NCBI GenBank assembly: GCA_028691845.1
Contig: JAQUYL010000015.1
Span: forward strand, 1 to 64,000
Origin: Opitutaceae bacterium
GTDB lineage: Bacteria > Verrucomicrobiota > Verrucomicrobiia > Opitutales > Opitutaceae
Reading direction: 5' to 3'
DNA: 64,000 nucleotides
A program made the translations under genes and the position numbers. How positions within the stretch are numbered: position 1 is the stretch's first letter; each line of letters starts with the position of its first letter. Below the pieces are notes generated by a model. That model made no database searches. It had not been told where the DNA came from and worked only from the letters and a program-made list of their open reading frames with translations. Of this stretch, positions 1 through 64,000 are shown piece by piece.

Positions 1-117
1 CATGCGCACCTTGATCACGTTCCTGGCCGACCCGGCCTTGGAGGTGTCACCACAGCCGCTGAGGGCGAACGCCGTGCCCAAAAGGGCGGCAGCAAAGAAT
101 AAAGTCGGTTTGTTCAT
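1..117 (-). CDS. N-terminus of a lipoprotein, probably an extracellular binding protein (cut by window edge)
   Basis: Thirty-nine codons are visible from an ATG at 117 and the frame stays open to base 1. The product begins with a Lys-containing n-region, a hydrophobic core and the lipobox LSGC at about residues 19-22, so it is exported and lipidated. The first mature residues (CGDTSKAG, then NVIKVRM) look like the start of a solute-binding protein, but too little is present to name a family. It lies 46 bp downstream of the MFS transporter on the same strand and is probably the last visible member of that transcription unit. Confidence is good for a lipoprotein and low for its role. Confidence 0.6.
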   Translation of the reverse strand, partial: MNKPTLFFAAALLGTAFALSGCGDTSKAGSARNVIKVRM

Positions 118-163
118 GAGAAATTTTCCGGATTTTGTATTATTCAGTAACGTGACTTGCCTT

Positions 164-1537
164 TCAGGACTTCGCCGGGTTCCCGGCGTCCGCCCCTTTC
201 TTTTTATTATGCGCCACTATAAGCAATCCGACTCCGCCCACCACGTTGAGCAACACGAGGGGGAGCAAGGCCACCGGGAAGCTGCCCGTGGATGATTTGA
301 TAATGCCGAGGAGATAAATCGCGCCAAAGGTGGCCACATGCGCCAGCGTATTGATTGCCGCGATGCCGGTCGGCGCCACTTCGGATGACATCAAATCGGC
401 CGCCAAGGCCCAGAAGGGTCCCTTGATGGCATAGATGCCGACCAACGCGACACAGAGAATGACCATCGTAAGGACGAGGGAATCGGTCACCAGCGTCAGG
501 CCGAGAGCTAGCGCACAAAGCAAGAGAGGCAGCGACGTGCTCAGCAACCGCTCGCCGGTCTTGTCCGAAAACCGACCCCATAGCAGCATGGATCCGAGCC
601 CCAACCCAAAGGGTATTGCATTCAGCACACCGGTTTGCATGTCCGACAGGCCAAATGATTTGATGATCTGGGGTTGCCACAGGGAAAGTGAATTGCTCAC
701 TGCAGACGACGCGGCGTAAGCGATGGAGAGAATGAGAACCGGTCCGTTGATGAGCACCTTCCAAACCGGGATGTGACTGACCTTGTGGACCTTGGCCCGC
801 TCCTCCGCCAGACATCCCGTCAGCCAGGAAACTTGTTCGGGGCGAAGCCATTTTGCCTGCGTCGGGTTGTCCGGAAGGATATAAAAGGCGAGTACCCCGA
901 GTAATACGATGGGCAATCCCTCCAGGATGAACATCCACTGCCAGCCGTGGAGCCCCCATAGGCCTTCCAATCCAAGCAGGGCTGCGGAAACCGGCGAACC
1001 CAACAAACTCGAAACCGGGATCGCCGCCATGAAGATGGCGATAATGCGCGCCCGATAGGAGCGGGGAAACCAATAGGTCAGGTAGAGAATGGCGCCCGGG
1101 AAGAAGCCCGCCTCGGCAACGCCCAGGAGGAAACGCGCCACATAAAAGGAATTGGGCCCTGTGATAAAGGCCATCGCAAGGCTGGTCAGGCTCAAGGCAA
1201 TGATCGTCAGGGTGAGCCAAAGCCGCGCGCCAAACCTGACCATTGCCATATTGCAGGGAATGCCGAACGCCGTGTATGAAACGAAGAACAGGCTGGCTCC
1301 CAAGCCAAATGCGGCCGGAGACAAGCCGAGATCCTTGTTCATCTGCAATGCGGCCACCCCGGCGTTTACGCGGCTGATGAAGGCGAAGAAATAACAGACC
1401 ATCAAAAATGGCACGATCCGGATCACGATCTGTCGGATCGTCTCCTTCTCCACTCCTCCCCCCCCGGAAGAGCTTCCCGGGTTCCCGGAGGGAGGGGTGC
1501 CGTTTGACGATGCTGACTTGTTTATATCATTTGTCAT
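164..1537 (-). CDS. MFS transporter, ACS (anion:cation symporter) type
   Basis: A 457-residue integral membrane protein with about 12 hydrophobic segments. After a Ser/Gly-rich cytoplasmic N-terminus come typical ACS-family stretches: YFFAFISRVNAGVA in TM1, GFFPGAILYLTYWFP near TM4-5, and a final helix followed by a Lys-rich tail. Family members import organic anions such as tartrate, phthalate and hexuronates by proton symport; the substrate here cannot be read. It starts 51 bp after the stop of the PstS-like gene at 1589-2821 and probably shares its transcript. AGAGAG lies upstream of the ATG at somewhat long spacing. The pairing with binding proteins is unusual because MFS carriers do not normally need them. 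Confidence 0.85.
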   Translation of the reverse strand: MTNDINKSASSNGTPPSGNPGSSSGGGGVEKETIRQIVIRIVPFLMVCYFFAFISRVNAGVAALQMNKDLGLSPAAFGLGASLFFVSYTAFGIPCNMAMVRFGARLWLTLTIIALSLTSLAMAFITGPNSFYVARFLLGVAEAGFFPGAILYLTYWFPRSYRARIIAIFMAAIPVSSLLGSPVSAALLGLEGLWGLHGWQWMFILEGLPIVLLGVLAFYILPDNPTQAKWLRPEQVSWLTGCLAEERAKVHKVSHIPVWKVLINGPVLILSIAYAASSAVSNSLSLWQPQIIKSFGLSDMQTGVLNAIPFGLGLGSMLLWGRFSDKTGERLLSTSLPLLLCALALGLTLVTDSLVLTMVILCVALVGIYAIKGPFWALAADLMSSEVAPTGIAAINTLAHVATFGAIYLLGIIKSSTGSFPVALLPLVLLNVVGGVGLLIVAHNKKKGADAGNPAKS

Positions 1538-1588
1538 AAAAAACGATTTTCTCTCTTTTAGATTGTCCGACCAGAGACCGCACGACGC

Positions 1589-2821
1589 TCACTCCAGTTT
1601 GGCCAGTTGTTCGCGTGCCAATTCCGCGGTCAGTGGGAGATATTGGGCGTCCTCCGCGACGCATTCCTGGCCCTCCCGACTAAGAATAAATTTGAGGAAT
1701 TCCTTCAAACGCGGCGCCAGAGGCTTTCCCGGCGGGCGGTTGAGGTAGACATACAGGTAATTGAGCAGCGGGTAGGTCTGATTTTGAAACGTTTCCTTGG
1801 TTGGCAGGACATAAGGTCCCTCTGGCCCTCTGGCCAGGGCCAGCGCCTTGACCCCGGGATTTTTTTGGACAGCCCTCATGATGATAAAGCCTATTCCGTA
1901 AGGATCTTTCGCCACCTCGGCGACAATAGTGTCGTCGGCGCTCGCCGCATCGTTCACCGCTCCTCCGCGTGGGATTTCCTTTAGCGCTGAATTCCATTTA
2001 TCGCCTCCCTGGAATACGAATTCCTGAACTAGGAGCGACCACTGCGAAAGCGTAAGATCGAGTCCGTAGAGACGGATCGGCTTATCCGCCCATTCCCCGG
2101 TCAGTCCCAACTGGCCCCATGTGCGGATGTTTTTCTCCGGTCCACGCGCCAGCGACTTGTCCCAGTCCACTCCTCCCCTCCAGCCGCCGGTGCGCTGGCT
2201 GCCGAAAATTCCATCCAACTGCGCCAGGGTGAGCCTGGAAATCGGATTATTCTTGTTCACGAAAAAAGCCGGACTGGGGGTGGAGCCCCCGATATCATAA
2301 GTGCCGCTCGCGATGATGATCTCCAGTGGATCATAGCCGAAGTACTCCCGGAAGGCCCGGATATCCATCGGCCAGGCCTTGTGGCCGACCTGCCCCACGT
2401 CGGCGGTGCCGGCGCATAGTCCGCTGAACGTCACCGGCGAAGAGAGAAAATTATTCCGGAAACGGATGTTGTGATGGTGCTGCCGGTAGGCCTTGCGGAA
2501 CCTCTCCTCAAATAGGGTCAGGAGGTTGGTCGCGGTCTGGCTGCCGTGAAAACGGATCACCCCCTGTGTTTCCTCCTCAGGCTGGTAGGAGGGCAGCGCA
2601 CTCAGATCCCACGGGTGATACGTTGTCTTGTAGAGCTTGGAGTGGATGCTCCTGGGCTGCGCCGTACCGGGGTCGGAACTTTGTGCCCGCGCAAAATTTG
2701 CCGCAAAGATGGCCGTACAGCCAGCGAGCAGTGCCAGTCGGACGACAGGGCCGATTCGCCTCTTTGAGGCGCCAAGTCGATTGGCCGTGGTTTGGGAAGG
2801 TGAAAACGTGACCGCATTCAT
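1589..2821 (-). CDS. PstS-like periplasmic substrate-binding protein
   Basis: A 410-residue exported protein: signal peptide at residues 1 to about 45 (cleavage near FARA-QS), then a two-lobed PBP-like domain. Family landmarks are the QLDGIFGSQRTGGW segment, the block RTWGQLGLTGEWADKPI, and the C-terminal FLKFILSREGQECV followed by LPLT, all shared with the neighbouring genes. PstS relatives bind phosphate or other oxyanions for an ABC importer or a sensor. The region that should carry the SGT-type phosphate loop after IRLYG is replaced by unrelated residues, so the ligand may differ. It lies 51 bp after the next upstream paralogue (2873-4021). Confidence 0.85.
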   Translation of the reverse strand: MNAVTFSPSQTTANRLGASKRRIGPVVRLALLAGCTAIFAANFARAQSSDPGTAQPRSIHSKLYKTTYHPWDLSALPSYQPEEETQGVIRFHGSQTATNLLTLFEERFRKAYRQHHHNIRFRNNFLSSPVTFSGLCAGTADVGQVGHKAWPMDIRAFREYFGYDPLEIIIASGTYDIGGSTPSPAFFVNKNNPISRLTLAQLDGIFGSQRTGGWRGGVDWDKSLARGPEKNIRTWGQLGLTGEWADKPIRLYGLDLTLSQWSLLVQEFVFQGGDKWNSALKEIPRGGAVNDAASADDTIVAEVAKDPYGIGFIIMRAVQKNPGVKALALARGPEGPYVLPTKETFQNQTYPLLNYLYVYLNRPPGKPLAPRLKEFLKFILSREGQECVAEDAQYLPLTAELAREQLAKLE

Positions 2822-2872
2822 GGGGATCGTCTTAATTTGTCGGGAGGTTTTGTCTCAAGCCGTGGAGCGCCT

Positions 2873-4021
2873 TTACTGCAGCTTCGCCAATTGTGCGCGC
2901 ACGACGTCCTCTGTCAGCGGCAAGTAGTCGCCCTCGCGCACGACGTCCTGCTGCCCCTGGCGGCTTAGGATGTAACGCAGGAATTCCTTAACCTTGGGAT
3001 CAATCCGAGGATCGGCGGGATCGCCGTTTGGCTGGTCGACCGTAAAATAAATGTAGGCGTGGCGGGCCAAAGGATAGGTCTGGTCGGCAACCGTGGCCCG
3101 GGTGGGCTCCACGTAGGGTCCCCCATCCTGCTTCGCCAAGGCCAGCGGCTTCACCTGTGAGTTGCGGTAGCACATGCCAGCGTAGGCGATGCCCAGGGGA
3201 TCCTTGGCCAAAACCTCCAGCATCTCCCGCGGATCGACGTATTCGCGGTAGTCGTCGGTCCACAGATCGGAACCGCCCAAAACCCGGGTCTGGAAGAAGG
3301 TGATGGCTCCGGCGCCACGGGATGGCGACCCGTAAGGGTGGATGGGCTTATTCGCCCAATCTCCCGTCAGTCCGAGCTGTCCCCAAGTGCGAATGTTGCC
3401 CTCCGGACCACGTGCCTCCTCGGGATGCCATGTCAACCAATGCCAGCCACCGGTGCGCTGCACGCCGAAGATGCCGTCGAGTTGCTTCATCGTCAGCTTG
3501 GCGAGCGGATTGTCCTTGTGCACGAATATCACCAGGGCCGGTGCCTTGCGCGGCGTGTCGAAGCTCGTGGTCGCCACAGTCACTTCCACCGGATAGATCA
3601 TCGAGCGGCGGAGGGTGCCGAATAGCTGATTCGGATAAATCTGCCGGCCCACCACCGCCATATCGGCAACCCATTCCTGCAGGCCGAACATCGCCGAATT
3701 GTTCCCCTTTAGAACATCCGCATACCGGATTTCGGGGTGGTATTTCTGGAATCCCTCCTGCCACAGCTTCATCAGGGTGCCCATGTTATTGTCGCCCCAA
3801 GCTCGCAGGATCCCCGCGACCTTTTGCTCCGGCCTGTAATCGGGCAACCCCAATACTTTCTCAGAGGGGTCCGTCTTGGCTATCGCGTTTCCCGTGTCTT
3901 GGCGGGTGCAGCCTGCGGCCAGAATGGCTGCAGCCAGCAGAGCCAAGGCCGGTCGGACCCGGCGCCGAGTCAGGCGGGCCGCCAGGTGGTTTACTGTGAC
4001 GATTGCGCAGGGCATTTTCAT
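2873..4021 (-). CDS. PstS-like substrate-binding lipoprotein
   Basis: 382 residues. An Arg-rich n-region and hydrophobic core end in the lipobox LAAGC at about residue 38, so this copy is membrane-anchored. The PBP-like domain carries QLDGIFGVQRTGGWHW, RTWGQLGLTGDWANKPI and FLRYILSRQGQQDVV. After IHPYG it keeps the sequence SPSRGAGAITFF, the nearest match in the array to the SGT/FF ligand loop of true PstS proteins. The start ATG overlaps the TGA stop of the preceding (broken) gene as ATGA, which indicates translational coupling. An alternative start two codons in is possible. Confidence 0.85.
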   Translation of the reverse strand: MKMPCAIVTVNHLAARLTRRRVRPALALLAAAILAAGCTRQDTGNAIAKTDPSEKVLGLPDYRPEQKVAGILRAWGDNNMGTLMKLWQEGFQKYHPEIRYADVLKGNNSAMFGLQEWVADMAVVGRQIYPNQLFGTLRRSMIYPVEVTVATTSFDTPRKAPALVIFVHKDNPLAKLTMKQLDGIFGVQRTGGWHWLTWHPEEARGPEGNIRTWGQLGLTGDWANKPIHPYGSPSRGAGAITFFQTRVLGGSDLWTDDYREYVDPREMLEVLAKDPLGIAYAGMCYRNSQVKPLALAKQDGGPYVEPTRATVADQTYPLARHAYIYFTVDQPNGDPADPRIDPKVKEFLRYILSRQGQQDVVREGDYLPLTEDVVRAQLAKLQ

Positions 4022-6219
4022 TGTAGGGTTTTCAATGCTTCATATACCATGGTGTCGGTCAGCGGCAGGAATTTCCCGTCATCGACGATCGCTTGCTGGC
4101 CTTCGCGGCTGAGGGCGTAGGTAAGAAATTCCTTCAGCTTTGGGTCGATCGACTCGCCGGGCTTGCGGCCGACAAACCAATAGGTCGTCTGAATCAGCGG
4201 GTAGCTGCGGTTCTGGACATTTTCTATGGTGAAGGGCACGTAATGTGAACCGGTTTTGACTGCCAGGGCTACGCATTTGGCTTCAGGCCCGGCTTCCTGT
4301 TTGCTGCCGAAGGCAATACCATAGCGACTGTGCCGGAATGCTTCGTGGGTGAAATAGCGCAGCCGCTCATTCCACTTGTCGCTGCCCTTGATGACATTGT
4401 CGGAAAAGGCAATGCTCGACTCCGAACGCAAATCCGGCCCGAAAGCGATGATTGGCTGGTTGGCCCATTCGCCGGTGAGCCCGAGCTGCCCCCAAGTGCG
4501 AATGTTGCCCTCGGGACCGCGGGCGAATTCCGGATACCACGCGGTGCCCACCCAGCCGCCCGAACGAGGCGCACCGAAAATTCCGTCGAGCTGCGCGAGG
4601 GTGAGACCGTTGATCGGATTGTCCTTGTGCACGAAAACACCCAAGGCATTCGCCCATCCAGTACGATCGTAGGAGCCGGTCGCCATCGCAATAGGCAGGG
4701 CATCGGCATTGAAGAGCCGCTGATACGCCAGATATTCGCTGAAGCGCCAATAGGCTCCGGCGCCCACATCCGCCTTGCCGGTGATCATTCCCGTCGACGC
4801 CGCATACTGGGATGGAAGGGTCCATTCAAAAGTCGCCTTCGGATGGTATTTGCGGAATCCCTTTTCCCAGTTCTGCGCCAGGTTGCCGTCGGCGAGCTGG
4901 TTGAACCCCCAGACGCGGATTAGTCCGGACACCTGTTGTTTCGGCGTATATGCTGGAATGCCGCTCAATTCGAAGCGATTCGAGTAATGGGCCTTGGTAT
5001 CCTTGCTGCGGCTCGCCTTAGGCGTGCGTTTTGGCTCCGCCTCCAAAGCCGCCAGCCCTTCGCGGACACCCTGGGCCGTTAGGGGAATAAACTTGCCGTC
5101 CCGGGCCACATCCTCCTGCCCCTCGCGACTCAGGACGTAACGGACATATTCCAGGATCTTAGGGTCGAGTTTGGTGCCGGGCACGTGGTTGACGTTTAGG
5201 TACTCCTCGCTGGCATACGGGTATTCGCGGGTGAACACGTTCTCCATGTTGAGTTCCACGAAGGGGCCATTCTCATCCTTGGAGAGTAGGAGCAGTTTGA
5301 TGTTGGGATTGAGGTTCTGAATGCCGCTGTAGGCGATGCCTTAGGGATCATGGGACAGATCCTGCATCAGCAAACCCGCGCCGATGGCCAGGGTGCCGTC
5401 CGGTCGGGCGATATTTGCATACATGCGCAGCTCTTCGTTCCACTTGTCGCTGCCGCCAAGGTATTTGTCGGAAAAGCCGACCGACTGGTGATAGCGCAGA
5501 TTAACCCCGTAGGTGTGGATGGTTTTGTCTGCCCATTCGCCAGTGAGTCCCATCTGCCCCCAAGTGCGGATGTTTTTGTCCGGACCGCGCGCAACTTCGG
5601 TGTTCCACTGGCCCCTCACCCAGCCGCCATCGCGCTCAGCGCCGAAAATGCCGTCGACCTGCCGGGGTGTAATCTTGGACAGGGGATTAGATTTGTGGAC
5701 GAAAAAACCGAGGGCGTTGGCCCAGCCCGCCACATTAAACGAGCCAGTGACCATGCGGATCTGTTTCAACTCGTAGCCGAAGATGCCTTCCCATTCGCGG
5801 CGTTGCCAGAGCCACGTCTTGGTGTTGGCCCCGATGTCCGCCACGCCGGCAATCAAACCGGGAATCGCCACAAGCGCGGTGGGAGTCTGGTATTCAAAGG
5901 TAACGCGGGGATGGAATTTTTTGAAGCCGTCCTCCCAATACTGGGCGAGATTGGAGTCGGTGATGTAGTTCAGGCCCCACATCCGGATATGCCCGGAGAC
6001 TTGCTTTCCGGGAACATAACGGGGCAGAGCGCTCAGATCGAACTTGTAGTCGTAGTAGACTTTCTTGCCCTTGCTGGTGACGGATACGGCACGCGCCGCC
6101 TGCTCAACCAGCGGATTGCGGACAGGAGGCTCCTGGGCCGGCACCAGTCCTGCCCCGAGCAGAAAGGAGGCAAGGCCGATCACCGACGGGAGAAACTGGC
6201 GCTTCTGATTGGATCTCAT
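4018..6219 (-). pseudogene. Two-domain PstS-like binding protein interrupted by an in-frame TAA
   Basis: From ATG 6219 (AGAAGG upstream) to the TGA ending at 4018 the reading frame is continuous except for one TAA at 5341-5343. The first part is a signal peptide (to about LVPAQ) plus 292 codons of a PstS-like domain ending LSHDP. After the stop the same frame continues GIAYSGIQNLNP and completes domain 1 (YVRYVLSREGQEDVA). A charged linker at about 4984-5043 follows, then a complete second PstS-like domain with QLDGIFGAPRSGGW, RTWGQLGLTGEWANQPI and ALSREGQQAIV but no signal peptide of its own. The paralogue at 6356 reads DPYGIAF here, so one Tyr codon has changed to TAA. Either this is a pseudogene, the stop is read through, or it is a sequence error. 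Without readthrough domain 2 cannot be exported. Confidence 0.8.
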
Positions 6220-6355
6220 AATCCTTCTGTGTTTCCTATGTTGTGCGAATACTGTTTCCGCCGGGATCGTCAATGCTATCCGGCACAAGCCCAGTCCGCA
6301 GCCCCCTCAGCGGGGGAATCGTGATACTGGCGCCCATGGCCGGGGGAGCTGATGT

Positions 6356-7579
6356 TTACTCCAATTTTTTTCGCTGTTCCTGCACCATACTGCCGATTAG
6401 CGGAAGAAACTTCCCGTCGCGCTGAACCTCGTTTTGTCCTTCGCGACTCAGGATATAGTGGAGGAACTCCTTGACTTTCGGATCCACCGGCTGTCCGGGC
6501 TTGCGGTTGATATACATGTAGGACTCGCCGTGAAGCGGATAAGTCCGGTCGCGGGAAGTCTCCAGCGTTGGCTGGACGTAGGGCCCGCCTTCCTTCGAGG
6601 CAATCGCGAGCGTTTTCAGCCCAGCGCTCCCGCTGGCGGCCACCAGATCGGCGAAGGCGATGCCATAGGGATCGGTGCTCAGGTCGGACAGCATCGCGCG
6701 AGTGGACTGCGCCTGCGATCCATCAGGCAGGACATCATGCGCATACTCGCGGAGCCTTTCATTCCACTTCGCGCCGCCCTTGAACACGCGGTGTTCAATG
6801 CGGGCTTGCTGATGGTATTTCAAGGGCCGGCCGTAAACATTGATCGGCTGATTGGCCCACTCTCCGGTCAGACCCAACTGTCCCCACGTGCGGATATTCT
6901 TTTCCGGACCGCGCGCATTTTCCGTCTGCCACGTGGTGCCCTCAAAGCCGCCCATGCGCTCGGCGCCATAGATGCCATCCAGCTGCGGGAAGGAGAGTTG
7001 CGTGATCGGATTGCGCGTGTTCACGAAGATGCCGACCGTGGGAGCCCAACCGGGCACATTGTAGGAGCCGGTGACGAAGGTAATCTCGGTCGGGTGGTAG
7101 CTAAAGATCCGCTGGAACGCCAGGAGTTCATCAAAGGTGATTTTTCGACTGGCGCCGATATCAGCCAGGCCAAAATACAGCCCGGGAATCGCCACCAGTG
7201 CAGTCGGCGTGTAATATTCAATCCTTGATCCGGGATGGTACTGGCGGAACCCCTCGTCCCAATATTTGCCCAGTTTGCCATCCGTTAAATAATTCAGCCC
7301 ATAGACCCGGACTGTGCCGATGATGGTCTGCTCGGGTTTGTACGACGGCAGATCGTCCAGGTTCCATCGCTTTGTGTAATGGACGGCGTTGCCACGATCG
7401 TGAACACGACCTACCCGGCCTTTCTGGATTGCTATGGCCTCGCTCTCCTTGGCCGAGCCCTGCGCGGGCGACACGGAAGGCGAAAGAATCAACAATCCCA
7501 TCACAGCAAGCAAAGCTGGCAATGGTCTTGACGGGGCAGGCCGACGCCTGTTGGCAAACAGATGATTAGTGGACTTCAT
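6356..7579 (-). CDS. PstS-like periplasmic substrate-binding protein
   Basis: About 407 residues from the ATG at 7579; an ATG at 7600 is also possible and neither has a clear ribosome site. The N-terminus is basic and then hydrophobic (LLAVMGLLILSPSVSPAQG), a Sec signal peptide. The binding domain carries QLDGIYGAERMGGFEG, RTWGQLGLTGEWANQPI, DPYGIAFADLV and FLHYILSREGQNEVQ. It is closest in layout to domain 1 of the broken downstream gene (shared motifs TDSNLAQYW/TDGKLGKYW and TPTALVAIPGL), which suggests recent duplication. The canonical phosphate loop is absent after INVYG. It lies 136 bp upstream of the broken gene on the same strand. Confidence 0.85.
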   Translation of the reverse strand: MKSTNHLFANRRRPAPSRPLPALLAVMGLLILSPSVSPAQGSAKESEAIAIQKGRVGRVHDRGNAVHYTKRWNLDDLPSYKPEQTIIGTVRVYGLNYLTDGKLGKYWDEGFRQYHPGSRIEYYTPTALVAIPGLYFGLADIGASRKITFDELLAFQRIFSYHPTEITFVTGSYNVPGWAPTVGIFVNTRNPITQLSFPQLDGIYGAERMGGFEGTTWQTENARGPEKNIRTWGQLGLTGEWANQPINVYGRPLKYHQQARIEHRVFKGGAKWNERLREYAHDVLPDGSQAQSTRAMLSDLSTDPYGIAFADLVAASGSAGLKTLAIASKEGGPYVQPTLETSRDRTYPLHGESYMYINRKPGQPVDPKVKEFLHYILSREGQNEVQRDGKFLPLIGSMVQEQRKKLE

Positions 7580-7737
7580 TTTGAATGAGGAATTAAACAT
7601 TGTAATTATATGAACAGGCCTGGCTTTCGTAGCCGGCAATAATACGGCTATCGGATAACCTAGCCCATCCGGGCCCCGCCGTGAGCGGCTGCAGTCGAAT
7701 GACCGACGGGAATCCCCTGTTGTTCATTCGGCGGCCC

Positions 7738-8892
7738 TTAATTGAGCTTCGCCCGTTGCTCCATGACCACGGCGGCCGGCAGAGGGAAATAGACCCCGTG
7801 CTTGCGGACGATCTCCTGCCCTTGCGCGCTGAGCACGTATTCCACGAAATCCTTCACCTTGGGCGAGAGCGGACGGCCCGGCTCCTTGTCCAGATAGATG
7901 TACACGCTGCGGGTCAGGGGATAGCTCCGGTCGGTCAGCGTCGCCTTGCTCGGATACACATACGGCCCGCCTTCGTTCCTCGCCAGCTTCAGAATCTTGA
8001 TGCCCGTGATCTGCGGCACCTGCTTCCACTGCGGCATGCCCGCCCAGCCGATGGCATACTTGTCCTTCTCGAGGTACGCCAGCATGGCCAGCACGCCCGC
8101 CGACTCGTTGCCCGGGGTCAGGATTCTGGTTCCGTTTTCCACGCACTGCCGGTAATTCTCATTCCACTTGTCGCCTCCCTTGAAGACTTCGAGCTCGAAA
8201 AAGTGGTTCATGCCACCGGCAGCGTAACCGTAGGTCTGGATCTTTTTGTCCGCCCACTCCCCCGTCAGGCCTAGCTGCCCCCATGTGCGGATGTTCTCCT
8301 GCGCGCTGCGCGCAACCTCGGTCCGAAACTCCATCCTGTTATAGCCACCGGTGCGCTCCGCGCCGAAGATCCCGTCGAGTTGCTTCATGGTCAGCTGGTT
8401 CAGCGGATTCTCCTTGTTCACAAAAATCATCAGTGCCCAGCTCGAGCCGGAGACGTCATATCCGCCGCTGGCTATCGTGATCTCGGTGGGGTAATAGGCC
8501 CGATTCTCGCAGAACCCCAGGTAGTCGTTCAGCTCCAGTTCCCGGCCAAAAACGGCAATCTCGGCAATGCCATGCTGCAACACGCCAATCGCGGCGTCAC
8601 TGCCGCCGGGGTTGTCCGCGATCTTGAGGTTCGGGTTATACTTCAGGTAGTCCTCCTCCCACATTTTCACCAGGCCCTTGAGCCCGGCGCCGAAGACCCG
8701 CAGGATGCCATCAAACTCGGGGGCGGGCTTTTGGTAGACGGGCAACTGCTCACTGGGCGCCTGCGCGCTGGCCAGACCGGCTCCCGCGGCGAAAACAGCC
8801 AGCGCCAGGGCTTGCCGGCACGTGCGTTCAAAACGTGAAAAGAAAGCCGGACTCCTTTGCCCGGTTGCTTGGTGATGATCAATTTGTGACAT
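7738..8892 (-). CDS. PstS-like periplasmic substrate-binding protein, first gene of the array
   Basis: About 384 residues from the ATG at 8892. I chose this start because the residues that follow form a proper signal peptide (ALALAVFAAGAGLASAQ), whereas upstream codons give no export signal. The mature protein shows QLDGIFGAERTGGYNR, RTWGQLGLTGEWADKKI and FVEYVLSAQGQEIV. After IQTYG it has AAGGMNHFFELEVFKGG, so part of the FF ligand loop remains without the Ser-Gly-Thr. It is the promoter-proximal gene of the minus-strand array, separated by 296 bp from the divergent hybrid kinase at 9189. That arrangement suggests the two are regulated or function together. Confidence 0.85.
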   Translation of the reverse strand: MSQIDHHQATGQRSPAFFSRFERTCRQALALAVFAAGAGLASAQAPSEQLPVYQKPAPEFDGILRVFGAGLKGLVKMWEEDYLKYNPNLKIADNPGGSDAAIGVLQHGIAEIAVFGRELELNDYLGFCENRAYYPTEITIASGGYDVSGSSWALMIFVNKENPLNQLTMKQLDGIFGAERTGGYNRMEFRTEVARSAQENIRTWGQLGLTGEWADKKIQTYGYAAGGMNHFFELEVFKGGDKWNENYRQCVENGTRILTPGNESAGVLAMLAYLEKDKYAIGWAGMPQWKQVPQITGIKILKLARNEGGPYVYPSKATLTDRSYPLTRSVYIYLDKEPGRPLSPKVKDFVEYVLSAQGQEIVRKHGVYFPLPAAVVMEQRAKLN

Positions 8893-9188
8893 TGTGGTGG
8901 GGCTTATTTTATTGTTCTTTGGTGAAATTATTGGCTCGTCCGATCCCGACACGGCGTGTGATGGCATAACCCCAGGGTGCGCCATAGTTTCAGGGCGATT
9001 TGGCGCGGTCTCAGGGGCAATGCAGACATAAAGTCTTTGAGTCGGTAGCGATCGGCTTGTCAGGGGAAGCCGTACGCAAAACGTGGTGCAGGGGGTGGGC
9101 AACCCCACCGACTAGTTTAAAAATACTACCTGCATTCCAGGCAAATGTCTCGTCCCCGTCGCCATTTCTGATCAGGTTGAAGACGCCA
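8893..9188. promoter_or_regulatory. Divergent intergenic region between the binding-protein array and hybrid kinase 1
   Basis: About 296 bp with no convincing gene. It must hold the promoters of both the minus-strand array and the plus-strand kinase. A small hairpin is present: GGTGGG at 9094-9099 and CCCACC at 9104-9109 around a 4-nt loop. I found no clear sigma-70 or sigma-54 promoter by eye. Confidence 0.45.
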
Positions 9189-12100
9189 ATGGCTTTGTTT
9201 TCTACAACGCGGGTGCGAGTCATCCTTATTCTTGCCGTCGTTGCTGTCGCTGCCATGGCGCGGCAGGCAACGCCGCCGGGCTTGGCGGTGGTTAAATTGT
9301 TTAATCCATCGCCTGCTTTCATTGCAGGCGAACCGTATGCATTTGTCCGCAGCAAGGAAGGCGCACTTTTTGTGGCATCAAGCTGCCTGTCGATGTTTGA
9401 TGGCGCGAGTTGGCAGCAAATTCCGGTCCCAGGAGCCAAGCGGGTACTTGCGCTTGCAGCGGGAACTGCGCCGGAACGGATTTGGGTGGGGGCGGATGGG
9501 GCAATCGGATACCTTGAAAGGGACGCCAGAAACCAATGGCTGTTCGTTTCCCTCCTGCCTCAATTAAAGCAAGAGGGCGTCCCTGACTTGCTCGAAATAC
9601 ACCATGTGCATCCGACTGCCGATGGTGCTATTTTTGTATCCCGTTCCAGGGTTCTGCATTGGGATGGCAGTCGATTCCGAAGCTGGGATTTGCCGGCGCC
9701 GGCACGACTCTACGCCTTCTCTTCGGATGGCGACCTGTTCATCTATCGCCAGGGAACCGGGCTCCTGCGAATGGAAGAAACGGGGCCCAATCTGTTCCTG
9801 TCTCAGAATTTACTGCCTGTTCACGATAATCCGCTAATAGGATACTTCACGTTGGGAATCGGAAACGAATTCGCCGTATTTCAGCGAGGAGTGTGGCGGC
9901 GCACAGAGAATGAATGGATTCGTCTGGACGACGTTTCCAACATCCTGGCGGATGCGCGGGCAACCCACGCAACCCGGATTGACCGGACTACGGCTGCAAT
10001 CGCGACTTTCAGCAGCGGGGTCATTCTCCTGGCTGAAGACGGAGCCCTCCTGCGGATCGTCGACGGGAACAGCGGACTGTTAAGCGATACCGCCTCAAGT
10101 ATTTGGGCCGACACTGAAGAAAACCTCTGGATCGGCTTGGCCACCGGCATCGCTTGTCTGCGTAATACCTTGACCGAGTCTCTATTCGATCACCGGACAG
10201 GGCTGGGTGACGGAATTCAAAAGGCATTTCTTCATGAAAATCGTCCGGTATTCCTCACAACTCGCAGTCTTTACACGCTCCAGGACGGAAGACCCTCAGT
10301 GGTTCCACCCCTTCAGAAAATCGAATGGACCCTGCCAGAAGTGTGGGATGGGACAAGTATCGGGAATGAGATCTGGGTGGCTGCCACTGGCGGCCTCTGG
10401 CGCATATCCAATGAAAACACGCTATTGGTGTACGAGACACCTAACCAGGTTCCGCTGCTCACGAAGGCACAGGCGCTTCCGCAAGGTCTGGTTTTTTTTG
10501 ACAACGCCACCTGTCGCCTTATGCAGCCGCTAGCCTCCGGGGCGAGCACTCGCGAACTTTATCGTGAGTTGGACAGCATTCCTGTCTCAGTGGTCGAGGA
10601 AGATGATGGATCGGCCCTCTGGGTTTCGACTGAAACAGGCAACGTTTCCCGATTGCTTTGGAGCAAAGAGGATGGGCGGCCCAACCTTCGGCTTGGACGC
10701 CGCTATTCACTCGGCCCGGCGACGTCTTCATCCAAACAGTCACGACTCACTTCGCTCTCCGGAACGATTGTCGCCTTTGCCGGAGACAACATCCTGACTT
10801 ATTCTGACGCGAGTGAACAATTTGCGCCACTTGCCGGTTTCGAATACTTTAGAGGAGTCGCCGCAGCTTCGTTGGAGCATTCGGATCACGGGTTTTGGCT
10901 GGTGCAAAACAGGGGACTTGGGACGAACGGCCCGGCCGCCGTAATCCGGGTCCAACACAAGCCCGACGGCAAGGGTATGGATTGGGCGCCGATCGACATT
11001 CCCGGTCTAGACCATATCGGATCGTCCACCAACCTGAGCCTGACCAATGACAATGGCGGCGAGACCCTTTGGATCGCCGGGGCCTACGGGATGCTGCGGC
11101 ACGAATTCGGGAAATCGCGGATCGGCTCCCAACAAACACCCAGCCTGGGGTTGCATAAAATACGGATCACCGCGAATCGAGAGCCGGTTTCTGCGCTAGA
11201 ACACGGCGCTCGGTTTTCGCCCGGCGTGAACGAGCTTCGCTTCATTTTCCCGGCCGCCGGCGCTGTGAGGGGGGAAACGATCTTTTATGAGACCAAACTC
11301 GAAGGTGTGGAGACCGAATGGTCGCAGCCGAAGAACCTCCCTGAGCGGGAATTTACGGGCCTGTCTGCGGGATCCTACGTCTTCATGGCTCGAGCCATTG
11401 ATCGTTTCGGGCGCCGTGGCCCAATCGTCCGCTATTCCTTCGTCCTTGAAGCGCCATGGTACCGCACCGCTCCAACCATGGTCGGACTGGTGCTTGGCGC
11501 AGCGCTCGTCTTGTATGCCGGTGTCCGGTGGCGGCTGCGGCAGCTCCAGCGCCAGGCAGAGCGGCTCAACCGTCTCGTCGGCGAGCGCACGCAGGAGTTG
11601 CTTCTTTCCAACACAGCCAAGTCGGAGTTTCTCGAAAACATCAGCCACGAGATTCGCAATCCGCTCAATGGCATCGTCGGGATGATCGATCTGGTGACCC
11701 AGCAGAACCCTGAATGGAATTCGAACGAACATTTGCGATCCCTCAAGGAGTGCAGTGCGAGCTTGGTCCGTGTGTTTAACGACGTGCTTAATTTTTCCAA
11801 GCTAGAGTACGGCTATGTCACGGTCGACCAGCATCCCTTTTCGCTGACGACCCTGATCGAATCGGTGCGGGCGACATTTCTGGACCAGGTCACCAGGCAA
11901 GGCGGCAAGCTCAGTGTCAGGATACCGGCCAGCTTTCCTGACTCCTTCAATGGCGACGAAGCGAAGATCCGGACCGTTCTCAACAACTTCGTCGGCAACG
12001 CCGTCAAATACGCCCCCGGAACGGCAATCGAAATCACAGTGTCAGGAACCGAATCCGGCGAAGATAAACTGAACCTGCTCATCGAGGTGGCAGACGGCGG

Positions 12101-13094
12101 CCCCGGGGTCCCTCCCGAGGAGCAGGAGGTGATTTTTCAGAAGTTCGTCCGCGGCAGCCGGGCGCGGGCGACGAAAGTGACCGGGTCTGGCATCGGGCTG
12201 GCGACCTGTCGTATTTTGGCCAACCTGATGGGTGGAGGCGTCGGAATCGAGAGCGAACAGGGGAAGGGCGCGATCTTTTTTCTAAAACTTCCGGTGGGGA
12301 TAGCACAAAAGCCTGCCCCCACCCTGCCGGCCGCGGTTCTGCCGGAGCCCGGACAACGTCGGGCGCTCATAATCGAGGATCAACATTTCAACCAGGTTGC
12401 GCTCGCTGCTGTCGTCCGCCGACTTGGCTATGAGGTCGAATGCGTCTTCAACGCCAGCGAAGCCGCGGCCGTTCTGGCGCAGCATGCCTTCGAACTCATA
12501 TTCCTTGACCTGAAGCTGCCAGGAACGAAAGGGACGGAAATCGCCCGTTTCATCCGCTCCTCGCCCTCCGGCCGCGAGGTGGTGCTTATCGGAGTCAGCG
12601 CCAGTGACAGCCGGGAGGCGGCCCAACGCTGCCTGGCGTCGGGGATGGACGCGTTTCTCCTCAAGCCGGTGAGCGACGACCTCGTTAGCGCCACAGTCCA
12701 CGCCGTGCTGGCACGACGATCTTCCGGTACGGAACCCGGAGCTGCTCTCAATTTCTCAACTCTTGAACTCGTCGCGCGCAGCGCACCCGGTGGCATGGCC
12801 GAAGCCGTCCGCCTATATCTCACCGCCCTGGATGGCGAGATCGACGCACTCGAACAGGCCGTACGGACGGGCAAGAAGGAGGACATCGCGGCACAGGCAC
12901 ATCGAATATGTTCCCATGCCGCTGTTGTGAGCGCAGAAGAAATGGGCCGAACGGCGAAGGAACTGGAAACAGCGGCTGGGGCGGGTCAAATCGAGCAGTC
13001 CGCAAAGGCCCTGGAGAAAATCAGGAAACTGGCAGCCGATCTCTCCCAACGCCTTAAGGAACGGAACCAAGCGGTCGATCCGGAATCCGGGTGA
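9189..13094 (+). CDS. Hybrid sensor histidine kinase 1 (beta-propeller, Y_Y_Y, HisKA, HATPase, REC, HPt)
   Basis: About 1301 residues from the ATG at 9189, chosen because a signal/anchor helix (RVILILAVVAVAAMA) follows. Order: periplasmic two-component-regulator propeller with repeated WxG-type blades to about residue 650; Y_Y_Y Ig-like domain; transmembrane helix (TMVGLVLGAALVLYAGV); HisKA with phospho-acceptor His820 in ISHEIRNPLNG; HATPase with N box NNFVGNAVKYA, intact G1 ADGGPGVP and G2 GSGIGLATC; receiver with acceptor Asp1107 in FLDLKLPG; and an HPt-like helix bundle with His1238 in AHRICSH. It thus carries a full phosphorelay in one chain. It probably signals to the convergent response regulator, which overlaps its last 41 bp. 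Confidence 0.9.
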   Translation: MALFSTTRVRVILILAVVAVAAMARQATPPGLAVVKLFNPSPAFIAGEPYAFVRSKEGALFVASSCLSMFDGASWQQIPVPGAKRVLALAAGTAPERIWVGADGAIGYLERDARNQWLFVSLLPQLKQEGVPDLLEIHHVHPTADGAIFVSRSRVLHWDGSRFRSWDLPAPARLYAFSSDGDLFIYRQGTGLLRMEETGPNLFLSQNLLPVHDNPLIGYFTLGIGNEFAVFQRGVWRRTENEWIRLDDVSNILADARATHATRIDRTTAAIATFSSGVILLAEDGALLRIVDGNSGLLSDTASSIWADTEENLWIGLATGIACLRNTLTESLFDHRTGLGDGIQKAFLHENRPVFLTTRSLYTLQDGRPSVVPPLQKIEWTLPEVWDGTSIGNEIWVAATGGLWRISNENTLLVYETPNQVPLLTKAQALPQGLVFFDNATCRLMQPLASGASTRELYRELDSIPVSVVEEDDGSALWVSTETGNVSRLLWSKEDGRPNLRLGRRYSLGPATSSSKQSRLTSLSGTIVAFAGDNILTYSDASEQFAPLAGFEYFRGVAAASLEHSDHGFWLVQNRGLGTNGPAAVIRVQHKPDGKGMDWAPIDIPGLDHIGSSTNLSLTNDNGGETLWIAGAYGMLRHEFGKSRIGSQQTPSLGLHKIRITANREPVSALEHGARFSPGVNELRFIFPAAGAVRGETIFYETKLEGVETEWSQPKNLPEREFTGLSAGSYVFMARAIDRFGRRGPIVRYSFVLEAPWYRTAPTMVGLVLGAALVLYAGVRWRLRQLQRQAERLNRLVGERTQELLLSNTAKSEFLENISHEIRNPLNGIVGMIDLVTQQNPEWNSNEHLRSLKECSASLVRVFNDVLNFSKLEYGYVTVDQHPFSLTTLIESVRATFLDQVTRQGGKLSVRIPASFPDSFNGDEAKIRTVLNNFVGNAVKYAPGTAIEITVSGTESGEDKLNLLIEVADGGPGVPPEEQEVIFQKFVRGSRARATKVTGSGIGLATCRILANLMGGGVGIESEQGKGAIFFLKLPVGIAQKPAPTLPAAVLPEPGQRRALIIEDQHFNQVALAAVVRRLGYEVECVFNASEAAAVLAQHAFELIFLDLKLPGTKGTEIARFIRSSPSGREVVLIGVSASDSREAAQRCLASGMDAFLLKPVSDDLVSATVHAVLARRSSGTEPGAALNFSTLELVARSAPGGMAEAVRLYLTALDGEIDALEQAVRTGKKEDIAAQAHRICSHAAVVSAEEMGRTAKELETAAGAGQIEQSAKALEKIRKLAADLSQRLKERNQAVDPESG

Positions 13095-13722
13095 AGCCCT
13101 TTTCGATGGCATACCGCACGAGCTGCGGCGTACTGTGAATCCTTAGCTTCGTCATGATGCTGACCCGGTGATTCCTCGCCGTGTTGGCGCTAATCGCGAG
13201 TCGGGCCGCGATCTCCTCGTTGGTTAACCCCTCTCCAATCAATCGCAGCATCTCTTGTTCGCGATCGGACAGGATCTTATCGAAAGCAGCGGGATCGGCC
13301 CGGAGTGACAAGCGGAGTCGTTCTACCGAAGGAGAGATGAAACGCCGGCCAGCGAACACGGCCTTGATCACATCGCCCAGGATGCCCACCGGTTGCTCAT
13401 TCTTGTCCACAACAGCATGCACCGGTAACTTGAGCACTCGGGAGAGAGTGAATTCATCGATCCGAGAGGAGAGAATTATCACCTTGGCGTCGGGAACGAT
13501 GGCGAAAATATCCTTGAACAGGCTCAATCCGTCGCAATCCGGCAGCACCAAATCCAGCATAATCAAATCCGGCTGACTGTTCCGACACTCAGCCAGAGCC
13601 GTCTTCCCGTTGACGGCCGTCCTAATCATGGCAGACGGCGCCGCATGGGTGCAGGCCATGGCCAGGAATTCGCGGAACATCGTCTGATCCTCGACGATAA
13701 GGATTTTCGTGGGACCGGTCAT
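13054..13722 (-). CDS. NarL/LuxR-family response regulator 1
   Basis: 222 residues: receiver domain (acidic pair ED at 11-12, acceptor Asp57 in IMLDLVLPD, switch residues in ILSSR), a linker, and a LuxR-type helix-turn-helix (LSDREQEMLRLIGEGLTNEE through NHRVSIMTKLRIHS). It is a DNA-binding output protein, and the obvious partner is hybrid kinase 1, since the two stop codons face each other with 41 bp of coding overlap. One oddity is that the conserved receiver Lys sits in VVDKNEQPVG, not in the usual KxxP context. A similar kinase/regulator pair is found at 50476-54691. Confidence 0.9.
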   Translation of the reverse strand: MTGPTKILIVEDQTMFREFLAMACTHAAPSAMIRTAVNGKTALAECRNSQPDLIMLDLVLPDCDGLSLFKDIFAIVPDAKVIILSSRIDEFTLSRVLKLPVHAVVDKNEQPVGILGDVIKAVFAGRRFISPSVERLRLSLRADPAAFDKILSDREQEMLRLIGEGLTNEEIAARLAISANTARNHRVSIMTKLRIHSTPQLVRYAIEKGFTRIPDRPLGSVP

Positions 13723-13961
13723 GCGACTGATAAATTTCTCTCAATGTGAAACCGATCATGAAACAGGTCTAGCTTGGATTTGCCGCCGTAACGATTGCGC
13801 CATTGGGCAATTCCATCCCAGATGGAGCCCTCATCGACTGGGAGAGGCTTGCGGTCTGGCGTTGCAGGCGCGTTCCATGGAATGTTCCGCAAGCATGTGC
13901 TGTCTCACCAACTGCAGCCCATGCTGCCAGCGCTCGCTGCGCCTGGTTCCAGATTGGGGGA

Positions 13962-15230
13962 CTACGCCCCGCAGACGTAGGGCACGGTCAGCGCCCCATC
14001 GGGAAGGACGGCTATGGGAGTATTCTGACCCAACTTGGCCAATTCCTCATCGATCGCCACACGGATATTTTTGACTGGCCGGAGATGCGCTTTACGCACG
14101 TCGGAATCGGGCAATTCGCTCAATAGGCTCACGCGGGCTTTCCTGAGAATGAGGGCAAAGAGCTGAACCTGCCATTGATCGAACTCATGATAGCCCGGCG
14201 TGCAGATGGTCTCGAGCATGGCCGCGGCTGAGTGATGCTCGAAGATCATTCGCTTGAAGTTACCATGCTCGGGAAATCCGTCGCCACACCGCGACGCGCA
14301 GAGAATAAGCCCGCCCGGTTTCACGATCTGCGCGGCAGCCGACATCCCCTTCACAGTCTGGTAGAGATTTCGATCCAGCGGAGCCCCGCTGTTGGTGGTC
14401 ACGACGACGGCGTAGTCGTGCGGACACTCGATCATCACTGATGTTTTTACGAAGGCACAACCCGCCCGGTGCGCCGCCATGACTTCCCCGCAAAAGAAAC
14501 GGGTGATTTCTTTGCGCCGGTTCAGAGACACATTGACCAGAAAATCCACTGGCACGAGTGATCCTCCCGCGCGCACGTTTCTTTGCGTGGCATTGTCCTC
14601 CAAGCGTCCCCATGTGCTCGTGGGATCCGCGACCGTCATCGCCGAGTGGTGGTGCATGATCGCATCAATGCCGGCAACACCAGGGAACACCGCCTTGTAG
14701 CCGCCGGAGAAACCGGCCATAAAATGCGGCTCGATGAAGCCCACGAGGATTCGCCGATCGGCTTCCACGTAATGCCGGCAAAACTGCACACCGTAGCCAG
14801 ACGCAGATCGTCCGACGTGGACCAAGGTGGAGGGGTCGTGGGCGTCATGGTTGATGATTCGATAGTTTTGCGCCACCTCGCGTCCGACCATGCGCTCAAT
14901 CTCCGTTGACGTATTCGCGCGATGAGATCCGGTCCCAATCAGGATCGTGATTTGCTCCCGCGGCACGTGCGCCAACTCGTCGAAAATCCACGGCAGCAGC
15001 CGATCGCTTGGCAGGGGACAGGTATTGTCGGGGATGACCACGGTGAGTCGCTCGGATGCCTTGACCAATTCCCTCAATGGGCGCGTGTCGTAGGGAGCAC
15101 GTACGGCCTTGAGGAAGGCCGAGTGCTCGTCGCCCAAACCTTCGATCAGTCTGGGTTCGATTACTGAGGCCTGCAGCCCGGAGAGATCGAGGGCCAGGCC
15201 AGTGTCCCCGTATAAAAGCTGAGTCTTCAT
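13962..15230 (-). CDS. LarA-family nickel-pincer racemase/epimerase (lactate racemase-like)
   Basis: 422 residues, the usual length of the family. Motifs: GTGSHR at 99-104, EPHFMAGFSGGYK with His169 and Lys179, a His cluster at 193-195, and TTNSGAPLDRNLYQ in the C-terminal lobe. Lys179 and His195 align with the Lys that carries the nickel-pincer cofactor and the Ni-ligand His of Lactobacillus LarA, so the active site looks intact. The family interconverts 2-hydroxyacid stereoisomers, and substrate is not readable from sequence. No larB, larC or larE cofactor genes are nearby, so they must lie elsewhere. The gene reads away from the phosphofructokinase gene. Confidence 0.85.
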   Translation of the reverse strand: MKTQLLYGDTGLALDLSGLQASVIEPRLIEGLGDEHSAFLKAVRAPYDTRPLRELVKASERLTVVIPDNTCPLPSDRLLPWIFDELAHVPREQITILIGTGSHRANTSTEIERMVGREVAQNYRIINHDAHDPSTLVHVGRSASGYGVQFCRHYVEADRRILVGFIEPHFMAGFSGGYKAVFPGVAGIDAIMHHHSAMTVADPTSTWGRLEDNATQRNVRAGGSLVPVDFLVNVSLNRRKEITRFFCGEVMAAHRAGCAFVKTSVMIECPHDYAVVVTTNSGAPLDRNLYQTVKGMSAAAQIVKPGGLILCASRCGDGFPEHGNFKRMIFEHHSAAAMLETICTPGYHEFDQWQVQLFALILRKARVSLLSELPDSDVRKAHLRPVKNIRVAIDEELAKLGQNTPIAVLPDGALTVPYVCGA

Positions 15231-15797
15231 TTGAATACTGATTTGTTTAAACTGATCTCAGAAAATGAACAGCGGATCTGGACCCACCATGCCTCGCCCT
15301 TTCGGCATGTGTGATGGGTTAGGCCGATCCATGCACAAGGGAACCGTCACTCCGATCATGGCCGTTTCCCCCTCTTGGATTCGTTCGGCAAATGCTGGCA
15401 AAATATCAATTTCCTGAGCCTGGCCATTTTCTGGCAATTTTATCCCGAGCCGCTAAATGAGCATCCGTTTTCGCTCCCATCGCCTTTGGATCAAACAGGT
15501 AAGTCGGTGCAAGGATGTCGCCCTCATAAGGGAACAGGCGCCGGTGCATTTTCATGGGCAATCCTCTCCCCTCGTAACATTGATTGCTGGGTCACTGCTT
15601 CCGCCGACCGCAGAAACATCTGCTCTTTTTTACCGCCAGCGGGACGCAAATCCCATTTTTCTGCCGGCCTCCTGATAGTGGTTGCCGGCTTTTGCGGTTC
15701 ATCTCTTCAATGAAAACTTGCCGGGGGGGATCGTCTGGGACTAATCACGTTATTGCGGTAATCAGTCCCCCCACAATCAATTCTCAGCTTTTCAGCC
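15231..15797. promoter_or_regulatory. 567-bp divergent region between larA-like and phosphofructokinase genes
   Basis: I see no supportable gene here; small open frames exist but show no family features. It must contain promoters for both divergent genes. A hairpin-like pair of GCCGGC at 15663-15668 and 15684-15689, followed by TTTT, lies about 105 bp before the phosphofructokinase start and could be a leader terminator or processing site. Confidence 0.3.
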
Positions 15798-17024
15798 ATG
15801 CAGCCAAAAAAAGTCGCCATTCTCACCGCCGGCGGTCTCGCGCCCTGTCTCAGTGCCGCCATCGGAGATCTTGTCCAACGCTACACGGAGGTCCTTCCTT
15901 CGACCGAGATCATTTGTTACCGGTCGGGGTACAAGGGGCTGCTGCTGGGTGACTCCATCAAGGTCACCCCAGAGCTCCGGACGCAGGCTGGACTGCTGCA
16001 TAAATTCGGCGGTAGCCCCATCGGCAACAGTCGCGTGAAACTCACCAACATTTCCGATTGCGTGAAGCGCGGCCTCGTCAAGGAGGGACAGGATCCCCGC
16101 CGAGTCGCTGCCGACCAGCTCGTGCGCGACGGCATCGATGTGCTGCATACCATCGGCGGAGACGACACGAGCACGGCAGCGGCCGATCTCGCCGCATTTT
16201 TGCGGACCAACAACTACCGGCTGACGGTCGTCGGCCTGCCCAAGACCATCGACAACGACATCATTCCCGTCCGCCAGAGCCTCGGGGCCTGGACGGCAGC
16301 AGAGCAGGGCGCGCTCTTCTTCCGCAATATCGTGACTGAGCTCGGCTCCAGTCCGCGCATGCTCATCATCCACGAAGTCATGGGCCGGCACTGCGGCTGG
16401 CTGGCCGCTGCGACGGCGCAGGATTACATGAAGATCGTCGACGCCGGTTCCTACGCCCCCGGTTTCGGCCTGATCAAGGAACGCTACGCGGTGCACGGTC
16501 TCTATCTTCCCGAACTCAAATTCGACATTGCGGCCGAGGCGGACCGTCTCCGCCGGATTTTTGACCAGCTCGGCAACATCAACCTGTTCATCAGCGAGGG
16601 GGCGTGTGTGCCCGAGATCGTCGCCGAACTCGAGAAGCGTGGCGAAAAGGTCCAGCGGGATCCCTTTGGTCATGTCAAACTTGACACGATCAATCCCGGT
16701 AAGTGGTTTGGGGACCGATTCTCCAAGCTGCTGGGCGCCGAAAAGGTGATGGTGCAGAAAAGCGGCTATTTCGCCCGTTCCGCCTCGGCCAATGCGCGGG
16801 ACCTCCAACTCATCAAGAAGTGTGCCGACAAAGCCGTGGCTTGCGCCCTTACGGACACGTCCGGCCTGGTCGGGCAGGATGAGGAGCGCGGTGATGAGCT
16901 GCGCGCCGTGGAGTTCCCTCGGGTCAAGGGAGGCAAGGCATTCGATGTCGGCACCCCCTGGTTCCGAGAGATGATGGCCCGCCTGGGCCAGCCGGTGGTT
17001 CCTGCATCCGGCTGCCACGGATAG
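15798..17024 (+). CDS. pfp: 6-phosphofructokinase, pyrophosphate-dependent type
   Basis: 408 residues. This glycolytic enzyme interconverts fructose 6-phosphate and fructose 1,6-bisphosphate. Phosphoryl-donor type is indicated by GGDDT at 120-124 (Asp where ATP enzymes have Gly) and PKTIDND at 148-154 (Lys where ATP enzymes have Gly), both marks of PPi use. The substrate motif MGRHCGW is present. The N-terminal donor loop reads AGGLAPCLSAA and lacks the common GGDxPG Asp. PPi enzymes are reversible and serve both glycolysis and gluconeogenesis. The start is the first ATG, 18 bases after the preceding stop-rich stretch. A strong palindrome follows the gene. Confidence 0.88.
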   Translation: MQPKKVAILTAGGLAPCLSAAIGDLVQRYTEVLPSTEIICYRSGYKGLLLGDSIKVTPELRTQAGLLHKFGGSPIGNSRVKLTNISDCVKRGLVKEGQDPRRVAADQLVRDGIDVLHTIGGDDTSTAAADLAAFLRTNNYRLTVVGLPKTIDNDIIPVRQSLGAWTAAEQGALFFRNIVTELGSSPRMLIIHEVMGRHCGWLAAATAQDYMKIVDAGSYAPGFGLIKERYAVHGLYLPELKFDIAAEADRLRRIFDQLGNINLFISEGACVPEIVAELEKRGEKVQRDPFGHVKLDTINPGKWFGDRFSKLLGAEKVMVQKSGYFARSASANARDLQLIKKCADKAVACALTDTSGLVGQDEERGDELRAVEFPRVKGGKAFDVGTPWFREMMARLGQPVVPASGCHG

Positions 17025-17051
17025 CGGTCCGATTGCAGCCTCATTTTCCTA

Positions 17052-17077
17052 ACCGCGCGGGAATATTCCTGCGCGGT
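17052..17077. terminator. 26-bp near-perfect palindrome after the phosphofructokinase gene
   Basis: ACCGCGCGGGAAT is followed directly by its complement ATTCCTGCGCGGT, with a single G-T mismatch across 13 pairs. It lies 28 bp after the pfp stop and 42 bp before the cardiolipin synthase start. There is no T-run on the plus strand, so it may be a weak terminator, an RNA-stabilising hairpin or an operator for the next gene. Confidence 0.5.
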
Positions 17078-17118
17078 CGCGCTTGCCATACGGCGAATAC
17101 GGGCAAGTCTGGAGAACA

Positions 17119-18573
17119 ATGGTTGAGCGCATCCGAAACGCCTACCAATCTCTGAGCGAGCACCCCTTCGTCAACGGAGTGCTGCCGCATCTGCTTACAG
17201 TTGCCGGGTTCCTGCTTGCCCTGTTTGTCATCGCCCGCCTCATGAGCGAGCGCAAGCAGCCCGGCAATACTGTCGCCTGGCTGCTCCTTATCGCCTTTAT
17301 CCCTTATGTCGGCGTGCCGCTCTATCTCCTGCTGGGCGGCCGGAAAATCAAGCGCCTCGCGGCACGCAAAACCCGCCTATGCCCCCGTTTGTCCGACACC
17401 GTGGCGTCGTCCGCCGCCATGGGCCCCACCGCCCGCATCGTCAACCGGGATGGCGTCTGTCCGCCCGTCGGAGGCAACCGGGTCCGCTTCCTCACAACGG
17501 GAGAAGATGCTTATCATGAGCTTGAGCGTCGGATCAAGGAAGCCCGACACACCATTCATCTGACCACGTTCCTGCTGGCCCGGGATGAAGTCGGCCGCCG
17601 CCTGGTCTCTCTGTTGGCAAAGCGCGCCTGCGAAGGCGTGAAGGTCCGCCTTCTGCTCGACGCCCTCGGCTGCTTCCGCAGTAGCCGCGGTTTTGTTGAT
17701 CCGATACGCAAAGCTGGAGGCGAAGTTTACCGTTTCATGCCGATGCTGCCGCTGCAGCCCCGTCGGTCCGCCAATCTGCGCAATCATCGAAAAATTGCTG
17801 TCGTCGATCATCAGCTTGCAATTCTTGGCGGCCACAATCTCGCCAAGGAATACATGGGCCCCACTCCGCTGCGCCGCCGCTGGCGTGATTTTGGCGCCGT
17901 GATCGAAGGCCCGGCCGTTAACCTTCTGAATGAGATTTTTCTCGCCGACTGGGCCTTTGCCAGCGAGCAGTCCATCGACGTATTGCACAAGCGATTGCCT
18001 CCCCTCAGCGTCCCGGCGGCCGGCATGAGTGAACTACAAGTGGTCGCCAGCGGCCCCGACGTCGAAGGCGATCCGCTCTACGAAGGCATCTTGTCGGCCA
18101 TCCAGGAGGCCGGACAACGCGTTTGGATTGTCACACCCTATTTCATTCCTGACGAGGTCTTGTTCCGCACGCTTCTGCTCAAGGTGCGCTCGGGGGTGGA
18201 AGTGCGCATTGTGGTGCCTGCGCGTTCCAACCACCCCGTCACCGACTTCGCCAGGCGCCACTACCTTCGCGAACTCGCAGCCGCAGGCGCGCAGATCCTC
18301 TTCTACACTCCGACCATGAACCATGCGAAGCTCATCCTCGTGGATGAGCGCATCGGCCTCATCGGTTCGGCCAACCTGGATCTCCGCAGTCTCTTCGTGA
18401 ATTTCGAGGTCGGCGTATTCATCTATTCGCCCTCCGACTGCGCCGCACTGGCCAACTGGGTGCGCGAGGTTTTCTCCCGCTGCAAACCCATGCCGCTGAC
18501 GCGCATGAAGCGCCGCCGTTTCTTCACCACCCTGGGTGAGGACATCAGCCGGCTGCTCGCGCCGCTGCTCTAG
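17119..18573 (+). CDS. cls: Cardiolipin synthase (phospholipase D family)
   Basis: About 484 residues from the ATG at 17119, chosen because GGAGA lies just upstream. Two transmembrane helices at the N-terminus (LTVAGFLLALFVIARLM; TVAWLLLIAFIPYVGVPLYL) are followed by two phospholipase D catalytic repeats with HKD motifs: HRKIAVVD starting at about residue 223 and HAKLILVD at about 402, each followed by the usual GGHN or GSANLD. The enzyme joins two phosphatidylglycerol molecules at the inner membrane. Both catalytic motifs are intact and length matches bacterial ClsA proteins. Confidence 0.9.
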   Translation: MVERIRNAYQSLSEHPFVNGVLPHLLTVAGFLLALFVIARLMSERKQPGNTVAWLLLIAFIPYVGVPLYLLLGGRKIKRLAARKTRLCPRLSDTVASSAAMGPTARIVNRDGVCPPVGGNRVRFLTTGEDAYHELERRIKEARHTIHLTTFLLARDEVGRRLVSLLAKRACEGVKVRLLLDALGCFRSSRGFVDPIRKAGGEVYRFMPMLPLQPRRSANLRNHRKIAVVDHQLAILGGHNLAKEYMGPTPLRRRWRDFGAVIEGPAVNLLNEIFLADWAFASEQSIDVLHKRLPPLSVPAAGMSELQVVASGPDVEGDPLYEGILSAIQEAGQRVWIVTPYFIPDEVLFRTLLLKVRSGVEVRIVVPARSNHPVTDFARRHYLRELAAAGAQILFYTPTMNHAKLILVDERIGLIGSANLDLRSLFVNFEVGVFIYSPSDCAALANWVREVFSRCKPMPLTRMKRRRFFTTLGEDISRLLAPLL

Positions 18574-18812
18574 GCAAGGCCGGCGCTCCCACCGCCTCAC
18601 CCGCACTGGTCTAACCAGGATCGTGTGATGGATCCCGTGTCACATAATCTTCGGGTTAGTCTTCCCCTTTTTATCCAGCACGAAGTCTATGTGCGATGCA
18701 CCGCCATCAACGGATTTCCCCTTCTTTCCAAGATCTGACGGTGGCTGGAAAGACTGGGATAACGTGAAACTCGGAAACATCGTGTCTCACAACTCGCGCC
18801 TGTCGCCTTGCT

Positions 18813-20177
18813 CTAAACCGCACGCTGCTCGATGAAGCGCTTGATCGCGTCCGGTTCGGCCGGCAAACGGTGTTTCACGACCGGTTTCGCCTTCAAGGCC
18901 TCCAGCACCGGATGCGTGCTTTCCCGGCCGATGGCGGCACGGATAGCGTCGGGGAATTTGGCGGGATGAGCGGTGGACAGGATCACGTTCACCCGGGCCG
19001 GATTCAAATCCGCGAACGCGCAGGCTGTATGGGGATCGACGACATACCCGTGGCGTTCGAATACCCGGCGGATGATGTCGGTGATTTCGCCGTCGGCGGC
19101 CCGCGAAGAGCTGAAGGTCGACCGGTCAAAACTCTCAAATCGATAGGCGCCGGTGGCCTTGATCTGTGCCATAACCGCGCGCACTTTCGCAGCCTCCTTG
19201 CCGACGGAGTAATACAGGAAGCGTTCAAAGTTCGACGCCACCTGGATGTCCATTGAGGGCGCCAGGCTCGGTTGTACGGCTCCCACGCGGTATTCGCCCG
19301 TCGTGAACAAACGGTGGAGAATGTCGTTCTGGTTGGTGGAAACCTTGAATCCTCGCACCGGCACGCCCATATGCGCGAGCAGCCAACCAGCGAACACATT
19401 GCCGAAATTGCCGGTCGGCACGACAAATTCCACATCCGGGCGCTCGCTCGGCGGCAGACGGAGCCATGCGTAAAGATAGTATACACATTGGGCCAGCACG
19501 CGCGCCAGATTGATGGAATTGACAGCGGACAACCCGTACCGGCCGCTGAACTCGCGATCGCCGAACACCTCTTTCAGTGCGTTCTGGGCGTCATCAAAGG
19601 TCCCATCCACCGCCAGCGCGTAAACATTGCTGGATCCGGTGCAGGTCATCTGCCGTTCCTGCAACGGCGAGACTCGGCCGTCGGGATAGAGAATGAAGAT
19701 GGCCGTGCGGGGCTTGCCGAGCAGGCCATAAATCGCCGCCGCGCCGGTGTCGCCGGAGGTCGCCCCGAGCACGTTGATGCTCTGCTGCGTGAGCTGGCAC
19801 TGATTCTCATAGAGATTGCCGAGCAGTTGCAGGGCAAAGTCCTTAAAGGCCAGCGTCGGCCCGTGGAAGAGCTCCAGCACGTAAGTTTGCGCATCCAGAG
19901 CCCGTAGAGGGGCAATGTCCGGATGATTAAAATGAGCGTAGGACCGGTGCACTGTCCGGTTCAGCAGATCGGCCGGAACATCAGTGGCAAACAGACCCAA
20001 AAATTCCGCGCATAAATCGGCATAGCCCAGTTTCTGCCAGGAGGGAAGCCGTGGAGTGATATCCGGCAGGCTTTCGGGCAGATACAGACCGCCATCGGGA
20101 GCCAGTCCGATAGCGACGGCCTGGGAAAAGGTGACCGGTTCGGTCTGGCCGCGGGTGGAGACGTAACGCATGGCCAC
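18813..20177 (-). CDS. thrC: Threonine synthase
   Basis: 454 residues. It converts O-phospho-L-homoserine to threonine, the last step of the pathway begun by the two upstream genes. PLP-binding Lys112 is in GPTLAFKDFALQ, and the phosphate-binding region GATSGDTGAAA follows. The N-terminal YVSTRG segment and overall length fit the fold-type II threonine synthases of the YCO/ThrC group. It begins 12 bp after lysC and is the last gene of the serA-plsY-hom-lysC-thrC unit. MAMRYVS gives two candidate ATGs two codons apart. Confidence 0.93.
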   Translation of the reverse strand: MAMRYVSTRGQTEPVTFSQAVAIGLAPDGGLYLPESLPDITPRLPSWQKLGYADLCAEFLGLFATDVPADLLNRTVHRSYAHFNHPDIAPLRALDAQTYVLELFHGPTLAFKDFALQLLGNLYENQCQLTQQSINVLGATSGDTGAAAIYGLLGKPRTAIFILYPDGRVSPLQERQMTCTGSSNVYALAVDGTFDDAQNALKEVFGDREFSGRYGLSAVNSINLARVLAQCVYYLYAWLRLPPSERPDVEFVVPTGNFGNVFAGWLLAHMGVPVRGFKVSTNQNDILHRLFTTGEYRVGAVQPSLAPSMDIQVASNFERFLYYSVGKEAAKVRAVMAQIKATGAYRFESFDRSTFSSSRAADGEITDIIRRVFERHGYVVDPHTACAFADLNPARVNVILSTAHPAKFPDAIRAAIGRESTHPVLEALKAKPVVKHRLPAEPDAIKRFIEQRAV

Positions 20178-20189
20178 AGCCCATCGGGG

Positions 20190-21407
20190 CTACATCTTGT
20201 CCAGCGCGAAGGCCGTGTGCGCCGCACGGGTGGCCTCCTCACCGCGTTTCTCGTCGATGATCACGGAAATTTTAATTTCCGAGGTGCTGATCATCTCGAT
20301 ATTGATTTTGTGGCTCGCCAGCGCCTGGAACAGATGGGCCGCCACACCAGCATGTGTTTTCATCCCCACGCCCACGACCGACAGCTTGGCGACGTTCTCC
20401 CACACGGTAACCTCACCGCCGCCGAGTTCGGCCAGCACCGGCTTCAGCGCATGTTCGGCCTTCCGGGCCTCATCGCGCCCGACGGTGAAGGTCAGGTTGG
20501 CCACGCCGCCGCGACCCACGTTCTGCACGATCATGTCAACGTTCACATTCGCGTCGGCCAGCGTCTTGAAGATTTTCGCCGCTGATCCCGGCTTATCGAC
20601 GAGGTTGTTGACCACGACCTTGGCCTGGTTCTTGTCCAGCGCGACCCCGCGCACGACGACTTTTTCCATGTAGGCGACTTCTTCTTTCACAATGGTTCCT
20701 GGGTTTTGGTTGAAACTGCTGCGCACTTCGAACACGACGCCGTATTTCTTGGCAAACTCGACCGAACGCGATTGCATGACCTTCGAGCCAAGGCTGGCCA
20801 GCTCGAGCATCTCGTCATAGCTGATTTCCGCAAGCTTGCGGGCATCCTTCACCAAACGCGGATCGGCTGTATAAACACCGTCCACATCGGTATAGATTTC
20901 GCAGAGATCGGCCTTGATCGCCGCGGCGATGGCGATGGCGGTGAGATCGGAACCGCCGCGCCCGAGCGTGGTGATATGACCGTCATCGTTGATGCCCTGA
21001 AAACCTGCGACGATGACGACTTTGCCCGCATTCAAATCCTGCTGCAGGGGACGTGCGTTGATCTTCTTGATCTTGGCCTTGGTGTGCATCTTGTCGGTAA
21101 AAATGCCGGCCTGACCTCCGGTGTAGGAAACCGCCGGCACGCCCAAGGCATGCAGCGCCATGGCCGTGAGCGCGATAGTCTCCTGCTCGCCAACGGCGAG
21201 TAGCATGTCCATCTCGCGATCGTCGGGGAACGGCATGATGGTCTTGGCGCGGGCGATGAGCTCGTTGGTCACGCCGGAACGGGCCGAAACGACCACGGCC
21301 AGCCTGTGCCCCTCGTCGCACCGGGCCTTGATGCGGGCGGCCACATTCTTGATGCGATCGACATCGCCGACCGAGGTGCCGCCATATTTTTGAACAATAA
21401 GTGCCAT
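20190..21407 (-). CDS. lysC: Aspartate kinase
   Basis: 405 residues. It phosphorylates aspartate at the entry to threonine, methionine and lysine synthesis. The N-terminal kinase domain begins VQKYGGTSVG (residues 5-14) and carries VVSARSGVTNEL and GRGGSDLTAIAIA. Two ACT domains follow from about residue 265 (VVRGVALDKNQAKVVV, LSVVGVGMKTHAGVAAHLF), so feedback inhibition by lysine and/or threonine is expected. It starts 17 bp after hom and is co-transcribed with it. Confidence 0.94.
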   Translation of the reverse strand: MALIVQKYGGTSVGDVDRIKNVAARIKARCDEGHRLAVVVSARSGVTNELIARAKTIMPFPDDREMDMLLAVGEQETIALTAMALHALGVPAVSYTGGQAGIFTDKMHTKAKIKKINARPLQQDLNAGKVVIVAGFQGINDDGHITTLGRGGSDLTAIAIAAAIKADLCEIYTDVDGVYTADPRLVKDARKLAEISYDEMLELASLGSKVMQSRSVEFAKKYGVVFEVRSSFNQNPGTIVKEEVAYMEKVVVRGVALDKNQAKVVVNNLVDKPGSAAKIFKTLADANVNVDMIVQNVGRGGVANLTFTVGRDEARKAEHALKPVLAELGGGEVTVWENVAKLSVVGVGMKTHAGVAAHLFQALASHKINIEMISTSEIKISVIIDEKRGEEATRAAHTAFALDKM

Positions 21408-21424
21408 ATTGGAACGGGAGGTTT

Positions 21425-22741
21425 TCAGTTCGCAAAGTCCGCAATGCGCAGGAGCAGCGGTTCATCCAGCACGCAGCCCAACCGTTGCAGCGCGCTAACT
21501 GTGCCGCGCAGGGCGTGCTCGTTGCTGCGGTGCGTTGTCAGAATCAGCGAGGCCGCCCGCGGATGCGGGCTTGGGTGCTGCAGCACGCTCTCAATGCTGA
21601 CGCCGTGCCGTGCCGTCACCGTGGCTACCCGGGCTAGCACGCCCGGCTGGTCGCGCACCTCGAGGCGCAGATAAAAGGGGCACTGCATCCGGGCGAGCGG
21701 GCTAAGCTTGAGGCCGTTGCGGCGGGGCAATTCGTCCGGAGTCGGCATTGATTTCCCGCACCGCAGCAGGGTCACGGCGTCGGCAATGTCGCTGATTACG
21801 GCGCTGGCGGTTGCATCCTGCCCCGCACCGCGGCCGATGTAGAGCGTGGTGCCGACCACGTCACCCGTGACCGAAATGCCGTTGTAGACGCCGTTCACAT
21901 TGGCGATCACATTGCGCCGCGGAACCAGCGTCGGGCATACGCGCACCGCCACCTCGTTGGTGTCGAAGTCGCGCGTGATGATGGCGAGAAGCTTGATCCG
22001 GTAGCCCAGCGCGGCGGCATTGGCGATGTCGGTGGGGGTGATTTTTGTAATCCCCTCGATGAGCATCTGCCCGGTTTTCACCCAACGGCCGTGCGCGAGG
22101 TAGGCCAGGATGGAGGCCTTGTGCGCCGTGTCCCACCCCTCCACGTCGAGCGATTCGTTCGCCTCCGCATAACCGAGGCGCTTGGCGTCGGCCAGCACCT
22201 CGGCGTAGGGCCGCTGTTCTTCCTCCATCCGCGTGAGGATGTAGTTGCAGGTGCCGTTGAGGATGCCGTAGATGAGAGGAAACCGATTGGCCACCAGACC
22301 CTCGCGCAGCGCCTTGACGATGGGAACGCCGCCCGCCACCGACGCCTCAAAGAAGACATGCCCGCCGCCGCGGCGCGCAGCGGCGAAGATCTCCGGTCCA
22401 TACGCGCACAGCAGCGCCTTGTTGGCAGTGACGACGATCTTGCCTGCCGCCAAGGCGGTCAGCACCACCTCGCGCGCCACCGTCGTGCCGCCGATAAGCT
22501 CGCACACGATCTGCAACGCAGGATCGCGGGCCACGTCGAGCGCATCGGACACGAGCCGGGAGGCCGGGATTCCCGCGCTGCGCGCCTTGCGCAGGTCGCG
22601 CTCGGCCACGCGCTGCACGACCAGGCGTGCGCCCAGCCGCCGCTCCAGCTCGGCGCGGGTGCGCGCAAGATGCTTCCACACGCCGGTGCCAACCGTGCCA
22701 AGGCCACACAGGCCGATACTGACGACTGCGGTCTTCTTCAT
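21425..22741 (-). CDS. hom: Homoserine dehydrogenase
   Basis: 438 residues. It reduces aspartate semialdehyde to homoserine. The NAD(P)-binding Rossmann motif GLCGLGTVGTG is at residues 10-20, the cofactor/substrate segment VVTANKALL near 103, the catalytic region NGTCNYILTRM near 163, and DVEGWDTAHKASILA near 199. A C-terminal ACT domain (from about YLRLEVRDQPGVLARVA) provides allosteric control. The gene follows plsY by 14 bp and precedes lysC in the five-gene operon. Confidence 0.94.
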   Translation of the reverse strand: MKKTAVVSIGLCGLGTVGTGVWKHLARTRAELERRLGARLVVQRVAERDLRKARSAGIPASRLVSDALDVARDPALQIVCELIGGTTVAREVVLTALAAGKIVVTANKALLCAYGPEIFAAARRGGGHVFFEASVAGGVPIVKALREGLVANRFPLIYGILNGTCNYILTRMEEEQRPYAEVLADAKRLGYAEANESLDVEGWDTAHKASILAYLAHGRWVKTGQMLIEGITKITPTDIANAAALGYRIKLLAIITRDFDTNEVAVRVCPTLVPRRNVIANVNGVYNGISVTGDVVGTTLYIGRGAGQDATASAVISDIADAVTLLRCGKSMPTPDELPRRNGLKLSPLARMQCPFYLRLEVRDQPGVLARVATVTARHGVSIESVLQHPSPHPRAASLILTTHRSNEHALRGTVSALQRLGCVLDEPLLLRIADFAN

Positions 22742-22755
22742 TGGGTTTCAGTCTC

Positions 22756-23373
22756 CTAAGATTTTCTGACGAATTTATGTTCCGTGCCGTCCAGCAGACG
22801 CCGGATGTTGGCACGGTGACGGACGATCACGAACACCCCGATGGCGGTCGCAACAATATTCAGCGGCAGCGGATTCCGCAGCGCCCAGCTCGCAGCCGGT
22901 ACCGCCACGGCCGCCAGGATGGACGCCAGCGATACATAGCGCGAGATGAGGAAGGTCAGGAACCATACTGCCGCCCCCGCCAGACAGGCCATGGGCATGA
23001 GCACCACCAGGCCGCCGGCCGCCGTAGCCACGCCCTTGCCGCCGCGAAATCTCGTGAAGCAGGAGAAACTATGGCCGAGCAACGCCGCGACCAGCCCGAC
23101 CAGCCCGGGCAGCAGGCCGTCTCCCCCCGTCGGGCCGAACAATGCCGGCACCAGCGGCCAGCCCGTCGCGACCGCGCCTTTCAAAAAATCGAGCGCAAAG
23201 ACGGCGTAGCCCGGCTTCGCGCCCAGAACGCGCTTGACATTGGTCGCGCCCGGATTGCCGCTCCCGGCCTCGAAAATATCCACGCCGTAAGCCCTGGCGA
23301 CGAGGTAGCCAAAGGGAATCGCTCCGAGAAGATAACCTCCGACTGAGGCGGCAATGACCGGACCGTATATCAT
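22756..23373 (-). CDS. plsY: Glycerol-3-phosphate acyltransferase PlsY
   Basis: 205-residue polytopic membrane protein. It transfers an acyl group from acyl-phosphate to glycerol 3-phosphate, the first step of phospholipid synthesis. Motif GSGNPGATNVKR at 37-48 and the glycine-rich loop RGGKGVATAAG match the PlsY signature. Its ATG overlaps the serA stop by one base (TGATG), so the two are translationally coupled. Its place between serA and the threonine genes is unexpected and probably reflects shared growth control more than pathway logic. Confidence 0.93.
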   Translation of the reverse strand: MIYGPVIAASVGGYLLGAIPFGYLVARAYGVDIFEAGSGNPGATNVKRVLGAKPGYAVFALDFLKGAVATGWPLVPALFGPTGGDGLLPGLVGLVAALLGHSFSCFTRFRGGKGVATAAGGLVVLMPMACLAGAAVWFLTFLISRYVSLASILAAVAVPAASWALRNPLPLNIVATAIGVFVIVRHRANIRRLLDGTEHKFVRKS

Positions 23374-24962
23374 CAGAGATTCACCAAGACCGCACGCCTG
23401 ATGGCGGGATGGGTATGAACCTCCTTCAGCACGCGTTCATCCGGAGTGCTGTCGAGATTGATTACCGTGAGCGCTGTGCCGCCCTCCGTATTGCGGCTGA
23501 GCGACATCGCCGCAATGTTTACGTTCTCGCGTCCCATGAGGGTGCCGACCCAGCCCAGGATCCCGGGCTTATCCGTGTTCTCATACACCAGCAGGGAGCC
23601 GGACGGGAAAACCTCTACGTCGCAATCGTTGATGGCCACCAGCCGTGGCGTATTGCTCTTGCCCAGCAGCGTGCCCGCCGCCGACACACACGCACCCTCG
23701 GCGGTGAAAGCCTCGACCTGGATCAGTTCCGTATAGTCGGCATCAAGATTTGATTTCACCACCTCGACTTGCACTCCCAAGCGCTCCATGTGCACCGGAG
23801 CGTTGATGAAATTCAGGCTCTCGCTGCTGATGCGGCGGAGGAACCCCCGCTGGACCGAGCGGGTGACGGGATCGGCGTCGCGCTCGGCCACCTTGCCCCA
23901 ATACGTGATGCGCAGCCGTTCGACGCGCCCCGTGGATAGTTGCTGTACCAGGCTCCCGAGCTTGGTGCCAAGTTCGAGATGCGGTCCGATCGCCTTGAGC
24001 GTAGCGGCATCGAGGGACGGCATGTTGACGGCATTGCGAATCACTCCACCGTTGAGCACGTCTGCGATCTGCTCGGCAATCTCGACGCCCACGGCGTCCT
24101 GCGCCTCGGCGGTGGAGGCGCCTAAATGCGGAGTCAAAGTGACGTTGGGCAGCTTGCGCAGCTCGCTAGTGTCGGGCAGCGGCTCTTTCTCGAACACATC
24201 GAGGCCGGCGGCGGCGACGTGGCCCGACTTGAGCGCGGCAATCAACGCCTCTTCCTTGATGATGCCGCCGCGGGCGCAATTGAAAAGACGGACCCCCTTC
24301 TTGCACTTGGCGAGTGCAGCCTCATCAAGCATGTATTTGGTCGTGTCGGTCAGCGGCATGTGGACCGTGATGTAATCGGAACCGGCGAGCAGCTCGTCGA
24401 GCGTGACGGCCTCGATTTGCATGGCCTTGGCGCGGTTCGGTGCAAGGTAGGGATCGTAGGCGAGCACGCGCATGCCAAAGGCCTGCGCCCGTTTGGCCAC
24501 CTCGGATCCGATGCGGCCAAGGCCGATAACACCGATCGTCTTCCGGAAAAGCTCGATGCCCGCGAAGGTCTTGCGGTCCCACTTGCCTGTGCGCATTGAG
24601 GCGGCGGCTTGCGGCACCGGCCGGGCTCCGCACAGGATGTGCGTGAACGTCAGTTCGGCCGTCGCAATCGTGTTGCCCGACGGCGTGTTCATGACGATGA
24701 CCCCGCGTTCCGTGGCGGCATCTACATCGACGTTGTCCACCCCCACCCCCGCGCGACCAACCACTTTGAGCAGGGGAGCCGCGGCAATGACTGCCGCCGT
24801 GATCTTGGTTTCGGAACGAACGGCGATGGCGTGAACATCCTTGACGAGTTCGAGCACCTTGTCCGGAGAAGAGTTATATGCCTCGACAACTTCCATGCCC
24901 GGCTGCTGGCGCAGAAAGGCAACTCCCTTGGGTGAGATTTTGTCGGCAACTAGTATTTTCAT
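23373..24962 (-). CDS. serA: D-3-phosphoglycerate dehydrogenase
   Basis: About 529 residues from the ATG at 24962 (a Met two codons upstream is also possible). It catalyses the first committed step of serine synthesis. Features in order: substrate-domain segment VGRAGVGVDNVD, NAD-binding GLGRIGSEVAKRA, catalytic region FNCARGGIIKEEAL and PHLGASTAEAQ, then the intervening ASB domain and a C-terminal ACT domain (VYENTDKPGILGWVG), the long form found in many bacteria and expected to be serine-regulated. It is the first gene of the five-gene minus-strand operon, so its promoter should lie between 24963 and 25132. Confidence 0.94.
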   Translation of the reverse strand: MKILVADKISPKGVAFLRQQPGMEVVEAYNSSPDKVLELVKDVHAIAVRSETKITAAVIAAAPLLKVVGRAGVGVDNVDVDAATERGVIVMNTPSGNTIATAELTFTHILCGARPVPQAAASMRTGKWDRKTFAGIELFRKTIGVIGLGRIGSEVAKRAQAFGMRVLAYDPYLAPNRAKAMQIEAVTLDELLAGSDYITVHMPLTDTTKYMLDEAALAKCKKGVRLFNCARGGIIKEEALIAALKSGHVAAAGLDVFEKEPLPDTSELRKLPNVTLTPHLGASTAEAQDAVGVEIAEQIADVLNGGVIRNAVNMPSLDAATLKAIGPHLELGTKLGSLVQQLSTGRVERLRITYWGKVAERDADPVTRSVQRGFLRRISSESLNFINAPVHMERLGVQVEVVKSNLDADYTELIQVEAFTAEGACVSAAGTLLGKSNTPRLVAINDCDVEVFPSGSLLVYENTDKPGILGWVGTLMGRENVNIAAMSLSRNTEGGTALTVINLDSTPDERVLKEVHTHPAIRRAVLVNL

Positions 24963-25131
24963 AGGCATAGAAATAGCGACTGAAAGGCCCAGATCGGCAA
25001 AACGCAACCATGAGATGCAGGGGCGTTATGACAGATGACCCGCCCCTGACACCGGGTATCAGGCGAGCATCCGCCGTCGCTCGCGTCTGGATCGAGCAAT
25101 TGGATGGACGGGATGGGGTTGAGACAACTAC

Positions 25132-25154
25132 TGATAGTTACTTAACAAAGTGAC
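25132..25154 (+). repeat. Left inverted repeat of the IS630-type element
   Basis: TGATAGTTACTTAACAAAGT and three further bases pair with the right end at 26164-26186 (18 of 23 positions). Confidence 0.65.
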
Positions 25155-25183
25155 AAGCGGCGGATTGGCTGCTCTCCTGCGGC

Positions 25184-26156
25184 ATGGGAATGCCGAAAGG
25201 ACAGAAGATGGACGCGGAGGCGCTGGCGGCGCGCCGCTTGGAAGCGCGCCGGCTGCTGGACGAGGGCATGGCGCAGGCGGAGGTGGCCCGGCGGTTGAAG
25301 ACGACGCGGCAGTCTGTGAGCCGGTGGGCGCGACAGCCACGCAAGGCGCTGGCGCAGGTGCGTCGGCAGGGACGCAAGGCGCAGCTCGACGAGGCGGCCC
25401 GGACGAAGCTGCGGAGCGCGATCCTGGCCGGCCCGCAGGCGGCGGGCTTCGCCGGTGAGTTGTGGACCGTGCCGCGGATACGCCAGTTGATCGCCCAGCG
25501 CCTTGGTGCGCACTTCAGCACCGTGCATGTGTGGCGCCTGCTGGGACAGCTGGGCTTGAGGCCGCAACGGCCTGTCGGCCGGGTCCGGGAACGCAACTAG
25601 GCGTAGATCGTCGAATGGGAAAACAAGACCTGGCCGCTCCTTAAAAAGCCCGCCGGGAAGTCCGCACCCTCGTCTTCCTCGACAAGAGAGGTTTGAGCCA
25701 ACGGCCGCACCCCGGCGCTGGCCTTCAGCTTCAACTGGAAAAGCATCTCGGCGAACGCCGGACTGACCCTGCAAAACTTTTACTTCCGCCTGCATGCTTG
25801 GTTGATCAAGAGCCCGCAGGTGATCGCGTTCCTCCAGGCGCTGCATCGTCAACTCCCCGGCATGTTCCCACTGCTGTGGAACGGGGCCCACGATCCACCC
25901 CAGCAAGCCCGTCGCCGCCAACCTCGCCGCCCATGCCGACTGACTGCAAGTCGAACGACTGCCGGCCTACGCTCCGGAACTTAATCTCGTCGAGTATCTG
26001 TGGGACTGATGGAAACAACACGAACTGGCCAACTTCTGTCCCAAGGACATCTCGGACCTCAGCCACGCCGCCAGCCAGGCGTTTAAGCGCATCCGCCGTC
26101 GCCAACGACGCCCAAAACTCATCTCCGCCTTTTTCGCCCAAGCCGAATTATCTTAA
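25184..26156 (+). pseudogene. Degenerate IS630-family transposase
   Basis: The first 138 codons (25184-25600) stay open and encode a winged-helix/HTH domain (LLDEGMAQAEVARRLKTTRQ and TVHVWRLLGQLGLRPQRP). The DDE domain is then scattered over frames: a block reading ALAFSFNWKSISANAGLTLQ at about 25717-25776, PQVIAFLQALHRQLPGMF, then LPAYAPELNLVEYLWD, and finally ELANFCPKDISDLSHAASQA with the usual family ending FFAQAELS and TAA at 26154-26156. Frameshifts and internal stops (at least near 25600, 25690 and 26005) make it inactive. Confidence 0.8.
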
Positions 26157-26163
26157 ACCCATC

Positions 26164-26186
26164 GTAACTTCTTTAGGTAAGTATCA
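26164..26186 (+). repeat. Right inverted repeat of the IS630-type element
   Basis: GTAACTTCTTTAGGTAAGTA and three further bases match the reverse complement of the left end, starting eight bases after the transposase stop codon. Confidence 0.65.
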
Positions 26187-26301
26187 ATTATTGTAAAATG
26201 TCAGAGTCGCTCAGGAATTGTAGGCCCATGCCTGAATATCATGTTTGCTCCATCCGACAATATCGCGTGGGTCTAGCAAACCACCCGTCGCCGATATAAA
26301 C

Positions 26302-27483
26302 ATGATCACCAGCCCCTCCCTTCCACACCGTTCCTGTAACTGCTGGATTTGGCCGGGCCTGCTGTTGATTGGCACCGTACTGGCGGGCTGCTCGGACGGG
26401 GCAAAATCCAACGATCGTTCGGCCCGCAGCATTGGCCCCGCCCCGGTGGTGGTCGCCAAGGTCCAGCGCAAGGTGGTGCCGCTGGCGCTTGACGCCATCG
26501 GCGCCGTCGAGCCGATCCGCACCGCCGCGGTGCGTTCGCAGGTGTCAGGGATATTGCTCCGGCTCGCCTTTCGGGAGGGACAGGATGTCCAGCAGGGCGA
26601 TTTGCTGTTCGAAATCGACCCCCGCCCTCTGGAGAATTCGCTGCGCTCCGCCGAAGCCGAGCTGCAGAAGACCCGCGTGCAGCTCGAGACCGCCCACGCC
26701 GCCGTGGTCCGCTACCGGGGACTCAACGAACAGGGCATGGTGTCAAAGGAGCAGTTCGAGTCGATTCAGGACAACGAGCGCAGCCTGCAGGCCGCAGTCC
26801 ACGCCAGTGAGGCTGCTGTCGAGAACGACCGGCTGCAGCTGGCGTATTGCTCGATTCAAGCGCCGATTTCGGGACGCACCGGCAGTCTGGGCGTGCATGA
26901 GGGCGATCTGGTCGGCGCCAGCGACCCTGCCGGCGCGCTCGTGGTCATCAACCAGCTGAGCCCCATCTATGTGACCTTTTCCGTGCCGCAACAAAACCTG
27001 GCCGCCCTCAACCGGCGCCGCGCGGCAGACGGCATCCCGGTCTTGGCGTCGCCCCCCGGCGGCAACAAGCAACCCGAGCAGGGCGAGCTGACCTTCATCG
27101 ACAATATGATCGATTCCGCCACCGGCACGCTGAAACTCAAGGCCACCTTTCCCAACCTCAACCACCGGCTGTGGCCGGGTCAGTTTACCAACGTCCGGCT
27201 GATACTGTCGGCCCCGGAGGTGCTCGTCGTGCCGCAGGCGGCGGTGCAGACGGACCAGAACAACCAGCATGTCTTTGTCGTCAGGCCGGACCGGACCGCC
27301 GAATTCCGCGCCGTGGTCGTCAAGCGGACTTTCGAGGGGGAAGCGGTTGTGTCCTCGGGGCTCACCGAGGGAGAGACCGTCGTGGTCGATGGCCAATTGC
27401 GCGTGGTCGCCGGCGGCAAGGTCGAGATCAAGCAACCCCCACCCCCCCCGGCGCCGGCACCGAGCGCGGCGAAATCGCGATGA
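26302..27483 (+). CDS. RND efflux periplasmic adaptor subunit (membrane fusion protein, lipoprotein)
   Basis: About 393 residues from the ATG at 26302, chosen because the lipobox VLAGC follows a hydrophobic segment. The mature protein shows the MFP plan: first lipoyl half (IGAVEPIRTAAVRSQVSGIL), alpha-helical hairpin (about 110-170), second lipoyl half (ISGRTGSLGVHEGDLVGA), beta-barrel and membrane-proximal domain (LTEGETVVVDGQLRVVAGGK) and a Pro-rich tail. It links the inner-membrane pump to an outer-membrane channel. Its TGA overlaps the pump ATG (ATGA), so the two are translationally coupled. No TolC-like gene is adjacent. Confidence 0.9.
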   Translation: MITSPSLPHRSCNCWIWPGLLLIGTVLAGCSDGAKSNDRSARSIGPAPVVVAKVQRKVVPLALDAIGAVEPIRTAAVRSQVSGILLRLAFREGQDVQQGDLLFEIDPRPLENSLRSAEAELQKTRVQLETAHAAVVRYRGLNEQGMVSKEQFESIQDNERSLQAAVHASEAAVENDRLQLAYCSIQAPISGRTGSLGVHEGDLVGASDPAGALVVINQLSPIYVTFSVPQQNLAALNRRRAADGIPVLASPPGGNKQPEQGELTFIDNMIDSATGTLKLKATFPNLNHRLWPGQFTNVRLILSAPEVLVVPQAAVQTDQNNQHVFVVRPDRTAEFRAVVVKRTFEGEAVVSSGLTEGETVVVDGQLRVVAGGKVEIKQPPPPPAPAPSAAKSR

Positions 27484-30400
27484 ACCTGCCGGAGCTATTC
27501 ATCCGCCGGCCGGTCATGGCCACGCTCGTGACCGTCGCACTGACCCTTTTTGGCGTCATGGCCTATTTTTCGCTGCCGGTCAGCGACCTGCCGAACATCG
27601 ATTACCCGACGCTGGTGGTCACGGCCAGCCTCCCCGGCGCGACGCCCGAGGCGATGGCGTCGTCGGTGGCCACTCCGCTCGAGCAGCAGTTGTCCACGAT
27701 TGCCGGCATCGACTCGATGACGTCGACCAATTCGCTCGGCGTCACTACGATAACCGTGCAGTTCAACCTTGAACGTTCCCTCGATGGCGCCGCCATGGAC
27801 GTGCAGTCGGCCATCGCCGCCGCCCAGCGCCGTCTGCCGGCCGACATGCCGACGCCCCCCTCTCTCCGCAAGGTCAACCCGGCCGACGTGCCGGTGCTCT
27901 TTTTCGCCCTGACCTCCGACACCCTGCCGCTCTCCGTGGTCAACGAATACGCCGAGACGATGCTGGCGCAGCGCATTTCCATGGTAGACGGAGTGTCTGA
28001 GGTGCAGGTATACGGCTCGCAGAAATATGCGGTGCGCGTGCAACTCAGCCCGCAGGCCCTCGCTTCCCGCGGCATCGGCATGGACGAGGTGAAATCCGCC
28101 CTCGCCGACGGCAACGTCAACCTCCCCACCGGCACCCTCAACGGCAGTCAGCAGACCGTCACAGTGCGGGCGACGGGACAGCTTGAGACGGCCGAGGCCT
28201 ACCGCCAACTCGTCGTCGCCTATCGCAACGGCGCTCCCGTCCGGCTCGGCGATCTCGGACGCGTGATTGACAGCGTGCAGAACAACAAGGTGGGCAGTTG
28301 GTTCGCCGGCACGCCGAGCATCATCCTCGCCGTTCAACGCCAACCCGGCTCCAACGTCATCAAGGTCGTCGACGGCGTGAAAGCTCTCTTCCCTTCCTTC
28401 CGGGCGCAACTGCCGGCGTCGGTCAAACTCAGGGTGTATTACGACCGCAGCGAGGCGATCCGAGACTCCGTGCACGACGTGAAGTTCACCCTGTTGCTGG
28501 CCATGATGTTGGTGGTGATGGTCATCTTCCTCTTCCTGCGCTCGGTGCCCGGCACGCTCATCTCGAGCGTGGCCATGCCCATCGCGGTGCTCGGCACTTT
28601 CATCGCAATGTTTTTCTGCGGCTTCAGCGTCGACAACCTGTCGCTGCTCGCCCTGACGCTCTCGGTCGGCTTCGTCGTAGACGATGCCATCGTCATGCTG
28701 GAGAACATCGTCCGGCACATCGAAAACGGCGAACCGGTGATGAATGCGGCGCTCAAGGGCTCGCGCGAGATTGGCTTCACCATCATCTCCATGACGCTCT
28801 CGCTCGTGGCGGTGTTTATTCCTGTTCTGTTCATGGGCGGCATCCTCGGCCGGCTCCTGCACGAATTTGCCATCACGATCAGCGCAGCCATCCTCGCCTC
28901 CGGCTTTATCTCGCTGACGTTCACCCCGATGCTCTGCAGCCGTTTTCTGAAACCGCGGGGACAAGTCCGGCACGGCCGCCTCTATGCGGCGACGGAACGC
29001 ATCCTGCAAGGGGCCCTCCGTCTCTACGAGCGCACGCTGCGGCTGTCGCTGCGGCACCGCCGCGCCACCGTCACGGTGGCCGGCCTGATGGTCGTGCTGA
29101 CCGCCGTCCTCCTTGTGGTCATCCCCAAGGGGTTCATCCCCGCCGACGACACCGGCCGCCTCAATCTCAACTATGAGGCGGCGCAGGATGTGTCCTTTGA
29201 AGCCATGACGCGGTACCAGAGAGAGATTACCGCCATCCTGGCGAAGAATCCGTACATCGATGTCTTTTCCTCCTCCATCGGGTTCGGCGGCGGCATCACC
29301 ACGGGGAATGCCGGCCGCTTTGTCATCCGCCTCGTCGACCGCTCCAAACGGCCGTCCGCCGATCAGATCGTGCAGATGCTGCGGAACGACCTGGCGGTCA
29401 TTCCCGGCATCCGGGCGTTCCCGCAGGTTTACCAGTCGGTCCGGTTCGGTGGCATCCAGACCGCCGGGCTTTATCAGTTCAGCCTCTACAGCGCGGACAT
29501 GGACGAGCTCTACCGCGTCGCGCCAGTCTTCGCCAGCAAGCTGCGCGCACTGCCCGGCATCACGGATGTCACCTCCGACCTCTACATCACCGGCTCGCAG
29601 CTGCTCGTCCAGATCGACCGCGACAAGGCATCGGCCTTGGGCGTCACGGCCCAGCAGATCGAGGACACCCTCTACAACGCCTTCGGTTCGCGGCAGGTTT
29701 CCACCATCTACAAGCCCACCAACCAGTACTTTGTCATCCTTGAGGTCGATCCCGCCTTCCAGCGCGATTCGCGGGCGTTGGCCGCGATCCATGTGCGGAA
29801 CAATGTCGGCAAACTCATCCCGCTCGATGCCGTCGCGAACATCGGGCCGGCTTCCGGCCCGCTCAATGTCACGCACCTCGGTCAGCTTCCGGCGGTCACC
29901 CTCTCGTTCAATCTCGCGCCCGGTGTCTCGCTGAGCCAGATTACAGATAAAGTCGAGAACCTGGCCCAGTCGGAACTACCGGCCACGATCAACACGACCT
30001 TCCAGGGGGCCGCGGCCATCTTCGCCAATTCGCTGCAGGGGCTCGGCCTGCTCCTGCTCGTCTCCGTGCTGGTTATCTACCTCGTGCTCGGCATCCTCTA
30101 CGAGGATTTCGTCCATCCGATCACGATCCTCTCCGGTCTGCCTGCCGCCAGCTTCGGCGCGCTCATCACCCTCCTGCTCTTCCGCCAGGAACTAAATCTC
30201 TATGGTTACGTCGGACTGATCATGCTGGTTGGTATCGTCAAAAAGAACGCCATCATGATGATCGATTTTGCCCTCGCCGCCCGCCGCCAGCACAACCGGC
30301 CGGCGGAGGAAGCCATTTTCGAAGCCTGCATGGTGCGTTTCCGCCCGATCATGATGACCTCGCTTGCCGCTCTCGCCGGCACGTTGCCGATCGCCCTCGG

Positions 30401-30596
30401 ACTGGGCGCTGGCGGCGAGTCCCGCCGCCCTCTCGGCCTCGCCGTGGTCGGCGGCCTAATGGTCTCGCAATTGCTCACCCTCTACATCACCCCCGTCTTC
30501 TACATCTATCTGGACCGGCTGACCCGCCGACCGGCGCCCGCACCTGTCCCCGTCCTCGCCGGCAAAACTACCGAGCCCCTGTCAGCACGTCCATAA
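27480..30596 (+). CDS. RND multidrug efflux transporter, MdtB/MdtC-like
   Basis: 1038 residues from the ATG at 27480. It is a proton-driven inner-membrane pump of the hydrophobe/amphiphile efflux family. The start MNLPELFIRRPVMATLVTVA is typical. Twelve transmembrane helices in two repeats flank two periplasmic loops, and TM4 carries the proton-relay pair in LSVGFVVDDAIVMLENIVRH. The C-terminal half has YVGLIMLVGIVKKNAIMMID and the final helices before a Pro-rich tail. The opening and helix sequences are nearer MdtB/C than AcrB, so a role in exporting drugs, bile-salt-like compounds or metabolites is likely; substrate is not readable. Confidence 0.92.
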   Translation: MNLPELFIRRPVMATLVTVALTLFGVMAYFSLPVSDLPNIDYPTLVVTASLPGATPEAMASSVATPLEQQLSTIAGIDSMTSTNSLGVTTITVQFNLERSLDGAAMDVQSAIAAAQRRLPADMPTPPSLRKVNPADVPVLFFALTSDTLPLSVVNEYAETMLAQRISMVDGVSEVQVYGSQKYAVRVQLSPQALASRGIGMDEVKSALADGNVNLPTGTLNGSQQTVTVRATGQLETAEAYRQLVVAYRNGAPVRLGDLGRVIDSVQNNKVGSWFAGTPSIILAVQRQPGSNVIKVVDGVKALFPSFRAQLPASVKLRVYYDRSEAIRDSVHDVKFTLLLAMMLVVMVIFLFLRSVPGTLISSVAMPIAVLGTFIAMFFCGFSVDNLSLLALTLSVGFVVDDAIVMLENIVRHIENGEPVMNAALKGSREIGFTIISMTLSLVAVFIPVLFMGGILGRLLHEFAITISAAILASGFISLTFTPMLCSRFLKPRGQVRHGRLYAATERILQGALRLYERTLRLSLRHRRATVTVAGLMVVLTAVLLVVIPKGFIPADDTGRLNLNYEAAQDVSFEAMTRYQREITAILAKNPYIDVFSSSIGFGGGITTGNAGRFVIRLVDRSKRPSADQIVQMLRNDLAVIPGIRAFPQVYQSVRFGGIQTAGLYQFSLYSADMDELYRVAPVFASKLRALPGITDVTSDLYITGSQLLVQIDRDKASALGVTAQQIEDTLYNAFGSRQVSTIYKPTNQYFVILEVDPAFQRDSRALAAIHVRNNVGKLIPLDAVANIGPASGPLNVTHLGQLPAVTLSFNLAPGVSLSQITDKVENLAQSELPATINTTFQGAAAIFANSLQGLGLLLLVSVLVIYLVLGILYEDFVHPITILSGLPAASFGALITLLLFRQELNLYGYVGLIMLVGIVKKNAIMMIDFALAARRQHNRPAEEAIFEACMVRFRPIMMTSLAALAGTLPIALGLGAGGESRRPLGLAVVGGLMVSQLLTLYITPVFYIYLDRLTRRPAPAPVPVLAGKTTEPLSARP

Positions 30597-30700
30597 AGCC
30601 CGCACCGGCCAAGTCGGAATGATCGCGGCGACGCCCTCCTTATCCCTGCCGCTTTCTTCGCGCGTTGCCCCACAGGCCGTTTGTGTCTTCATTGTCCCTC

Positions 30701-31345
30701 GTGGCTACTGTCCCTCCCACTCCTGTCTCCTCCGCTGCCGAACGCCTCGAACGCCAGATCCAATTCCTTGTCGAGGTCGACAAACTCAAGGAGGTCTTCC
30801 GCCAGACCGTTCTCACCCAAAGCCGCCGCGCCGAGAACGATGCCGAACATTCCTGGCATTTCGCCCTCATGGTCCTCGTCCTGGCCGAACACGCCAACGA
30901 ACCGCGGCTTGACGTCCTTCGCGTGCTCAAGATGGCGCTGATCCACGACCTCGTGGAAATCGATGCTGGAGACACCTTCGCCTACGATACCAAGAACATG
31001 GCCGGACAGCACGCGCGCGAAGCCCGCGCCGCCGATCGCATCTTCGGCCTGTTGCCGCCCGATCAGGCGCAGGAGTTCCGCGCACTCTGGGACGAGTTCG
31101 AGGCCCGCCAGACACCCGAGGCGAAGTTCGCCGCCACCTGCGACCGCTTTCATCCCATGCTGCTCAATTGCCGCACCGAGGGTCACGCCTGGCGCCAACA
31201 CGGCATTACGCAAGACCGCGTCCTCGCCCGCAACCAGCACGCCGCCGAGGGCTCACGCGCCATCTGGGAATACGCCGTCAGAATGATCGGCGCCGCCGTC
31301 GCCCAGGGGCACCTCGCGCCCGCCCCCTCCGCAAAGGAAAATTAA
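30701..31345 (+). CDS. HD-domain phosphohydrolase (YfbR/HD_3 type, probable 5'-nucleotidase)
   Basis: About 214 residues. No ATG is available near the N-terminus. GTG at 30701 (MATVPPTPVSS) is my choice, with TTG at 30665 or 30692 and GTG at 30683 as alternatives. The metal-binding HD signature is present: the His of AEHSWHFAL, the IHDLVEIDAGD motif carrying the His-Asp pair, and a later Asp in ATCDRFHPML. The family hydrolyses nucleoside monophosphates or related phosphates in the cytoplasm. It follows the RND gene by about 100 bp on the same strand and may be read through from it. Confidence 0.82.
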   Translation: MATVPPTPVSSAAERLERQIQFLVEVDKLKEVFRQTVLTQSRRAENDAEHSWHFALMVLVLAEHANEPRLDVLRVLKMALIHDLVEIDAGDTFAYDTKNMAGQHAREARAADRIFGLLPPDQAQEFRALWDEFEARQTPEAKFAATCDRFHPMLLNCRTEGHAWRQHGITQDRVLARNQHAAEGSRAIWEYAVRMIGAAVAQGHLAPAPSAKEN

Positions 31346-31398
31346 TCGCCGCCGTCTTACGGAATCGCTTGATTGGGTGCGACAGGCCGTCGCCTCTC

Positions 31399-31891
31399 AT
31401 GAACAAGCGCACGAGTTGGCTGCTCGCCGAGATCGACCGCTGGACGGCAGAACAAATCATTTCTCCCGAGCAGGCCACCAAACTGCGTCGCCGCTATGCC
31501 GAACCGGTCAGCGCCGTGGGGCTTGTTGGTCTTTGCTACTGTCGGCGCGATCGTCATCGACCTCGGCGTCATCCTGCACTTTGCCTACAATTGGGAGGGA
31601 ATCCCGAACTATGGCAAACTTGCCATCGTATTCGCCACGCTCATTGAAGCGCATCTGAGCGGCATCAGACTGCTCGGCTGCGGAGGCTGGCAGCCGAAGC
31701 TGGGCGAGGCGTTGGTCGTGATGGGCACCATATTTTACGGCGTGGACATCTGGCTGGTGGCGCAAATTTACAATATCGACGAACACTACCCCGACGGTTT
31801 CTATTTCTGGGCGCTCGGCGCACTGGCGATGGCGTGGCCCATCCGCTCAACGGCAAACGGACTGCTTGCTGTGGGGTGGCGCTCGCCATGA
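31399..31891 (+). pseudogene. Frameshifted, truncated DUF2157 membrane protein gene
   Basis: The N-terminus (MNKRTSWLLAEIDRWTAEQI from ATG 31399) is the cytoplasmic head typical of DUF2157 proteins. The matching membrane part continues one frame over from about 31510: WGLLVFATVGAIVIDLGVIL, then FAYNW, then further hydrophobic segments to a stop at 31891. A single-base shift near 31500-31520 therefore separates head and membrane domain. The product would also end after about 160 residues, far short of the several hundred usual in the family. It is best treated as a gene remnant. A strong inverted repeat lies just beyond the truncation. Confidence 0.7.
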
Positions 31892-31899
31892 ATCCCTGG

Positions 31900-31939
31900 C
31901 CCGTGCTGGCACCCTGTCACCGCGTAGTGGCAGCACGGG
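31900..31939. repeat. Inverted repeat immediately after the truncated DUF2157 gene
   Basis: CCCGTGCTG at 31900-31908 pairs perfectly with CAGCACGGG at 31931-31939 across a 22-nt loop that itself contains CAC...GTG. It lacks a downstream T-run. It could be a terminator or mark a recombination/deletion end that removed the rest of the gene. The remaining stretch to tdh (31940-32141) shows nothing further. Confidence 0.5.
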
Positions 31940-32141
31940 GGAAATGACCGGCTTCTCCGCTCCAGGTGGCGTCCGCACCAAAATCTGCCTCCTTGCATTC
32001 GAAGGGGCAGAGTTGCTTGCGAAGTAGGCGCAGCGGTCGTCAGCCAGGGCAGCATTGTGCCGGGGGGGCACATCGCCGGGCCGTGTTCGGGATTGTTTCT
32101 TTGTTCGCTCTGTCTAGTCTGTGGATACCCCCCTTTTCACG

Positions 32142-33182
32142 ATGCCAGCCAAAATGCGCGCCATTTTGAAACCGGTCGCCGGTCCGGGTCTCATCATGAC
32201 AGAGGTGCCGGTGCCGGTTCCCGGAGTCAACGACGTGCTCATCAAAATCAAGAAAACGGCCATCTGCGGCACCGACGTCCACATCAACAACTGGGATGCC
32301 TGGGCCCAGCGCACAATCAAGCCCCCGCTGGTCATCGGCCACGAATACGTCGGCACCGTGGAGGGGATGGGCGAAGCGGTGACTGGTTTTGCCAAGGGGC
32401 AGATCGTCACCGGCGAGGGGCATATCGTGTGCGGCCATTGCCGCAACTGCCTCGCTGGCCGCCGCCACCTGTGCCAAAATACCATAGGGGTTGGCGTCAA
32501 TCGCGACGGGGCTTTCGCCGACTACGTGATCATTCCCGCCAGTAATGTATGGAAAGTGCCCGCCGGAATGTCTCTCGATGTCGTGGCGTGTTTCGATCCG
32601 CTCGGCAACGCCGTCCACACCACTCTGGAATTCAACCTGGTGGGCGAAGACGTATTGATCACGGGAGCCGGCCCCATCGGCTGCATGGCCATCGCCGTGG
32701 CCAGGATGGCAGGCGCGCGCCGAGTCGTGATCACCGACATCAACGATGATCGGCTTGAACTGGCCCGCCGGCTCGGCCCCACGCGCACGGTAAATGTCAC
32801 CAAGGAACGCCTGGAAGACGTCTGGCACGGCCTCGGCATGACGGAGGGTTTCGATGTCGGCCTCGAAATGTCAGGCAGTCCGGCCGCCCTCCGACAGATG
32901 ATCGACAGCATGGTACACGGCGGACGCATCGCCCTGCTCGGCATCCTTTCCAGCGAGGCCGCCATCGACTGGAACGAGGTCGTGTTCAAAATGCTGACGA
33001 TCCAGGGCATCTATGGTCGCGAGATGTACGAGACGTGGTACAAGATGACCGCGCTCGTGCAGGGCGGTCTCGACATCACTCCCATCATCACGCATCGCTT
33101 TCCCATAGCGCAGTTCCAGCAGGGCTTCGATCTCATGAATACCGGCAAATCGGGCAAGATCGTCCTGGATTGGGAAAGTTGA
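32142..33182 (+). CDS. tdh: L-threonine 3-dehydrogenase
   Basis: 346 residues from the ATG at 32142 (a GTG at 32121 and an ATG at 32154 are alternatives). It oxidises L-threonine to 2-amino-3-oxobutyrate with NAD. The zinc-alcohol-dehydrogenase fold is shown by [11 protein letters not shown] (catalytic Zn Cys), [13 protein letters not shown], the structural Zn loop [23 protein letters not shown]-binding [12 protein letters not shown], and the tdh-specific [14 protein letters not shown] and [12 protein letters not shown]. Over much of its length it parallels E. coli Tdh closely. kbl follows 9 bp later, which completes the two-step route to glycine and acetyl-CoA. Confidence 0.95.
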
Positions 33183-33191
33183 TTTCTCCCC

Positions 33192-34382
33192 ATGCCTCCC
33201 TCCTATCTGGCCCATCTCAGGCAAACTCTGGCTGGAATCGAATCCGCCGGTCTCTCCAAGCGCGAGCGGCTCATCAGCACGCCGCAGTCGTCACATATCG
33301 CGGTCAGCGGGGGGGAGCCGGTGCTGAATCTATGCGCCAACAATTACCTTGGACTGGCCAGCCATCCCGAGGTGATTCAAGCCGCCCATGCCGCCCTCGA
33401 CCGCTGGGGCTACGGCCTCGCATCCGTCCGTTTCATCTGCGGCACGCAGGAAGTCCACCGGGAACTCGAGACCACTCTGTCGCGTTTTCTCGGCACCGAT
33501 GACACGATTCTTTATTCGTCCTGTTTCGATGCCAACGGCGGCCTGTTTGAGACGCTGCTGAACGCCGAGGATGCCGTCATCAGCGATGAGCTGAACCACG
33601 CCTCTATCATCGACGGCATTCGTCTCTGCAAGGCGCAGCGCTACCGCTACAGGAACAATGATCTTGTTGATCTCGAAGCCCGGCTCCAAGAGGCCGACGC
33701 CAGCTGCGCGAGGTTCAAGCTCATCGCCACCGATGGGGTGTTTTCTATGGACGGGTTCATCGCCAATCTCCGTGGCATCTGCGAACTCGCCGACCGCTAC
33801 GGCGCCCTCGTGATGGTCGACGACAGCCATGCCGTGGGCTTCCTGGGCCGGACCGGCCGCGGCACCCCCGAACACTGTGAGGTGATGGGACGGCTGGACC
33901 TCATCACAGGCACACTCGGCAAGGCACTCGGCGGCGCCAGCGGTGGCTATGCGAGCGGCCGCAAGGAAATCATCGAACTGCTGCGCCAGCGCTCCCGGCC
34001 CTATCTTTTTTCCAACACCCTAGCCCCCGCCATCGCTGCCGCCACGATCAAGTCCCTGGAGATTTTGACCCGATCAACGGAGCTGCGTGACAAGCTAGAG
34101 GCCAGCACCCGGTTCTTTCGCGATGGCCTGACGCAGGCGGGCCTGGCCATCAAGCCCGGCATCCATCCCATAGTGCCGGTGATGATCGGTGATGCAGCGC
34201 TCGCCCAAAAGGTCGCCGCCCGCATGTTGGAGAAGGGCGTTTACGTGATTGGATTCTTCTACCCCGTGGTTCCTCAGGGCACGGCCCGAATCCGCGTACA
34301 GGTTTCGGCTGTGCACAGTCGTGACGATCTCACCTTTGCGATTGAGAAATTTGCCGAAGTGAAGAGAGAATTCAACCTGTGA
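33192..34382 (+). CDS. kbl: Glycine C-acetyltransferase (2-amino-3-ketobutyrate CoA ligase)
   Basis: 396 residues. A PLP enzyme of the alpha-oxoamine synthase family that cleaves 2-amino-3-oxobutyrate with CoA to glycine and acetyl-CoA. Landmarks: [14 protein letters not shown] near residue 40, [13 protein letters not shown] near 112, [12 protein letters not shown] near 207, and PLP-Lys in [15 protein letters not shown] near 241. It lies 9 bp downstream of tdh and the two are surely co-expressed. Length is within two residues of the E. coli enzyme. Confidence 0.95.
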
Positions 34383-34452
34383 CCGCCCTGGGATGGCGGG
34401 CATCGTTCCGACTGCCAGGCCACCCCGAAACACACACGAACATTATCATTCT

Positions 34453-34863
34453 ATGCCTGCCCTGACTTCCATCCAGCTGCGCAATCTCACCACCGCCGCC
34501 CGTAAAGCAGCCGGGAAAGCATACGCGCCTTACTCCAAGTTTCGCGTGGGGGCGGCAGTGCTGACCGGCACCGGAAGGATCTTTGTCGGGTGCAACGTAG
34601 AGAACGCTTCCTATGGTCTTTGCAACTGCGCCGAACGCACCGCCATTTTCAACGCCGTGGCAGCCGGTCAGAAGGTCTTGCGCGCCATCGTCGTCTATAC
34701 TCCCACCTCCACTCCCACCCCGCCTTGCGGCGCATGCCGGCAGGTTATTTCCGAATTCGGTCCCGATGCGCGCATCATCTGCACCTGCGATAGCCCGAAG
34801 GTCATCGATGCTTCACTGGGCGAACTGCTGCCGCATGCGTTCGGCACCGAGGATATGCAGTAG
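34453..34863 (+). CDS. cdd: Cytidine deaminase
   Basis: 136 residues from the ATG at 34453. It deaminates cytidine and deoxycytidine for pyrimidine salvage. The homotetrameric short form is indicated by length and by AYAPYSKFRVGAAVLT, the zinc/catalytic segment NCAERTAIF (Cys ligand and proton-shuttle Glu) and PPCGACRQVISEF with the two remaining Cys ligands. It is 70 bp downstream of kbl on the same strand. Confidence 0.93.
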   Translation: MPALTSIQLRNLTTAARKAAGKAYAPYSKFRVGAAVLTGTGRIFVGCNVENASYGLCNCAERTAIFNAVAAGQKVLRAIVVYTPTSTPTPPCGACRQVISEFGPDARIICTCDSPKVIDASLGELLPHAFGTEDMQ

Positions 34864-34898
34864 CTTGGTGGAGACCCTCTGCGCCGCCGGCAGCCTGA

Positions 34899-35675
34899 CT
34901 ACAATTGGGAGGCGAAGTCACGCAGGGCCCGCCAGTATGGCTCTCCCGCCTGGCCGGCCAGGCCGCTATGGGTCCCGCCCTCGACGAACAGTCTGAATTT
35001 TAAGCCGGGCGCCGCCGCATAAAGCTGCTCACCATTCCAGAACGGAACCACCTCGTCCGCCGTCCCGTGGATGATCATCACCGGACAGCGGACTTGCGGC
35101 AGTTTCTTGAGGTTTTCGAATTTGTCCCCCGGGAATAGCGGCACTCGGGTCATCACCCGATACGCGCTGACAAAACAACTCTGCAAGACAAGGCCCGCCA
35201 CCGGTTCGTACTTCGCCAGCTCCACCGCAGGTCCGCCGCCCAGCGAATAGCCAAACAAAATGATGCGCCCGGGCGGAATGCCTTGTTGCTTCAGCCATTC
35301 ATAGGCCTGTTTTGCATCCGCGTACGTACTGGCCTCGCTGGGCGTGCCGTCGCTCTGCCCGTAGCCGCGATATTCCATCGCCAGAATGGCGAATCCGGCC
35401 TGCCGGTAGGACGTGATGTATTCCGATACGGCGCCCAGGTCCTCGCCATTGCCATGAAACCAGAGCAACGTAAATTTTGCCGCTGGGTTGGGCCAATAAC
35501 GGCAGACGACACGCGTGCCATCTGCCGCCGTGAACCGGACCAGGTCGGACGTGAGCGCATAACTGGCCGGAGGGCGCGGGAAAAGCACGGCCATGGAAAA
35601 GAAGTGTGCCGCGATCGCAGCCACAGCGTAAACGGCCACAAGCACCAACGCGATGCGCAAGAGGCCGGCCATCAT
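34899..35675 (-). CDS. Alpha/beta hydrolase, membrane-anchored (Bem46-like)
   Basis: 258 residues. An N-terminal hydrophobic helix (LLRIALVLVAVYAVAAIAAH) acts as a signal anchor. The serine-hydrolase triad is readable: Ser144 in FGYSLGGG, Asp207 in IIHGTADEVVPF and His236 in GGTHSG, with an oxyanion segment LWFHGNGEDLG. The fold and spacing match the Bem46/YqkD-type hydrolases; substrate is unknown. It begins 8 bp downstream of hisS on the same strand and may be co-transcribed with it. Confidence 0.82.
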   Translation of the reverse strand: MMAGLLRIALVLVAVYAVAAIAAHFFSMAVLFPRPPASYALTSDLVRFTAADGTRVVCRYWPNPAAKFTLLWFHGNGEDLGAVSEYITSYRQAGFAILAMEYRGYGQSDGTPSEASTYADAKQAYEWLKQQGIPPGRIILFGYSLGGGPAVELAKYEPVAGLVLQSCFVSAYRVMTRVPLFPGDKFENLKKLPQVRCPVMIIHGTADEVVPFWNGEQLYAAAPGLKFRLFVEGGTHSGLAGQAGEPYWRALRDFASQL

Positions 35676-35683
35676 GGCTCCGG

Positions 35684-36997
35684 TTAACCGTGGGCAAGGA
35701 AATCGCGCACGGCCGCCACAATCTGCTCGCGTGGCACGTCGTGTTCCTGACGCGCGGTCAAATCCCGCACCTTTACCACGCCCCGCGCCAGCTCGTCGCC
35801 GCCATAGATCAACGCGATCCTTGCGCCTGACTCGTTTGCCGCCTTGAACTGCTTGCCGAACGCGAGGTCCTTGAACGCATAGTCGACCCGCCAGCCCGCG
35901 GCGCGCAGGGCCCGGATATCAGCGAAGGCCGCCGTGCGCTCCGCCTTGCCGCCAATGACCGCATAGACATCGGCGAACTTCACCAAGGCCGGCATTAGGC
36001 CTCGCTGTTCCAGCAGCAACCCGGTGGTGACATCGCCGATGGCAAAGCCGACAGCGGGCAGATCCGGTCCGCCCAGTTTCTTCACGAGATCGTTGTAGCG
36101 GCCGCCCCCGGCAAGCGCTCGCAAGTCACCCTTGCGATCGAAGGCCTCAAATACAAACCCGGTATAGTACGCGAGCCCGCGCACCACGCCCAGATCGACT
36201 TCAACGAACGGGGCCAGCCCCATGGCCGCCAAGCCGTCGAGCACCTGACGCCAGTCGTTCAGCCGCTTGGCGAGTTTGTCAGAACCGAACGGCGCGAGCG
36301 CGGCCTCCATCTGGACCAGGCTCTTCACTTGCAGAAACTCAAGAATCTTCGCCTTCAACGCCGGTGCCAGCTCGCCGTGCTGGGTAGTGTAACCCTCAAA
36401 GGCATCATCTCCGATTTTCTCGAATTTATCGATGGCACTGAGCAAACTGCGTGCTTGAATCTCGGTGAATCCGAGTGCTTCGAGATAAAAAAACCACAGG
36501 TCGCGGTCGCTGAGCCGTATGGAGAAGTCCTCCGCGGTCAGCCCGAATCCTGCGAGGCACTGCACCAACAACGCGATGAGTTCGATCTCGGCTTCCGGGC
36601 CGGACTCGCCAAAAACATCGGCATTAAACTGGAAGAAGGCCCTTTCGCGGCCCCGCTGCGCCCGCTCGTAGCGGTAGAATTCTGCAATGCTGAACCATTT
36701 GATTGGACGCTTCAGGCTGCCCGCCCTAGCGCCCACCATGCGGCACACTGTGGGGGTCATTTCCGGCCGCAAGGCCACTTCGCGGTCCCCTTTGTCAGTG
36801 AAGCTGAAGAGCTGTGCTTCAACCTCCTCGCCAGATTTGGCACGGTAGAGATCGAGCGGCTCCAAGACCGGCGCATCATACTCCTGAAAGCCGTAGGCGT
36901 AGGCCGCTTTTCTCCAGAGTCGGAAGATATGGTGACGTCGAGCAAATGCTTCGGGATAAAATTCCCGAAACCCAGGCAACGACTGAAACGATGGCAT
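35684..36997 (-). CDS. hisS: Histidine--tRNA ligase
   Basis: 437 residues. Class II synthetase: motif 1 in the N-terminal region (YGFQEYDAPVLEP), motif 2 with WFSIAEFYRYERAQRGRERA, the histidine-specific segments DLGVVRGLAYYTGFVFEAF and ALAGGGRYNDLV, motif 3 with VGFAIGDVTTGLLL, and a C-terminal anticodon-binding domain from about residue 335. It lies 9 bp after the HU-like gene (same strand), so HU, hisS and the hydrolase may form one transcript. Confidence 0.95.
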   Translation of the reverse strand: MPSFQSLPGFREFYPEAFARRHHIFRLWRKAAYAYGFQEYDAPVLEPLDLYRAKSGEEVEAQLFSFTDKGDREVALRPEMTPTVCRMVGARAGSLKRPIKWFSIAEFYRYERAQRGRERAFFQFNADVFGESGPEAEIELIALLVQCLAGFGLTAEDFSIRLSDRDLWFFYLEALGFTEIQARSLLSAIDKFEKIGDDAFEGYTTQHGELAPALKAKILEFLQVKSLVQMEAALAPFGSDKLAKRLNDWRQVLDGLAAMGLAPFVEVDLGVVRGLAYYTGFVFEAFDRKGDLRALAGGGRYNDLVKKLGGPDLPAVGFAIGDVTTGLLLEQRGLMPALVKFADVYAVIGGKAERTAAFADIRALRAAGWRVDYAFKDLAFGKQFKAANESGARIALIYGGDELARGVVKVRDLTARQEHDVPREQIVAAVRDFLAHG

Positions 36998-37006
36998 CGG
37001 CAGTGT

Positions 37007-37375
37007 TTAAGCCGGAGGAGTGGCCGGAGGTGGAGGTGGCGGAACCTCTCCCCCGCCACCGCTGCTGCGCAGTTTGTCGAGACTCAACTTCTTGATTTTC
37101 TGCTTCAGTATCTTGCCTGATTTGAACTTAACGACCGCACGTTCTGGAATCACGACCTCGGTCTCGGGCTTGTTTGGATTACGGCCGACGCGCGCTTTGC
37201 GCACCTGCACTTCGAGCACGCCAAAGTTACGCAACTCAACATTCCGGCCTTCGGCCAGTGCATCCATAATAATGTCGAGAGTCATTTGAACCGTATCCTG
37301 GATTTCTTTCTGCGGAAATCCCGTCTTTTCGTAGATTTGCAGCACAATCTCGCGTTTGGTGAGGTTGGTTGACAT
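37007..37375 (-). CDS. HU/IHF-family DNA-binding protein with Pro-rich tail
   Basis: 122 residues. The first 90 or so form a bacterial histone-like fold: helical N-terminus with LTKREIVLQIYEKTGFPQKE, then VELRNFGVLEVQVRKARVGR and NPNKPETEV, the DNA-clasping beta-arm with its Asn-Pro tip. A C-terminal extension carries a Lys-rich stretch and then Gly- and Pro-rich residues (SSGGGGEVPPPPPPATPPA), absent from ordinary HU. It bends or compacts DNA; whether it is HU, IHF or a divergent form cannot be told. It is the first gene before hisS and divergent from the methyltransferase at 37446. Confidence 0.88.
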   Translation of the reverse strand: MSTNLTKREIVLQIYEKTGFPQKEIQDTVQMTLDIIMDALAEGRNVELRNFGVLEVQVRKARVGRNPNKPETEVVIPERAVVKFKSGKILKQKIKKLSLDKLRSSGGGGEVPPPPPPATPPA

Positions 37376-37445
37376 GGCGCTATAGAACTAGGGGGTTGAA
37401 TCGGTTAGCAAGTCACAAATATTTATCCAACCCCGGCTTGCGTCA

Positions 37446-38177
37446 ATGGCAAAGCCACATATTCGAAATAAATCAAAGATGCCTAATCCAACCGCCGTCA
37501 GATCAATGTTCGGCCAAATTGCCGCCCGCTATGATCTGGCCAACCATATCTTGAGCGGCGGGGCTGATTTCAGCTGGCGTCTGGATCTGGTGCGGGCGGT
37601 GCGGGATGCCGCTCCTGGAAACGTTCTGGATCTGGCCACAGGCAGCGGGGATGTGGCCTTCGCTTTGCGACAGGGACTGCCGAGAACGGTCAAGATCACC
37701 GGCATGGACTTCTGCCAGCCGATGCTGGCCCAGGCCGAGTTAAAAAAAAAACGCCACCCTTTCTACGCGGATCTCGATTTTAGATTCGGCGATGGGCTCG
37801 CCCTGCCCCTGCCCGATTCCTCCTGTGACGCCATTACCATCGCGTTCGGTCTGCGCAACATGGCGGACCGTCACCGTGCGCTTACCGAGATGCATCGCGT
37901 GTTAACGAAGCCGCAAGGACGGTTGTTTGTGCTAGAGTTTTCACAGCCCTATCCTTGGTTCCGGCCAGTCTATTACGCTTACCTAAAACTCCTCCTTCCC
38001 CCGATCGCAGGAATGGTTACGGGCGACCGCCAGGCCTACGAATACCTCGGCGGTTCGATTGGCGATTTTCCCGATCGCCTCACTCTCACGACCGAGATAC
38101 TCAAGGCGGGCTTCTCCACGGTTACGGCCACCCCGCTTACCTTCGGCATCGTAGCCCTGCACGAAGCACGGGTCTGA
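37446..38177 (+). CDS. menG: Demethylmenaquinone methyltransferase (UbiE/MenG)
   Basis: 243 residues from the first ATG; an ATG at 37479 would give a more typical N-terminus. It methylates demethylmenaquinone at the last step of menaquinone synthesis. UbiE signatures: MFGQIAARYDLANHILSGG, SAM-binding VLDLATGSGDVA, GDGLALPLPDSSCDAITIAF, then GLRNMADRHRALTEMHRVL and VLEFSQP. menE and menC at 56.8-59.0 kb support a menaquinone pathway, so menG is preferred over ubiE. Confidence 0.92.
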   Translation: MAKPHIRNKSKMPNPTAVRSMFGQIAARYDLANHILSGGADFSWRLDLVRAVRDAAPGNVLDLATGSGDVAFALRQGLPRTVKITGMDFCQPMLAQAELKKKRHPFYADLDFRFGDGLALPLPDSSCDAITIAFGLRNMADRHRALTEMHRVLTKPQGRLFVLEFSQPYPWFRPVYYAYLKLLLPPIAGMVTGDRQAYEYLGGSIGDFPDRLTLTTEILKAGFSTVTATPLTFGIVALHEARV

Positions 38178-38647
38178 GGATGCGGCAGCTCGGTTTCCGT
38201 GAAACGACTTCCCTCCTTTGTCGGCCGCCCGGCGCGTCGGGTTTTCAAATTCTCAGATATTAGTCATCGGGTCCGTCGATTGAGATCGATGCTTGATTCA
38301 TTCCGGTCGGCTTGACTCGCCGGACCCAATGAGTCGCGCACCCCCTTCGGCTTTGAAACCCTTCAGTGCCCGGCTTCGTTGAATCGAACAACCTGACGCA
38401 TGGCCTGCCAGAGCAGCCACGCGGCTTAACGAAAGGAAGCCGTACCATTGCGGATCGCCAGGTTGTGTCTGGCTGGCCGGTCCCGCCCGAGTGAGCAGAG
38501 GCGTCGTGATCGTGATGGCTTCCTTCGGCCGCAAAGCCTCCGTTGTCGGATAACACGGTCCGCCGGCGTGTGAGTCCTGCCGCCAAGCGCGTACAAATAC
38601 CGCAGTGCGCACTTGCCACCGTCCGACGGTTGTCTTTCCTTTCGAAA
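38178..38647. promoter_or_regulatory. 470-bp gap between menG and the Ser/Thr kinase, with two inverted repeats
   Basis: No gene is supportable here. A short hairpin at 38228-38241 (CCCG/CGGG) followed by TTTT at 38242-38245 could terminate menG. A longer interrupted repeat, TCATCGGGTCCG at 38264-38275 and CGGACCCAATGA at 38321-38332, matches at 11 of 12 positions. It may be a regulatory RNA stem or protein-binding site. The promoter of the kinase-rpoN pair is expected in the right half. Confidence 0.4.
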
Positions 38648-39661
38648 ATGGCTTCCCTGAAGCACATTTTCAACGAACTGCACTACGAACTCACCCGGAA
38701 GATTGCCGAGGGGGGGATGGGGTTGGTCTACGAGGCAGTGCAGCACGGAGCGGGCAGTTTCCGCAAGGTGGTGGCGATCAAACTCATTCGTGAAGAATAT
38801 TCCACAATCGAGGAATTCCAGAAGAACTTTATTGGCGAGGCGCGGCTCGTCGCCGATCTGATCCACGCCAACATCGTTCAGACCTATCATCTGGGCCAGA
38901 TTGGCGAGCAGTATTTCATGACGATGGAATACGTTAACGGCGTGAATCTGGAGCAGTTTCTCGATCGCCACATCCAGCTTGGACGCCCAGTGCCGGTCGA
39001 TCTCGCCGCGTTCATCATCTCCCGCGTCTGCCGCGGCCTCAGCTATGCCCATTCCAAGGCTGACGCCGACGGCAATCCGCTGGGCATTGTCCACCGCGAC
39101 GTCAATCCGAAGAACGTCATGCTGGCCTACGAAGGCGACGTGAAACTGACCGACTTCGGTATCGCGAAGGCTCTCAATCTGATGTACAACGAGGAAGGCA
39201 AGGTCATCCCGGGCAAGGATGAATACCTTTCGCCCGAAGGGGCCAGCTACGGGGTCACGGATGCTCGGTCAGACCTCTTTTCCCTCGGCATCGTGCTGAC
39301 TGAACTGCTCCTTGCCAAAAACATCTTCCGTTGCGTTAACCGCCTCGAATCTCGTCGCAGCATCCTGGACCTTCCCATGCCCGACTTCCGCACCCTGCGC
39401 CCGGACATCGACGATCGTCTCGCGGCCATCATCCAGAAGGCCCTGCAGCGCGATCGCTGCCAGCGTTACCAGAATGCCTTGGATATGATGACCGATCTCG
39501 AGCTCTATCTCTACAGCGATCGCTACGGTCCGACGCACGAGAAACTCGCGATCTATCTTCGCCAGCTGTTTTCCGCCGATCCCACCTCTCACACCAAACT
39601 CCCTCCGCTGGCGCCCCACCCCAAGTTCCCCTCCTTCGGCGGCCAGCACTACCCGCCATGA
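38648..39661 (+). CDS. Serine/threonine protein kinase (Hanks type)
   Basis: About 337 residues from the ATG at 38648. The catalytic domain is complete: glycine loop [16 protein letters not shown] lysine, helix-C Glu in [11 protein letters not shown], catalytic [11 protein letters not shown], metal-binding TDFGIAKA, and the activation/APE region [20 protein letters not shown]. There is no transmembrane helix or extracellular sensor, so it is soluble. The C-terminus ends in a Pro-rich stretch. rpoN begins 4 bp after the stop codon, so the kinase is almost certainly co-transcribed with the sigma-54 gene and may act on it or on an activator. Confidence 0.9.
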
Positions 39662-39665
39662 CCAT

Positions 39666-41144
39666 ATGAGCGGTCTGGGGTTCCAGCAGCATATCGCCCA
39701 ACGGCAGACCCAGCAGCTCGTGCTAGCGCCGCAGCTGCGGCATTCGCTAAAGATTCTGCAAGTAGCCGCACTTGATCTGCGCGCCACCATTCAGGAGGAA
39801 TTGCAGAATAATCCCACTCTCGAAGAGCTGCCCATGGAGGGCGTCAACCTTGAAAAGTCCAGCGCGGACACCGCCCGCGAAACAACCGATGCGGGCGGCG
39901 ATCCCGCGACTGACCCCCGCACTGAGATGGACTTTGCGAAGGACAAGGACCTGGAAATCCTCGGCAAGCTCAACGACGACTGGCACGATCAACTGGCCGA
40001 TACCGGCAGGGCGCGCCAAACGAGTCCCGAGGAGGAGGAACACCGCCAGCATTTCATCGACTCGATCACCAGTGTGACTTCTCTGCAGGAGCACCTCATG
40101 CAGCAGGTGGAAATGGCCGATTGTCCGGCACCGGTTTGCGAGGCCATGCGCTTTCTGGTCGGCAGCCTCGACGACCGCGGCTTTCTCACTTCCACTCTGC
40201 CCGACATTGCACTGCTGGCCGGTCTCCCGCTTGCGACAGTGCAGGAGGCCGCGCGCCTGCTCCAAACCTTCGATCCGCCCGGCATCGGCGCGGAAAATCT
40301 CGCGGACTGCCTGCTGATCCAGCTGCGCCAGCAAGGACGCGAACACTCGGTGGCCGCGCGCATCATCCGCGATCACTTCGAGTTTCTGATCCGCCGACGC
40401 ATCCCTGAACTGGCACGCAAAACCGCTCTCCCCGTCGAGGTCATCCAGGAGGCCGTGGAGGAAATCGGCCGCCTCTCTCCCGCCCCCGGCCGGCGTTTTG
40501 CCGACGACACCAATCGCATCGTGGTGCCGGACGTCACGGTGGAAAAGGACCGCGGCGAATGGAAGATCGCGCTTAACTACGACTACATTCCCCGCCTCCG
40601 CCTCAGCAACACCTATAAAGAACTTATCGCCAAGGGCACGCTCAACAAGGAGGAACGCGACTACCTTCACGAAAAAATCCGCTCCGGGAAATTCATCATC
40701 AACGCCATCGAGCAGCGCCAGCGCACCATCGAGCGCATCACGCAGGAAATCCTTAAACACCAGCAGGAGTTTTTTGAGGAGGGGGTGTCCAAGCTGAAGC
40801 CTTTGACCATGACGCAAATCGCCGACATCATCGGCGTGCATGAAACCACCGTCAGCCGGGCCATAGCCAACAAGTACATCCAAACGCCCCACGGCGTCTT
40901 CGAGATGAAGTATTTTTTCACCTCCGGTTACCATTCCGAAAGCGGCACTGCCGTAGCCAACACCAGCGTTAAGGAAATGATCGCCGACTTCGTCGCCGGC
41001 GAAGATCCCGCGCAGCCACTCAGCGATCAGGAGATCGTCGGTTTGCTCCAGGGGAAAGGCCTTCAAATCGCCCGGCGCACCGTCGCCAAATATCGTGAAG
41101 AACTAGGGTTGCTGCCCAGCAACCTGCGCCGCCGTTACGATTAG
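39666..41144 (+). CDS. rpoN: RNA polymerase sigma-54 factor
   Basis: 492 residues. The N-terminal glutamine-rich activator-response region I (QQHIAQRQTQQLVLAPQLRH, SLKILQ) contacts enhancer-binding proteins. An acidic region II follows, then core-binding region III, the HTH MTQIADIIGVHETTVSRAIA and a C-terminal RpoN box (ARRTVAKYRE) that reads the -24 element. All parts are intact. It directs transcription from -24/-12 promoters with an AAA+ activator, but no such activator lies in the window. It is coupled to the Ser/Thr kinase upstream. Confidence 0.96.
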   Translation: MSGLGFQQHIAQRQTQQLVLAPQLRHSLKILQVAALDLRATIQEELQNNPTLEELPMEGVNLEKSSADTARETTDAGGDPATDPRTEMDFAKDKDLEILGKLNDDWHDQLADTGRARQTSPEEEEHRQHFIDSITSVTSLQEHLMQQVEMADCPAPVCEAMRFLVGSLDDRGFLTSTLPDIALLAGLPLATVQEAARLLQTFDPPGIGAENLADCLLIQLRQQGREHSVAARIIRDHFEFLIRRRIPELARKTALPVEVIQEAVEEIGRLSPAPGRRFADDTNRIVVPDVTVEKDRGEWKIALNYDYIPRLRLSNTYKELIAKGTLNKEERDYLHEKIRSGKFIINAIEQRQRTIERITQEILKHQQEFFEEGVSKLKPLTMTQIADIIGVHETTVSRAIANKYIQTPHGVFEMKYFFTSGYHSESGTAVANTSVKEMIADFVAGEDPAQPLSDQEIVGLLQGKGLQIARRTVAKYREELGLLPSNLRRRYD

Positions 41145-41233
41145 ACGGGGGCGAATGGAGTATTTCTCCCGAACCGAGTTCTGGCGGCGCACTGCGCCTA
41201 CTCCAGAGGGGGCATCCCGGCTGAGTGCAGCAG

Positions 41234-41254
41234 TTCCTGCCCCCTCGGCAGGAA
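41234..41254. terminator. Perfect hairpin between convergent rpoN and response-regulator genes
   Basis: TTCCTGCC at 41234-41241 and GGCAGGAA at 41247-41254 form an 8-bp perfect stem with a 5-nt loop, ending at the base before the minus-strand stop codon at 41255. It has no U-tract on either strand, but its position between converging genes suggests a shared terminator. Confidence 0.55.
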
Positions 41255-41683
41255 TCAACTGGTCTTTCCCGCCCCCGCCTGGTCATGAAGCGCGGAAGCT
41301 TCCTGAACCGTTTTGATCAATTCTGGGAGGGACACCGGCTTCAGCAGGTAGCGGAAAAGAGCCGCCTCATTAACACTGCGCAGCAGCATCTCCGGCTTCA
41401 TGTAACCCGTCACAAGAATCCGCTGCATATCCGGGTACTCCTCCCGTGCGTTGACCAGAAAGGTGAGGCCGTTCCCCCCGGGCATCAGGTGATCCGCCAC
41501 GACAACCTTGAATGACTTCTTTGCCAACAGGAGGCTGGCTTCCTTCGCCGAAGTCGCGGTCTCCACTTCAAAATGCGGGGCCAAGGCCTCGGCAAACAAC
41601 TCCAGCAGCGGTTTCTCGTCGTCGACGACTAGCACTGCTCCCTTTGGCCGCGTCAGCGATTGGTAATTTGTCAGCAAACTCAT
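41255..41683 (-). CDS. Single-domain response regulator (receiver only)
   Basis: 142 residues from the ATG at 41683; farther upstream the open frame is antisense to the ankyrin gene and shows no family features. Receiver motifs are complete: acidic pair at 21-22 in VLVVDDEKP, acceptor Asp64 in VVVADHLMPGG, switch Thr in ILVTGYM and Lys in FRYLLKPVSLPEL. There is no output domain, so it works through a partner protein or as a phosphate relay. The LMPGGNG and RYLLKP pattern resembles receivers paired with HD-GYP or hybrid kinases. It is divergent from the ankyrin-repeat gene. Confidence 0.88.
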   Translation of the reverse strand: MSLLTNYQSLTRPKGAVLVVDDEKPLLELFAEALAPHFEVETATSAKEASLLLAKKSFKVVVADHLMPGGNGLTFLVNAREEYPDMQRILVTGYMKPEMLLRSVNEAALFRYLLKPVSLPELIKTVQEASALHDQAGAGKTS

Positions 41684-41773
41684 TCCAGCCGTACACTGCG
41701 ATCGGCACGCCCCTTGGCAAACCCAAACCTTTGCTGGAACATGTTCTTTTAGTTTGCCTGTGAGGGGGTTGCT

Positions 41774-44169
<2,396 letters not shown>

Positions 44170-44205
44170 GTTCCTGCGCCGGCGCCAGACCCCAGTCAGG
44201 CCCCG

Positions 44206-44245
44206 CCGGACCGCTTTGTCGATTCCGGGCGATCGTGCGGTCCGG
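44206..44245. terminator. Inverted repeat between convergent enolase and esterase genes
   Basis: CCGGACCGC at 44206-44214 pairs perfectly with GCGGTCCGG at 44237-44245 around a 22-nt loop. It lies 37 bp after the enolase stop and just before the esterase stop at 44251, so it could stop transcription from both sides. No T-run is present. Confidence 0.5.
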
Positions 44246-44250
44246 GCCGT

Positions 44251-45057
44251 TTATCTGCTCCCCGTCCTGATTCTCCGGATGTTTAAATTCCTCGCATGAA
44301 ATTCCAGCGCGGAACGGATGTGCAGATCCCAGTAATCCCAATCGTGCCCGCCGGGATGCTCCCGGTAGACATGTGGAACACCAAGCCGCCTGAGCTGGGC
44401 ATGAAACTCGCGGTTGTCGGCCAGCAAGTCGTCCGTCCGTCCACAATCAATCCGCAGCTTCGGCAGCTGGCGCTTCCTCTTCGCCCGCTCCGCCAGGGCG
44501 ATCAAGTCGTGCGCAGTTCCGCCTGGCTTGCTGCCAAAGACGCGCCGCAATTCCGCGATGAAATGCGCCGGCATGTCCGCCAGCACGGTGCCGGTTTGTT
44601 TTGCCTCCGGACTGAAATCGATACTCGACCGCAGAAGCGCTCCCGAGTGACTGTGGGCCGAGCAAAAGCGCGCAGGATATCCCAACGCAATGCGGAGAGC
44701 GCCATAGCCGCCCATTGACAGGCCTCCGATGGCGCGGGCCCCGCGAGCCGCCTTCGCGCGAAAATGCTTTTCCACGAATGAGGGCAACTCCTCGCCCATG
44801 TGCCTCGCGTAAGCCGGCCCCACCTGGTTGTCCGTGTAGAAGCCCCGGTAACCGTCGGGGAGCACGACCGTCAGCGGCAGATCACGCAGATACCATTCCA
44901 ACCGTGAATGCCGCAGCCAGGCCGTGGAATCCCCATTGAGGCCATGCAGCAGGTAAAGCACAGGATACGGCGGCCGGCCGACGCGCGGCAGCAGCACCTG
45001 TGTCGTGGTCTGTTTGTCTAGAATTTCGCTCCGCCAATGAATTGTCGCCCAAGGCAT
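44251..45057 (-). CDS. Esterase D/tributyrin-esterase-like hydrolase
   Basis: 268 residues, cytoplasmic (no signal peptide). The PF00756-type alpha/beta hydrolase shows YLLHGLNGDSTAW (oxyanion), nucleophile Ser114 in GGLSMGGYGALRIA, an Asp in DCGRTDDLL near 209 and His238 in EHPGGHDWDYW. Relatives include S-formylglutathione hydrolases and acetyl-xylan esterases; the substrate is not readable. It stands alone, convergent with enolase and 94 bp from the RlmI-like gene upstream. Confidence 0.85.
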   Translation of the reverse strand: MPWATIHWRSEILDKQTTTQVLLPRVGRPPYPVLYLLHGLNGDSTAWLRHSRLEWYLRDLPLTVVLPDGYRGFYTDNQVGPAYARHMGEELPSFVEKHFRAKAARGARAIGGLSMGGYGALRIALGYPARFCSAHSHSGALLRSSIDFSPEAKQTGTVLADMPAHFIAELRRVFGSKPGGTAHDLIALAERAKRKRQLPKLRIDCGRTDDLLADNREFHAQLRRLGVPHVYREHPGGHDWDYWDLHIRSALEFHARNLNIRRIRTGSR

Positions 45058-45151
45058 GGTTTCAGGCTGCGTTGCAGATTTGTTGAAATGAAGCCGATAA
45101 TTCCTGCGCTTGCTCTTTATTCACTTCCGCCCGCAATCGGCGGCAGGTTCG

Positions 45152-46306
45152 TTATTCAACGCGTAAAATATACCCGCGCAAGTATTCGCTCTCAGGCATG
45201 GTCACCAGCACCGGGTGATCCGGCGGCTGATGACAGAACTCCAGCACTTGCACCTTGCGCTTGGAATCGGTGGCCGCCGACGCGATCATTTCGCGGAAAT
45301 CCACGTCCCGCACATGATGGGAACAGCAGTAGGTTGCCAACACGCCGCCGGATGTCAGTGCCTTCAGGGCGCGCAGGTTGATTTCCTTGTAGCCGCGCAG
45401 GGCCCCGTCCAAAGCCCCTCGCGATTTCGCAAACGGCGGCGGGTCGAGCACGATCAGGTCCCACGCCGCGTCGCGATGCGCCGCGAAAAAATCAAAGACA
45501 TTGGCCACCACAAATTCCGCCTTCAGCCCGCTGCGCTGCGCGTTTTTCCGCGCCAGTCCGATCGCCGCCTCGGCGCTGTCAATTCCCAGCACGCTGACCG
45601 CCCCGGCCCGCATACAATGCAGTGCGAACGGCCCCTGGTTGCAGAACGCATCCAACACTCTCCGCCCTCCCGCATATTTTGCGACCGCACTGTGCTGCAA
45701 ACGCTGATCAAGATAGAAACCTGTCTTTTGGCCCTGCTGCAGGTCCAGCCAGTAGTCGATGCCATCGATCGTCATCCAGCGCGGTTCCCACGGCCGTCCT
45801 GAACATGTTTTAACCTCCAGTGGCAGACCTTCCAGCCGGCGCACCGGCGCGTCGTTGCGCACGATGATCTCGTCCGGATGCATCCATTCGTCGAGCAGTG
45901 CCATGATGTTCTGCTGCCGCTTTTCCATTGCCAGTGTCTGCACCTGCAGCACGAGCACATCGCCGAACTGGTCCACCACCATGCCCGGCAGATCGTCAGA
46001 CTCCGACCAGACCAGCCGGCGAAAAGCGCTCATCCCCTCCCTCCGGGCCGCCGCCCGCATCAGGGCGCCGCGCAGGTAGGCGTCGTCCAAAACCACCCGC
46101 TCCCGGCTCAGCCGCCGCCAGATGATCTGTGACCTGCTGTTGTAAATGCCGGTGCCAAGAAACCGGCCGGTGCGATCCCGGCATTCAGTTATTTCCCCGT
46201 CAAAAACGGCCGGAAGGAGCGATACAACTTCATTCGCAAAAACCCACGGGTGTCCTCGTAGCACGCGCGCTGCCGCATTCGGTTTAAGTTTCAGACTGTC
46301 CGTCAT
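45152..46306 (-). CDS. RlmI-like class I SAM-dependent rRNA methyltransferase
   Basis: About 384 residues from the ATG at 46306. Domains in order: N-terminal PUA (LKPNAAARVLRGHPWVFANE, GTGIYNSRSQIIWR), the EEHEE-type middle domain (DDLPGMVVDQFGDVLVLQ), then the SAM-binding domain (RVLDAFCNQGPFALHC, VLGIDSAEAAIGLA, LIVLDPPPFAKSRGA). E. coli RlmI makes 5-methylcytosine at 1962 of 23S rRNA, and the DPPxFAKS motif fits. The usual FSYTGGF segment is altered here to FCNQGPF. A second catalytic Cys is likely in ATYCCSHHV. Confidence 0.87.
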   Translation of the reverse strand: MTDSLKLKPNAAARVLRGHPWVFANEVVSLLPAVFDGEITECRDRTGRFLGTGIYNSRSQIIWRRLSRERVVLDDAYLRGALMRAAARREGMSAFRRLVWSESDDLPGMVVDQFGDVLVLQVQTLAMEKRQQNIMALLDEWMHPDEIIVRNDAPVRRLEGLPLEVKTCSGRPWEPRWMTIDGIDYWLDLQQGQKTGFYLDQRLQHSAVAKYAGGRRVLDAFCNQGPFALHCMRAGAVSVLGIDSAEAAIGLARKNAQRSGLKAEFVVANVFDFFAAHRDAAWDLIVLDPPPFAKSRGALDGALRGYKEINLRALKALTSGGVLATYCCSHHVRDVDFREMIASAATDSKRKVQVLEFCHQPPDHPVLVTMPESEYLRGYILRVE

Positions 46307-46528
46307 GTATACCGCTATCATCCGGTGAAACCGGCCGCGTAGAAGCCCAAAATCAACCCGCCGGCGCCGAACCCGACCCTGCGGAGCCTCATCCTAGCGC
46401 GCATGTGAGTGTTTTTGCGACGCTGCGAATTGGCCTCTGGATCAAGGCTTTGCCCAGATCAACGGTTGCCTGTTTATTAGCGCTTTCCATTTGCGCCATT
46501 CTTGTGCTTCCATCGATGTTTTTCATCA

Positions 46529-48169
46529 ATGACTCCCAGCCATCAAATCGCCCGCCGCCGTACGTTCGCGATCATCTCGCATCCCGACGCGGGCAAGACC
46601 ACGCTTACGGAAAAATTCCTGCTCTATGGGAACGCCGTGCAGCTGGCCGGGACGGTCAAGGACCGGAAAAATCAGCGGTCCACCCGGTCCGACTGGATGG
46701 AACTGGAGCGCCAGCGCGGCATCTCGGTGAGCTCCACAGTTCTGCAATTCGAATATGCAGGCTATGCCGTCAACCTTCTCGACACGCCTGGCCACAAGGA
46801 TTTTTCGGAGGACACCTACCGTGTGCTCACAGCGGTCGACGCAGCGGTGATGGTCATCGATGCCGGCAAGGGCATTGAACCACAGACCCGCAAGCTCTTC
46901 GAGATCTGCCGGCGCCGTGGCGTGCCCATCTTCACCTTCATGAACAAGTGCGACCGCCCCACCCAGAATCCGCTCGCCCTTATCGATGAACTGGAAGGCG
47001 CACTCGGTCTCCACCCCTACGCCGTCACTTGGCCGCTGGGCAACGGCCCGTCGTTTCGCGGCGTCTACGACCGGCTGAACCGGCAGGTCCACCTTTTCGA
47101 GCGCGTTCCCGGAGGCGCCTACCATGCACCAGTCGCGGTAACGAGCCTGGATGACCCGGTGGTCCGTGCTAAGCTTGATGATCATGCTTTCCATGAAGCC
47201 ACCGAGCAGCTGGCCATGCTCGACGCCGCCGGCGCGCCTTATGACCTGGCCGCGATTCAGGCTGAAAAAACCACCCCCATCTATTTCGGCAGTGCGATCA
47301 ACAATTTCGGCGTGCAGCTCATGCTGGATGGATTCCTCCGCGATTCCGTGCCACCGCGGTCGCGGCGTTCCGGAGCCAGCGTGCCACCCGTGATGGCCGC
47401 ACAGGCCCGGAACGATGACGGCACCCCGATCCCGCCCGACCACCCGAAGTTTTCCGGTTTCATCTTCAAAATCCAGGCCAACATGGATCCCCGGCACCGT
47501 GACCGACTCGCGTTTCTGCGTGTCTGTTCGGGTCGTTTCGAGCGCGACATGTACGTCACTCACCAACGGACCGGCCGAAAATTTCGCCTGTCGTCCTCCC
47601 AAAAGCTTTTCGGCCAGGAACGCGAAACCGTCAATGAAGCCTGGCCTGGCGATATCGTTGGCTTGGTCGGCTACGACGCATTTGGAATCGGGGACACGCT
47701 CACGGAGGACAGCGCCATCGTCTACAACGAGATCCCGCGTTTCCCCCCCGAAGTCTTCGCGTTAATCAGCAATCCCACTCCGGCCGATGCGAAGAAATAC
47801 CGCGCCGGAGTTGAGCAACTCCTGCAGGAGGGCATCGTCCAGTCTTTTTCGCTGCGCAATCAGCCGCCCGGTTCGACTCTGTTGGCTGCAGTAGGCCCGC
47901 TGCAATTCGAGGTCGTGCAGTGGCGTCTCAAGGCCGAATATAATGCCGAATCACGTCTGGAACTGACTCAGTGGCAGCGCGTAAAGTGGCTATCCCCCCA
48001 CCCGAGTCTGGCGCGTCCGAATTCTCTCATCCTCGCCACCGGTGTGGCGCTCGGCGCCGATACGCATGGCCGTCCCGTCGTCTTTTTCCCCAACGACTGG
48101 ACGCAAAATTATTTCCTGGATAAGAATCCCGGATTGAAACTGCACGATCTGCCGCCGGAGCCGGCCTGA
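46529..48169 (+). CDS. prfC: Peptide chain release factor 3
   Basis: 546 residues from the ATG at 46529 (a TTG-initiated extension of nine residues is less likely). A translational GTPase that recycles RF1/RF2 after termination. The G domain has G1 SHPDAGKTTLTEK, switch I DWMELERQRGISVSS, G3 DTPGHKDF and G4 MNKCDR. Then come the beta-barrel domain II and the RF3-specific C-terminal domain (GAVGPLQFEVVQWRLKAEY appears here as AAVGPLQFEVVQWR). All motifs are intact. It is convergent with the small kinase gene at 48206. Confidence 0.95.
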   Translation: MTPSHQIARRRTFAIISHPDAGKTTLTEKFLLYGNAVQLAGTVKDRKNQRSTRSDWMELERQRGISVSSTVLQFEYAGYAVNLLDTPGHKDFSEDTYRVLTAVDAAVMVIDAGKGIEPQTRKLFEICRRRGVPIFTFMNKCDRPTQNPLALIDELEGALGLHPYAVTWPLGNGPSFRGVYDRLNRQVHLFERVPGGAYHAPVAVTSLDDPVVRAKLDDHAFHEATEQLAMLDAAGAPYDLAAIQAEKTTPIYFGSAINNFGVQLMLDGFLRDSVPPRSRRSGASVPPVMAAQARNDDGTPIPPDHPKFSGFIFKIQANMDPRHRDRLAFLRVCSGRFERDMYVTHQRTGRKFRLSSSQKLFGQERETVNEAWPGDIVGLVGYDAFGIGDTLTEDSAIVYNEIPRFPPEVFALISNPTPADAKKYRAGVEQLLQEGIVQSFSLRNQPPGSTLLAAVGPLQFEVVQWRLKAEYNAESRLELTQWQRVKWLSPHPSLARPNSLILATGVALGADTHGRPVVFFPNDWTQNYFLDKNPGLKLHDLPPEPA

Positions 48170-48205
48170 AACCGGCCGTCAGCTCCAACTTACAAGCGAC
48201 TTCGT

Positions 48206-48970
48206 TCAAGCCGCAGAGATGGCCTTGGAATTGATCACTGGTTGCGCACCTTGATGAACTCCGACCAGCGGGAATGAAAAAACGGTCAGCCCCTTGCGGG
48301 AGATCAGTCTCAAATTGGAGCCGTGGGCGCGAAGACACATTCTGGCGATGTAGAGGCCCAGCCCGCAGGAACCGGGTTTACGCGCAGATCTCCCATTGAC
48401 CGCCTTATGGCGAAGATCAAAAAGATAGCGTAAATAATCCTCCGATATACCCGGACCGCCGTTGGCCACCGACAATATCCATGTCGCACCCCGCACGGGT
48501 GCCAACCGTACCCTGACCCACGTGCCTTGGGAATACAAAGCCGCATTGCTCACCAGATTGAACATGGCATGTCTGATGAGCGTCGGGGAAAACGTGCACC
48601 ACATGACATCCGGCAGTCGAATGATAAACTGCGGTATCTCCCTCCATACACTTGGTTCGCGCAGCAGGCTCCGCACAAACGCAGCAAGATCTCCCCGCTT
48701 GAAATCCTTGACGCCCTCCCTGTTCAGATACAGCAGCCGCATGCCGCTGAGCAGGTCCGTGACCTGCGCCATGCTGGCGCGCAATCGCCGGTAGCTTTCC
48801 TGCCGTTCCTGTTCGTTCCTCGACAAGCCGGCCAGATCCACCGCCATCGTCAATCCGCACATGGCATTGGCGAGATCGTGTTGCAGCAATCCCGGAAGAA
48901 GGGCCCTCTCCTCCGAGATCCGACGTTCTTCCTCCAGTGCTAGAAAAAGGGTTTCTTCAAGAGAGGGCAT
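48206..48970 (-). CDS. Small cytoplasmic histidine-kinase-like protein
   Basis: About 254 residues from the ATG at 48970 (48988 is an alternative). No membrane or sensor domain is present. An N-terminal helical part includes a potential phospho-acceptor His in LLQHDLANAMCGLTM, an HDLxN variant of the H box. The C-terminal HATPase domain has N box NLVSNAALYSQG, G1 NGGPGIS (the usual Asp is replaced by Asn) and G2 GSCGLGLYIARMCL. Its start overlaps the stop of the 94-residue orphan by 14 bp, so it is translationally coupled to the YcaO-like unit. It may take its input from those proteins. Confidence 0.78.
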   Translation of the reverse strand: MPSLEETLFLALEEERRISEERALLPGLLQHDLANAMCGLTMAVDLAGLSRNEQERQESYRRLRASMAQVTDLLSGMRLLYLNREGVKDFKRGDLAAFVRSLLREPSVWREIPQFIIRLPDVMWCTFSPTLIRHAMFNLVSNAALYSQGTWVRVRLAPVRGATWILSVANGGPGISEDYLRYLFDLRHKAVNGRSARKPGSCGLGLYIARMCLRAHGSNLRLISRKGLTVFSFPLVGVHQGAQPVINSKAISAA

Positions 48971-49241
48971 ATTCCACCTGTGGCGCAAAGCGGTAGACCC
49001 CGGGAAGTCCCGTCCGCAATGCCTCCAATGCCTCTGCCGCTGCGGTCCAGGCCTCTTGTCGCACTGCCAGCATCAATTCGATGCCGTCTCGCGGAGAAAT
49101 AACACACTCACTGATGGTGGAACGCAGGACGTCCAGCGCCGACTTCTTGTCTTTGCGGGTGACACAATCTTGGATCTGCCAAAGGGTCGATCCGATGGGG
49201 GGAATTGCCGGCGATAACTCTGTGGTGGGTGAAGCAATCAT
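48957..49241 (-). CDS. 94-residue orphan protein between YcaO-like and kinase-like genes
   Basis: I do not recognise it. From the ATG at 49241 (5 bp after the ycaO-like stop) it encodes 94 residues, mostly predicted helix, including LWQIQDCVTRKDKKSALDVL and AVRQEAWTAAAEALEALR. The stop at 48957 lies inside the start region of the kinase-like gene. Tight packing on both sides argues that it is real and works with its neighbours. Three acidic-flanked Cys/Ser residues are present but no known motif. It might be a helical adaptor or an HPt-like partner of the kinase, although no HPt His motif is visible. Confidence 0.6.
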   Translation of the reverse strand: MIASPTTELSPAIPPIGSTLWQIQDCVTRKDKKSALDVLRSTISECVISPRDGIELMLAVRQEAWTAAAEALEALRTGLPGVYRFAPQVEYALS

Positions 49242-49246
49242 GGCGT

Positions 49247-50131
49247 CTACCAGAAGAAAAAGGAGCATTGCGGATCCAAAAAATCCCGCGAAGGCATCTC
49301 CGGCACAACCCGCCAGACCGTGGTATATTTTGACCATGGTCCGATAATTTCACCGTCAAACAACACCGACCATGCCGCCTGACGGCGCGGTTTCCGATCA
49401 AATACCCTGCGGAGGAACTCCCCGTGTCCTTCCTCCCCCGCGAAATAAAGACAGCGGCGTTCAAATGCATTGGGAACCTCAAGCGCGGCATTACGCAACT
49501 TGTAGAAACTGACCACAAACTCATTGCGGGCGAGCTCTACCGCGGCCCGCGCCACAGCTGTGCGAAAACTGGAACCGGCGGAATAGCCGTAGCTCACATG
49601 TCCGGCGGCAGAACGGCGGAAGAGAATTGCCACCTCGCCTATGCCCGCATTGTGCTCCAGACGCACCGCCGTCATTCCAAACAGGGCGTCGCCGACGACC
49701 GAGGCATTGAGGTGTCCCGACCACCACGACACCAGTGCCCAGCGTTCCAAGGCCTCGAAATAGGCCCTTTTTCTGGCCTGGTACTTGAAGAAACCGGGAA
49801 ACGCCGCCATCCCGTTGGTCGAATAATCGACATCAAAGCGGTACTTCACGCGTTCCGGCCCCTGCGAAGCCGAGTAAAAAGCCCACCGTTCCAACGCCTC
49901 GGAAATCGCCATATGGCGCGCGACTTGCGGTGAGTCGCTGGAGCCCGTGCCATCGGCGTTCCCATACACGCTGGCCGTTTGCTTTGACGTCACCAAGCCG
50001 GACGCTAGAAACGCGTTCGCTTGATAGGTCTGCTTGCCCATCACCTCGACCGAACCCGAGGAGATGCGCTCGATCGGCCCCCCTTCACTAGAAAAAATAT
50101 CGCGATAATTTATCGGAGCTAGACTAAGCAT
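49247..50131 (-). CDS. Short YcaO-like ATP-binding protein
   Basis: 294 residues, assigned to the YcaO fold from the three characteristic Glu-rich segments in order: ARHMAISEALERWAFYSA near residue 72, RAYFEALERWALVSWWSG near 121, and FRTAVARAAVELARNEFVV near 189. These hold the Mg-ATP ligands of the family. YcaO enzymes use ATP to activate peptide backbones (azoline, thioamide or amidine formation) in RiPPs or MCR modification. This copy is shorter than typical YcaOs and lacks the C-terminal PxPxP tail, ending in FFFW. No E1-like or TfuA partner is adjacent. It leads a three-gene coupled unit downstream of a secreted peptide gene. Confidence 0.7.
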   Translation of the reverse strand: MLSLAPINYRDIFSSEGGPIERISSGSVEVMGKQTYQANAFLASGLVTSKQTASVYGNADGTGSSDSPQVARHMAISEALERWAFYSASQGPERVKYRFDVDYSTNGMAAFPGFFKYQARKRAYFEALERWALVSWWSGHLNASVVGDALFGMTAVRLEHNAGIGEVAILFRRSAAGHVSYGYSAGSSFRTAVARAAVELARNEFVVSFYKLRNAALEVPNAFERRCLYFAGEEGHGEFLRRVFDRKPRRQAAWSVLFDGEIIGPWSKYTTVWRVVPEMPSRDFLDPQCSFFFW

Positions 50132-50201
50132 ACGCAGATGTGTTCAAGATGATCAGGCAACTTGGGAACCAATTGCGCAGTCCTGTCCCCGCCCGCTGTT
50201 T

Positions 50202-50390
50202 CTATTGCAGAATTCCACAGGGGAGGCCTGGGTTCTCATCGAATACAGGGCCGTGCGCATCGATGGAGGATTTCATCGATTGATCCGCGGGATAGCGGAT
50301 GGTATCGAATTTATCCGCGGCGCGGGTTGCCCCAACGGCAAGGAACATGGTAGAGACCAAGGCGAATAGGAGTGATGTGAGTTTTTTCAT
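50202..50390 (-). CDS. 62-residue secreted peptide upstream of the YcaO-like gene
   Basis: From ATG 50390 the first 25 or so residues form a textbook Sec signal ([20 protein letters not shown], then ATRA-AD). The mature peptide would be about 37 residues ([20 protein letters not shown], then [18 protein letters not shown]) with a single Cys near the C-terminus. It is on the same strand as and 70 bp before the YcaO-like gene, and divergent from hybrid kinase 2, with only 85 bp between their starts. It resembles no family I know. It could be a signal for the kinase, a substrate of the YcaO-like protein, or an unrelated small secreted protein. No strong ribosome site is visible. Confidence 0.55.
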
Positions 50391-50475
50391 GACGTTGTCA
50401 GCATACATGAAGCGGGAAACTGTTGCCACTTCGTCGCTTACCTTTCTCAAGGTACGTCGGTACCGGATAAAGGGT
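50391..50475. promoter_or_regulatory. 85-bp divergent promoter region of the secreted-peptide/YcaO unit and hybrid kinase 2
   Basis: The short gap must hold control sequences for both directions. GGTAC occurs twice close together (around 50451-50463, the second as the palindrome CGGTACCG), a possible operator. No clear -10/-35 pair was identified. Confidence 0.4.
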
Positions 50476-53400
50476 ATGCGGCTAATTCTGCTGACGTTCG
50501 GACTCTTCTTAATCCACGGCCTCAACGCCATGCCACTCGAGGAAAGCCCGATCCGCTTCGACTTCACTGCCGCGCAACTCAACAGCGAACCGAATATCTG
50601 GCAGATCACTCAGACAACCGAAGGACAGGTAATCATTGGGGGGCGGCAGCTTGGATTCTACGAAGGAAACCAATGGGAATTTCTGCCCCAGCCGCAAACG
50701 CAAGCCATCCGCGCATTGCTGCCGGTCGGCAATACGCTGTGGGTCGCGTCCGCCAATGAAATCGGCAGGCTGACGCTGCCGTTGACCAACCGCAGCGTTT
50801 ATCAGCCTCTCCTGGTTCCCGGGCTCAATCATGTCGGTGAAATCTGGCATCTCGCCATGGCGGACGGCGAACTCGTGGCCACCACCAAGGATAAAGTTTG
50901 GTTCATTGATCCGGAGACGGGACAGGCACATCACTCTGTGCTCCCCACCGAGCAGCGCCTCTTTCTGCTCACCCACGGCGACAAACTGATCGTGGCGCCT
51001 CTGGGCAAGGCTCTCTGGGAGGTCCGTCGCGAGCAGGTCATCCCGATGGCGAATCCGCTTCCCAACAAGTCGGATGCGCAGTGGATTTGGTGCAACGACG
51101 ATTTTGTTCTGACGACCCGTGCGCTTTACCGGAAAACCACTGGCGGCTATCAAGTCATCACTGGAGTCGAGGATCTTTCCAGCGCCATCATCACTTCAGC
51201 CACCCAGTGGGGCGACCGCATCGCTGTCTCCACCGCCACCCGAGGGCTGGCGATCATGAATCCTCAGACCGGACAGGTGGATTTCGTGACCCGGGCCTCC
51301 GGGTTACCGACCCTAGTTACGCTTAAAACCTATGTGGACGCTTCCGACCGGCTTTGGGTCGGCACCAACCAAGGCATCAGCCTGTTCGAACCTTTCACGA
51401 CTGGCCATCGCCTGGCCGTAACAGATCCACCCGTAGGTGCGCTACGGCAAAATGGTCTCATTGTGAGCTACGAGAGCCATCTGGACTACTACCGCAGCGG
51501 TGGAAGCGTGACCTCCCATCCGCCGGCGTGGTTCCTCGGCACGACGGCGCACGGTCCCGCCATGGGCTTCTGGGGCAGGACCAGGATTGGATCCGAGGAG
51601 TTTCAGACTCCCGGCAACAGGGTCAGCGCAATCGCTGAACTGCCCAATGAACGCTACCTTGCTGTTGTGAGCGTCCATCTCTACGAAATCGACTACCGCG
51701 CTAGCACCGTCCGGCTTATCGAGGATGCCCCTGGTAATTTCACCGACGTCACGTGCATTGGTAGCACCATCTGGGGGGGCTCTCTCTCAGGCGAACTTTA
51801 CAAAGCCGACACAACTTCGCCGATCAGGTTTTCGCCAGTCGCAAAACTATCCGACTCCACTCCGACCCTCCTCGCCCGCCTTGGCGGCACTCTCATTGTC
51901 TTCACCAATAACAGCGTCCTCTACTATGACGATTCCCTGAAACCGGTCGGCCATACCCAAGGAATCAAGAACCCCAGGCTGGCTGAAGCCACCGACTGCA
52001 CCTGGCTCGCCGGTGAACAGGATGGGCAGCTCAGGCTTGGACGCCTGCGCAAGACAGGTCATACTGTCAGTTGGGAAACCGTCGAAGCCAAGGGGCTCGC
52101 CGCGCTTGACAAGGTCAGCCATCTTTCGGCAAGCGATGATCTGCTGACGATCTGCAGCGGCTCGGCCATTCTCGAACTGAGCACGGCCGAACTCAGACCT
52201 GAATACCGGCTGACACCGCCAACGCTTCGCTTTGTTTTTCCGGGTTCACAAGCTGAAACCGGTCTCGACGCTCTGCCGACTGAATTACCCGCCGGCCAAA
52301 GCACCGTGACCTTCACTGCAAGCCAGGCGTTCGACGAATTTGGGGAGAAACCGGCCTACGAACGGCGGCTGCTTCCGACCGACACAAACTGGACCCGGAC
52401 CAGCACGTCCGAAACCGTGCGCTATTCTTCCCTGTCGCCCCGAACCTACACCTTGGAGAGAAGAGCCACCCATCTCGGCCAGATCGGACCTGTGAAGTCC
52501 TACCGCTTTACGCTGCCGCCCCCATGGTACTATACAAACCCGGCCATCGCCGCCTATGCTTCCCTAGCGATCCTGATCGGCATCGGTCTGACCACCTTGC
52601 GCACGCGGCAAATCCAGCGGCGGAACATCGAACTGGAGGCACTGATCCAGGAACGCACCCGTGAACTGGCCAAGGCCAGCGCCGCCAAATCAGAGTTTGT
52701 CGCGTCGATGTCGCACGAGATCCGTAATCCAATGAACGGCGTCATCGGGCTGATCGGCATGCTCAAGGAGATGGATCCCCCACCAAAACAGCGGCATACA
52801 CTGAAACTGCTGCAAAATTGCGCCGAACAACTGCGCTGCACGGTCGACGACATTCTCGACTTTTCCAAGATTGAGGCCGGGGACGTCAGCCTGCAAATCA
52901 CTGACTTTGACCTGGCGGAAACCATTGAAGCCGCAGCTATCACGGTCGATCCCGCTCGGACCAGGATTCGACTCCTCTCCCCCATCCCGCCTGATATTCG
53001 AGTCCGGGGCGACTGCGGGAAAGTCCGGCAGATTCTCGCCAATTTCCTCGGCAATGCCCTCAAATACGGAATCCCGTCCGAGGCACGCATCAACACCATT
53101 CTCACTCCTCGGGATGAGCAGCTAACCGTTACGGTGGGCGTGACCAGTTCCGGCCCTACCATCGAAAAGGACACCCTCGATAAGCTCTTTGAAAGCTTCA
53201 CGCGCGGAGACGACGCCAAGCAACGCAACATCCGGGGCACCGGCTTGGGCTTGGCCATCTGTCGACGCTATGCGCTGGCCATGGGCGGCAATGTCGGTGC
53301 GGTGAGCGCGAATGGCGAGACCACGTTTTATTTCACCGCGAGTTTCGCCTGCCTGGGCGCGGCGGTGTTCGCGAAGGCACCTGCGTCCACGCGGGCTCTT

Positions 53401-54066
53401 CCGGCACGGGCTCTGGCAATCGAGGACGAGGATTACAACCGCATCGTCCTCGGGAATATCCTTGAGAAAATGAACTACACGGTCGACTGGGCCACCACTG
53501 GAGTCGAAGCGATCCGCTTGGCCTGCGAAAATGGGTACGACGTCATTCTCACCGACTATCGCCTGCCGGACACCAACGGGGTCGCCCTCACCCGGGAGCT
53601 CCTGCGCCTTTGCCCGGAGCCCAAACCCGCCGTCTTTGCCGTCACGGCCTACTCGACCAAGGAGCGCCGCGAGGAATGCCTGGGTGCAGGCATGGCCGGA
53701 TTCATCAGCAAGCCCATCACCATTGAAAAACTTCGTGGTGCCCTGAACGCCTGGGGCGAGACGCACCTCGGCAAGATCTCGCTTGAAGTCACCCAGCTGC
53801 CGCCGATGCCCGCCGCGGCTGCCGATCCGCTGCAAGCCATTCGCCAAGCATGGAGCGCCGTCAAATCCACCGCGCAAACCGACCGGAAGTCAGCCGCCTA
53901 TCTCGCTCATAAACTCAACAATCTTTGCCGCGCTAATAATTTCCCGGACCTCGGCGACCAGCTCGAACTGCTGGAGGGGGTCCTCGAACGCGGCGAAGCA
54001 ATCGAAAGGTTCGTTCAAGTCATCGAGAATCTCCTCTATCCGCCTACAAATGATCGACCGTTGTGA
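50476..54066 (+). CDS. Hybrid sensor histidine kinase 2 (beta-propeller, Y_Y_Y, HisKA, degenerate HATPase, REC, HPt)
   Basis: About 1196 residues from the ATG at 50476, chosen because a signal helix ([17 protein letters not shown]) follows. The domain order is the same as kinase 1: periplasmic propeller, Y_Y_Y domain, TM ([18 protein letters not shown]), HisKA with His747 in [15 protein letters not shown], HATPase, receiver with Asp1027 in ILTDYRLPD, HPt with His1145 in [13 protein letters not shown]. The HATPase keeps the N box ([10 protein letters not shown]) and G2 (GTGLGLAIC), but its G1 box reads VTSSGPTI and lacks the Asp that binds adenine. It may be a weak kinase or mainly a phosphatase/scaffold. 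Its last 23 bp overlap the convergent regulator. Confidence 0.88.
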
Positions 54067-54691
54067 ACCCGGTCTTGAGGGCGTAGGCTTGGAGTTCCTG
54101 CGCGGTGTGCAAGTTCAGTTTCGTCATGACGTTGCGCCGATGGGTTTTTACTGTGTCAACGCTGAGTCCCAGGGCTGAGGCGAGCTCGGCATCGGCGTAC
54201 CCCGTGCCAAGATGCCGCAGGAGTTCCTGCTCCCGCGGCGAAAGCAGTTTCGCAAAACTGTCCGGCGCTTTTGCCATCTCCCGCCGTTTGATCTCATAGC
54301 GCGGACTGTAAAACGATCCCCCGGCAGCTACCACCTGGATGGCCGTTAGCAACATCTGCGGTTCATCGTCCTTGTGCACGAAGCCCTGCGCAAAACTGCG
54401 GTTCACGCGATGAACGATATAATCATCGCAGGACGAGGAAAGCAGCAGCACCGGAATGGCTACATTGGATTTGTTCAATTCCTCGACAAATTCAATCCCG
54501 TCGCCGTCAGGCAGCCGAATGTCCAGAAGCAGGAGATCGACCATGGTCAGACCATCGAGCAATTTTCTCACTTCCGCCAGCGATCCGGCCTCCAGCACCA
54601 CTTCGCCCTTGCAGTCTTCAACAAGAAGCCGGCGCAAAAGCGCTCGAAACATGATCTGGTCTTCGACGATCGCAAATTTCATTGAAATCAA
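54044..54691 (-). CDS. NarL/LuxR-family response regulator 2
   Basis: 215 residues (ATG 54682 is an alternative start). The receiver has an ED acidic pair near residue 10, acceptor Asp57 in [13 protein letters not shown] and Lys in GFVHKDDEP. The LuxR HTH ([20 protein letters not shown] through [20 protein letters not shown]) gives DNA binding. The gene converges on hybrid kinase 2 with 23 bp of shared coding sequence, the same geometry as regulator 1 at 13054-13722. Regulator and kinase pairs 1 and 2 are therefore paralogous modules. Confidence 0.9.
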
Positions 54692-54916
54692 TGTATCAAA
54701 AAACCTCAGGAAGGGATGGTTTTTATATAATCAAAGGCAAACCTCTGACACAGATAAGGGACGTCGGCAAGCAACACATCGAACCGTGAAACGGCCACCT
54801 CGGGCGTCCATTTGCCGTGGATCGTTCGGGTAAGGAGGCACTGGGGAAAATCGCTCCTGTCTCACCATCGGCAACCGCTGCACCTTGTGCGTCTTCGCCG
54901 ATCCTTCGGGACTCAA

Positions 54917-56755
54917 CTACTTATGGAGTTTGCCGTTTGTTGACTGTTCTGGTCGGCCTGCGGCAATTCCCCCGTGAACGGCCCCTGCCCTGCGCTGTTC
55001 CAGCCAGCGCTTCACCTCGGCCAACGAACGGGTATTGAGAATGCTATTCTTCGTCAGCCAGCCCTTGCGCGCGGTCCCGACGCCCAGACGAAAATGGGCC
55101 AGCCCGGCAGCCGTATGGGCGTCTGGATTGATGCAGCAGATCAGCCCCTTTTCTGCCGCCTTGCGCCAATGCCTCCAGTCCATGTCGAGCCGCCATGGGT
55201 TTGCATTGAGTTCCATCACAACACCGTTGGCGATCGCCGCATCAATCACCCGATCCACATCGACGTCGCAACCTTCGCGTTCGAGCAACAGGCGCCCCGT
55301 GAGATGTCCTAGCATGGTGGCGGCCGGATGTTCGATGCCCCGCACGATACGCCGGGTCATGTCTTCCCGGTTCTGCTGGAGGGCGGAATGTACTGAAATC
55401 ACTACGTAATCGAGTTCCGCCAAAAGCTCGTCGCCGTAATCGAGCCGGCCATCCGGCCGGATGTCACATTCCGTGCCGGCAAAGAGATACGTGTTGAATT
55501 TCTGTGCTAGATTCAATGCCCGGATTTCGGCGATCTGTTCGTGCAGCCGTTTTTCGTCCAAGCCCTGCGCTTGCACGCTGGCCGCGGAATGATCGGCAAT
55601 GCCGAGATACTCCCATCCGAACGCCTCTGCCGCGGCTGCCATTTCCGCAAGCGTGTTATGCCCATCAGACCAGGTGGTGTGATTGTGAAATACTCCGCGG
55701 ATGTCCGCCTCCTCGACCAGCCGGGGCAGCGCCGATTTCTCCGCCAGTTCGATCTCCCCCAATCCTTCGCGTAATTCGGGCGGGATGTAAGCCAACCCAA
55801 GTTGCGCGAAAAGCCCCGCCTCGTCCCGGATGGCCCGCGTTTGTTCGTGGGCGCGCCGGCCTCCCTCCTCCTGCCGCATAGCGACCGCCTGCTCCACCGG
55901 CGAAAGCCCCCATTCGCTCATGCTCCATCCCCGCGCAAGGGCTCGCTGCCGCATCTGCACATTGTGGTCCTTGGAACCCGTGAGATGATGCAGGGTGAAA
56001 GGGAACTGGGCCGGCGACACCAGCCGCAGATCCGCCTGCAATCCCGACTGCAGCCGCACGCTCGCTTTGGTTTCGCCCTGAGCCGTGATCTCCTGGACAA
56101 CCGGGCGCGTAACAAACCATTCGACCACGGGGCGGGGCTCCAACGTCGCCACTAGAAAATCGAGATCGCCCACGGTTTCCATGCGGCGGCGGAAACTGCC
56201 GCAAACCTCGGCCTGTTCCACCTGCGGCAATCCGCGCAAGCCCGCGAGGAGAGGCTCGGCCTCCTCCCATGCCGAGAGCCACAGATGCCGCCGCGCGTAG
56301 GCCTCACGGTGGTGAATCGCAGCAAGAATCTTCTCCTGGGATTTTTCCCCGAAACCGGCAAGTTCCGCCACACGGCCATCTGTGCATGCCTTGACCAAGT
56401 CGGCCACCGAGGTGACGCCAAGCTGGCCGTGCAGTGCCCGAATCTTCTTCGGTCCCAGTCCGGAGATTTGCAGCAATTCGCGCAGGCTTTCCGGAATCGA
56501 GCCGCGCAGTTTTTCATAAAAATCCAGCTTCCCGCTGCGATGCAGCTCACCGATCTTCCCGGCCAGCGCCTCCCCGATGCCTTTGATTTCCTCGAGCGTG
56601 CCAGCGTCGATGCGCCGTGTGAGTTCCTCCTCACTCAACGATTCCACAACCCGGGCCCCGGCCTGATAGGCGCGAATCTTGAAAGGATTGTCACCCTTCA
56701 GTTCGAGCAGCATCGCAATATCGTTCAACACGGCCGCGATCTCAGTTTTGTTCAA
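54917..56755 (-). CDS. polX: DNA polymerase/3'-5' exonuclease PolX
   Basis: 612 residues. A DNA-repair polymerase of family X fused to a PHP phosphoesterase. The N-terminal helix-hairpin-helix region (IKGIGEALAGKI, ISGLGPKKIRALH) grips DNA. The nucleotidyltransferase domain has VCGSFRRRMETVGDLDFLVA with the catalytic Asp pair. The C-terminal PHP domain begins DIRGVFHNHTTWSDGHNTL and includes GIADHSAASVQ and NPDAHTAAGL, the metal-binding clusters of the exonuclease. It probably fills gaps in base-excision repair. Its start abuts the menE stop, so it may be translated from the men transcript. Confidence 0.93.
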   Translation of the reverse strand: MNKTEIAAVLNDIAMLLELKGDNPFKIRAYQAGARVVESLSEEELTRRIDAGTLEEIKGIGEALAGKIGELHRSGKLDFYEKLRGSIPESLRELLQISGLGPKKIRALHGQLGVTSVADLVKACTDGRVAELAGFGEKSQEKILAAIHHREAYARRHLWLSAWEEAEPLLAGLRGLPQVEQAEVCGSFRRRMETVGDLDFLVATLEPRPVVEWFVTRPVVQEITAQGETKASVRLQSGLQADLRLVSPAQFPFTLHHLTGSKDHNVQMRQRALARGWSMSEWGLSPVEQAVAMRQEEGGRRAHEQTRAIRDEAGLFAQLGLAYIPPELREGLGEIELAEKSALPRLVEEADIRGVFHNHTTWSDGHNTLAEMAAAAEAFGWEYLGIADHSAASVQAQGLDEKRLHEQIAEIRALNLAQKFNTYLFAGTECDIRPDGRLDYGDELLAELDYVVISVHSALQQNREDMTRRIVRGIEHPAATMLGHLTGRLLLEREGCDVDVDRVIDAAIANGVVMELNANPWRLDMDWRHWRKAAEKGLICCINPDAHTAAGLAHFRLGVGTARKGWLTKNSILNTRSLAEVKRWLEQRRAGAVHGGIAAGRPEQSTNGKLHK

Positions 56756-56756
56756 G

Positions 56757-58019
56757 TCAGGAAATCCTCCCTCCGTTCGGATTATCGGCCAGTCGAATGG
56801 CTTCCTCGACCAAGCGGGTTAGTTCCGCGCGGCTGATCTTGCCCTGCGGCGAGGCCGGCCAGGAGTCCAGCGGGACCAATCGCTTGGGGCGTTTGGCCGG
56901 CGCCAGTCGCTGTTCCAGAAAACGCGCCAGCTGTTTCAGATCGGGCTCGGTGGCGGCCCGATACGCCACCACCACTTTCTGCCCCCACTCGGTGTCCGGA
57001 AGGCCCAGAACGGCCACTTCTTCAAACGCTCCGCTCGCCCGCAGCACCGCCTCCACCTCCTCGGGCTGCACTTTCTCGCCGCCGGAAATGATAACGGCGT
57101 CACGCCTTCCCCGAACGTGCAAATGGCCGTTTGCGTCCAACCGTCCAATATCATCCGTTACTAGTTCGCGGCACGCCTTCCCTTCTGGATAATAACCACG
57201 GAAAACCGATTCGCCCTCGATCCGGATCCGCCCCTCACCATCGATCGAAATTCTGGCATGGGGCAAAGGCCGACCGCTGCTCCTGGCCCCTGCCAGAAAT
57301 TCCGCAGCAGTCACGGCCGCGACCATCGCAGCCGTCTCCGTCATGCCGTATGTTGGTGCGAGCGGCAGATTGGCCATGGCCGCCTGCTCGAGCAACTCCC
57401 CCCATGCCGGCCCGCCCCCCACAAACACCGCGCTGAATCCACGCAACCATTCCTGCGCTCGGCCGGATTTTATCAACCGGCCCAGTTGGGTCGGCACCAG
57501 CGACAAAAACCAGTCCCCCGGAGGCAGCGCGGGGAAATTCCCCCCTTCCATCTCCGGCCAGGACCAGGGAATGAAGGTGCCGCCTGTGAGCGCCGCCCTC
57601 ATCCACCCCATCAACCCACTCACGTGGTGCAACGGCAGCACTCCCACAGTATTGACCTGCTTCACGGCAAAATGCCGGCAAAATCCGTCGACGGCCGCCG
57701 CTAATGTCTTCTCGTCGTGCCGGGCAAACCGGAGTATCCCGCTGGATCCGCCGGTAGGCACACCCAGCCAGCCCAGTCGGTCCGCCGCCCCTGTCCCCAC
57801 CTTCACTGACGTTTGCAGCAAAGCGGCTATCTGCCGGCGTTCATCTTCGCCCCACCTCGGATCCGCCAGCAACACCGTGCCGTCGCCGGCCGCAGCCTCG
57901 ACCAACTCGATCATGAAGCGGGCCGGTTCCCTCGCTTCGATCACGGTCATCTCGCACCGCCGCTCCCGAATATTTCCAGGTGATGCCCCCAGCCGGCGTG
58001 CTAGTTCAAGGCGTTCCAT
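56757..58019 (-). CDS. menE: 2-succinylbenzoate--CoA ligase (MenE-like)
   Basis: 420 residues, an AMP-forming acyl-CoA ligase. Recognisable parts: phosphate loop WLGVPTGGSSGILRFARHDE, YGMTETAAMVAA (A5 motif), DIGRLDANGHLHVRGRRDAV with the ribose-binding Asp, the hinge and GGEKVQPEEVEAVL, and the catalytic Lys in SPQGKISRAEL. The short length (MenE enzymes run to about 450) and direct 19-bp overlap with the upstream menC gene identify it. It converts O-succinylbenzoate to the CoA ester in menaquinone synthesis. Confidence 0.88.
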   Translation of the reverse strand: MERLELARRLGASPGNIRERRCEMTVIEAREPARFMIELVEAAAGDGTVLLADPRWGEDERRQIAALLQTSVKVGTGAADRLGWLGVPTGGSSGILRFARHDEKTLAAAVDGFCRHFAVKQVNTVGVLPLHHVSGLMGWMRAALTGGTFIPWSWPEMEGGNFPALPPGDWFLSLVPTQLGRLIKSGRAQEWLRGFSAVFVGGGPAWGELLEQAAMANLPLAPTYGMTETAAMVAAVTAAEFLAGARSSGRPLPHARISIDGEGRIRIEGESVFRGYYPEGKACRELVTDDIGRLDANGHLHVRGRRDAVIISGGEKVQPEEVEAVLRASGAFEEVAVLGLPDTEWGQKVVVAYRAATEPDLKQLARFLEQRLAPAKRPKRLVPLDSWPASPQGKISRAELTRLVEEAIRLADNPNGGRIS

Positions 58020-58984
58020 ACTCCCTCCGGATTTGCACTAACCAACCATGCTTCATCCAGGAATGGGCCAAGGGGAGGACCGTCAAACACGCGCTGTCCG
58101 AAGATTTCTCCCCTGCCCGCACCGAGGGCGCGCTTGGTCAGCCGACCTCTGAGTGCCTCGGCCAGCACGGCGCGCAGTCCGATCGTGGTCTCGATCGCGC
58201 TCGAAAGCACGACATCCAAGGACAACTCATCGACTACGCGCTGCAACTCGTCGAGCGGTCCGGCCAGGGAGGGTTTCACCACATAAATCCCTGTCCAACC
58301 TCGGGAGTGCCATCGCTGCATATCCTGCAGATGCACGGTCGATTCATCCAGGGCGATGGGGACCGGGTACTCCTTTGCCAGCCCCCGCAATCCATCCTCG
58401 TCAGCAGGCGGTATGGGCTGTTCGATGAACTCGATCGGCCGTCCCACGCACCGCTCGCACCACCGCGCGGCCAACCTGTGCGACCAGGCCCCATTGGCGT
58501 CGAGACGCAGCCGGCCGGACGCAGGCATCATCGCCAGCAAATCGTCCATCATGGCTATCTCGCTGTTCACCTCGCCAACCCCAACCTTCCACTTGAACGC
58601 GAGGAATCCCGCCGCGAGTTTCTTCGGCAGCTTCTTCAGGCCTGCCCTCCCCGGTGGCAGCAAAGCCGCCACCGGCAGGCGCCGTTCGGGAAAGGGAGAT
58701 GCGCCACGGTCTCGGGCCGCCGCCAGTGCAAAGCGCACACAACCAAAGCGCTGCGGCACGGCATCCAATATCTCGTCCGTAACGGAATCGCCCAACTCCC
58801 GGCAGATTCGATCCGCCTCCTCCAGACTTTCGGTGCCAAACCACGGAATGGGCGCCACTTCCCCATAGCCCACCCGGCCGATTTCATCCTCAAGCCGTAC
58901 GATGATTCCTTCACGCACGTTCCAGCAACCGTGCGCCGTGCGCAACGGAGTGGGCAGTGGCAGCCGGTAGGTTTTGTAGCCCAT
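58001..58984 (-). CDS. menC: o-Succinylbenzoate synthase
   Basis: About 327 residues from the ATG at 58984 (58996 also possible). An enolase-superfamily enzyme that dehydrates SHCHC to O-succinylbenzoate. Catalytic features are visible in the expected order: Lys pair in AFKWKVGVG, metal ligands in LRLDANGAW, IEFIEQPIPP and IALDEST, and a distal Lys in YVVKPSLAGP. It overlaps menE by 19 bp on the same strand, so the two are coupled steps of the menaquinone pathway completed by menG at 37446. Confidence 0.9.
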   Translation of the reverse strand: MGYKTYRLPLPTPLRTAHGCWNVREGIIVRLEDEIGRVGYGEVAPIPWFGTESLEEADRICRELGDSVTDEILDAVPQRFGCVRFALAAARDRGASPFPERRLPVAALLPPGRAGLKKLPKKLAAGFLAFKWKVGVGEVNSEIAMMDDLLAMMPASGRLRLDANGAWSHRLAARWCERCVGRPIEFIEQPIPPADEDGLRGLAKEYPVPIALDESTVHLQDMQRWHSRGWTGIYVVKPSLAGPLDELQRVVDELSLDVVLSSAIETTIGLRAVLAEALRGRLTKRALGAGRGEIFGQRVFDGPPLGPFLDEAWLVSANPEGVWNALN

Positions 58985-59079
58985 GCGATAGATCACATCT
59001 TCACGGCTAACAATTGCGCCCGGGATGGCAAATTATCGTTGAGCTTTGCTGTGCGAGAATTATTTCGTTTCTGGCAACG

Positions 59080-60654
<1,575 letters not shown>

Positions 60655-60666
60655 CCCGCATTAATC

Positions 60667-60683
60667 CCCGGTACTTCACCGGG
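60667..60683 (+). terminator. Short hairpin after guaB
   Basis: CCCGGT at 60667-60672 and ACCGGG at 60678-60683 form a perfect 6-bp stem around ACTTC, 13 bp after the guaB stop. There is no T-run, so termination is only a suggestion. The remaining gap to 60896 shows no gene. Confidence 0.4.
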
Positions 60684-60896
60684 ACCGGTCACCCAAAAAA
60701 CACCGCTGGTGCTGCGGGATGAAATTGTCCCTCCGTAATTTCAGGCTTCGTGCCGGAAGAAATGTCAACTATTAGGTGACACCGGTTTCCCGCAGGCTTC
60801 GCGGAGCGGTACCGTACGGCCTAATCCGCAACCAGTCCTGGGTTCGTCGGAACTGCCGTCGCATACGAAGCGAGATAACCCGCAAGTTCGGACCCG

Positions 60897-61403
60897 CTAC
60901 TTGATGGGTTTGAACAGGTCGGCCTTGGTCTTGATTTTCTTCGCGAACTCGTTGCGCAGACTCGTCGCTTTGATCAGGAGCTTCACCTGGTCGTCTCCCT
61001 TGCGGTATTTGAAGACGAAACCGGCGGCCCCAATGACGTTGCCACTGGAGTCCTCCATGGGCATCAGGACCTCAAACCTGGTCGGGTCGGTCGGATTGGG
61101 CACAAGGACGGTCTTGTTCAACCGGGCCGCAGACTTGTCGTCCTCGTCGTCCTCTTTGCCCACCCGATCGAGATTGGTGGCGACCATCCTTTGATCATCC
61201 GATCCCGGCCGGCTGGCGTGAATGCCTATGACCACCAAGTCGGGATTTTTGGCCATCGCCTCGTTGACGAGGGACTGGGCGTAGATCCTGTTGTCCGCCG
61301 CTTTGGTCCAGCCCGAATCGGGGTTGGGCTCGGTACAGAACCCCGCGACGGACAGAGTCAGGGCGAAGGCGGTCATGATGGTTTTCAGATGTGTATTGTT
61401 CAT
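60897..61403 (-). CDS. Small secreted Cache-like domain protein
   Basis: 168 residues with an N-terminal signal peptide (TIMTAFALTLSVAGFCTE). The mature part alternates helix and strand: AQSLVNEAMAKNPDLVVIGI, HASRPGSDDQRMVATNLDRV, then an acidic stretch KEDDEDDKSA and the C-terminal strand pair FEVLMPMEDSSGNVIGAAGF and VFKYRKGDD. The IGAAGFVFKY core and the NLDRVGK segment resemble single-domain Cache/PAS-like periplasmic sensors, often stand-alone. It is downstream (same strand) of the second PstS-like cluster and 9 bp from it, so the two are likely co-transcribed. Ligand unknown. Confidence 0.68.
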   Translation of the reverse strand: MNNTHLKTIMTAFALTLSVAGFCTEPNPDSGWTKAADNRIYAQSLVNEAMAKNPDLVVIGIHASRPGSDDQRMVATNLDRVGKEDDEDDKSAARLNKTVLVPNPTDPTRFEVLMPMEDSSGNVIGAAGFVFKYRKGDDQVKLLIKATSLRNEFAKKIKTKADLFKPIK

Positions 61404-61412
61404 GGGATTTTT

Positions 61413-62438
61413 CTAGCGAAATTGCCCCAATTTGGACCGCTCGTGTTCGGCCTCCGCCGGAGTCAGTGGCACGTGACCCGTCGCCGTGATGATCTCCTGT
61501 CCCTCGGGTGACAGGACTAGCCGGATATAATCGGCCACGAGGGGATCGGGCGATTTGCCCGGGATCTTGTCTATGTATAGGTGCAGAAACTCCGCCAGGG
61601 GATACCGGCCGGCATGGAGGGTTTCATCGTCGGCGACCCGATAGGGTTCGTTCGCGTTTTCCGCCAGTGGCAGCAAGCGCACGGTGGGCGGCAGGACCGC
61701 GACCTCGTGAAGACCGACGAGACCGACGCCATAAGGGTCGTCCGCCACGGCTTGGATGATCGCGGCATCGCTGGCCAGCGGTTCATACCGGCGGCTGAAC
61801 GGGCGTCCATCCATCCGGGAATGTCGCAAAGCTGAAATATAACCACCGTTGTCGCGCGGTCCATAAAGGTGAATGAGCCGTTGCGCCCATTCGCCCGTCA
61901 GCCCGAGCTGTTCCCAACGGGTCAGATCCCCTGTCCCGCCACCCATCGTGAAAACTCGCGCCACCTGTTCAAGCGTCAGTCCCGACAGCGGGTTTCTAGT
62001 GTTTACATACACGCCGGGAGGGCGCGTACGGCTCGCGGCAGGGTAACAGTTGCGGCCGATGCGTACATCGGTTGCCTCATAGCCGTGCACCTGGCGAAAG
62101 GGCCGGGTTTCCTGGGGCCAAGCGGCCCGATCCATGGGAGCGAAAGCGGACACCCCGGCGGCCAACCCTCCCAATGCCGTAGCCGCCGTGGGATCGAGCA
62201 ACATGGTGAACCTGACGTTGGGGTGAGTCTGGGAAAAGAGCTCGTTAAATCTCGTCAGGACCTCCCGCATGCCAGCGCTGCCGACAATGTAGACCGACCC
62301 ATCCAGCCGGACATAGGGAGCGGCGTCCTGGGAAATTCCGACTGCCCGCGTGGCAGAGGCGGGCCACCCGGCGGCGGCGGTCACGGCAAACGTCAGTATC
62401 AGACCCACAAGGCGCCGGAATCTTTGGGCGGCAGTCAT
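61413..62438 (-). CDS. PstS-like periplasmic substrate-binding protein (cluster 2)
   Basis: About 341 residues from the ATG at 62438, chosen because a signal peptide follows (LVGLILTFAVTAAAGWPASA). The mature protein is a divergent relative of the cluster 1 proteins: LEQVARVFTMGGGTGDLT, RWEQLGLTGEWAQRLIHLYG, then DDPYGVGLVGL and YIRLVLSPEGQEIITATGHV. The block after YG carries PRDNGGYISALRH and no SGT loop. It starts 4 bp after the next cluster 2 gene, so the two are tightly coupled. Confidence 0.82.
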   Translation of the reverse strand: MTAAQRFRRLVGLILTFAVTAAAGWPASATRAVGISQDAAPYVRLDGSVYIVGSAGMREVLTRFNELFSQTHPNVRFTMLLDPTAATALGGLAAGVSAFAPMDRAAWPQETRPFRQVHGYEATDVRIGRNCYPAASRTRPPGVYVNTRNPLSGLTLEQVARVFTMGGGTGDLTRWEQLGLTGEWAQRLIHLYGPRDNGGYISALRHSRMDGRPFSRRYEPLASDAAIIQAVADDPYGVGLVGLHEVAVLPPTVRLLPLAENANEPYRVADDETLHAGRYPLAEFLHLYIDKIPGKSPDPLVADYIRLVLSPEGQEIITATGHVPLTPAEAEHERSKLGQFR

Positions 62439-62442
62439 GACA

Positions 62443-63639
62443 CTATTGAAGTTTGGCCAGCTCTTCCGCCACTTCGCTGGCGTTGAGCGGCAGATAGCCA
62501 GGCGGAGCTTCCGCGATGGCACGCTGTCCCTCCTGGGAAAGCACCAGCCGCAGGTATTCCTTCACGAAGGGATCGAAGGGCTGCCCGGACACACGCCGGA
62601 CATAAAAATAGAGATAGCGATTCAGCGGATACTTTCCGGTCACAATGTCCCCGATGTTCAGAGACGAATAGTATCCGTCCTCTTTTTCGGCCAGTGCGAC
62701 AGCCTTCACGCCGGGACGGACCAGATTTCCGGACGCAAAGCCGATGGCTGACCGGTCCTCGATGATCCGGTTGATGACTTCGAGTGATTGGGGGTAGGCA
62801 TCAAAATCTGGAGGGAAAGGCCGGCCAGCCAGATGGTGTTTCAACATTTCCGCCGCAATTCCGGCGGCTGCCTGCTCTTCCACCCCGCAGGGATGAATCG
62901 ACCGTCTTGCCCACTCCCCCTTCAGGCCCAGCTGCCCCCAATGGGTGATGTCGCCGCCGGGAGTTCCCGAGGAGAAGATCCTTGCGACCTGCCCAATGGT
63001 CAGCCTGGAGAGGGGATTCGCCTCGTTGACGAAGATACCGATCGGCGCCGCCGCGTCGCCGGTGGGCTTTTCCGCCCCCGGGGGCAGATTGGCGGTGGCG
63101 AGCGCGGATTTCCCTCGTGCATTTAGGGAACAGTGGGCGACGCGGATGGCGAATGGATCCTGCCCGACCACAAACCGGTAGGGAATGCTCTCAATCGCGG
63201 AGAATTCCGCCCCCATCGGGGCGAAGGCCGACTTGCCGTGCATCAGGGCCGGGGCCCCGGTGGCCGTGCCTTTCAGAGTCAGGCGGAATTTAAACCCGGG
63301 GTGCGCCGCGGCGAACAAGGCGTTCAGGCTCTCCAGCATCTCGCCCATGTCATTGTAACCCATGATCGTGATGGCCCCCCCGATTGCGTCCACATAGGCG
63401 GCGCCTTCCGGCACCGTAAAGGGCGCAGGTTGATAATGGGCCAACGACCGCAAAGTGTCGTCGATGATGTCGGAGGCCCTGCTCGTGGCCCCCCCGGACA
63501 GCACTGTCAGCAACAAGAATGCACCAAACAACCAAGCCCGAAAGCCGTGACCCTCCCGCGACGGTTCGTTCAATTCAGCTCGGTCGCGCCGCCGCCATCG
63601 GGCCACTCCCTCCGTGGGAATATTGAACACACGTCGCAT
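62443..63639 (-). CDS. PstS-like periplasmic substrate-binding protein (cluster 2)
   Basis: About 398 residues from the ATG at 63639, with a membrane-spanning/signal segment around residues 35-50 (AWLFGAFLLLTVLSGGATS). The first 30 residues are unusually charged for a signal peptide, so a later start is possible. Landmarks: IGQVARIFSSGTPGGDITH, HWGQLGLKGEWARRSIHPCG, then YLRLVLSQEGQRAI and YLPLNASEVAEELAKLQ. The Tyr of the usual YG is replaced by Cys. Order and spacing match tandem duplication with the genes on both sides. Confidence 0.82.
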   Translation of the reverse strand: MRRVFNIPTEGVARWRRRDRAELNEPSREGHGFRAWLFGAFLLLTVLSGGATSRASDIIDDTLRSLAHYQPAPFTVPEGAAYVDAIGGAITIMGYNDMGEMLESLNALFAAAHPGFKFRLTLKGTATGAPALMHGKSAFAPMGAEFSAIESIPYRFVVGQDPFAIRVAHCSLNARGKSALATANLPPGAEKPTGDAAAPIGIFVNEANPLSRLTIGQVARIFSSGTPGGDITHWGQLGLKGEWARRSIHPCGVEEQAAAGIAAEMLKHHLAGRPFPPDFDAYPQSLEVINRIIEDRSAIGFASGNLVRPGVKAVALAEKEDGYYSSLNIGDIVTGKYPLNRYLYFYVRRVSGQPFDPFVKEYLRLVLSQEGQRAIAEAPPGYLPLNASEVAEELAKLQ

Positions 63640-63674
63640 GATGCGAACAGGTCCCGTTCTTTGATACGCTCCGC

Positions 63675-64000
63675 TCAGTCTAATTTCTGACGCTCGCATT
63701 CACTCACAGCGGGCGGCAGCGGCAGGTAGTCTCCGGAACGGATGACATCCTCCTGGCCCTGCCGGCTGAGGATATAGCTGAGAAACTCCCTTAGTTTGGG
63801 ATCAACCTTGGGATCGGCCGGTTCCCCGCTGGGGAGATCCGGGGCGAAGTAGATATATACCGAACGTGTCAGCGGATAGGTGCGGGCAGCCACCGTTTCC
63901 TTCGTTGGGGCGATGTACGGACCCTCCGGTTTCTCTGCAAGCGCCAGGGCCTTCACCGCGGAGGTCTTGTAGCACATGCCGGTATAGGCAATGCCATAGC
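63675..64000 (-). CDS. PstS-like substrate-binding protein, C-terminal part (5' end beyond window)
   Basis: The frame is open from the window edge to TAG/TAA at 63675. The visible 108 residues run YGIAYTGMCYKTSAVKALAL, YPLTRSVYIYF, FLSYILSRQGQEDVI and YLPLPPAVSECERQKLD, the same C-terminal lobe as the other PstS-like genes here and nearest to that of the 2873-4021 lipoprotein. The start and signal peptide lie outside the window. It is 35 bp upstream of the preceding gene's start, on the same strand. Confidence 0.8.
   Translation of the reverse strand, partial: YGIAYTGMCYKTSAVKALALAEKPEGPYIAPTKETVAARTYPLTRSVYIYFAPDLPSGEPADPKVDPKLREFLSYILSRQGQEDVIRSGDYLPLPPAVSECERQKLD

Follow-up and report, generated by a model that had tools for sequence, protein, structure and literature searches.

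The array at 1589-8892 raises the question of what PstS-like binding proteins serve where no importer stands beside them. The window (the whole stretch of 64,000 nucleotides that was analysed, on contig C1 of the genome called G000 here) was found to contain at this place six PstS-like domains in five minus-strand genes, as counted in the sequence-only reading, followed by the presence of an MFS transporter and a lipoprotein downstream. The divergent hybrid kinase described beside the array was present, and so was a LuxR-type regulator:

1..117, minus strand: NMT1/SsuA-like binding lipoprotein, start only (lipobox ALSGC), runs off the contig
164..1537, minus strand: MFS transporter (Pfam MFS_1, E 5.7e-49)
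1589..2821, minus strand: PstS-like protein, class G, partner of class F
2873..4021, minus strand: PstS-like protein, class F, AAGC lipobox-like N-terminus (modelled)
4018..6288, minus strand: PstS-like gene of two domains (N=N) that an in-frame TAA interrupts
6356..7639, minus strand: PstS-like protein, class M
7738..8892, minus strand: PstS-like protein, class C (ATG at 8892; open frame to 9108)
9000..13094, plus strand: hybrid histidine kinase, divergent (Pfam Y_Y_Y, HisKA, HATPase, receiver and Hpt)
13054..13722, minus strand: LuxR-type response regulator

The reported gaps of 46-51 bp were found to be 51 bp between the MFS transporter and the gene at 1589, and 46 bp between the MFS transporter and the lipoprotein start at 117. 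The 127 terminal bases of the lipoprotein were an exact match to the beginning of contig C37; the product read across this overlap was an NMT1/SsuA-like binding protein (Pfam NMT1 E 3e-13, L064:2-1096). The MFS transporter was related to those next to the arrays in L070 and L075 (shared cluster c6). The TAA at 5341-5343 interrupts gene 4018-6288 inside a conserved DPYGIAY stretch, and at L051:6116-8425 a two-domain relative in this class was found to have no such break. The true start of the hybrid kinase may lie at about 9189. Six window PstS-like proteins were scanned with Pfam: five hit PF12849 and nothing else, and the sixth had no hit. Three further domains begin at the right edge of the window, in an array that extends almost as far as the end of contig C1; past the window edge a class G member (L052:4809) follows the class F gene:

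60897..61403, minus strand: small secreted GAF-fold protein, recurrent array partner
61413..62522, minus strand: PstS-like protein, class B, second array (L052:1414)
62443..63699, minus strand: PstS-like protein, class B (L052:2444)
63675..64000, minus strand: PstS-like protein, class F, cut at the window edge (L052:3676)

No pstCAB genes were found just past the window edge, and the missing Pst importer of the sequence-only reading proved to be missing from the genome. PstC had no match genome-wide in G000, whereas it was matched in 50 of the 54 genomes of the relatives search, and PstB had none over the cut-off (best score 148.8 of 343.2 bits). The array does not feed a Pst transporter, since the genome has none. 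The array was also larger than reported: the stretches read from G000 (2.95 Mb) contained 81 near-full PstS-like domains, in about 30 loci on 21 contigs, where matches of <250 model positions or <60 bits were left out, window matches beyond 60000 were counted under L052, and a member at C13:82643 lay outside these stretches. The genome was found to contain 77 Pfam PF12849 matches, against 17 in one, 6 in another and 0-3 in the rest of 56 other genomes, and by this comparison a chance origin of the array is excluded.

The array proteins were found to have the type II binding-protein fold of PstS. The class F model (2873..4021; pLDDT 90) aligned with 4omb over 298 residues at VIA Z 29.8 and rmsd 5.7, and the A1 profile matched 4omb at E 1.8e-79; 4OMB and 4PQJ are PstS of Pseudomonas aeruginosa. 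The one protein tested against TIGR02136 (window:2873-4021) missed its cut-off, with 107 of 206.6 bits. The phosphate motif R-N-x-x-S-G-T was found in all 16 control PstS and in none of 219 array domains, and the array proteins appear, from their sequences, to have lost the phosphate site. Pocket identity was 0.18 between classes and 0.25 to 0.88 within them, and the pocket was better conserved than the remaining protein in nine of 16 classes and less conserved than elsewhere in classes B, E, F, H, N and P. The pocket columns sit in loops that vary, so that their alignment may be wrong in places. Because the pockets differ by class, several different ligands are likely, which the sequence-only reading had named as a possibility. 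Most classes, except B, D, E, J and O, contained an insertion of about 14-21 residues ahead of the TWG motif. A separate TGS-stretch insertion (insertion 1) was dropped as a family mark, its column measure being unresolved and its motif present in 84 of 219 domains. Lipoboxes were few and scattered among the classes, with uncertain start codons.

The 219 array domains, from 12 genomes, formed a single clade outside ordinary PstS (support 0.938), with about 18 classes, most of them common to several phyla. The lineage-specific clade that had been envisaged for the window domains was not recovered: the six are spread over five classes (C, M, N, F and G), each also present in other genomes. Classes G and F were adjacent in 14 of 14 cases, where the shuffle maximum for any class pair was 6, and classes D and E in 15 of 16, including three natural fusions. 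Partner classes also co-varied: the G-F distance correlation was 0.84 (reached in 4 of 2000 within-genome shuffles) and that of D-E 0.79 (22 of 2000). This pairing could come from joint duplication or transfer rather than from contact.

The distribution was found to be patchy and not the conserved one that had been looked for in relatives: among 288 Verrucomicrobiota genomes, surveyed with at most six candidates scored per genome so that counts are not copy numbers, scores in the array range occurred only in G000 and G179. Two congeners of G179 were without the array. The small secreted GAF-fold protein, an undescribed protein that also recurs by arrays in other genomes, was found in three of the 288, both array genomes among them. 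Array loci were also present on plasmids, in Paraburkholderia sp. PGU19 and in Azoarcus sp. KH32C, and a phage collection gave one weak match. Recurrent neighbours in other genomes were siderophore-type TonB receptors, PepSY_TM reductase-like proteins (seen with the receptor in a locus), NMT1-type binding proteins and YncE propellers. Because paired sets adjoin outer-membrane uptake receptors in unrelated soil bacteria, a system that captures or senses other molecules, so far uncharacterised, is suggested.

The explanation we prefer, given about an even chance of being right, is that the array encodes binding proteins that work in pairs on ligands other than phosphate, as part of a TonB-linked module for acquisition or sensing that is independent of ABC transporters and was amplified in G000. 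The proteins would descend from PstS of the P. aeruginosa 4OMB type, with phosphate exchanged for other putative ligands, and would be periplasmic, some possibly lipid-anchored. They would act in pairs on putative ligands imported via the TonB receptor and hand them over to an inner-membrane step other than an ABC importer, namely the PepSY_TM reductase where present and possibly the MFS transporter in G000, or alternatively would present them to adjacent kinases. In G000 the binding-protein part would have been multiplied and spread with PepSY_TM absent, and therefore sensing and buffering of several ligands may dominate there. Counting against this reading are the absence of PepSY_TM genome-wide in G000, its few TonB receptors (at only two array stretches, L057 and L075), its many single-domain loci (14 of 30, many amid unrelated genes), the possible misalignment of the pockets, and a Fur-box scan of 27 loci in which no signal stood out (each locus had 0-4 weak sites, matching at 13-14 of 19; a few exceeded a small expectation, and none was taken as support). 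It also counts against this reading that PGU19 has an ABC permease and an ATPase some 13 kb past its PstS-like genes. An ABC permease and ATPase were recorded downstream in L113. A wider version is offered only tentatively: an undescribed, horizontally mobile uptake system of several phyla, in which obligate PstS-derived pairs would receive metal chelates or organic anions from a TonB receptor, pocket classes would be reused like cassettes, a PepSY reductase or secondary carrier would replace the ABC importer, and G000 would hold an 80-fold ligand-recognition repertoire.

A sensory array, in which the divergent propeller hybrid kinases would receive the ligands from the binding proteins and transport would be secondary, is rather unlikely. 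Hybrid kinases of the Y_Y_Y type, homologous to one another at 35-46% identity, face three of the seven G000 loci of at least four domains (the window kinase being 46% and 35% identical to those beside two other arrays), and two-component genes lie near arrays in other genomes too, but most G000 loci had no kinase. The pairing with propeller hybrid kinases recurred at three arrays of G000, and this kinase type was not seen in the stretches of G024, G057 or G179. A structural or surface role (adhesion, filaments), reportedly suggested for appendages of P. aeruginosa that are rich in PstS, would suit the very many copies and the conserved scaffold motif beside a variable pocket. It is improbable given the pocket residues conserved across phyla within many classes, the uptake-type neighbours, and the lack of any anchor or repeat domain in the window proteins scanned with Pfam. 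Scavenging of phosphate (or arsenate) by an altered site that passes it to the PiT transporter present in G000 agrees with the PstS fold, and is made very improbable by the loss of the motif throughout and by pockets divergent between classes. A binning or assembly artefact, which the 37 contigs and a C1-C37 link by the 127-base overlap only might suggest, is most improbable, as the genes lie on 21 contigs of a genome with completeness rated at 98.8% and contamination at 1.1%, and a comparable island occurs in the one-contig genome G179.

Genes annotated as phosphate- or substrate-binding in many soil bacteria may be neither phosphate binders nor ABC receptors, and metagenome counts of phosphate uptake would therefore be inflated. 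The fixed pairs offer a testable case for heteromeric periplasmic binding proteins without an ABC transporter.

The array proteins share with P. aeruginosa PstS (4OMB/4PQJ, TIGR02136) the fold and the TWG-LGLTG-W scaffold motif, and differ in the missing phosphate motif, the insertion of most classes and the absence of PstC from G000. Searches of open-licence PMC papers gave no description of this family, of its pairing or of loci of this type. Orphan binding-protein expansions as such are known from Bug/TctC (TTT), e.g. 434 in Rhodoplanes (PMC5994714). The 81 domains in 30 loci are likewise a large orphan-receptor expansion, with tandem arrays, some near kinases, whereas they belong to PF12849 and not to TctC, have partner classes common to several phyla, and belong to a family whose loci include TonB receptors, PepSY_TM (in other genomes) and the GAF-fold protein. 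Lanthanide clusters, in the part of the source consulted (PMC10875860), had only TonB and YncE in common with the array loci, with no link shown. The hiuABC / FoxB reductive siderophore uptake systems, as described in the consulted part of PMC12424826, combine a siderophore-type TonB receptor with a PepSY protein, as array loci of other genomes do, and their periplasmic binding proteins were left unidentified there. The array loci differ from these in their large PstS-like sets and in the lack of PepSY_TM in G000, and their fixed pairs are candidates for the missing periplasmic carriers of TonB-PepSY siderophore systems.

The sequence-only reading had described an array of six PstS-like domains in five minus-strand genes at 1589-8892, and this array was borne out. 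It was located on contig C1 (76,567 bases, the first of which is the window start) of the Opitutaceae genome G000, an assembly of 2.95 Mb in 37 contigs with a completeness rating of 98.8%. One of its genes was found to contain an interrupted reading frame:

4018-6288, minus strand: gene with two PstS-like domains, broken by a single in-frame TAA

The array was followed downstream by an MFS transporter and then by the start of a lipoprotein, whose 127 terminal bases were identical to the start of contig C37. Translated across this overlap, the lipoprotein was found to be an NMT1/SsuA-like binding protein, followed by another PstS-like gene; the linkage drawn from the overlapping contig ends is graph evidence and not proof. 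A hybrid kinase and a LuxR-type regulator were found divergent from the array, and a LarA (lactate-racemase-like) gene was present close to it (13962-15230, minus strand). A second array ran from 60897 to near the end of C1, with a small secreted protein in first place. Homologous hybrid kinases with mutual identity of 35-46% faced three arrays of G000; no hybrid kinase facing an array was seen in the stretches of genomes G024, G057 and G179. A further large open frame was present away from any array at about 50299-54066 (plus strand), and the stretch around it gave a second match to the array-side kinases (388 bits).

The predicted structure of the gene at 2873-4021 (pLDDT 90) was found to match the PstS structure 4omb with Z 29.8 and rmsd 5.7 over 298 aligned residues. 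A single clade (support 0.938) took in every one of the 219 array domains, which came from 12 genomes, and none of the 16 controls, which were 15 ordinary PstS domains out of 12 genomes together with 4omb. The phosphate motif R-N-x-x-S-G-T was present in 16/16 controls and in 0/219 array domains. The scaffold motif TWGQLGLTGEW was already known in kind, as TWGDLGLTGDW in 4omb. In G190, another Verrucomicrobiota genome, a fused double PstS (L109:3-1916) was found to contain the phosphate motif in each half.

The genome search of G000 returned no PstC match and no PstB match over the cut-off (top score 148.8 bits vs 343.2), and a PiT-type transporter was found to be encoded. In the relatives search, PstC was matched in 50 of 54 genomes, G000 being among the 54, and exceeded the cut-off in 38.

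Genome-wide, G000 contained 77 matches to PF12849 and 95 matches to the family profile of the array domains, fragments counted. The stretches taken, about 13% of the genome, contained 81 near-full PstS-like domains over 30 loci on 21 contigs, with at least four domains in seven loci and a single domain in 14. Several fragments and internal stops in the family point to birth and decay of the array genes. Elsewhere in the 57-genome relatives search, which included G000, G024 contained 17 PF12849 matches, G026 six and the 54 others 0-3.

The tree of array domains was found to contain 18 clades with at least three members (classes A-R; supports 0.81 to 1.0) under our own cut of at most 30 leaves per clade and support of at least 0.8, which left 15 domains outside any class. 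Class K was present in ten genomes with exactly one member apiece. Class G adjoined F in 14/14 cases, in the order G-F in 13 and F-G in the window, and D adjoined or was fused to E in 15/16, the sole exception lying at a contig end (L097); the maximum for any pair was 6 in 500 shuffles. The 14 two-domain proteins comprised D=E (3), B=B (3), A=A (3), O=B (2), M=M (2) and N=N (1). Distance matrices were correlated at 0.84 for G-F and 0.79 for D-E, values reached in 4 and 22, respectively, of 2000 within-genome shuffles. Physical pairing of the partner classes is only what we infer from these sequences, since joint duplication or transfer would yield the same correlation. Between classes, identity was 0.18 in pocket columns and 0.38 elsewhere; within classes, pocket identity was 0.25-0.88. 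Among the 16 classes with at least five members, the pocket was more conserved than the rest of the protein in nine (A, C, D, G, I, J, K, L, M) and less conserved in B, E, F, H, N and P, with O tied at two decimals.

The array-side TonB receptors were found to match TIGR01783 (siderophore type): of the five scored, three clearly exceeded the cut-off, a fourth matched it exactly and the fifth fell short. One of two gene orders recurred in G024, G057, G062 and G179, either TonB receptor, NMT1, G, F, or with NMT1 last, as TonB receptor, G, F, NMT1. PepSY_TM was present in array stretches of G057, G058, G059, G060 and G179, the only copy of G179 lying inside its array island. A plasmid of Paraburkholderia sp. 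PGU19 contained PepSY, 2Fe-2S, NMT1, PstS-like, small protein, PstS-like, TonB receptor, small protein and YncE genes in a run, with a two-component pair farther along. The PepSY protein of Azoarcus sp. KH32C was found to bear NAD-binding and 2Fe-2S domains.

The small secreted protein gave nothing in Pfam beyond a single weak match below the cut-off. Its model (pLDDT 84) was GAF-like (best Z 12.5, rmsd 3.1, 120 aligned), and it was present in 3/288 genomes, namely the array genomes G000 and G179, and G020 (G020:C53:1609-2133), which is without a high-scoring array. It was fused ahead of TonB receptors in four stretches (L087, L094, L113, L115). Outside the PstS-like island of G179, a 611-residue open frame (G179:C1:132037-133767) contained four such domains in tandem.

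Among the 288 Verrucomicrobiota genomes, with six candidates scored per genome, matches above 400 bits were found in G000 and G179 only; the other 50 genomes with a match scored no higher than 278 bits, which is where ordinary PstS falls. The single contig of G179 contained 41 matches including fragments, most within 1.446-1.509 Mb, and its congeners G036 and G210 contained weak matches alone (at most 55 bits). Related arrays were found in an Opitutaceae MAG, in the named strain Paraburkholderia piptadeniae (not a MAG), and in MAGs labelled Janthinobacterium, Betaproteobacteria, Eremiobacterota, Acidobacteriaceae, Sphingomonadales, Nevskia and Deltaproteobacteria, labels that may be wrong. Plasmid relatives comprised eight records, ordinary PstS among them. 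Plasmid AP014720.1 (L116) encoded PstS-like proteins of the array type along with one NMT1-like and one YVTN protein; it is filed under Arthrobacter yet typed MOBP/MPF_T, and the host label may merit checking.

The fold, the loss of the phosphate motif, the classes, the partner adjacency, the absence of PstC and the recurrent neighbours were computed directly. The PstS-like proteins would be exported to the periplasm, where partners may act as heteromers and a putative bound ligand could be handed to PepSY_TM, MFS or kinase. The class of TonB receptor, together with PepSY proteins in other genomes that resemble reductases, suggests iron or another metal chelate as the ligand; against this count G000 itself, in which the genome search found no PepSY_TM, and the site scan, which found no dependable Fur sites at the array loci.

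Searches of the open-licence literature turned up no account of comparable PstS-like arrays. PF12849 is listed among SBP profiles (PMC9602780), and the paper describing hiuABC leaves the identity of the periplasmic binding proteins to later work (PMC12424826). For Rhodoplanes, 434 TTT binding proteins are reported, and arrays of them reach up to nine (PMC5994714).

Follow-up and report, generated by a model that had tools for sequence, protein, structure and literature searches.

We identified a locus in an Opitutaceae bacterium that is probably an autoinducing RiPP peptide-signal module, composed of a YcaO-modified peptide, a receptor of the HTCS type, a regulator and an operator. It lies at positions 48206–54691 of a 64,000-nucleotide stretch (positions 1 to 64,000 of contig JAQUYL010000015.1, assembly GCA_028691845.1), referred to here as the window. 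Sequence comparison supports a conserved gene module, a precursor family with a leader and repeated cores, the fold and active site of a YcaO enzyme, the fold of the receptor and a positioned operator. On balance, we think it likely that such loci form a new class of cell-cell signalling, in which RiPP pheromones, their cores hypervariable and in some cases present in several copies, would be modified by YcaO and read by HTCS-type double-propeller kinases with NarL-type operator feedback, and which would be widespread in the Opitutales (Verrucomicrobiota) with orthogonal copies per genome.

All six genes marked out in the first-pass annotation of this DNA lie where it had placed them (Table 1), and the coordinates bear out the 5-bp gap and 14-bp overlap it had reported among the YcaO-like, orphan and kinase-like genes. 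Its arrangement of two divergent arms holds for the hybrid kinase but not for the regulator, which is not co-directional with the kinase: it is encoded on the minus strand and runs towards the kinase gene, the two tails overlapping by 23 bp.

Table 1. Features of the peptide-YcaO-kinase locus, in window coordinates
Feature	Position	Strand	Length	Remarks
Precursor peptide gene	50202-50390	-	62 aa	
Precursor leader	50304..50390	-	aa 1-29	Basic N-terminal start, then hydrophobic stretch
Precursor variable C-terminal (core) part	50202..50303	-		Cys-bearing in 84/88 cores; core units in tandem in several relatives
Stand-alone YcaO enzyme	49247-50131	-	294 aa	PF02624, fold, conserved glutamates
Orphan, between ycaO and small kinase	48957-49241	-	94 aa	5-bp gap to ycaO
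Small soluble histidine kinase	48206-48970	-	254 aa from ATG	14-bp overlap with orphan; H-box HDLAN, HATPase_c
Hybrid sensor kinase	50476-54066	+	1196 aa	Double propeller and Y_Y_Y sensor, HisKA, HATPase_c, REC, Hpt-like C-terminus
Response regulator	54044-54682	-		Receiver and LuxR/NarL-type DNA-binding domain
Candidate operator site 2, TACCTTGAGAAAGGTA	50439..50454	.		Centre 56 bp upstream of peptide ATG
Candidate operator site 1, TACCCTTTATCCGGTA	50461..50476	.		Centre 78 bp upstream of peptide ATG; touches kinase start codon

YcaO homologues were found in 87 of the 252 genomes of the family, spread over 28 of its 49 genera. At the level of the order, 41 of 373 genomes had one, and a phylum-wide sample contained homologues in the Opitutales alone. 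Approximately 90–100 non-redundant loci were gathered, with a few near-duplicates possibly left among them. A propeller hybrid kinase is divergent from ycaO in 91 of the 92 loci with at least 2.7 kb of upstream sequence, and a LuxR/NarL-type regulator lies near the module in 57 of the 61 loci that could be judged. Any one of the window's flanking genes, by contrast, is common to at most 2 of 53 loci outside the window clade, and this retention of kinase and regulator linkage while the flanks differ points to a transferable four-gene unit. Neighbourhood conservation, on which the earlier proposal had been made to depend, is far above chance. As a six-gene system, however, that proposal was too wide: peptide, YcaO, propeller hybrid kinase and regulator are conserved, whereas the orphan and small kinase are limited to the nearest clades. 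G030, G142, G283, G330 and G032 each contain two different copies of the module or of YcaO; the precursors of the two copies differ in G030 and G142, as expected for separate signal channels. One family member (L170) sits in a contig binned as Bdellovibrionales, which may reflect a binning error or transfer.

To the upstream side of ycaO, a leader profile built from small ORFs matched in 81 of 91 loci, or ~90%; more divergent precursors were picked out by eye beyond the profile matches. Among nine close relatives, identity is 64% in the leader versus 28% in the core, and third codon positions account for most of the nucleotide differences in the leader. Cys is present in 84 of the 88 hypervariable cores, with Pro preceding the last Cys in 49. 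Multi-core RiPP precursors are typified by several cores behind a single leader, and several relatives carry such repeats: KSSAFSELPCQFS occurs five times in the L053 precursor, AFCDTVCNF four times in L050, SSTGCAQLPCYHRDFN three times in L203 and DTCTWPCE three times in L158, while a variable unit is also present three times in L149 and L206 and twice in L069 and L038. The repeats, 7–27 residues in length, are longer than the longest repeat in 1000 shuffles of each precursor. RiPPs are recognized by a small precursor next to the enzyme, conserved in its leader and variable in its core; the family has such a precursor, and its core is probably modified by the adjacent YcaO. In Cerasicoccus, precursors end in WPCEV, YPCEV, YPTEV or FPTEV; because these ends swap C for T, the target site would accept Cys or Thr, as expected of a YcaO cyclisation target. 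The peptide had been annotated as secreted, and a classical Sec signal is likely for the one in the window, but the leaders of distant members (Cerasicoccus, Coraliomargarita) make a poor Sec signal, which counts against the signal reading and makes secretion uncertain for the family as a whole. Two precursor genes per locus were seen in L088, L110 and G158:C5, and in each pair one gene lacks Cys or lies on the downstream side of ycaO.

The 294-aa protein is a genuine YcaO, short and stand-alone. It scores 31.2 bits against PF02624 (cut-off 25.7) when the protein is searched with hmmscan, and 35 of 41 relatives have a PF02624 match of their own at E 0.01. Searching the genome in six frames with PF02624 gave no match even though the protein itself was positive in hmmscan, which we treated as a limit of sensitivity; because a PDB sequence profile search gave no YcaO match for the protein, its membership rests on Pfam, fold and residues. 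An AlphaFold (AF2) model built with 63 sequences (pLDDT 90) aligned to solved structures in VIA-align with Z scores of 17.3 for McbD, 16.7 for M. kandleri YcaO and 16.6 for the heterocyclase 4v1v, and the YcaOs of M. jannaschii and E. coli were also among the matches. All YcaO entries fell at Z 12.1–17.3, every listed match at Z 12–17 was a YcaO and the first non-YcaO structure came at Z 5.8; the best Foldseek match was E. coli YcaO. Five glutamates (E78, E81, E126, E129 and E199) are kept in 62–63 of 63 aligned YcaOs. Profile alignment pairs E126, E129 and E199 with E. coli E199, E202 and E290, and placement by eye pairs the motif-1 residues E78/E81, in GTG..ISEALER, with E75/E78 of E. coli YcaO, all of which we take to be Mg/ATP binders. 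The window enzyme would probably activate backbone amides in an ATP-dependent manner. The YcaO-like identity on which the first-pass annotation had also staked its proposal therefore stands, with a Pfam score above the cut-off, a YcaO fold and conserved glutamates, and so does its remark that known partners are missing: there is no TfuA (PF07812) anywhere in the genome, and no E1-like/ThiF partner or dehydrogenase recurs across the surveyed neighbourhoods. Two features of the enzyme count against the signal reading, namely the replacement of the canonical third-helix Gln by an invariant Arg (R202) and the absence of a recognisable leader-binding domain in the YcaO. The C-terminus of the family is a conserved FFW, and the PxPxP tail is absent.

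In an alignment of 41 YcaOs, the 36 that come with a standard leader all keep the six catalytic positions, and each of the five that lack such a leader has a change among them (L031 and L043, which are one lineage, L089, L070 and L049, where R130 is the sole altered catalytic position). Catalytic residues and standard leader thus change jointly, which, over few events, ties enzyme and precursor together. The same pattern bears on whether the YcaO modifies some other protein, the small peptide being an independent secreted regulator or kinase ligand. E. coli YcaO thioamidates ribosomal protein uL16 without TfuA (PMC13063428), and the window YcaO has no RRE-sized extra domain. Against a separate protein substrate, changes at the catalytic residues accompany every case in which the standard precursor is altered or absent, the YcaO always adjoins the peptide gene and is limited to the peptide-YcaO-kinase module, and the co-occurrence of leader and YcaO is strict, the leader being detected genome-wide in 77 of 87 genomes with YcaO versus 4 of 165 without, the latter four all weak matches (E 1e-3 to 1e-2). 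We consider such a substrate quite unlikely and favor the adjacent peptide as the target. In L031, L043, L089 and L070, the ycaO copies have lost catalytic glutamates (E129K, E81A, E126A and E129A), and these are possibly pseudo-enzymes or enzymes with changed chemistry; the precursors of L031, L043 and L089 are of a different type, ending in GGxIIIR/K or DGDIIIR.

In Pfam searches, the divergent hybrid kinase matched HisKA (7e-19), HATPase (3e-18), REC (2.3e-23) and Hpt (0.08). The model of its sensor (pLDDT 90) is a double propeller with a Y_Y_Y domain, closest to the Bacteroides HTCS sensors BT4663 (TM 0.71) and BT3049 (TM 0.70), and the protein has the order of parts that marks an HTCS, a periplasmic double propeller and Y_Y_Y followed by HK and REC. 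The fused AraC output of an HTCS is absent; the C-terminus is Hpt-like and the regulator is separate (REC 2.3e-16 and GerE 9e-14 in Pfam; NarP-like, 92 bits, in NCBIfam). Identity among close relatives is 41–46% for the sensor, 65–68% for the kinase, 80–84% for REC and 73–77% for YcaO, so the sensor evolves fastest, as expected if it tracks a changing ligand. HTCS sensors of known function bind sugars, which counts against the signal reading, and this could be an ordinary carbohydrate-sensing HTCS locus with the YcaO and small membrane peptide as chance neighbors. The sensor shares its fold with sensors of heparin and other glycans (BT4663, BT3049), and the window genome holds four further full-length propeller hybrid kinases. 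Chance neighbors are nonetheless very hard to reconcile with the divergent linkage described above, which extends over many genera with flanks that are not shared, and the module is without any glycan enzyme; we give this explanation very little credence and retain the peptide as the proposed ligand. A second full-length propeller hybrid kinase, 26–30% identical to the YcaO-linked one, lies at 9327–12692 of the window, and the search for leader peptides turned up none in its vicinity. The idea of a dedicated receptor lineage was dropped, as a tree of linked kinases and propeller paralogues shows no single clean clade, which also counts against the signal reading. Weak PADLOC matches fell on the HATPase and HTH portions and have the look of cross-matches between domains, and an Rfam search was without match.

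Upstream of ycaO, a 16-bp palindrome, TACC-N8-GGTA, reaches ~48 times the density that it has in the rest of the loci. Sites of the form TACY-N8-RGTA stand at a fixed distance from the peptide ATG, 55–57 bp in 18 loci and 78–79 bp in 9, and the window carries both positions, 22 bp apart. Site 1 is aligned in all eight close relatives, where it is of the TACCTTTTAAAAGGTA type. The NarL heptamer reads TACYYMT. NarL binds a 7-2-7 inverted repeat (PMC7419079), and the palindrome has this geometry, with 7-base elements inverted around a 2-bp centre. We predict that it is the operator of the linked NarL-type regulator. That it is present in no more than 29 of 78 loci (the window and 28 others) counts against the signal reading. 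Genomes with the TACCGG form contain up to 20 palindrome copies, versus control counts of 0–1; the copies of TACCGG-N4-CCGGTA outside the module (20 in G072, 11 in G163, 8 in G164, 7 in G011 and 6 in G058) are a candidate regulon. Several of these sites precede receiver-domain or hybrid-kinase genes, so control by the regulator may extend beyond its own locus, a lead only. We do not claim a defined regulon, given that the genes near sites in the TACCGG clade form a mixed list, with several receiver-domain genes, and that window-clade sites elsewhere are partly intergenic hairpins. In L264 (~4086) and L267 (~3947), TACCTTTTAAAAGGTA lies within longer perfect intergenic hairpins, sometimes in a 22-bp series.

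Taken as a signal module, the locus would make a short precursor whose hydrophobic leader is conserved and whose core, containing Cys, is hypervariable, and the stand-alone YcaO, with ATP, would activate the backbone amide beside the core Cys (or Thr/Ser) and close a ring, most likely of the thiazoline type or an amidine. The leader would be cleaved off and the peptide exported, probably via the general secretion route, which we propose because the module encodes no transporter or protease; the lack of a leader protease, dehydrogenase and exporter in the module counts against the signal reading. We infer that the mature peptide would bind the divergent hybrid kinase at its periplasmic double propeller, that phosphate would reach the NarL-type regulator by way of the REC and Hpt-like domains of the kinase and that the regulator, on the palindromic sites between the divergent genes, would alter expression of peptide, YcaO, kinase and other targets. 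It had been proposed earlier that the peptide is modified or monitored by the YcaO and perceived by the kinase; comparative evidence speaks well for modification and perception, and none was found for monitoring.

The modified peptide might instead be an antimicrobial that induces its own synthesis, as nisin does, with the kinase-regulator pair only a switch. RiPPs are often antimicrobials, and an arms race would fit both the hypervariable cores and the several divergent copies per genome (G030, G142, G283 and G330). Immunity, exporter or protease genes recur in no clade, however, and the receptor kinase and regulator are kept at nearly every locus, unusual for a plain bacteriocin cluster, making this unlikely. 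For a chalkophore-like metal binder whose metal complex is sensed by the kinase, one can point to CxxxC and PCxxPC arrangements in cores and to the thioamide or azoline ligands obtainable by YcaO-type amide activation. Yet a single Cys is all that many cores offer, in Cerasicoccus some have Thr in its place, the extreme turnover of cores is unlike a metal ligand set, and no TonB receptor or metal transporter recurs beside the module; we regard metal binding as decidedly improbable and a peptide signal as the better account of the locus.

Stand-alone YcaO RiPP clusters, the streptamidine family and bottromycin, are known (PMC8442711, PMC7136475). Like them, the module has a YcaO that adjoins a short precursor and is without an E1-like, ThiF or TfuA partner; unlike them, it combines a YcaO of ~294 aa with precursors whose leader is N-terminal and hydrophobic and whose Cys cores are repeated, has no other tailoring gene, carries its own receptor kinase and regulator and is found only in the Opitutales. 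With the TOMM/LAP cyclodehydratases McbD, LynD and SagD, the enzyme shares the fold (Z 16–17), the Mg/ATP glutamates and a Cys/Ser/Thr-bearing core, but it has no C/E1 or ThiF partner, dehydrogenase or C-terminal PxPxP, and ends in FFW. The absence of TfuA sets it apart from the thioamitide-type YcaO-TfuA pair. AgrD/AgrCA, ComX/ComP and nisin/NisRK each join a modified ribosomal peptide to a cognate kinase, a regulator and feedback on their own promoter, as proposed here, whereas the present module would use a YcaO modifier and an HTCS double-propeller receptor in a Gram-negative Opitutales host, with no dedicated processing exporter. Sensor fold and hybrid kinase layout are those of the Bacteroides HTCS proteins BT4663 and BT3049, but with a separate NarL-type regulator instead of a fused AraC domain and with linkage to peptide and YcaO instead of a polysaccharide locus. 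In the literature searched on YcaO with histidine kinases, Verrucomicrobia and pheromones, no earlier description was found. Stand-alone YcaO RiPPs and kinase-sensed peptide autoinducers are thus known, and their combination with an HTCS receptor, an operator and restriction to the Opitutales looks undescribed. If our reading is true, the Verrucomicrobiota use a peptide language for which dozens of signals and their matching receptors are predicted; propeller hybrid kinases, mostly taken for glycan sensors, can read peptides; and a minimal one-enzyme pathway is added to those of YcaO. The system is directly testable in the cultured hosts Cerasicoccus arenae, C. maritimus, C. frondis and Coraliomargarita sp. 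SDUM461004.

The two remaining genes of the window locus are clade-specific extras. The orphan, without a match in Pfam or NCBIfam, has a homologue (36–53% identical) only in five of the seven closest loci. Homologues of the small kinase (HATPase_c, 2.5e-14 in Pfam) lie downstream of ycaO both in the window clade and in that of L079–L083; other clades have either a larger HK-REC protein in this place or nothing. This larger kinase with a receiver domain was seen after ycaO in L040, L042, L056, L063, L068, L069 and L088.
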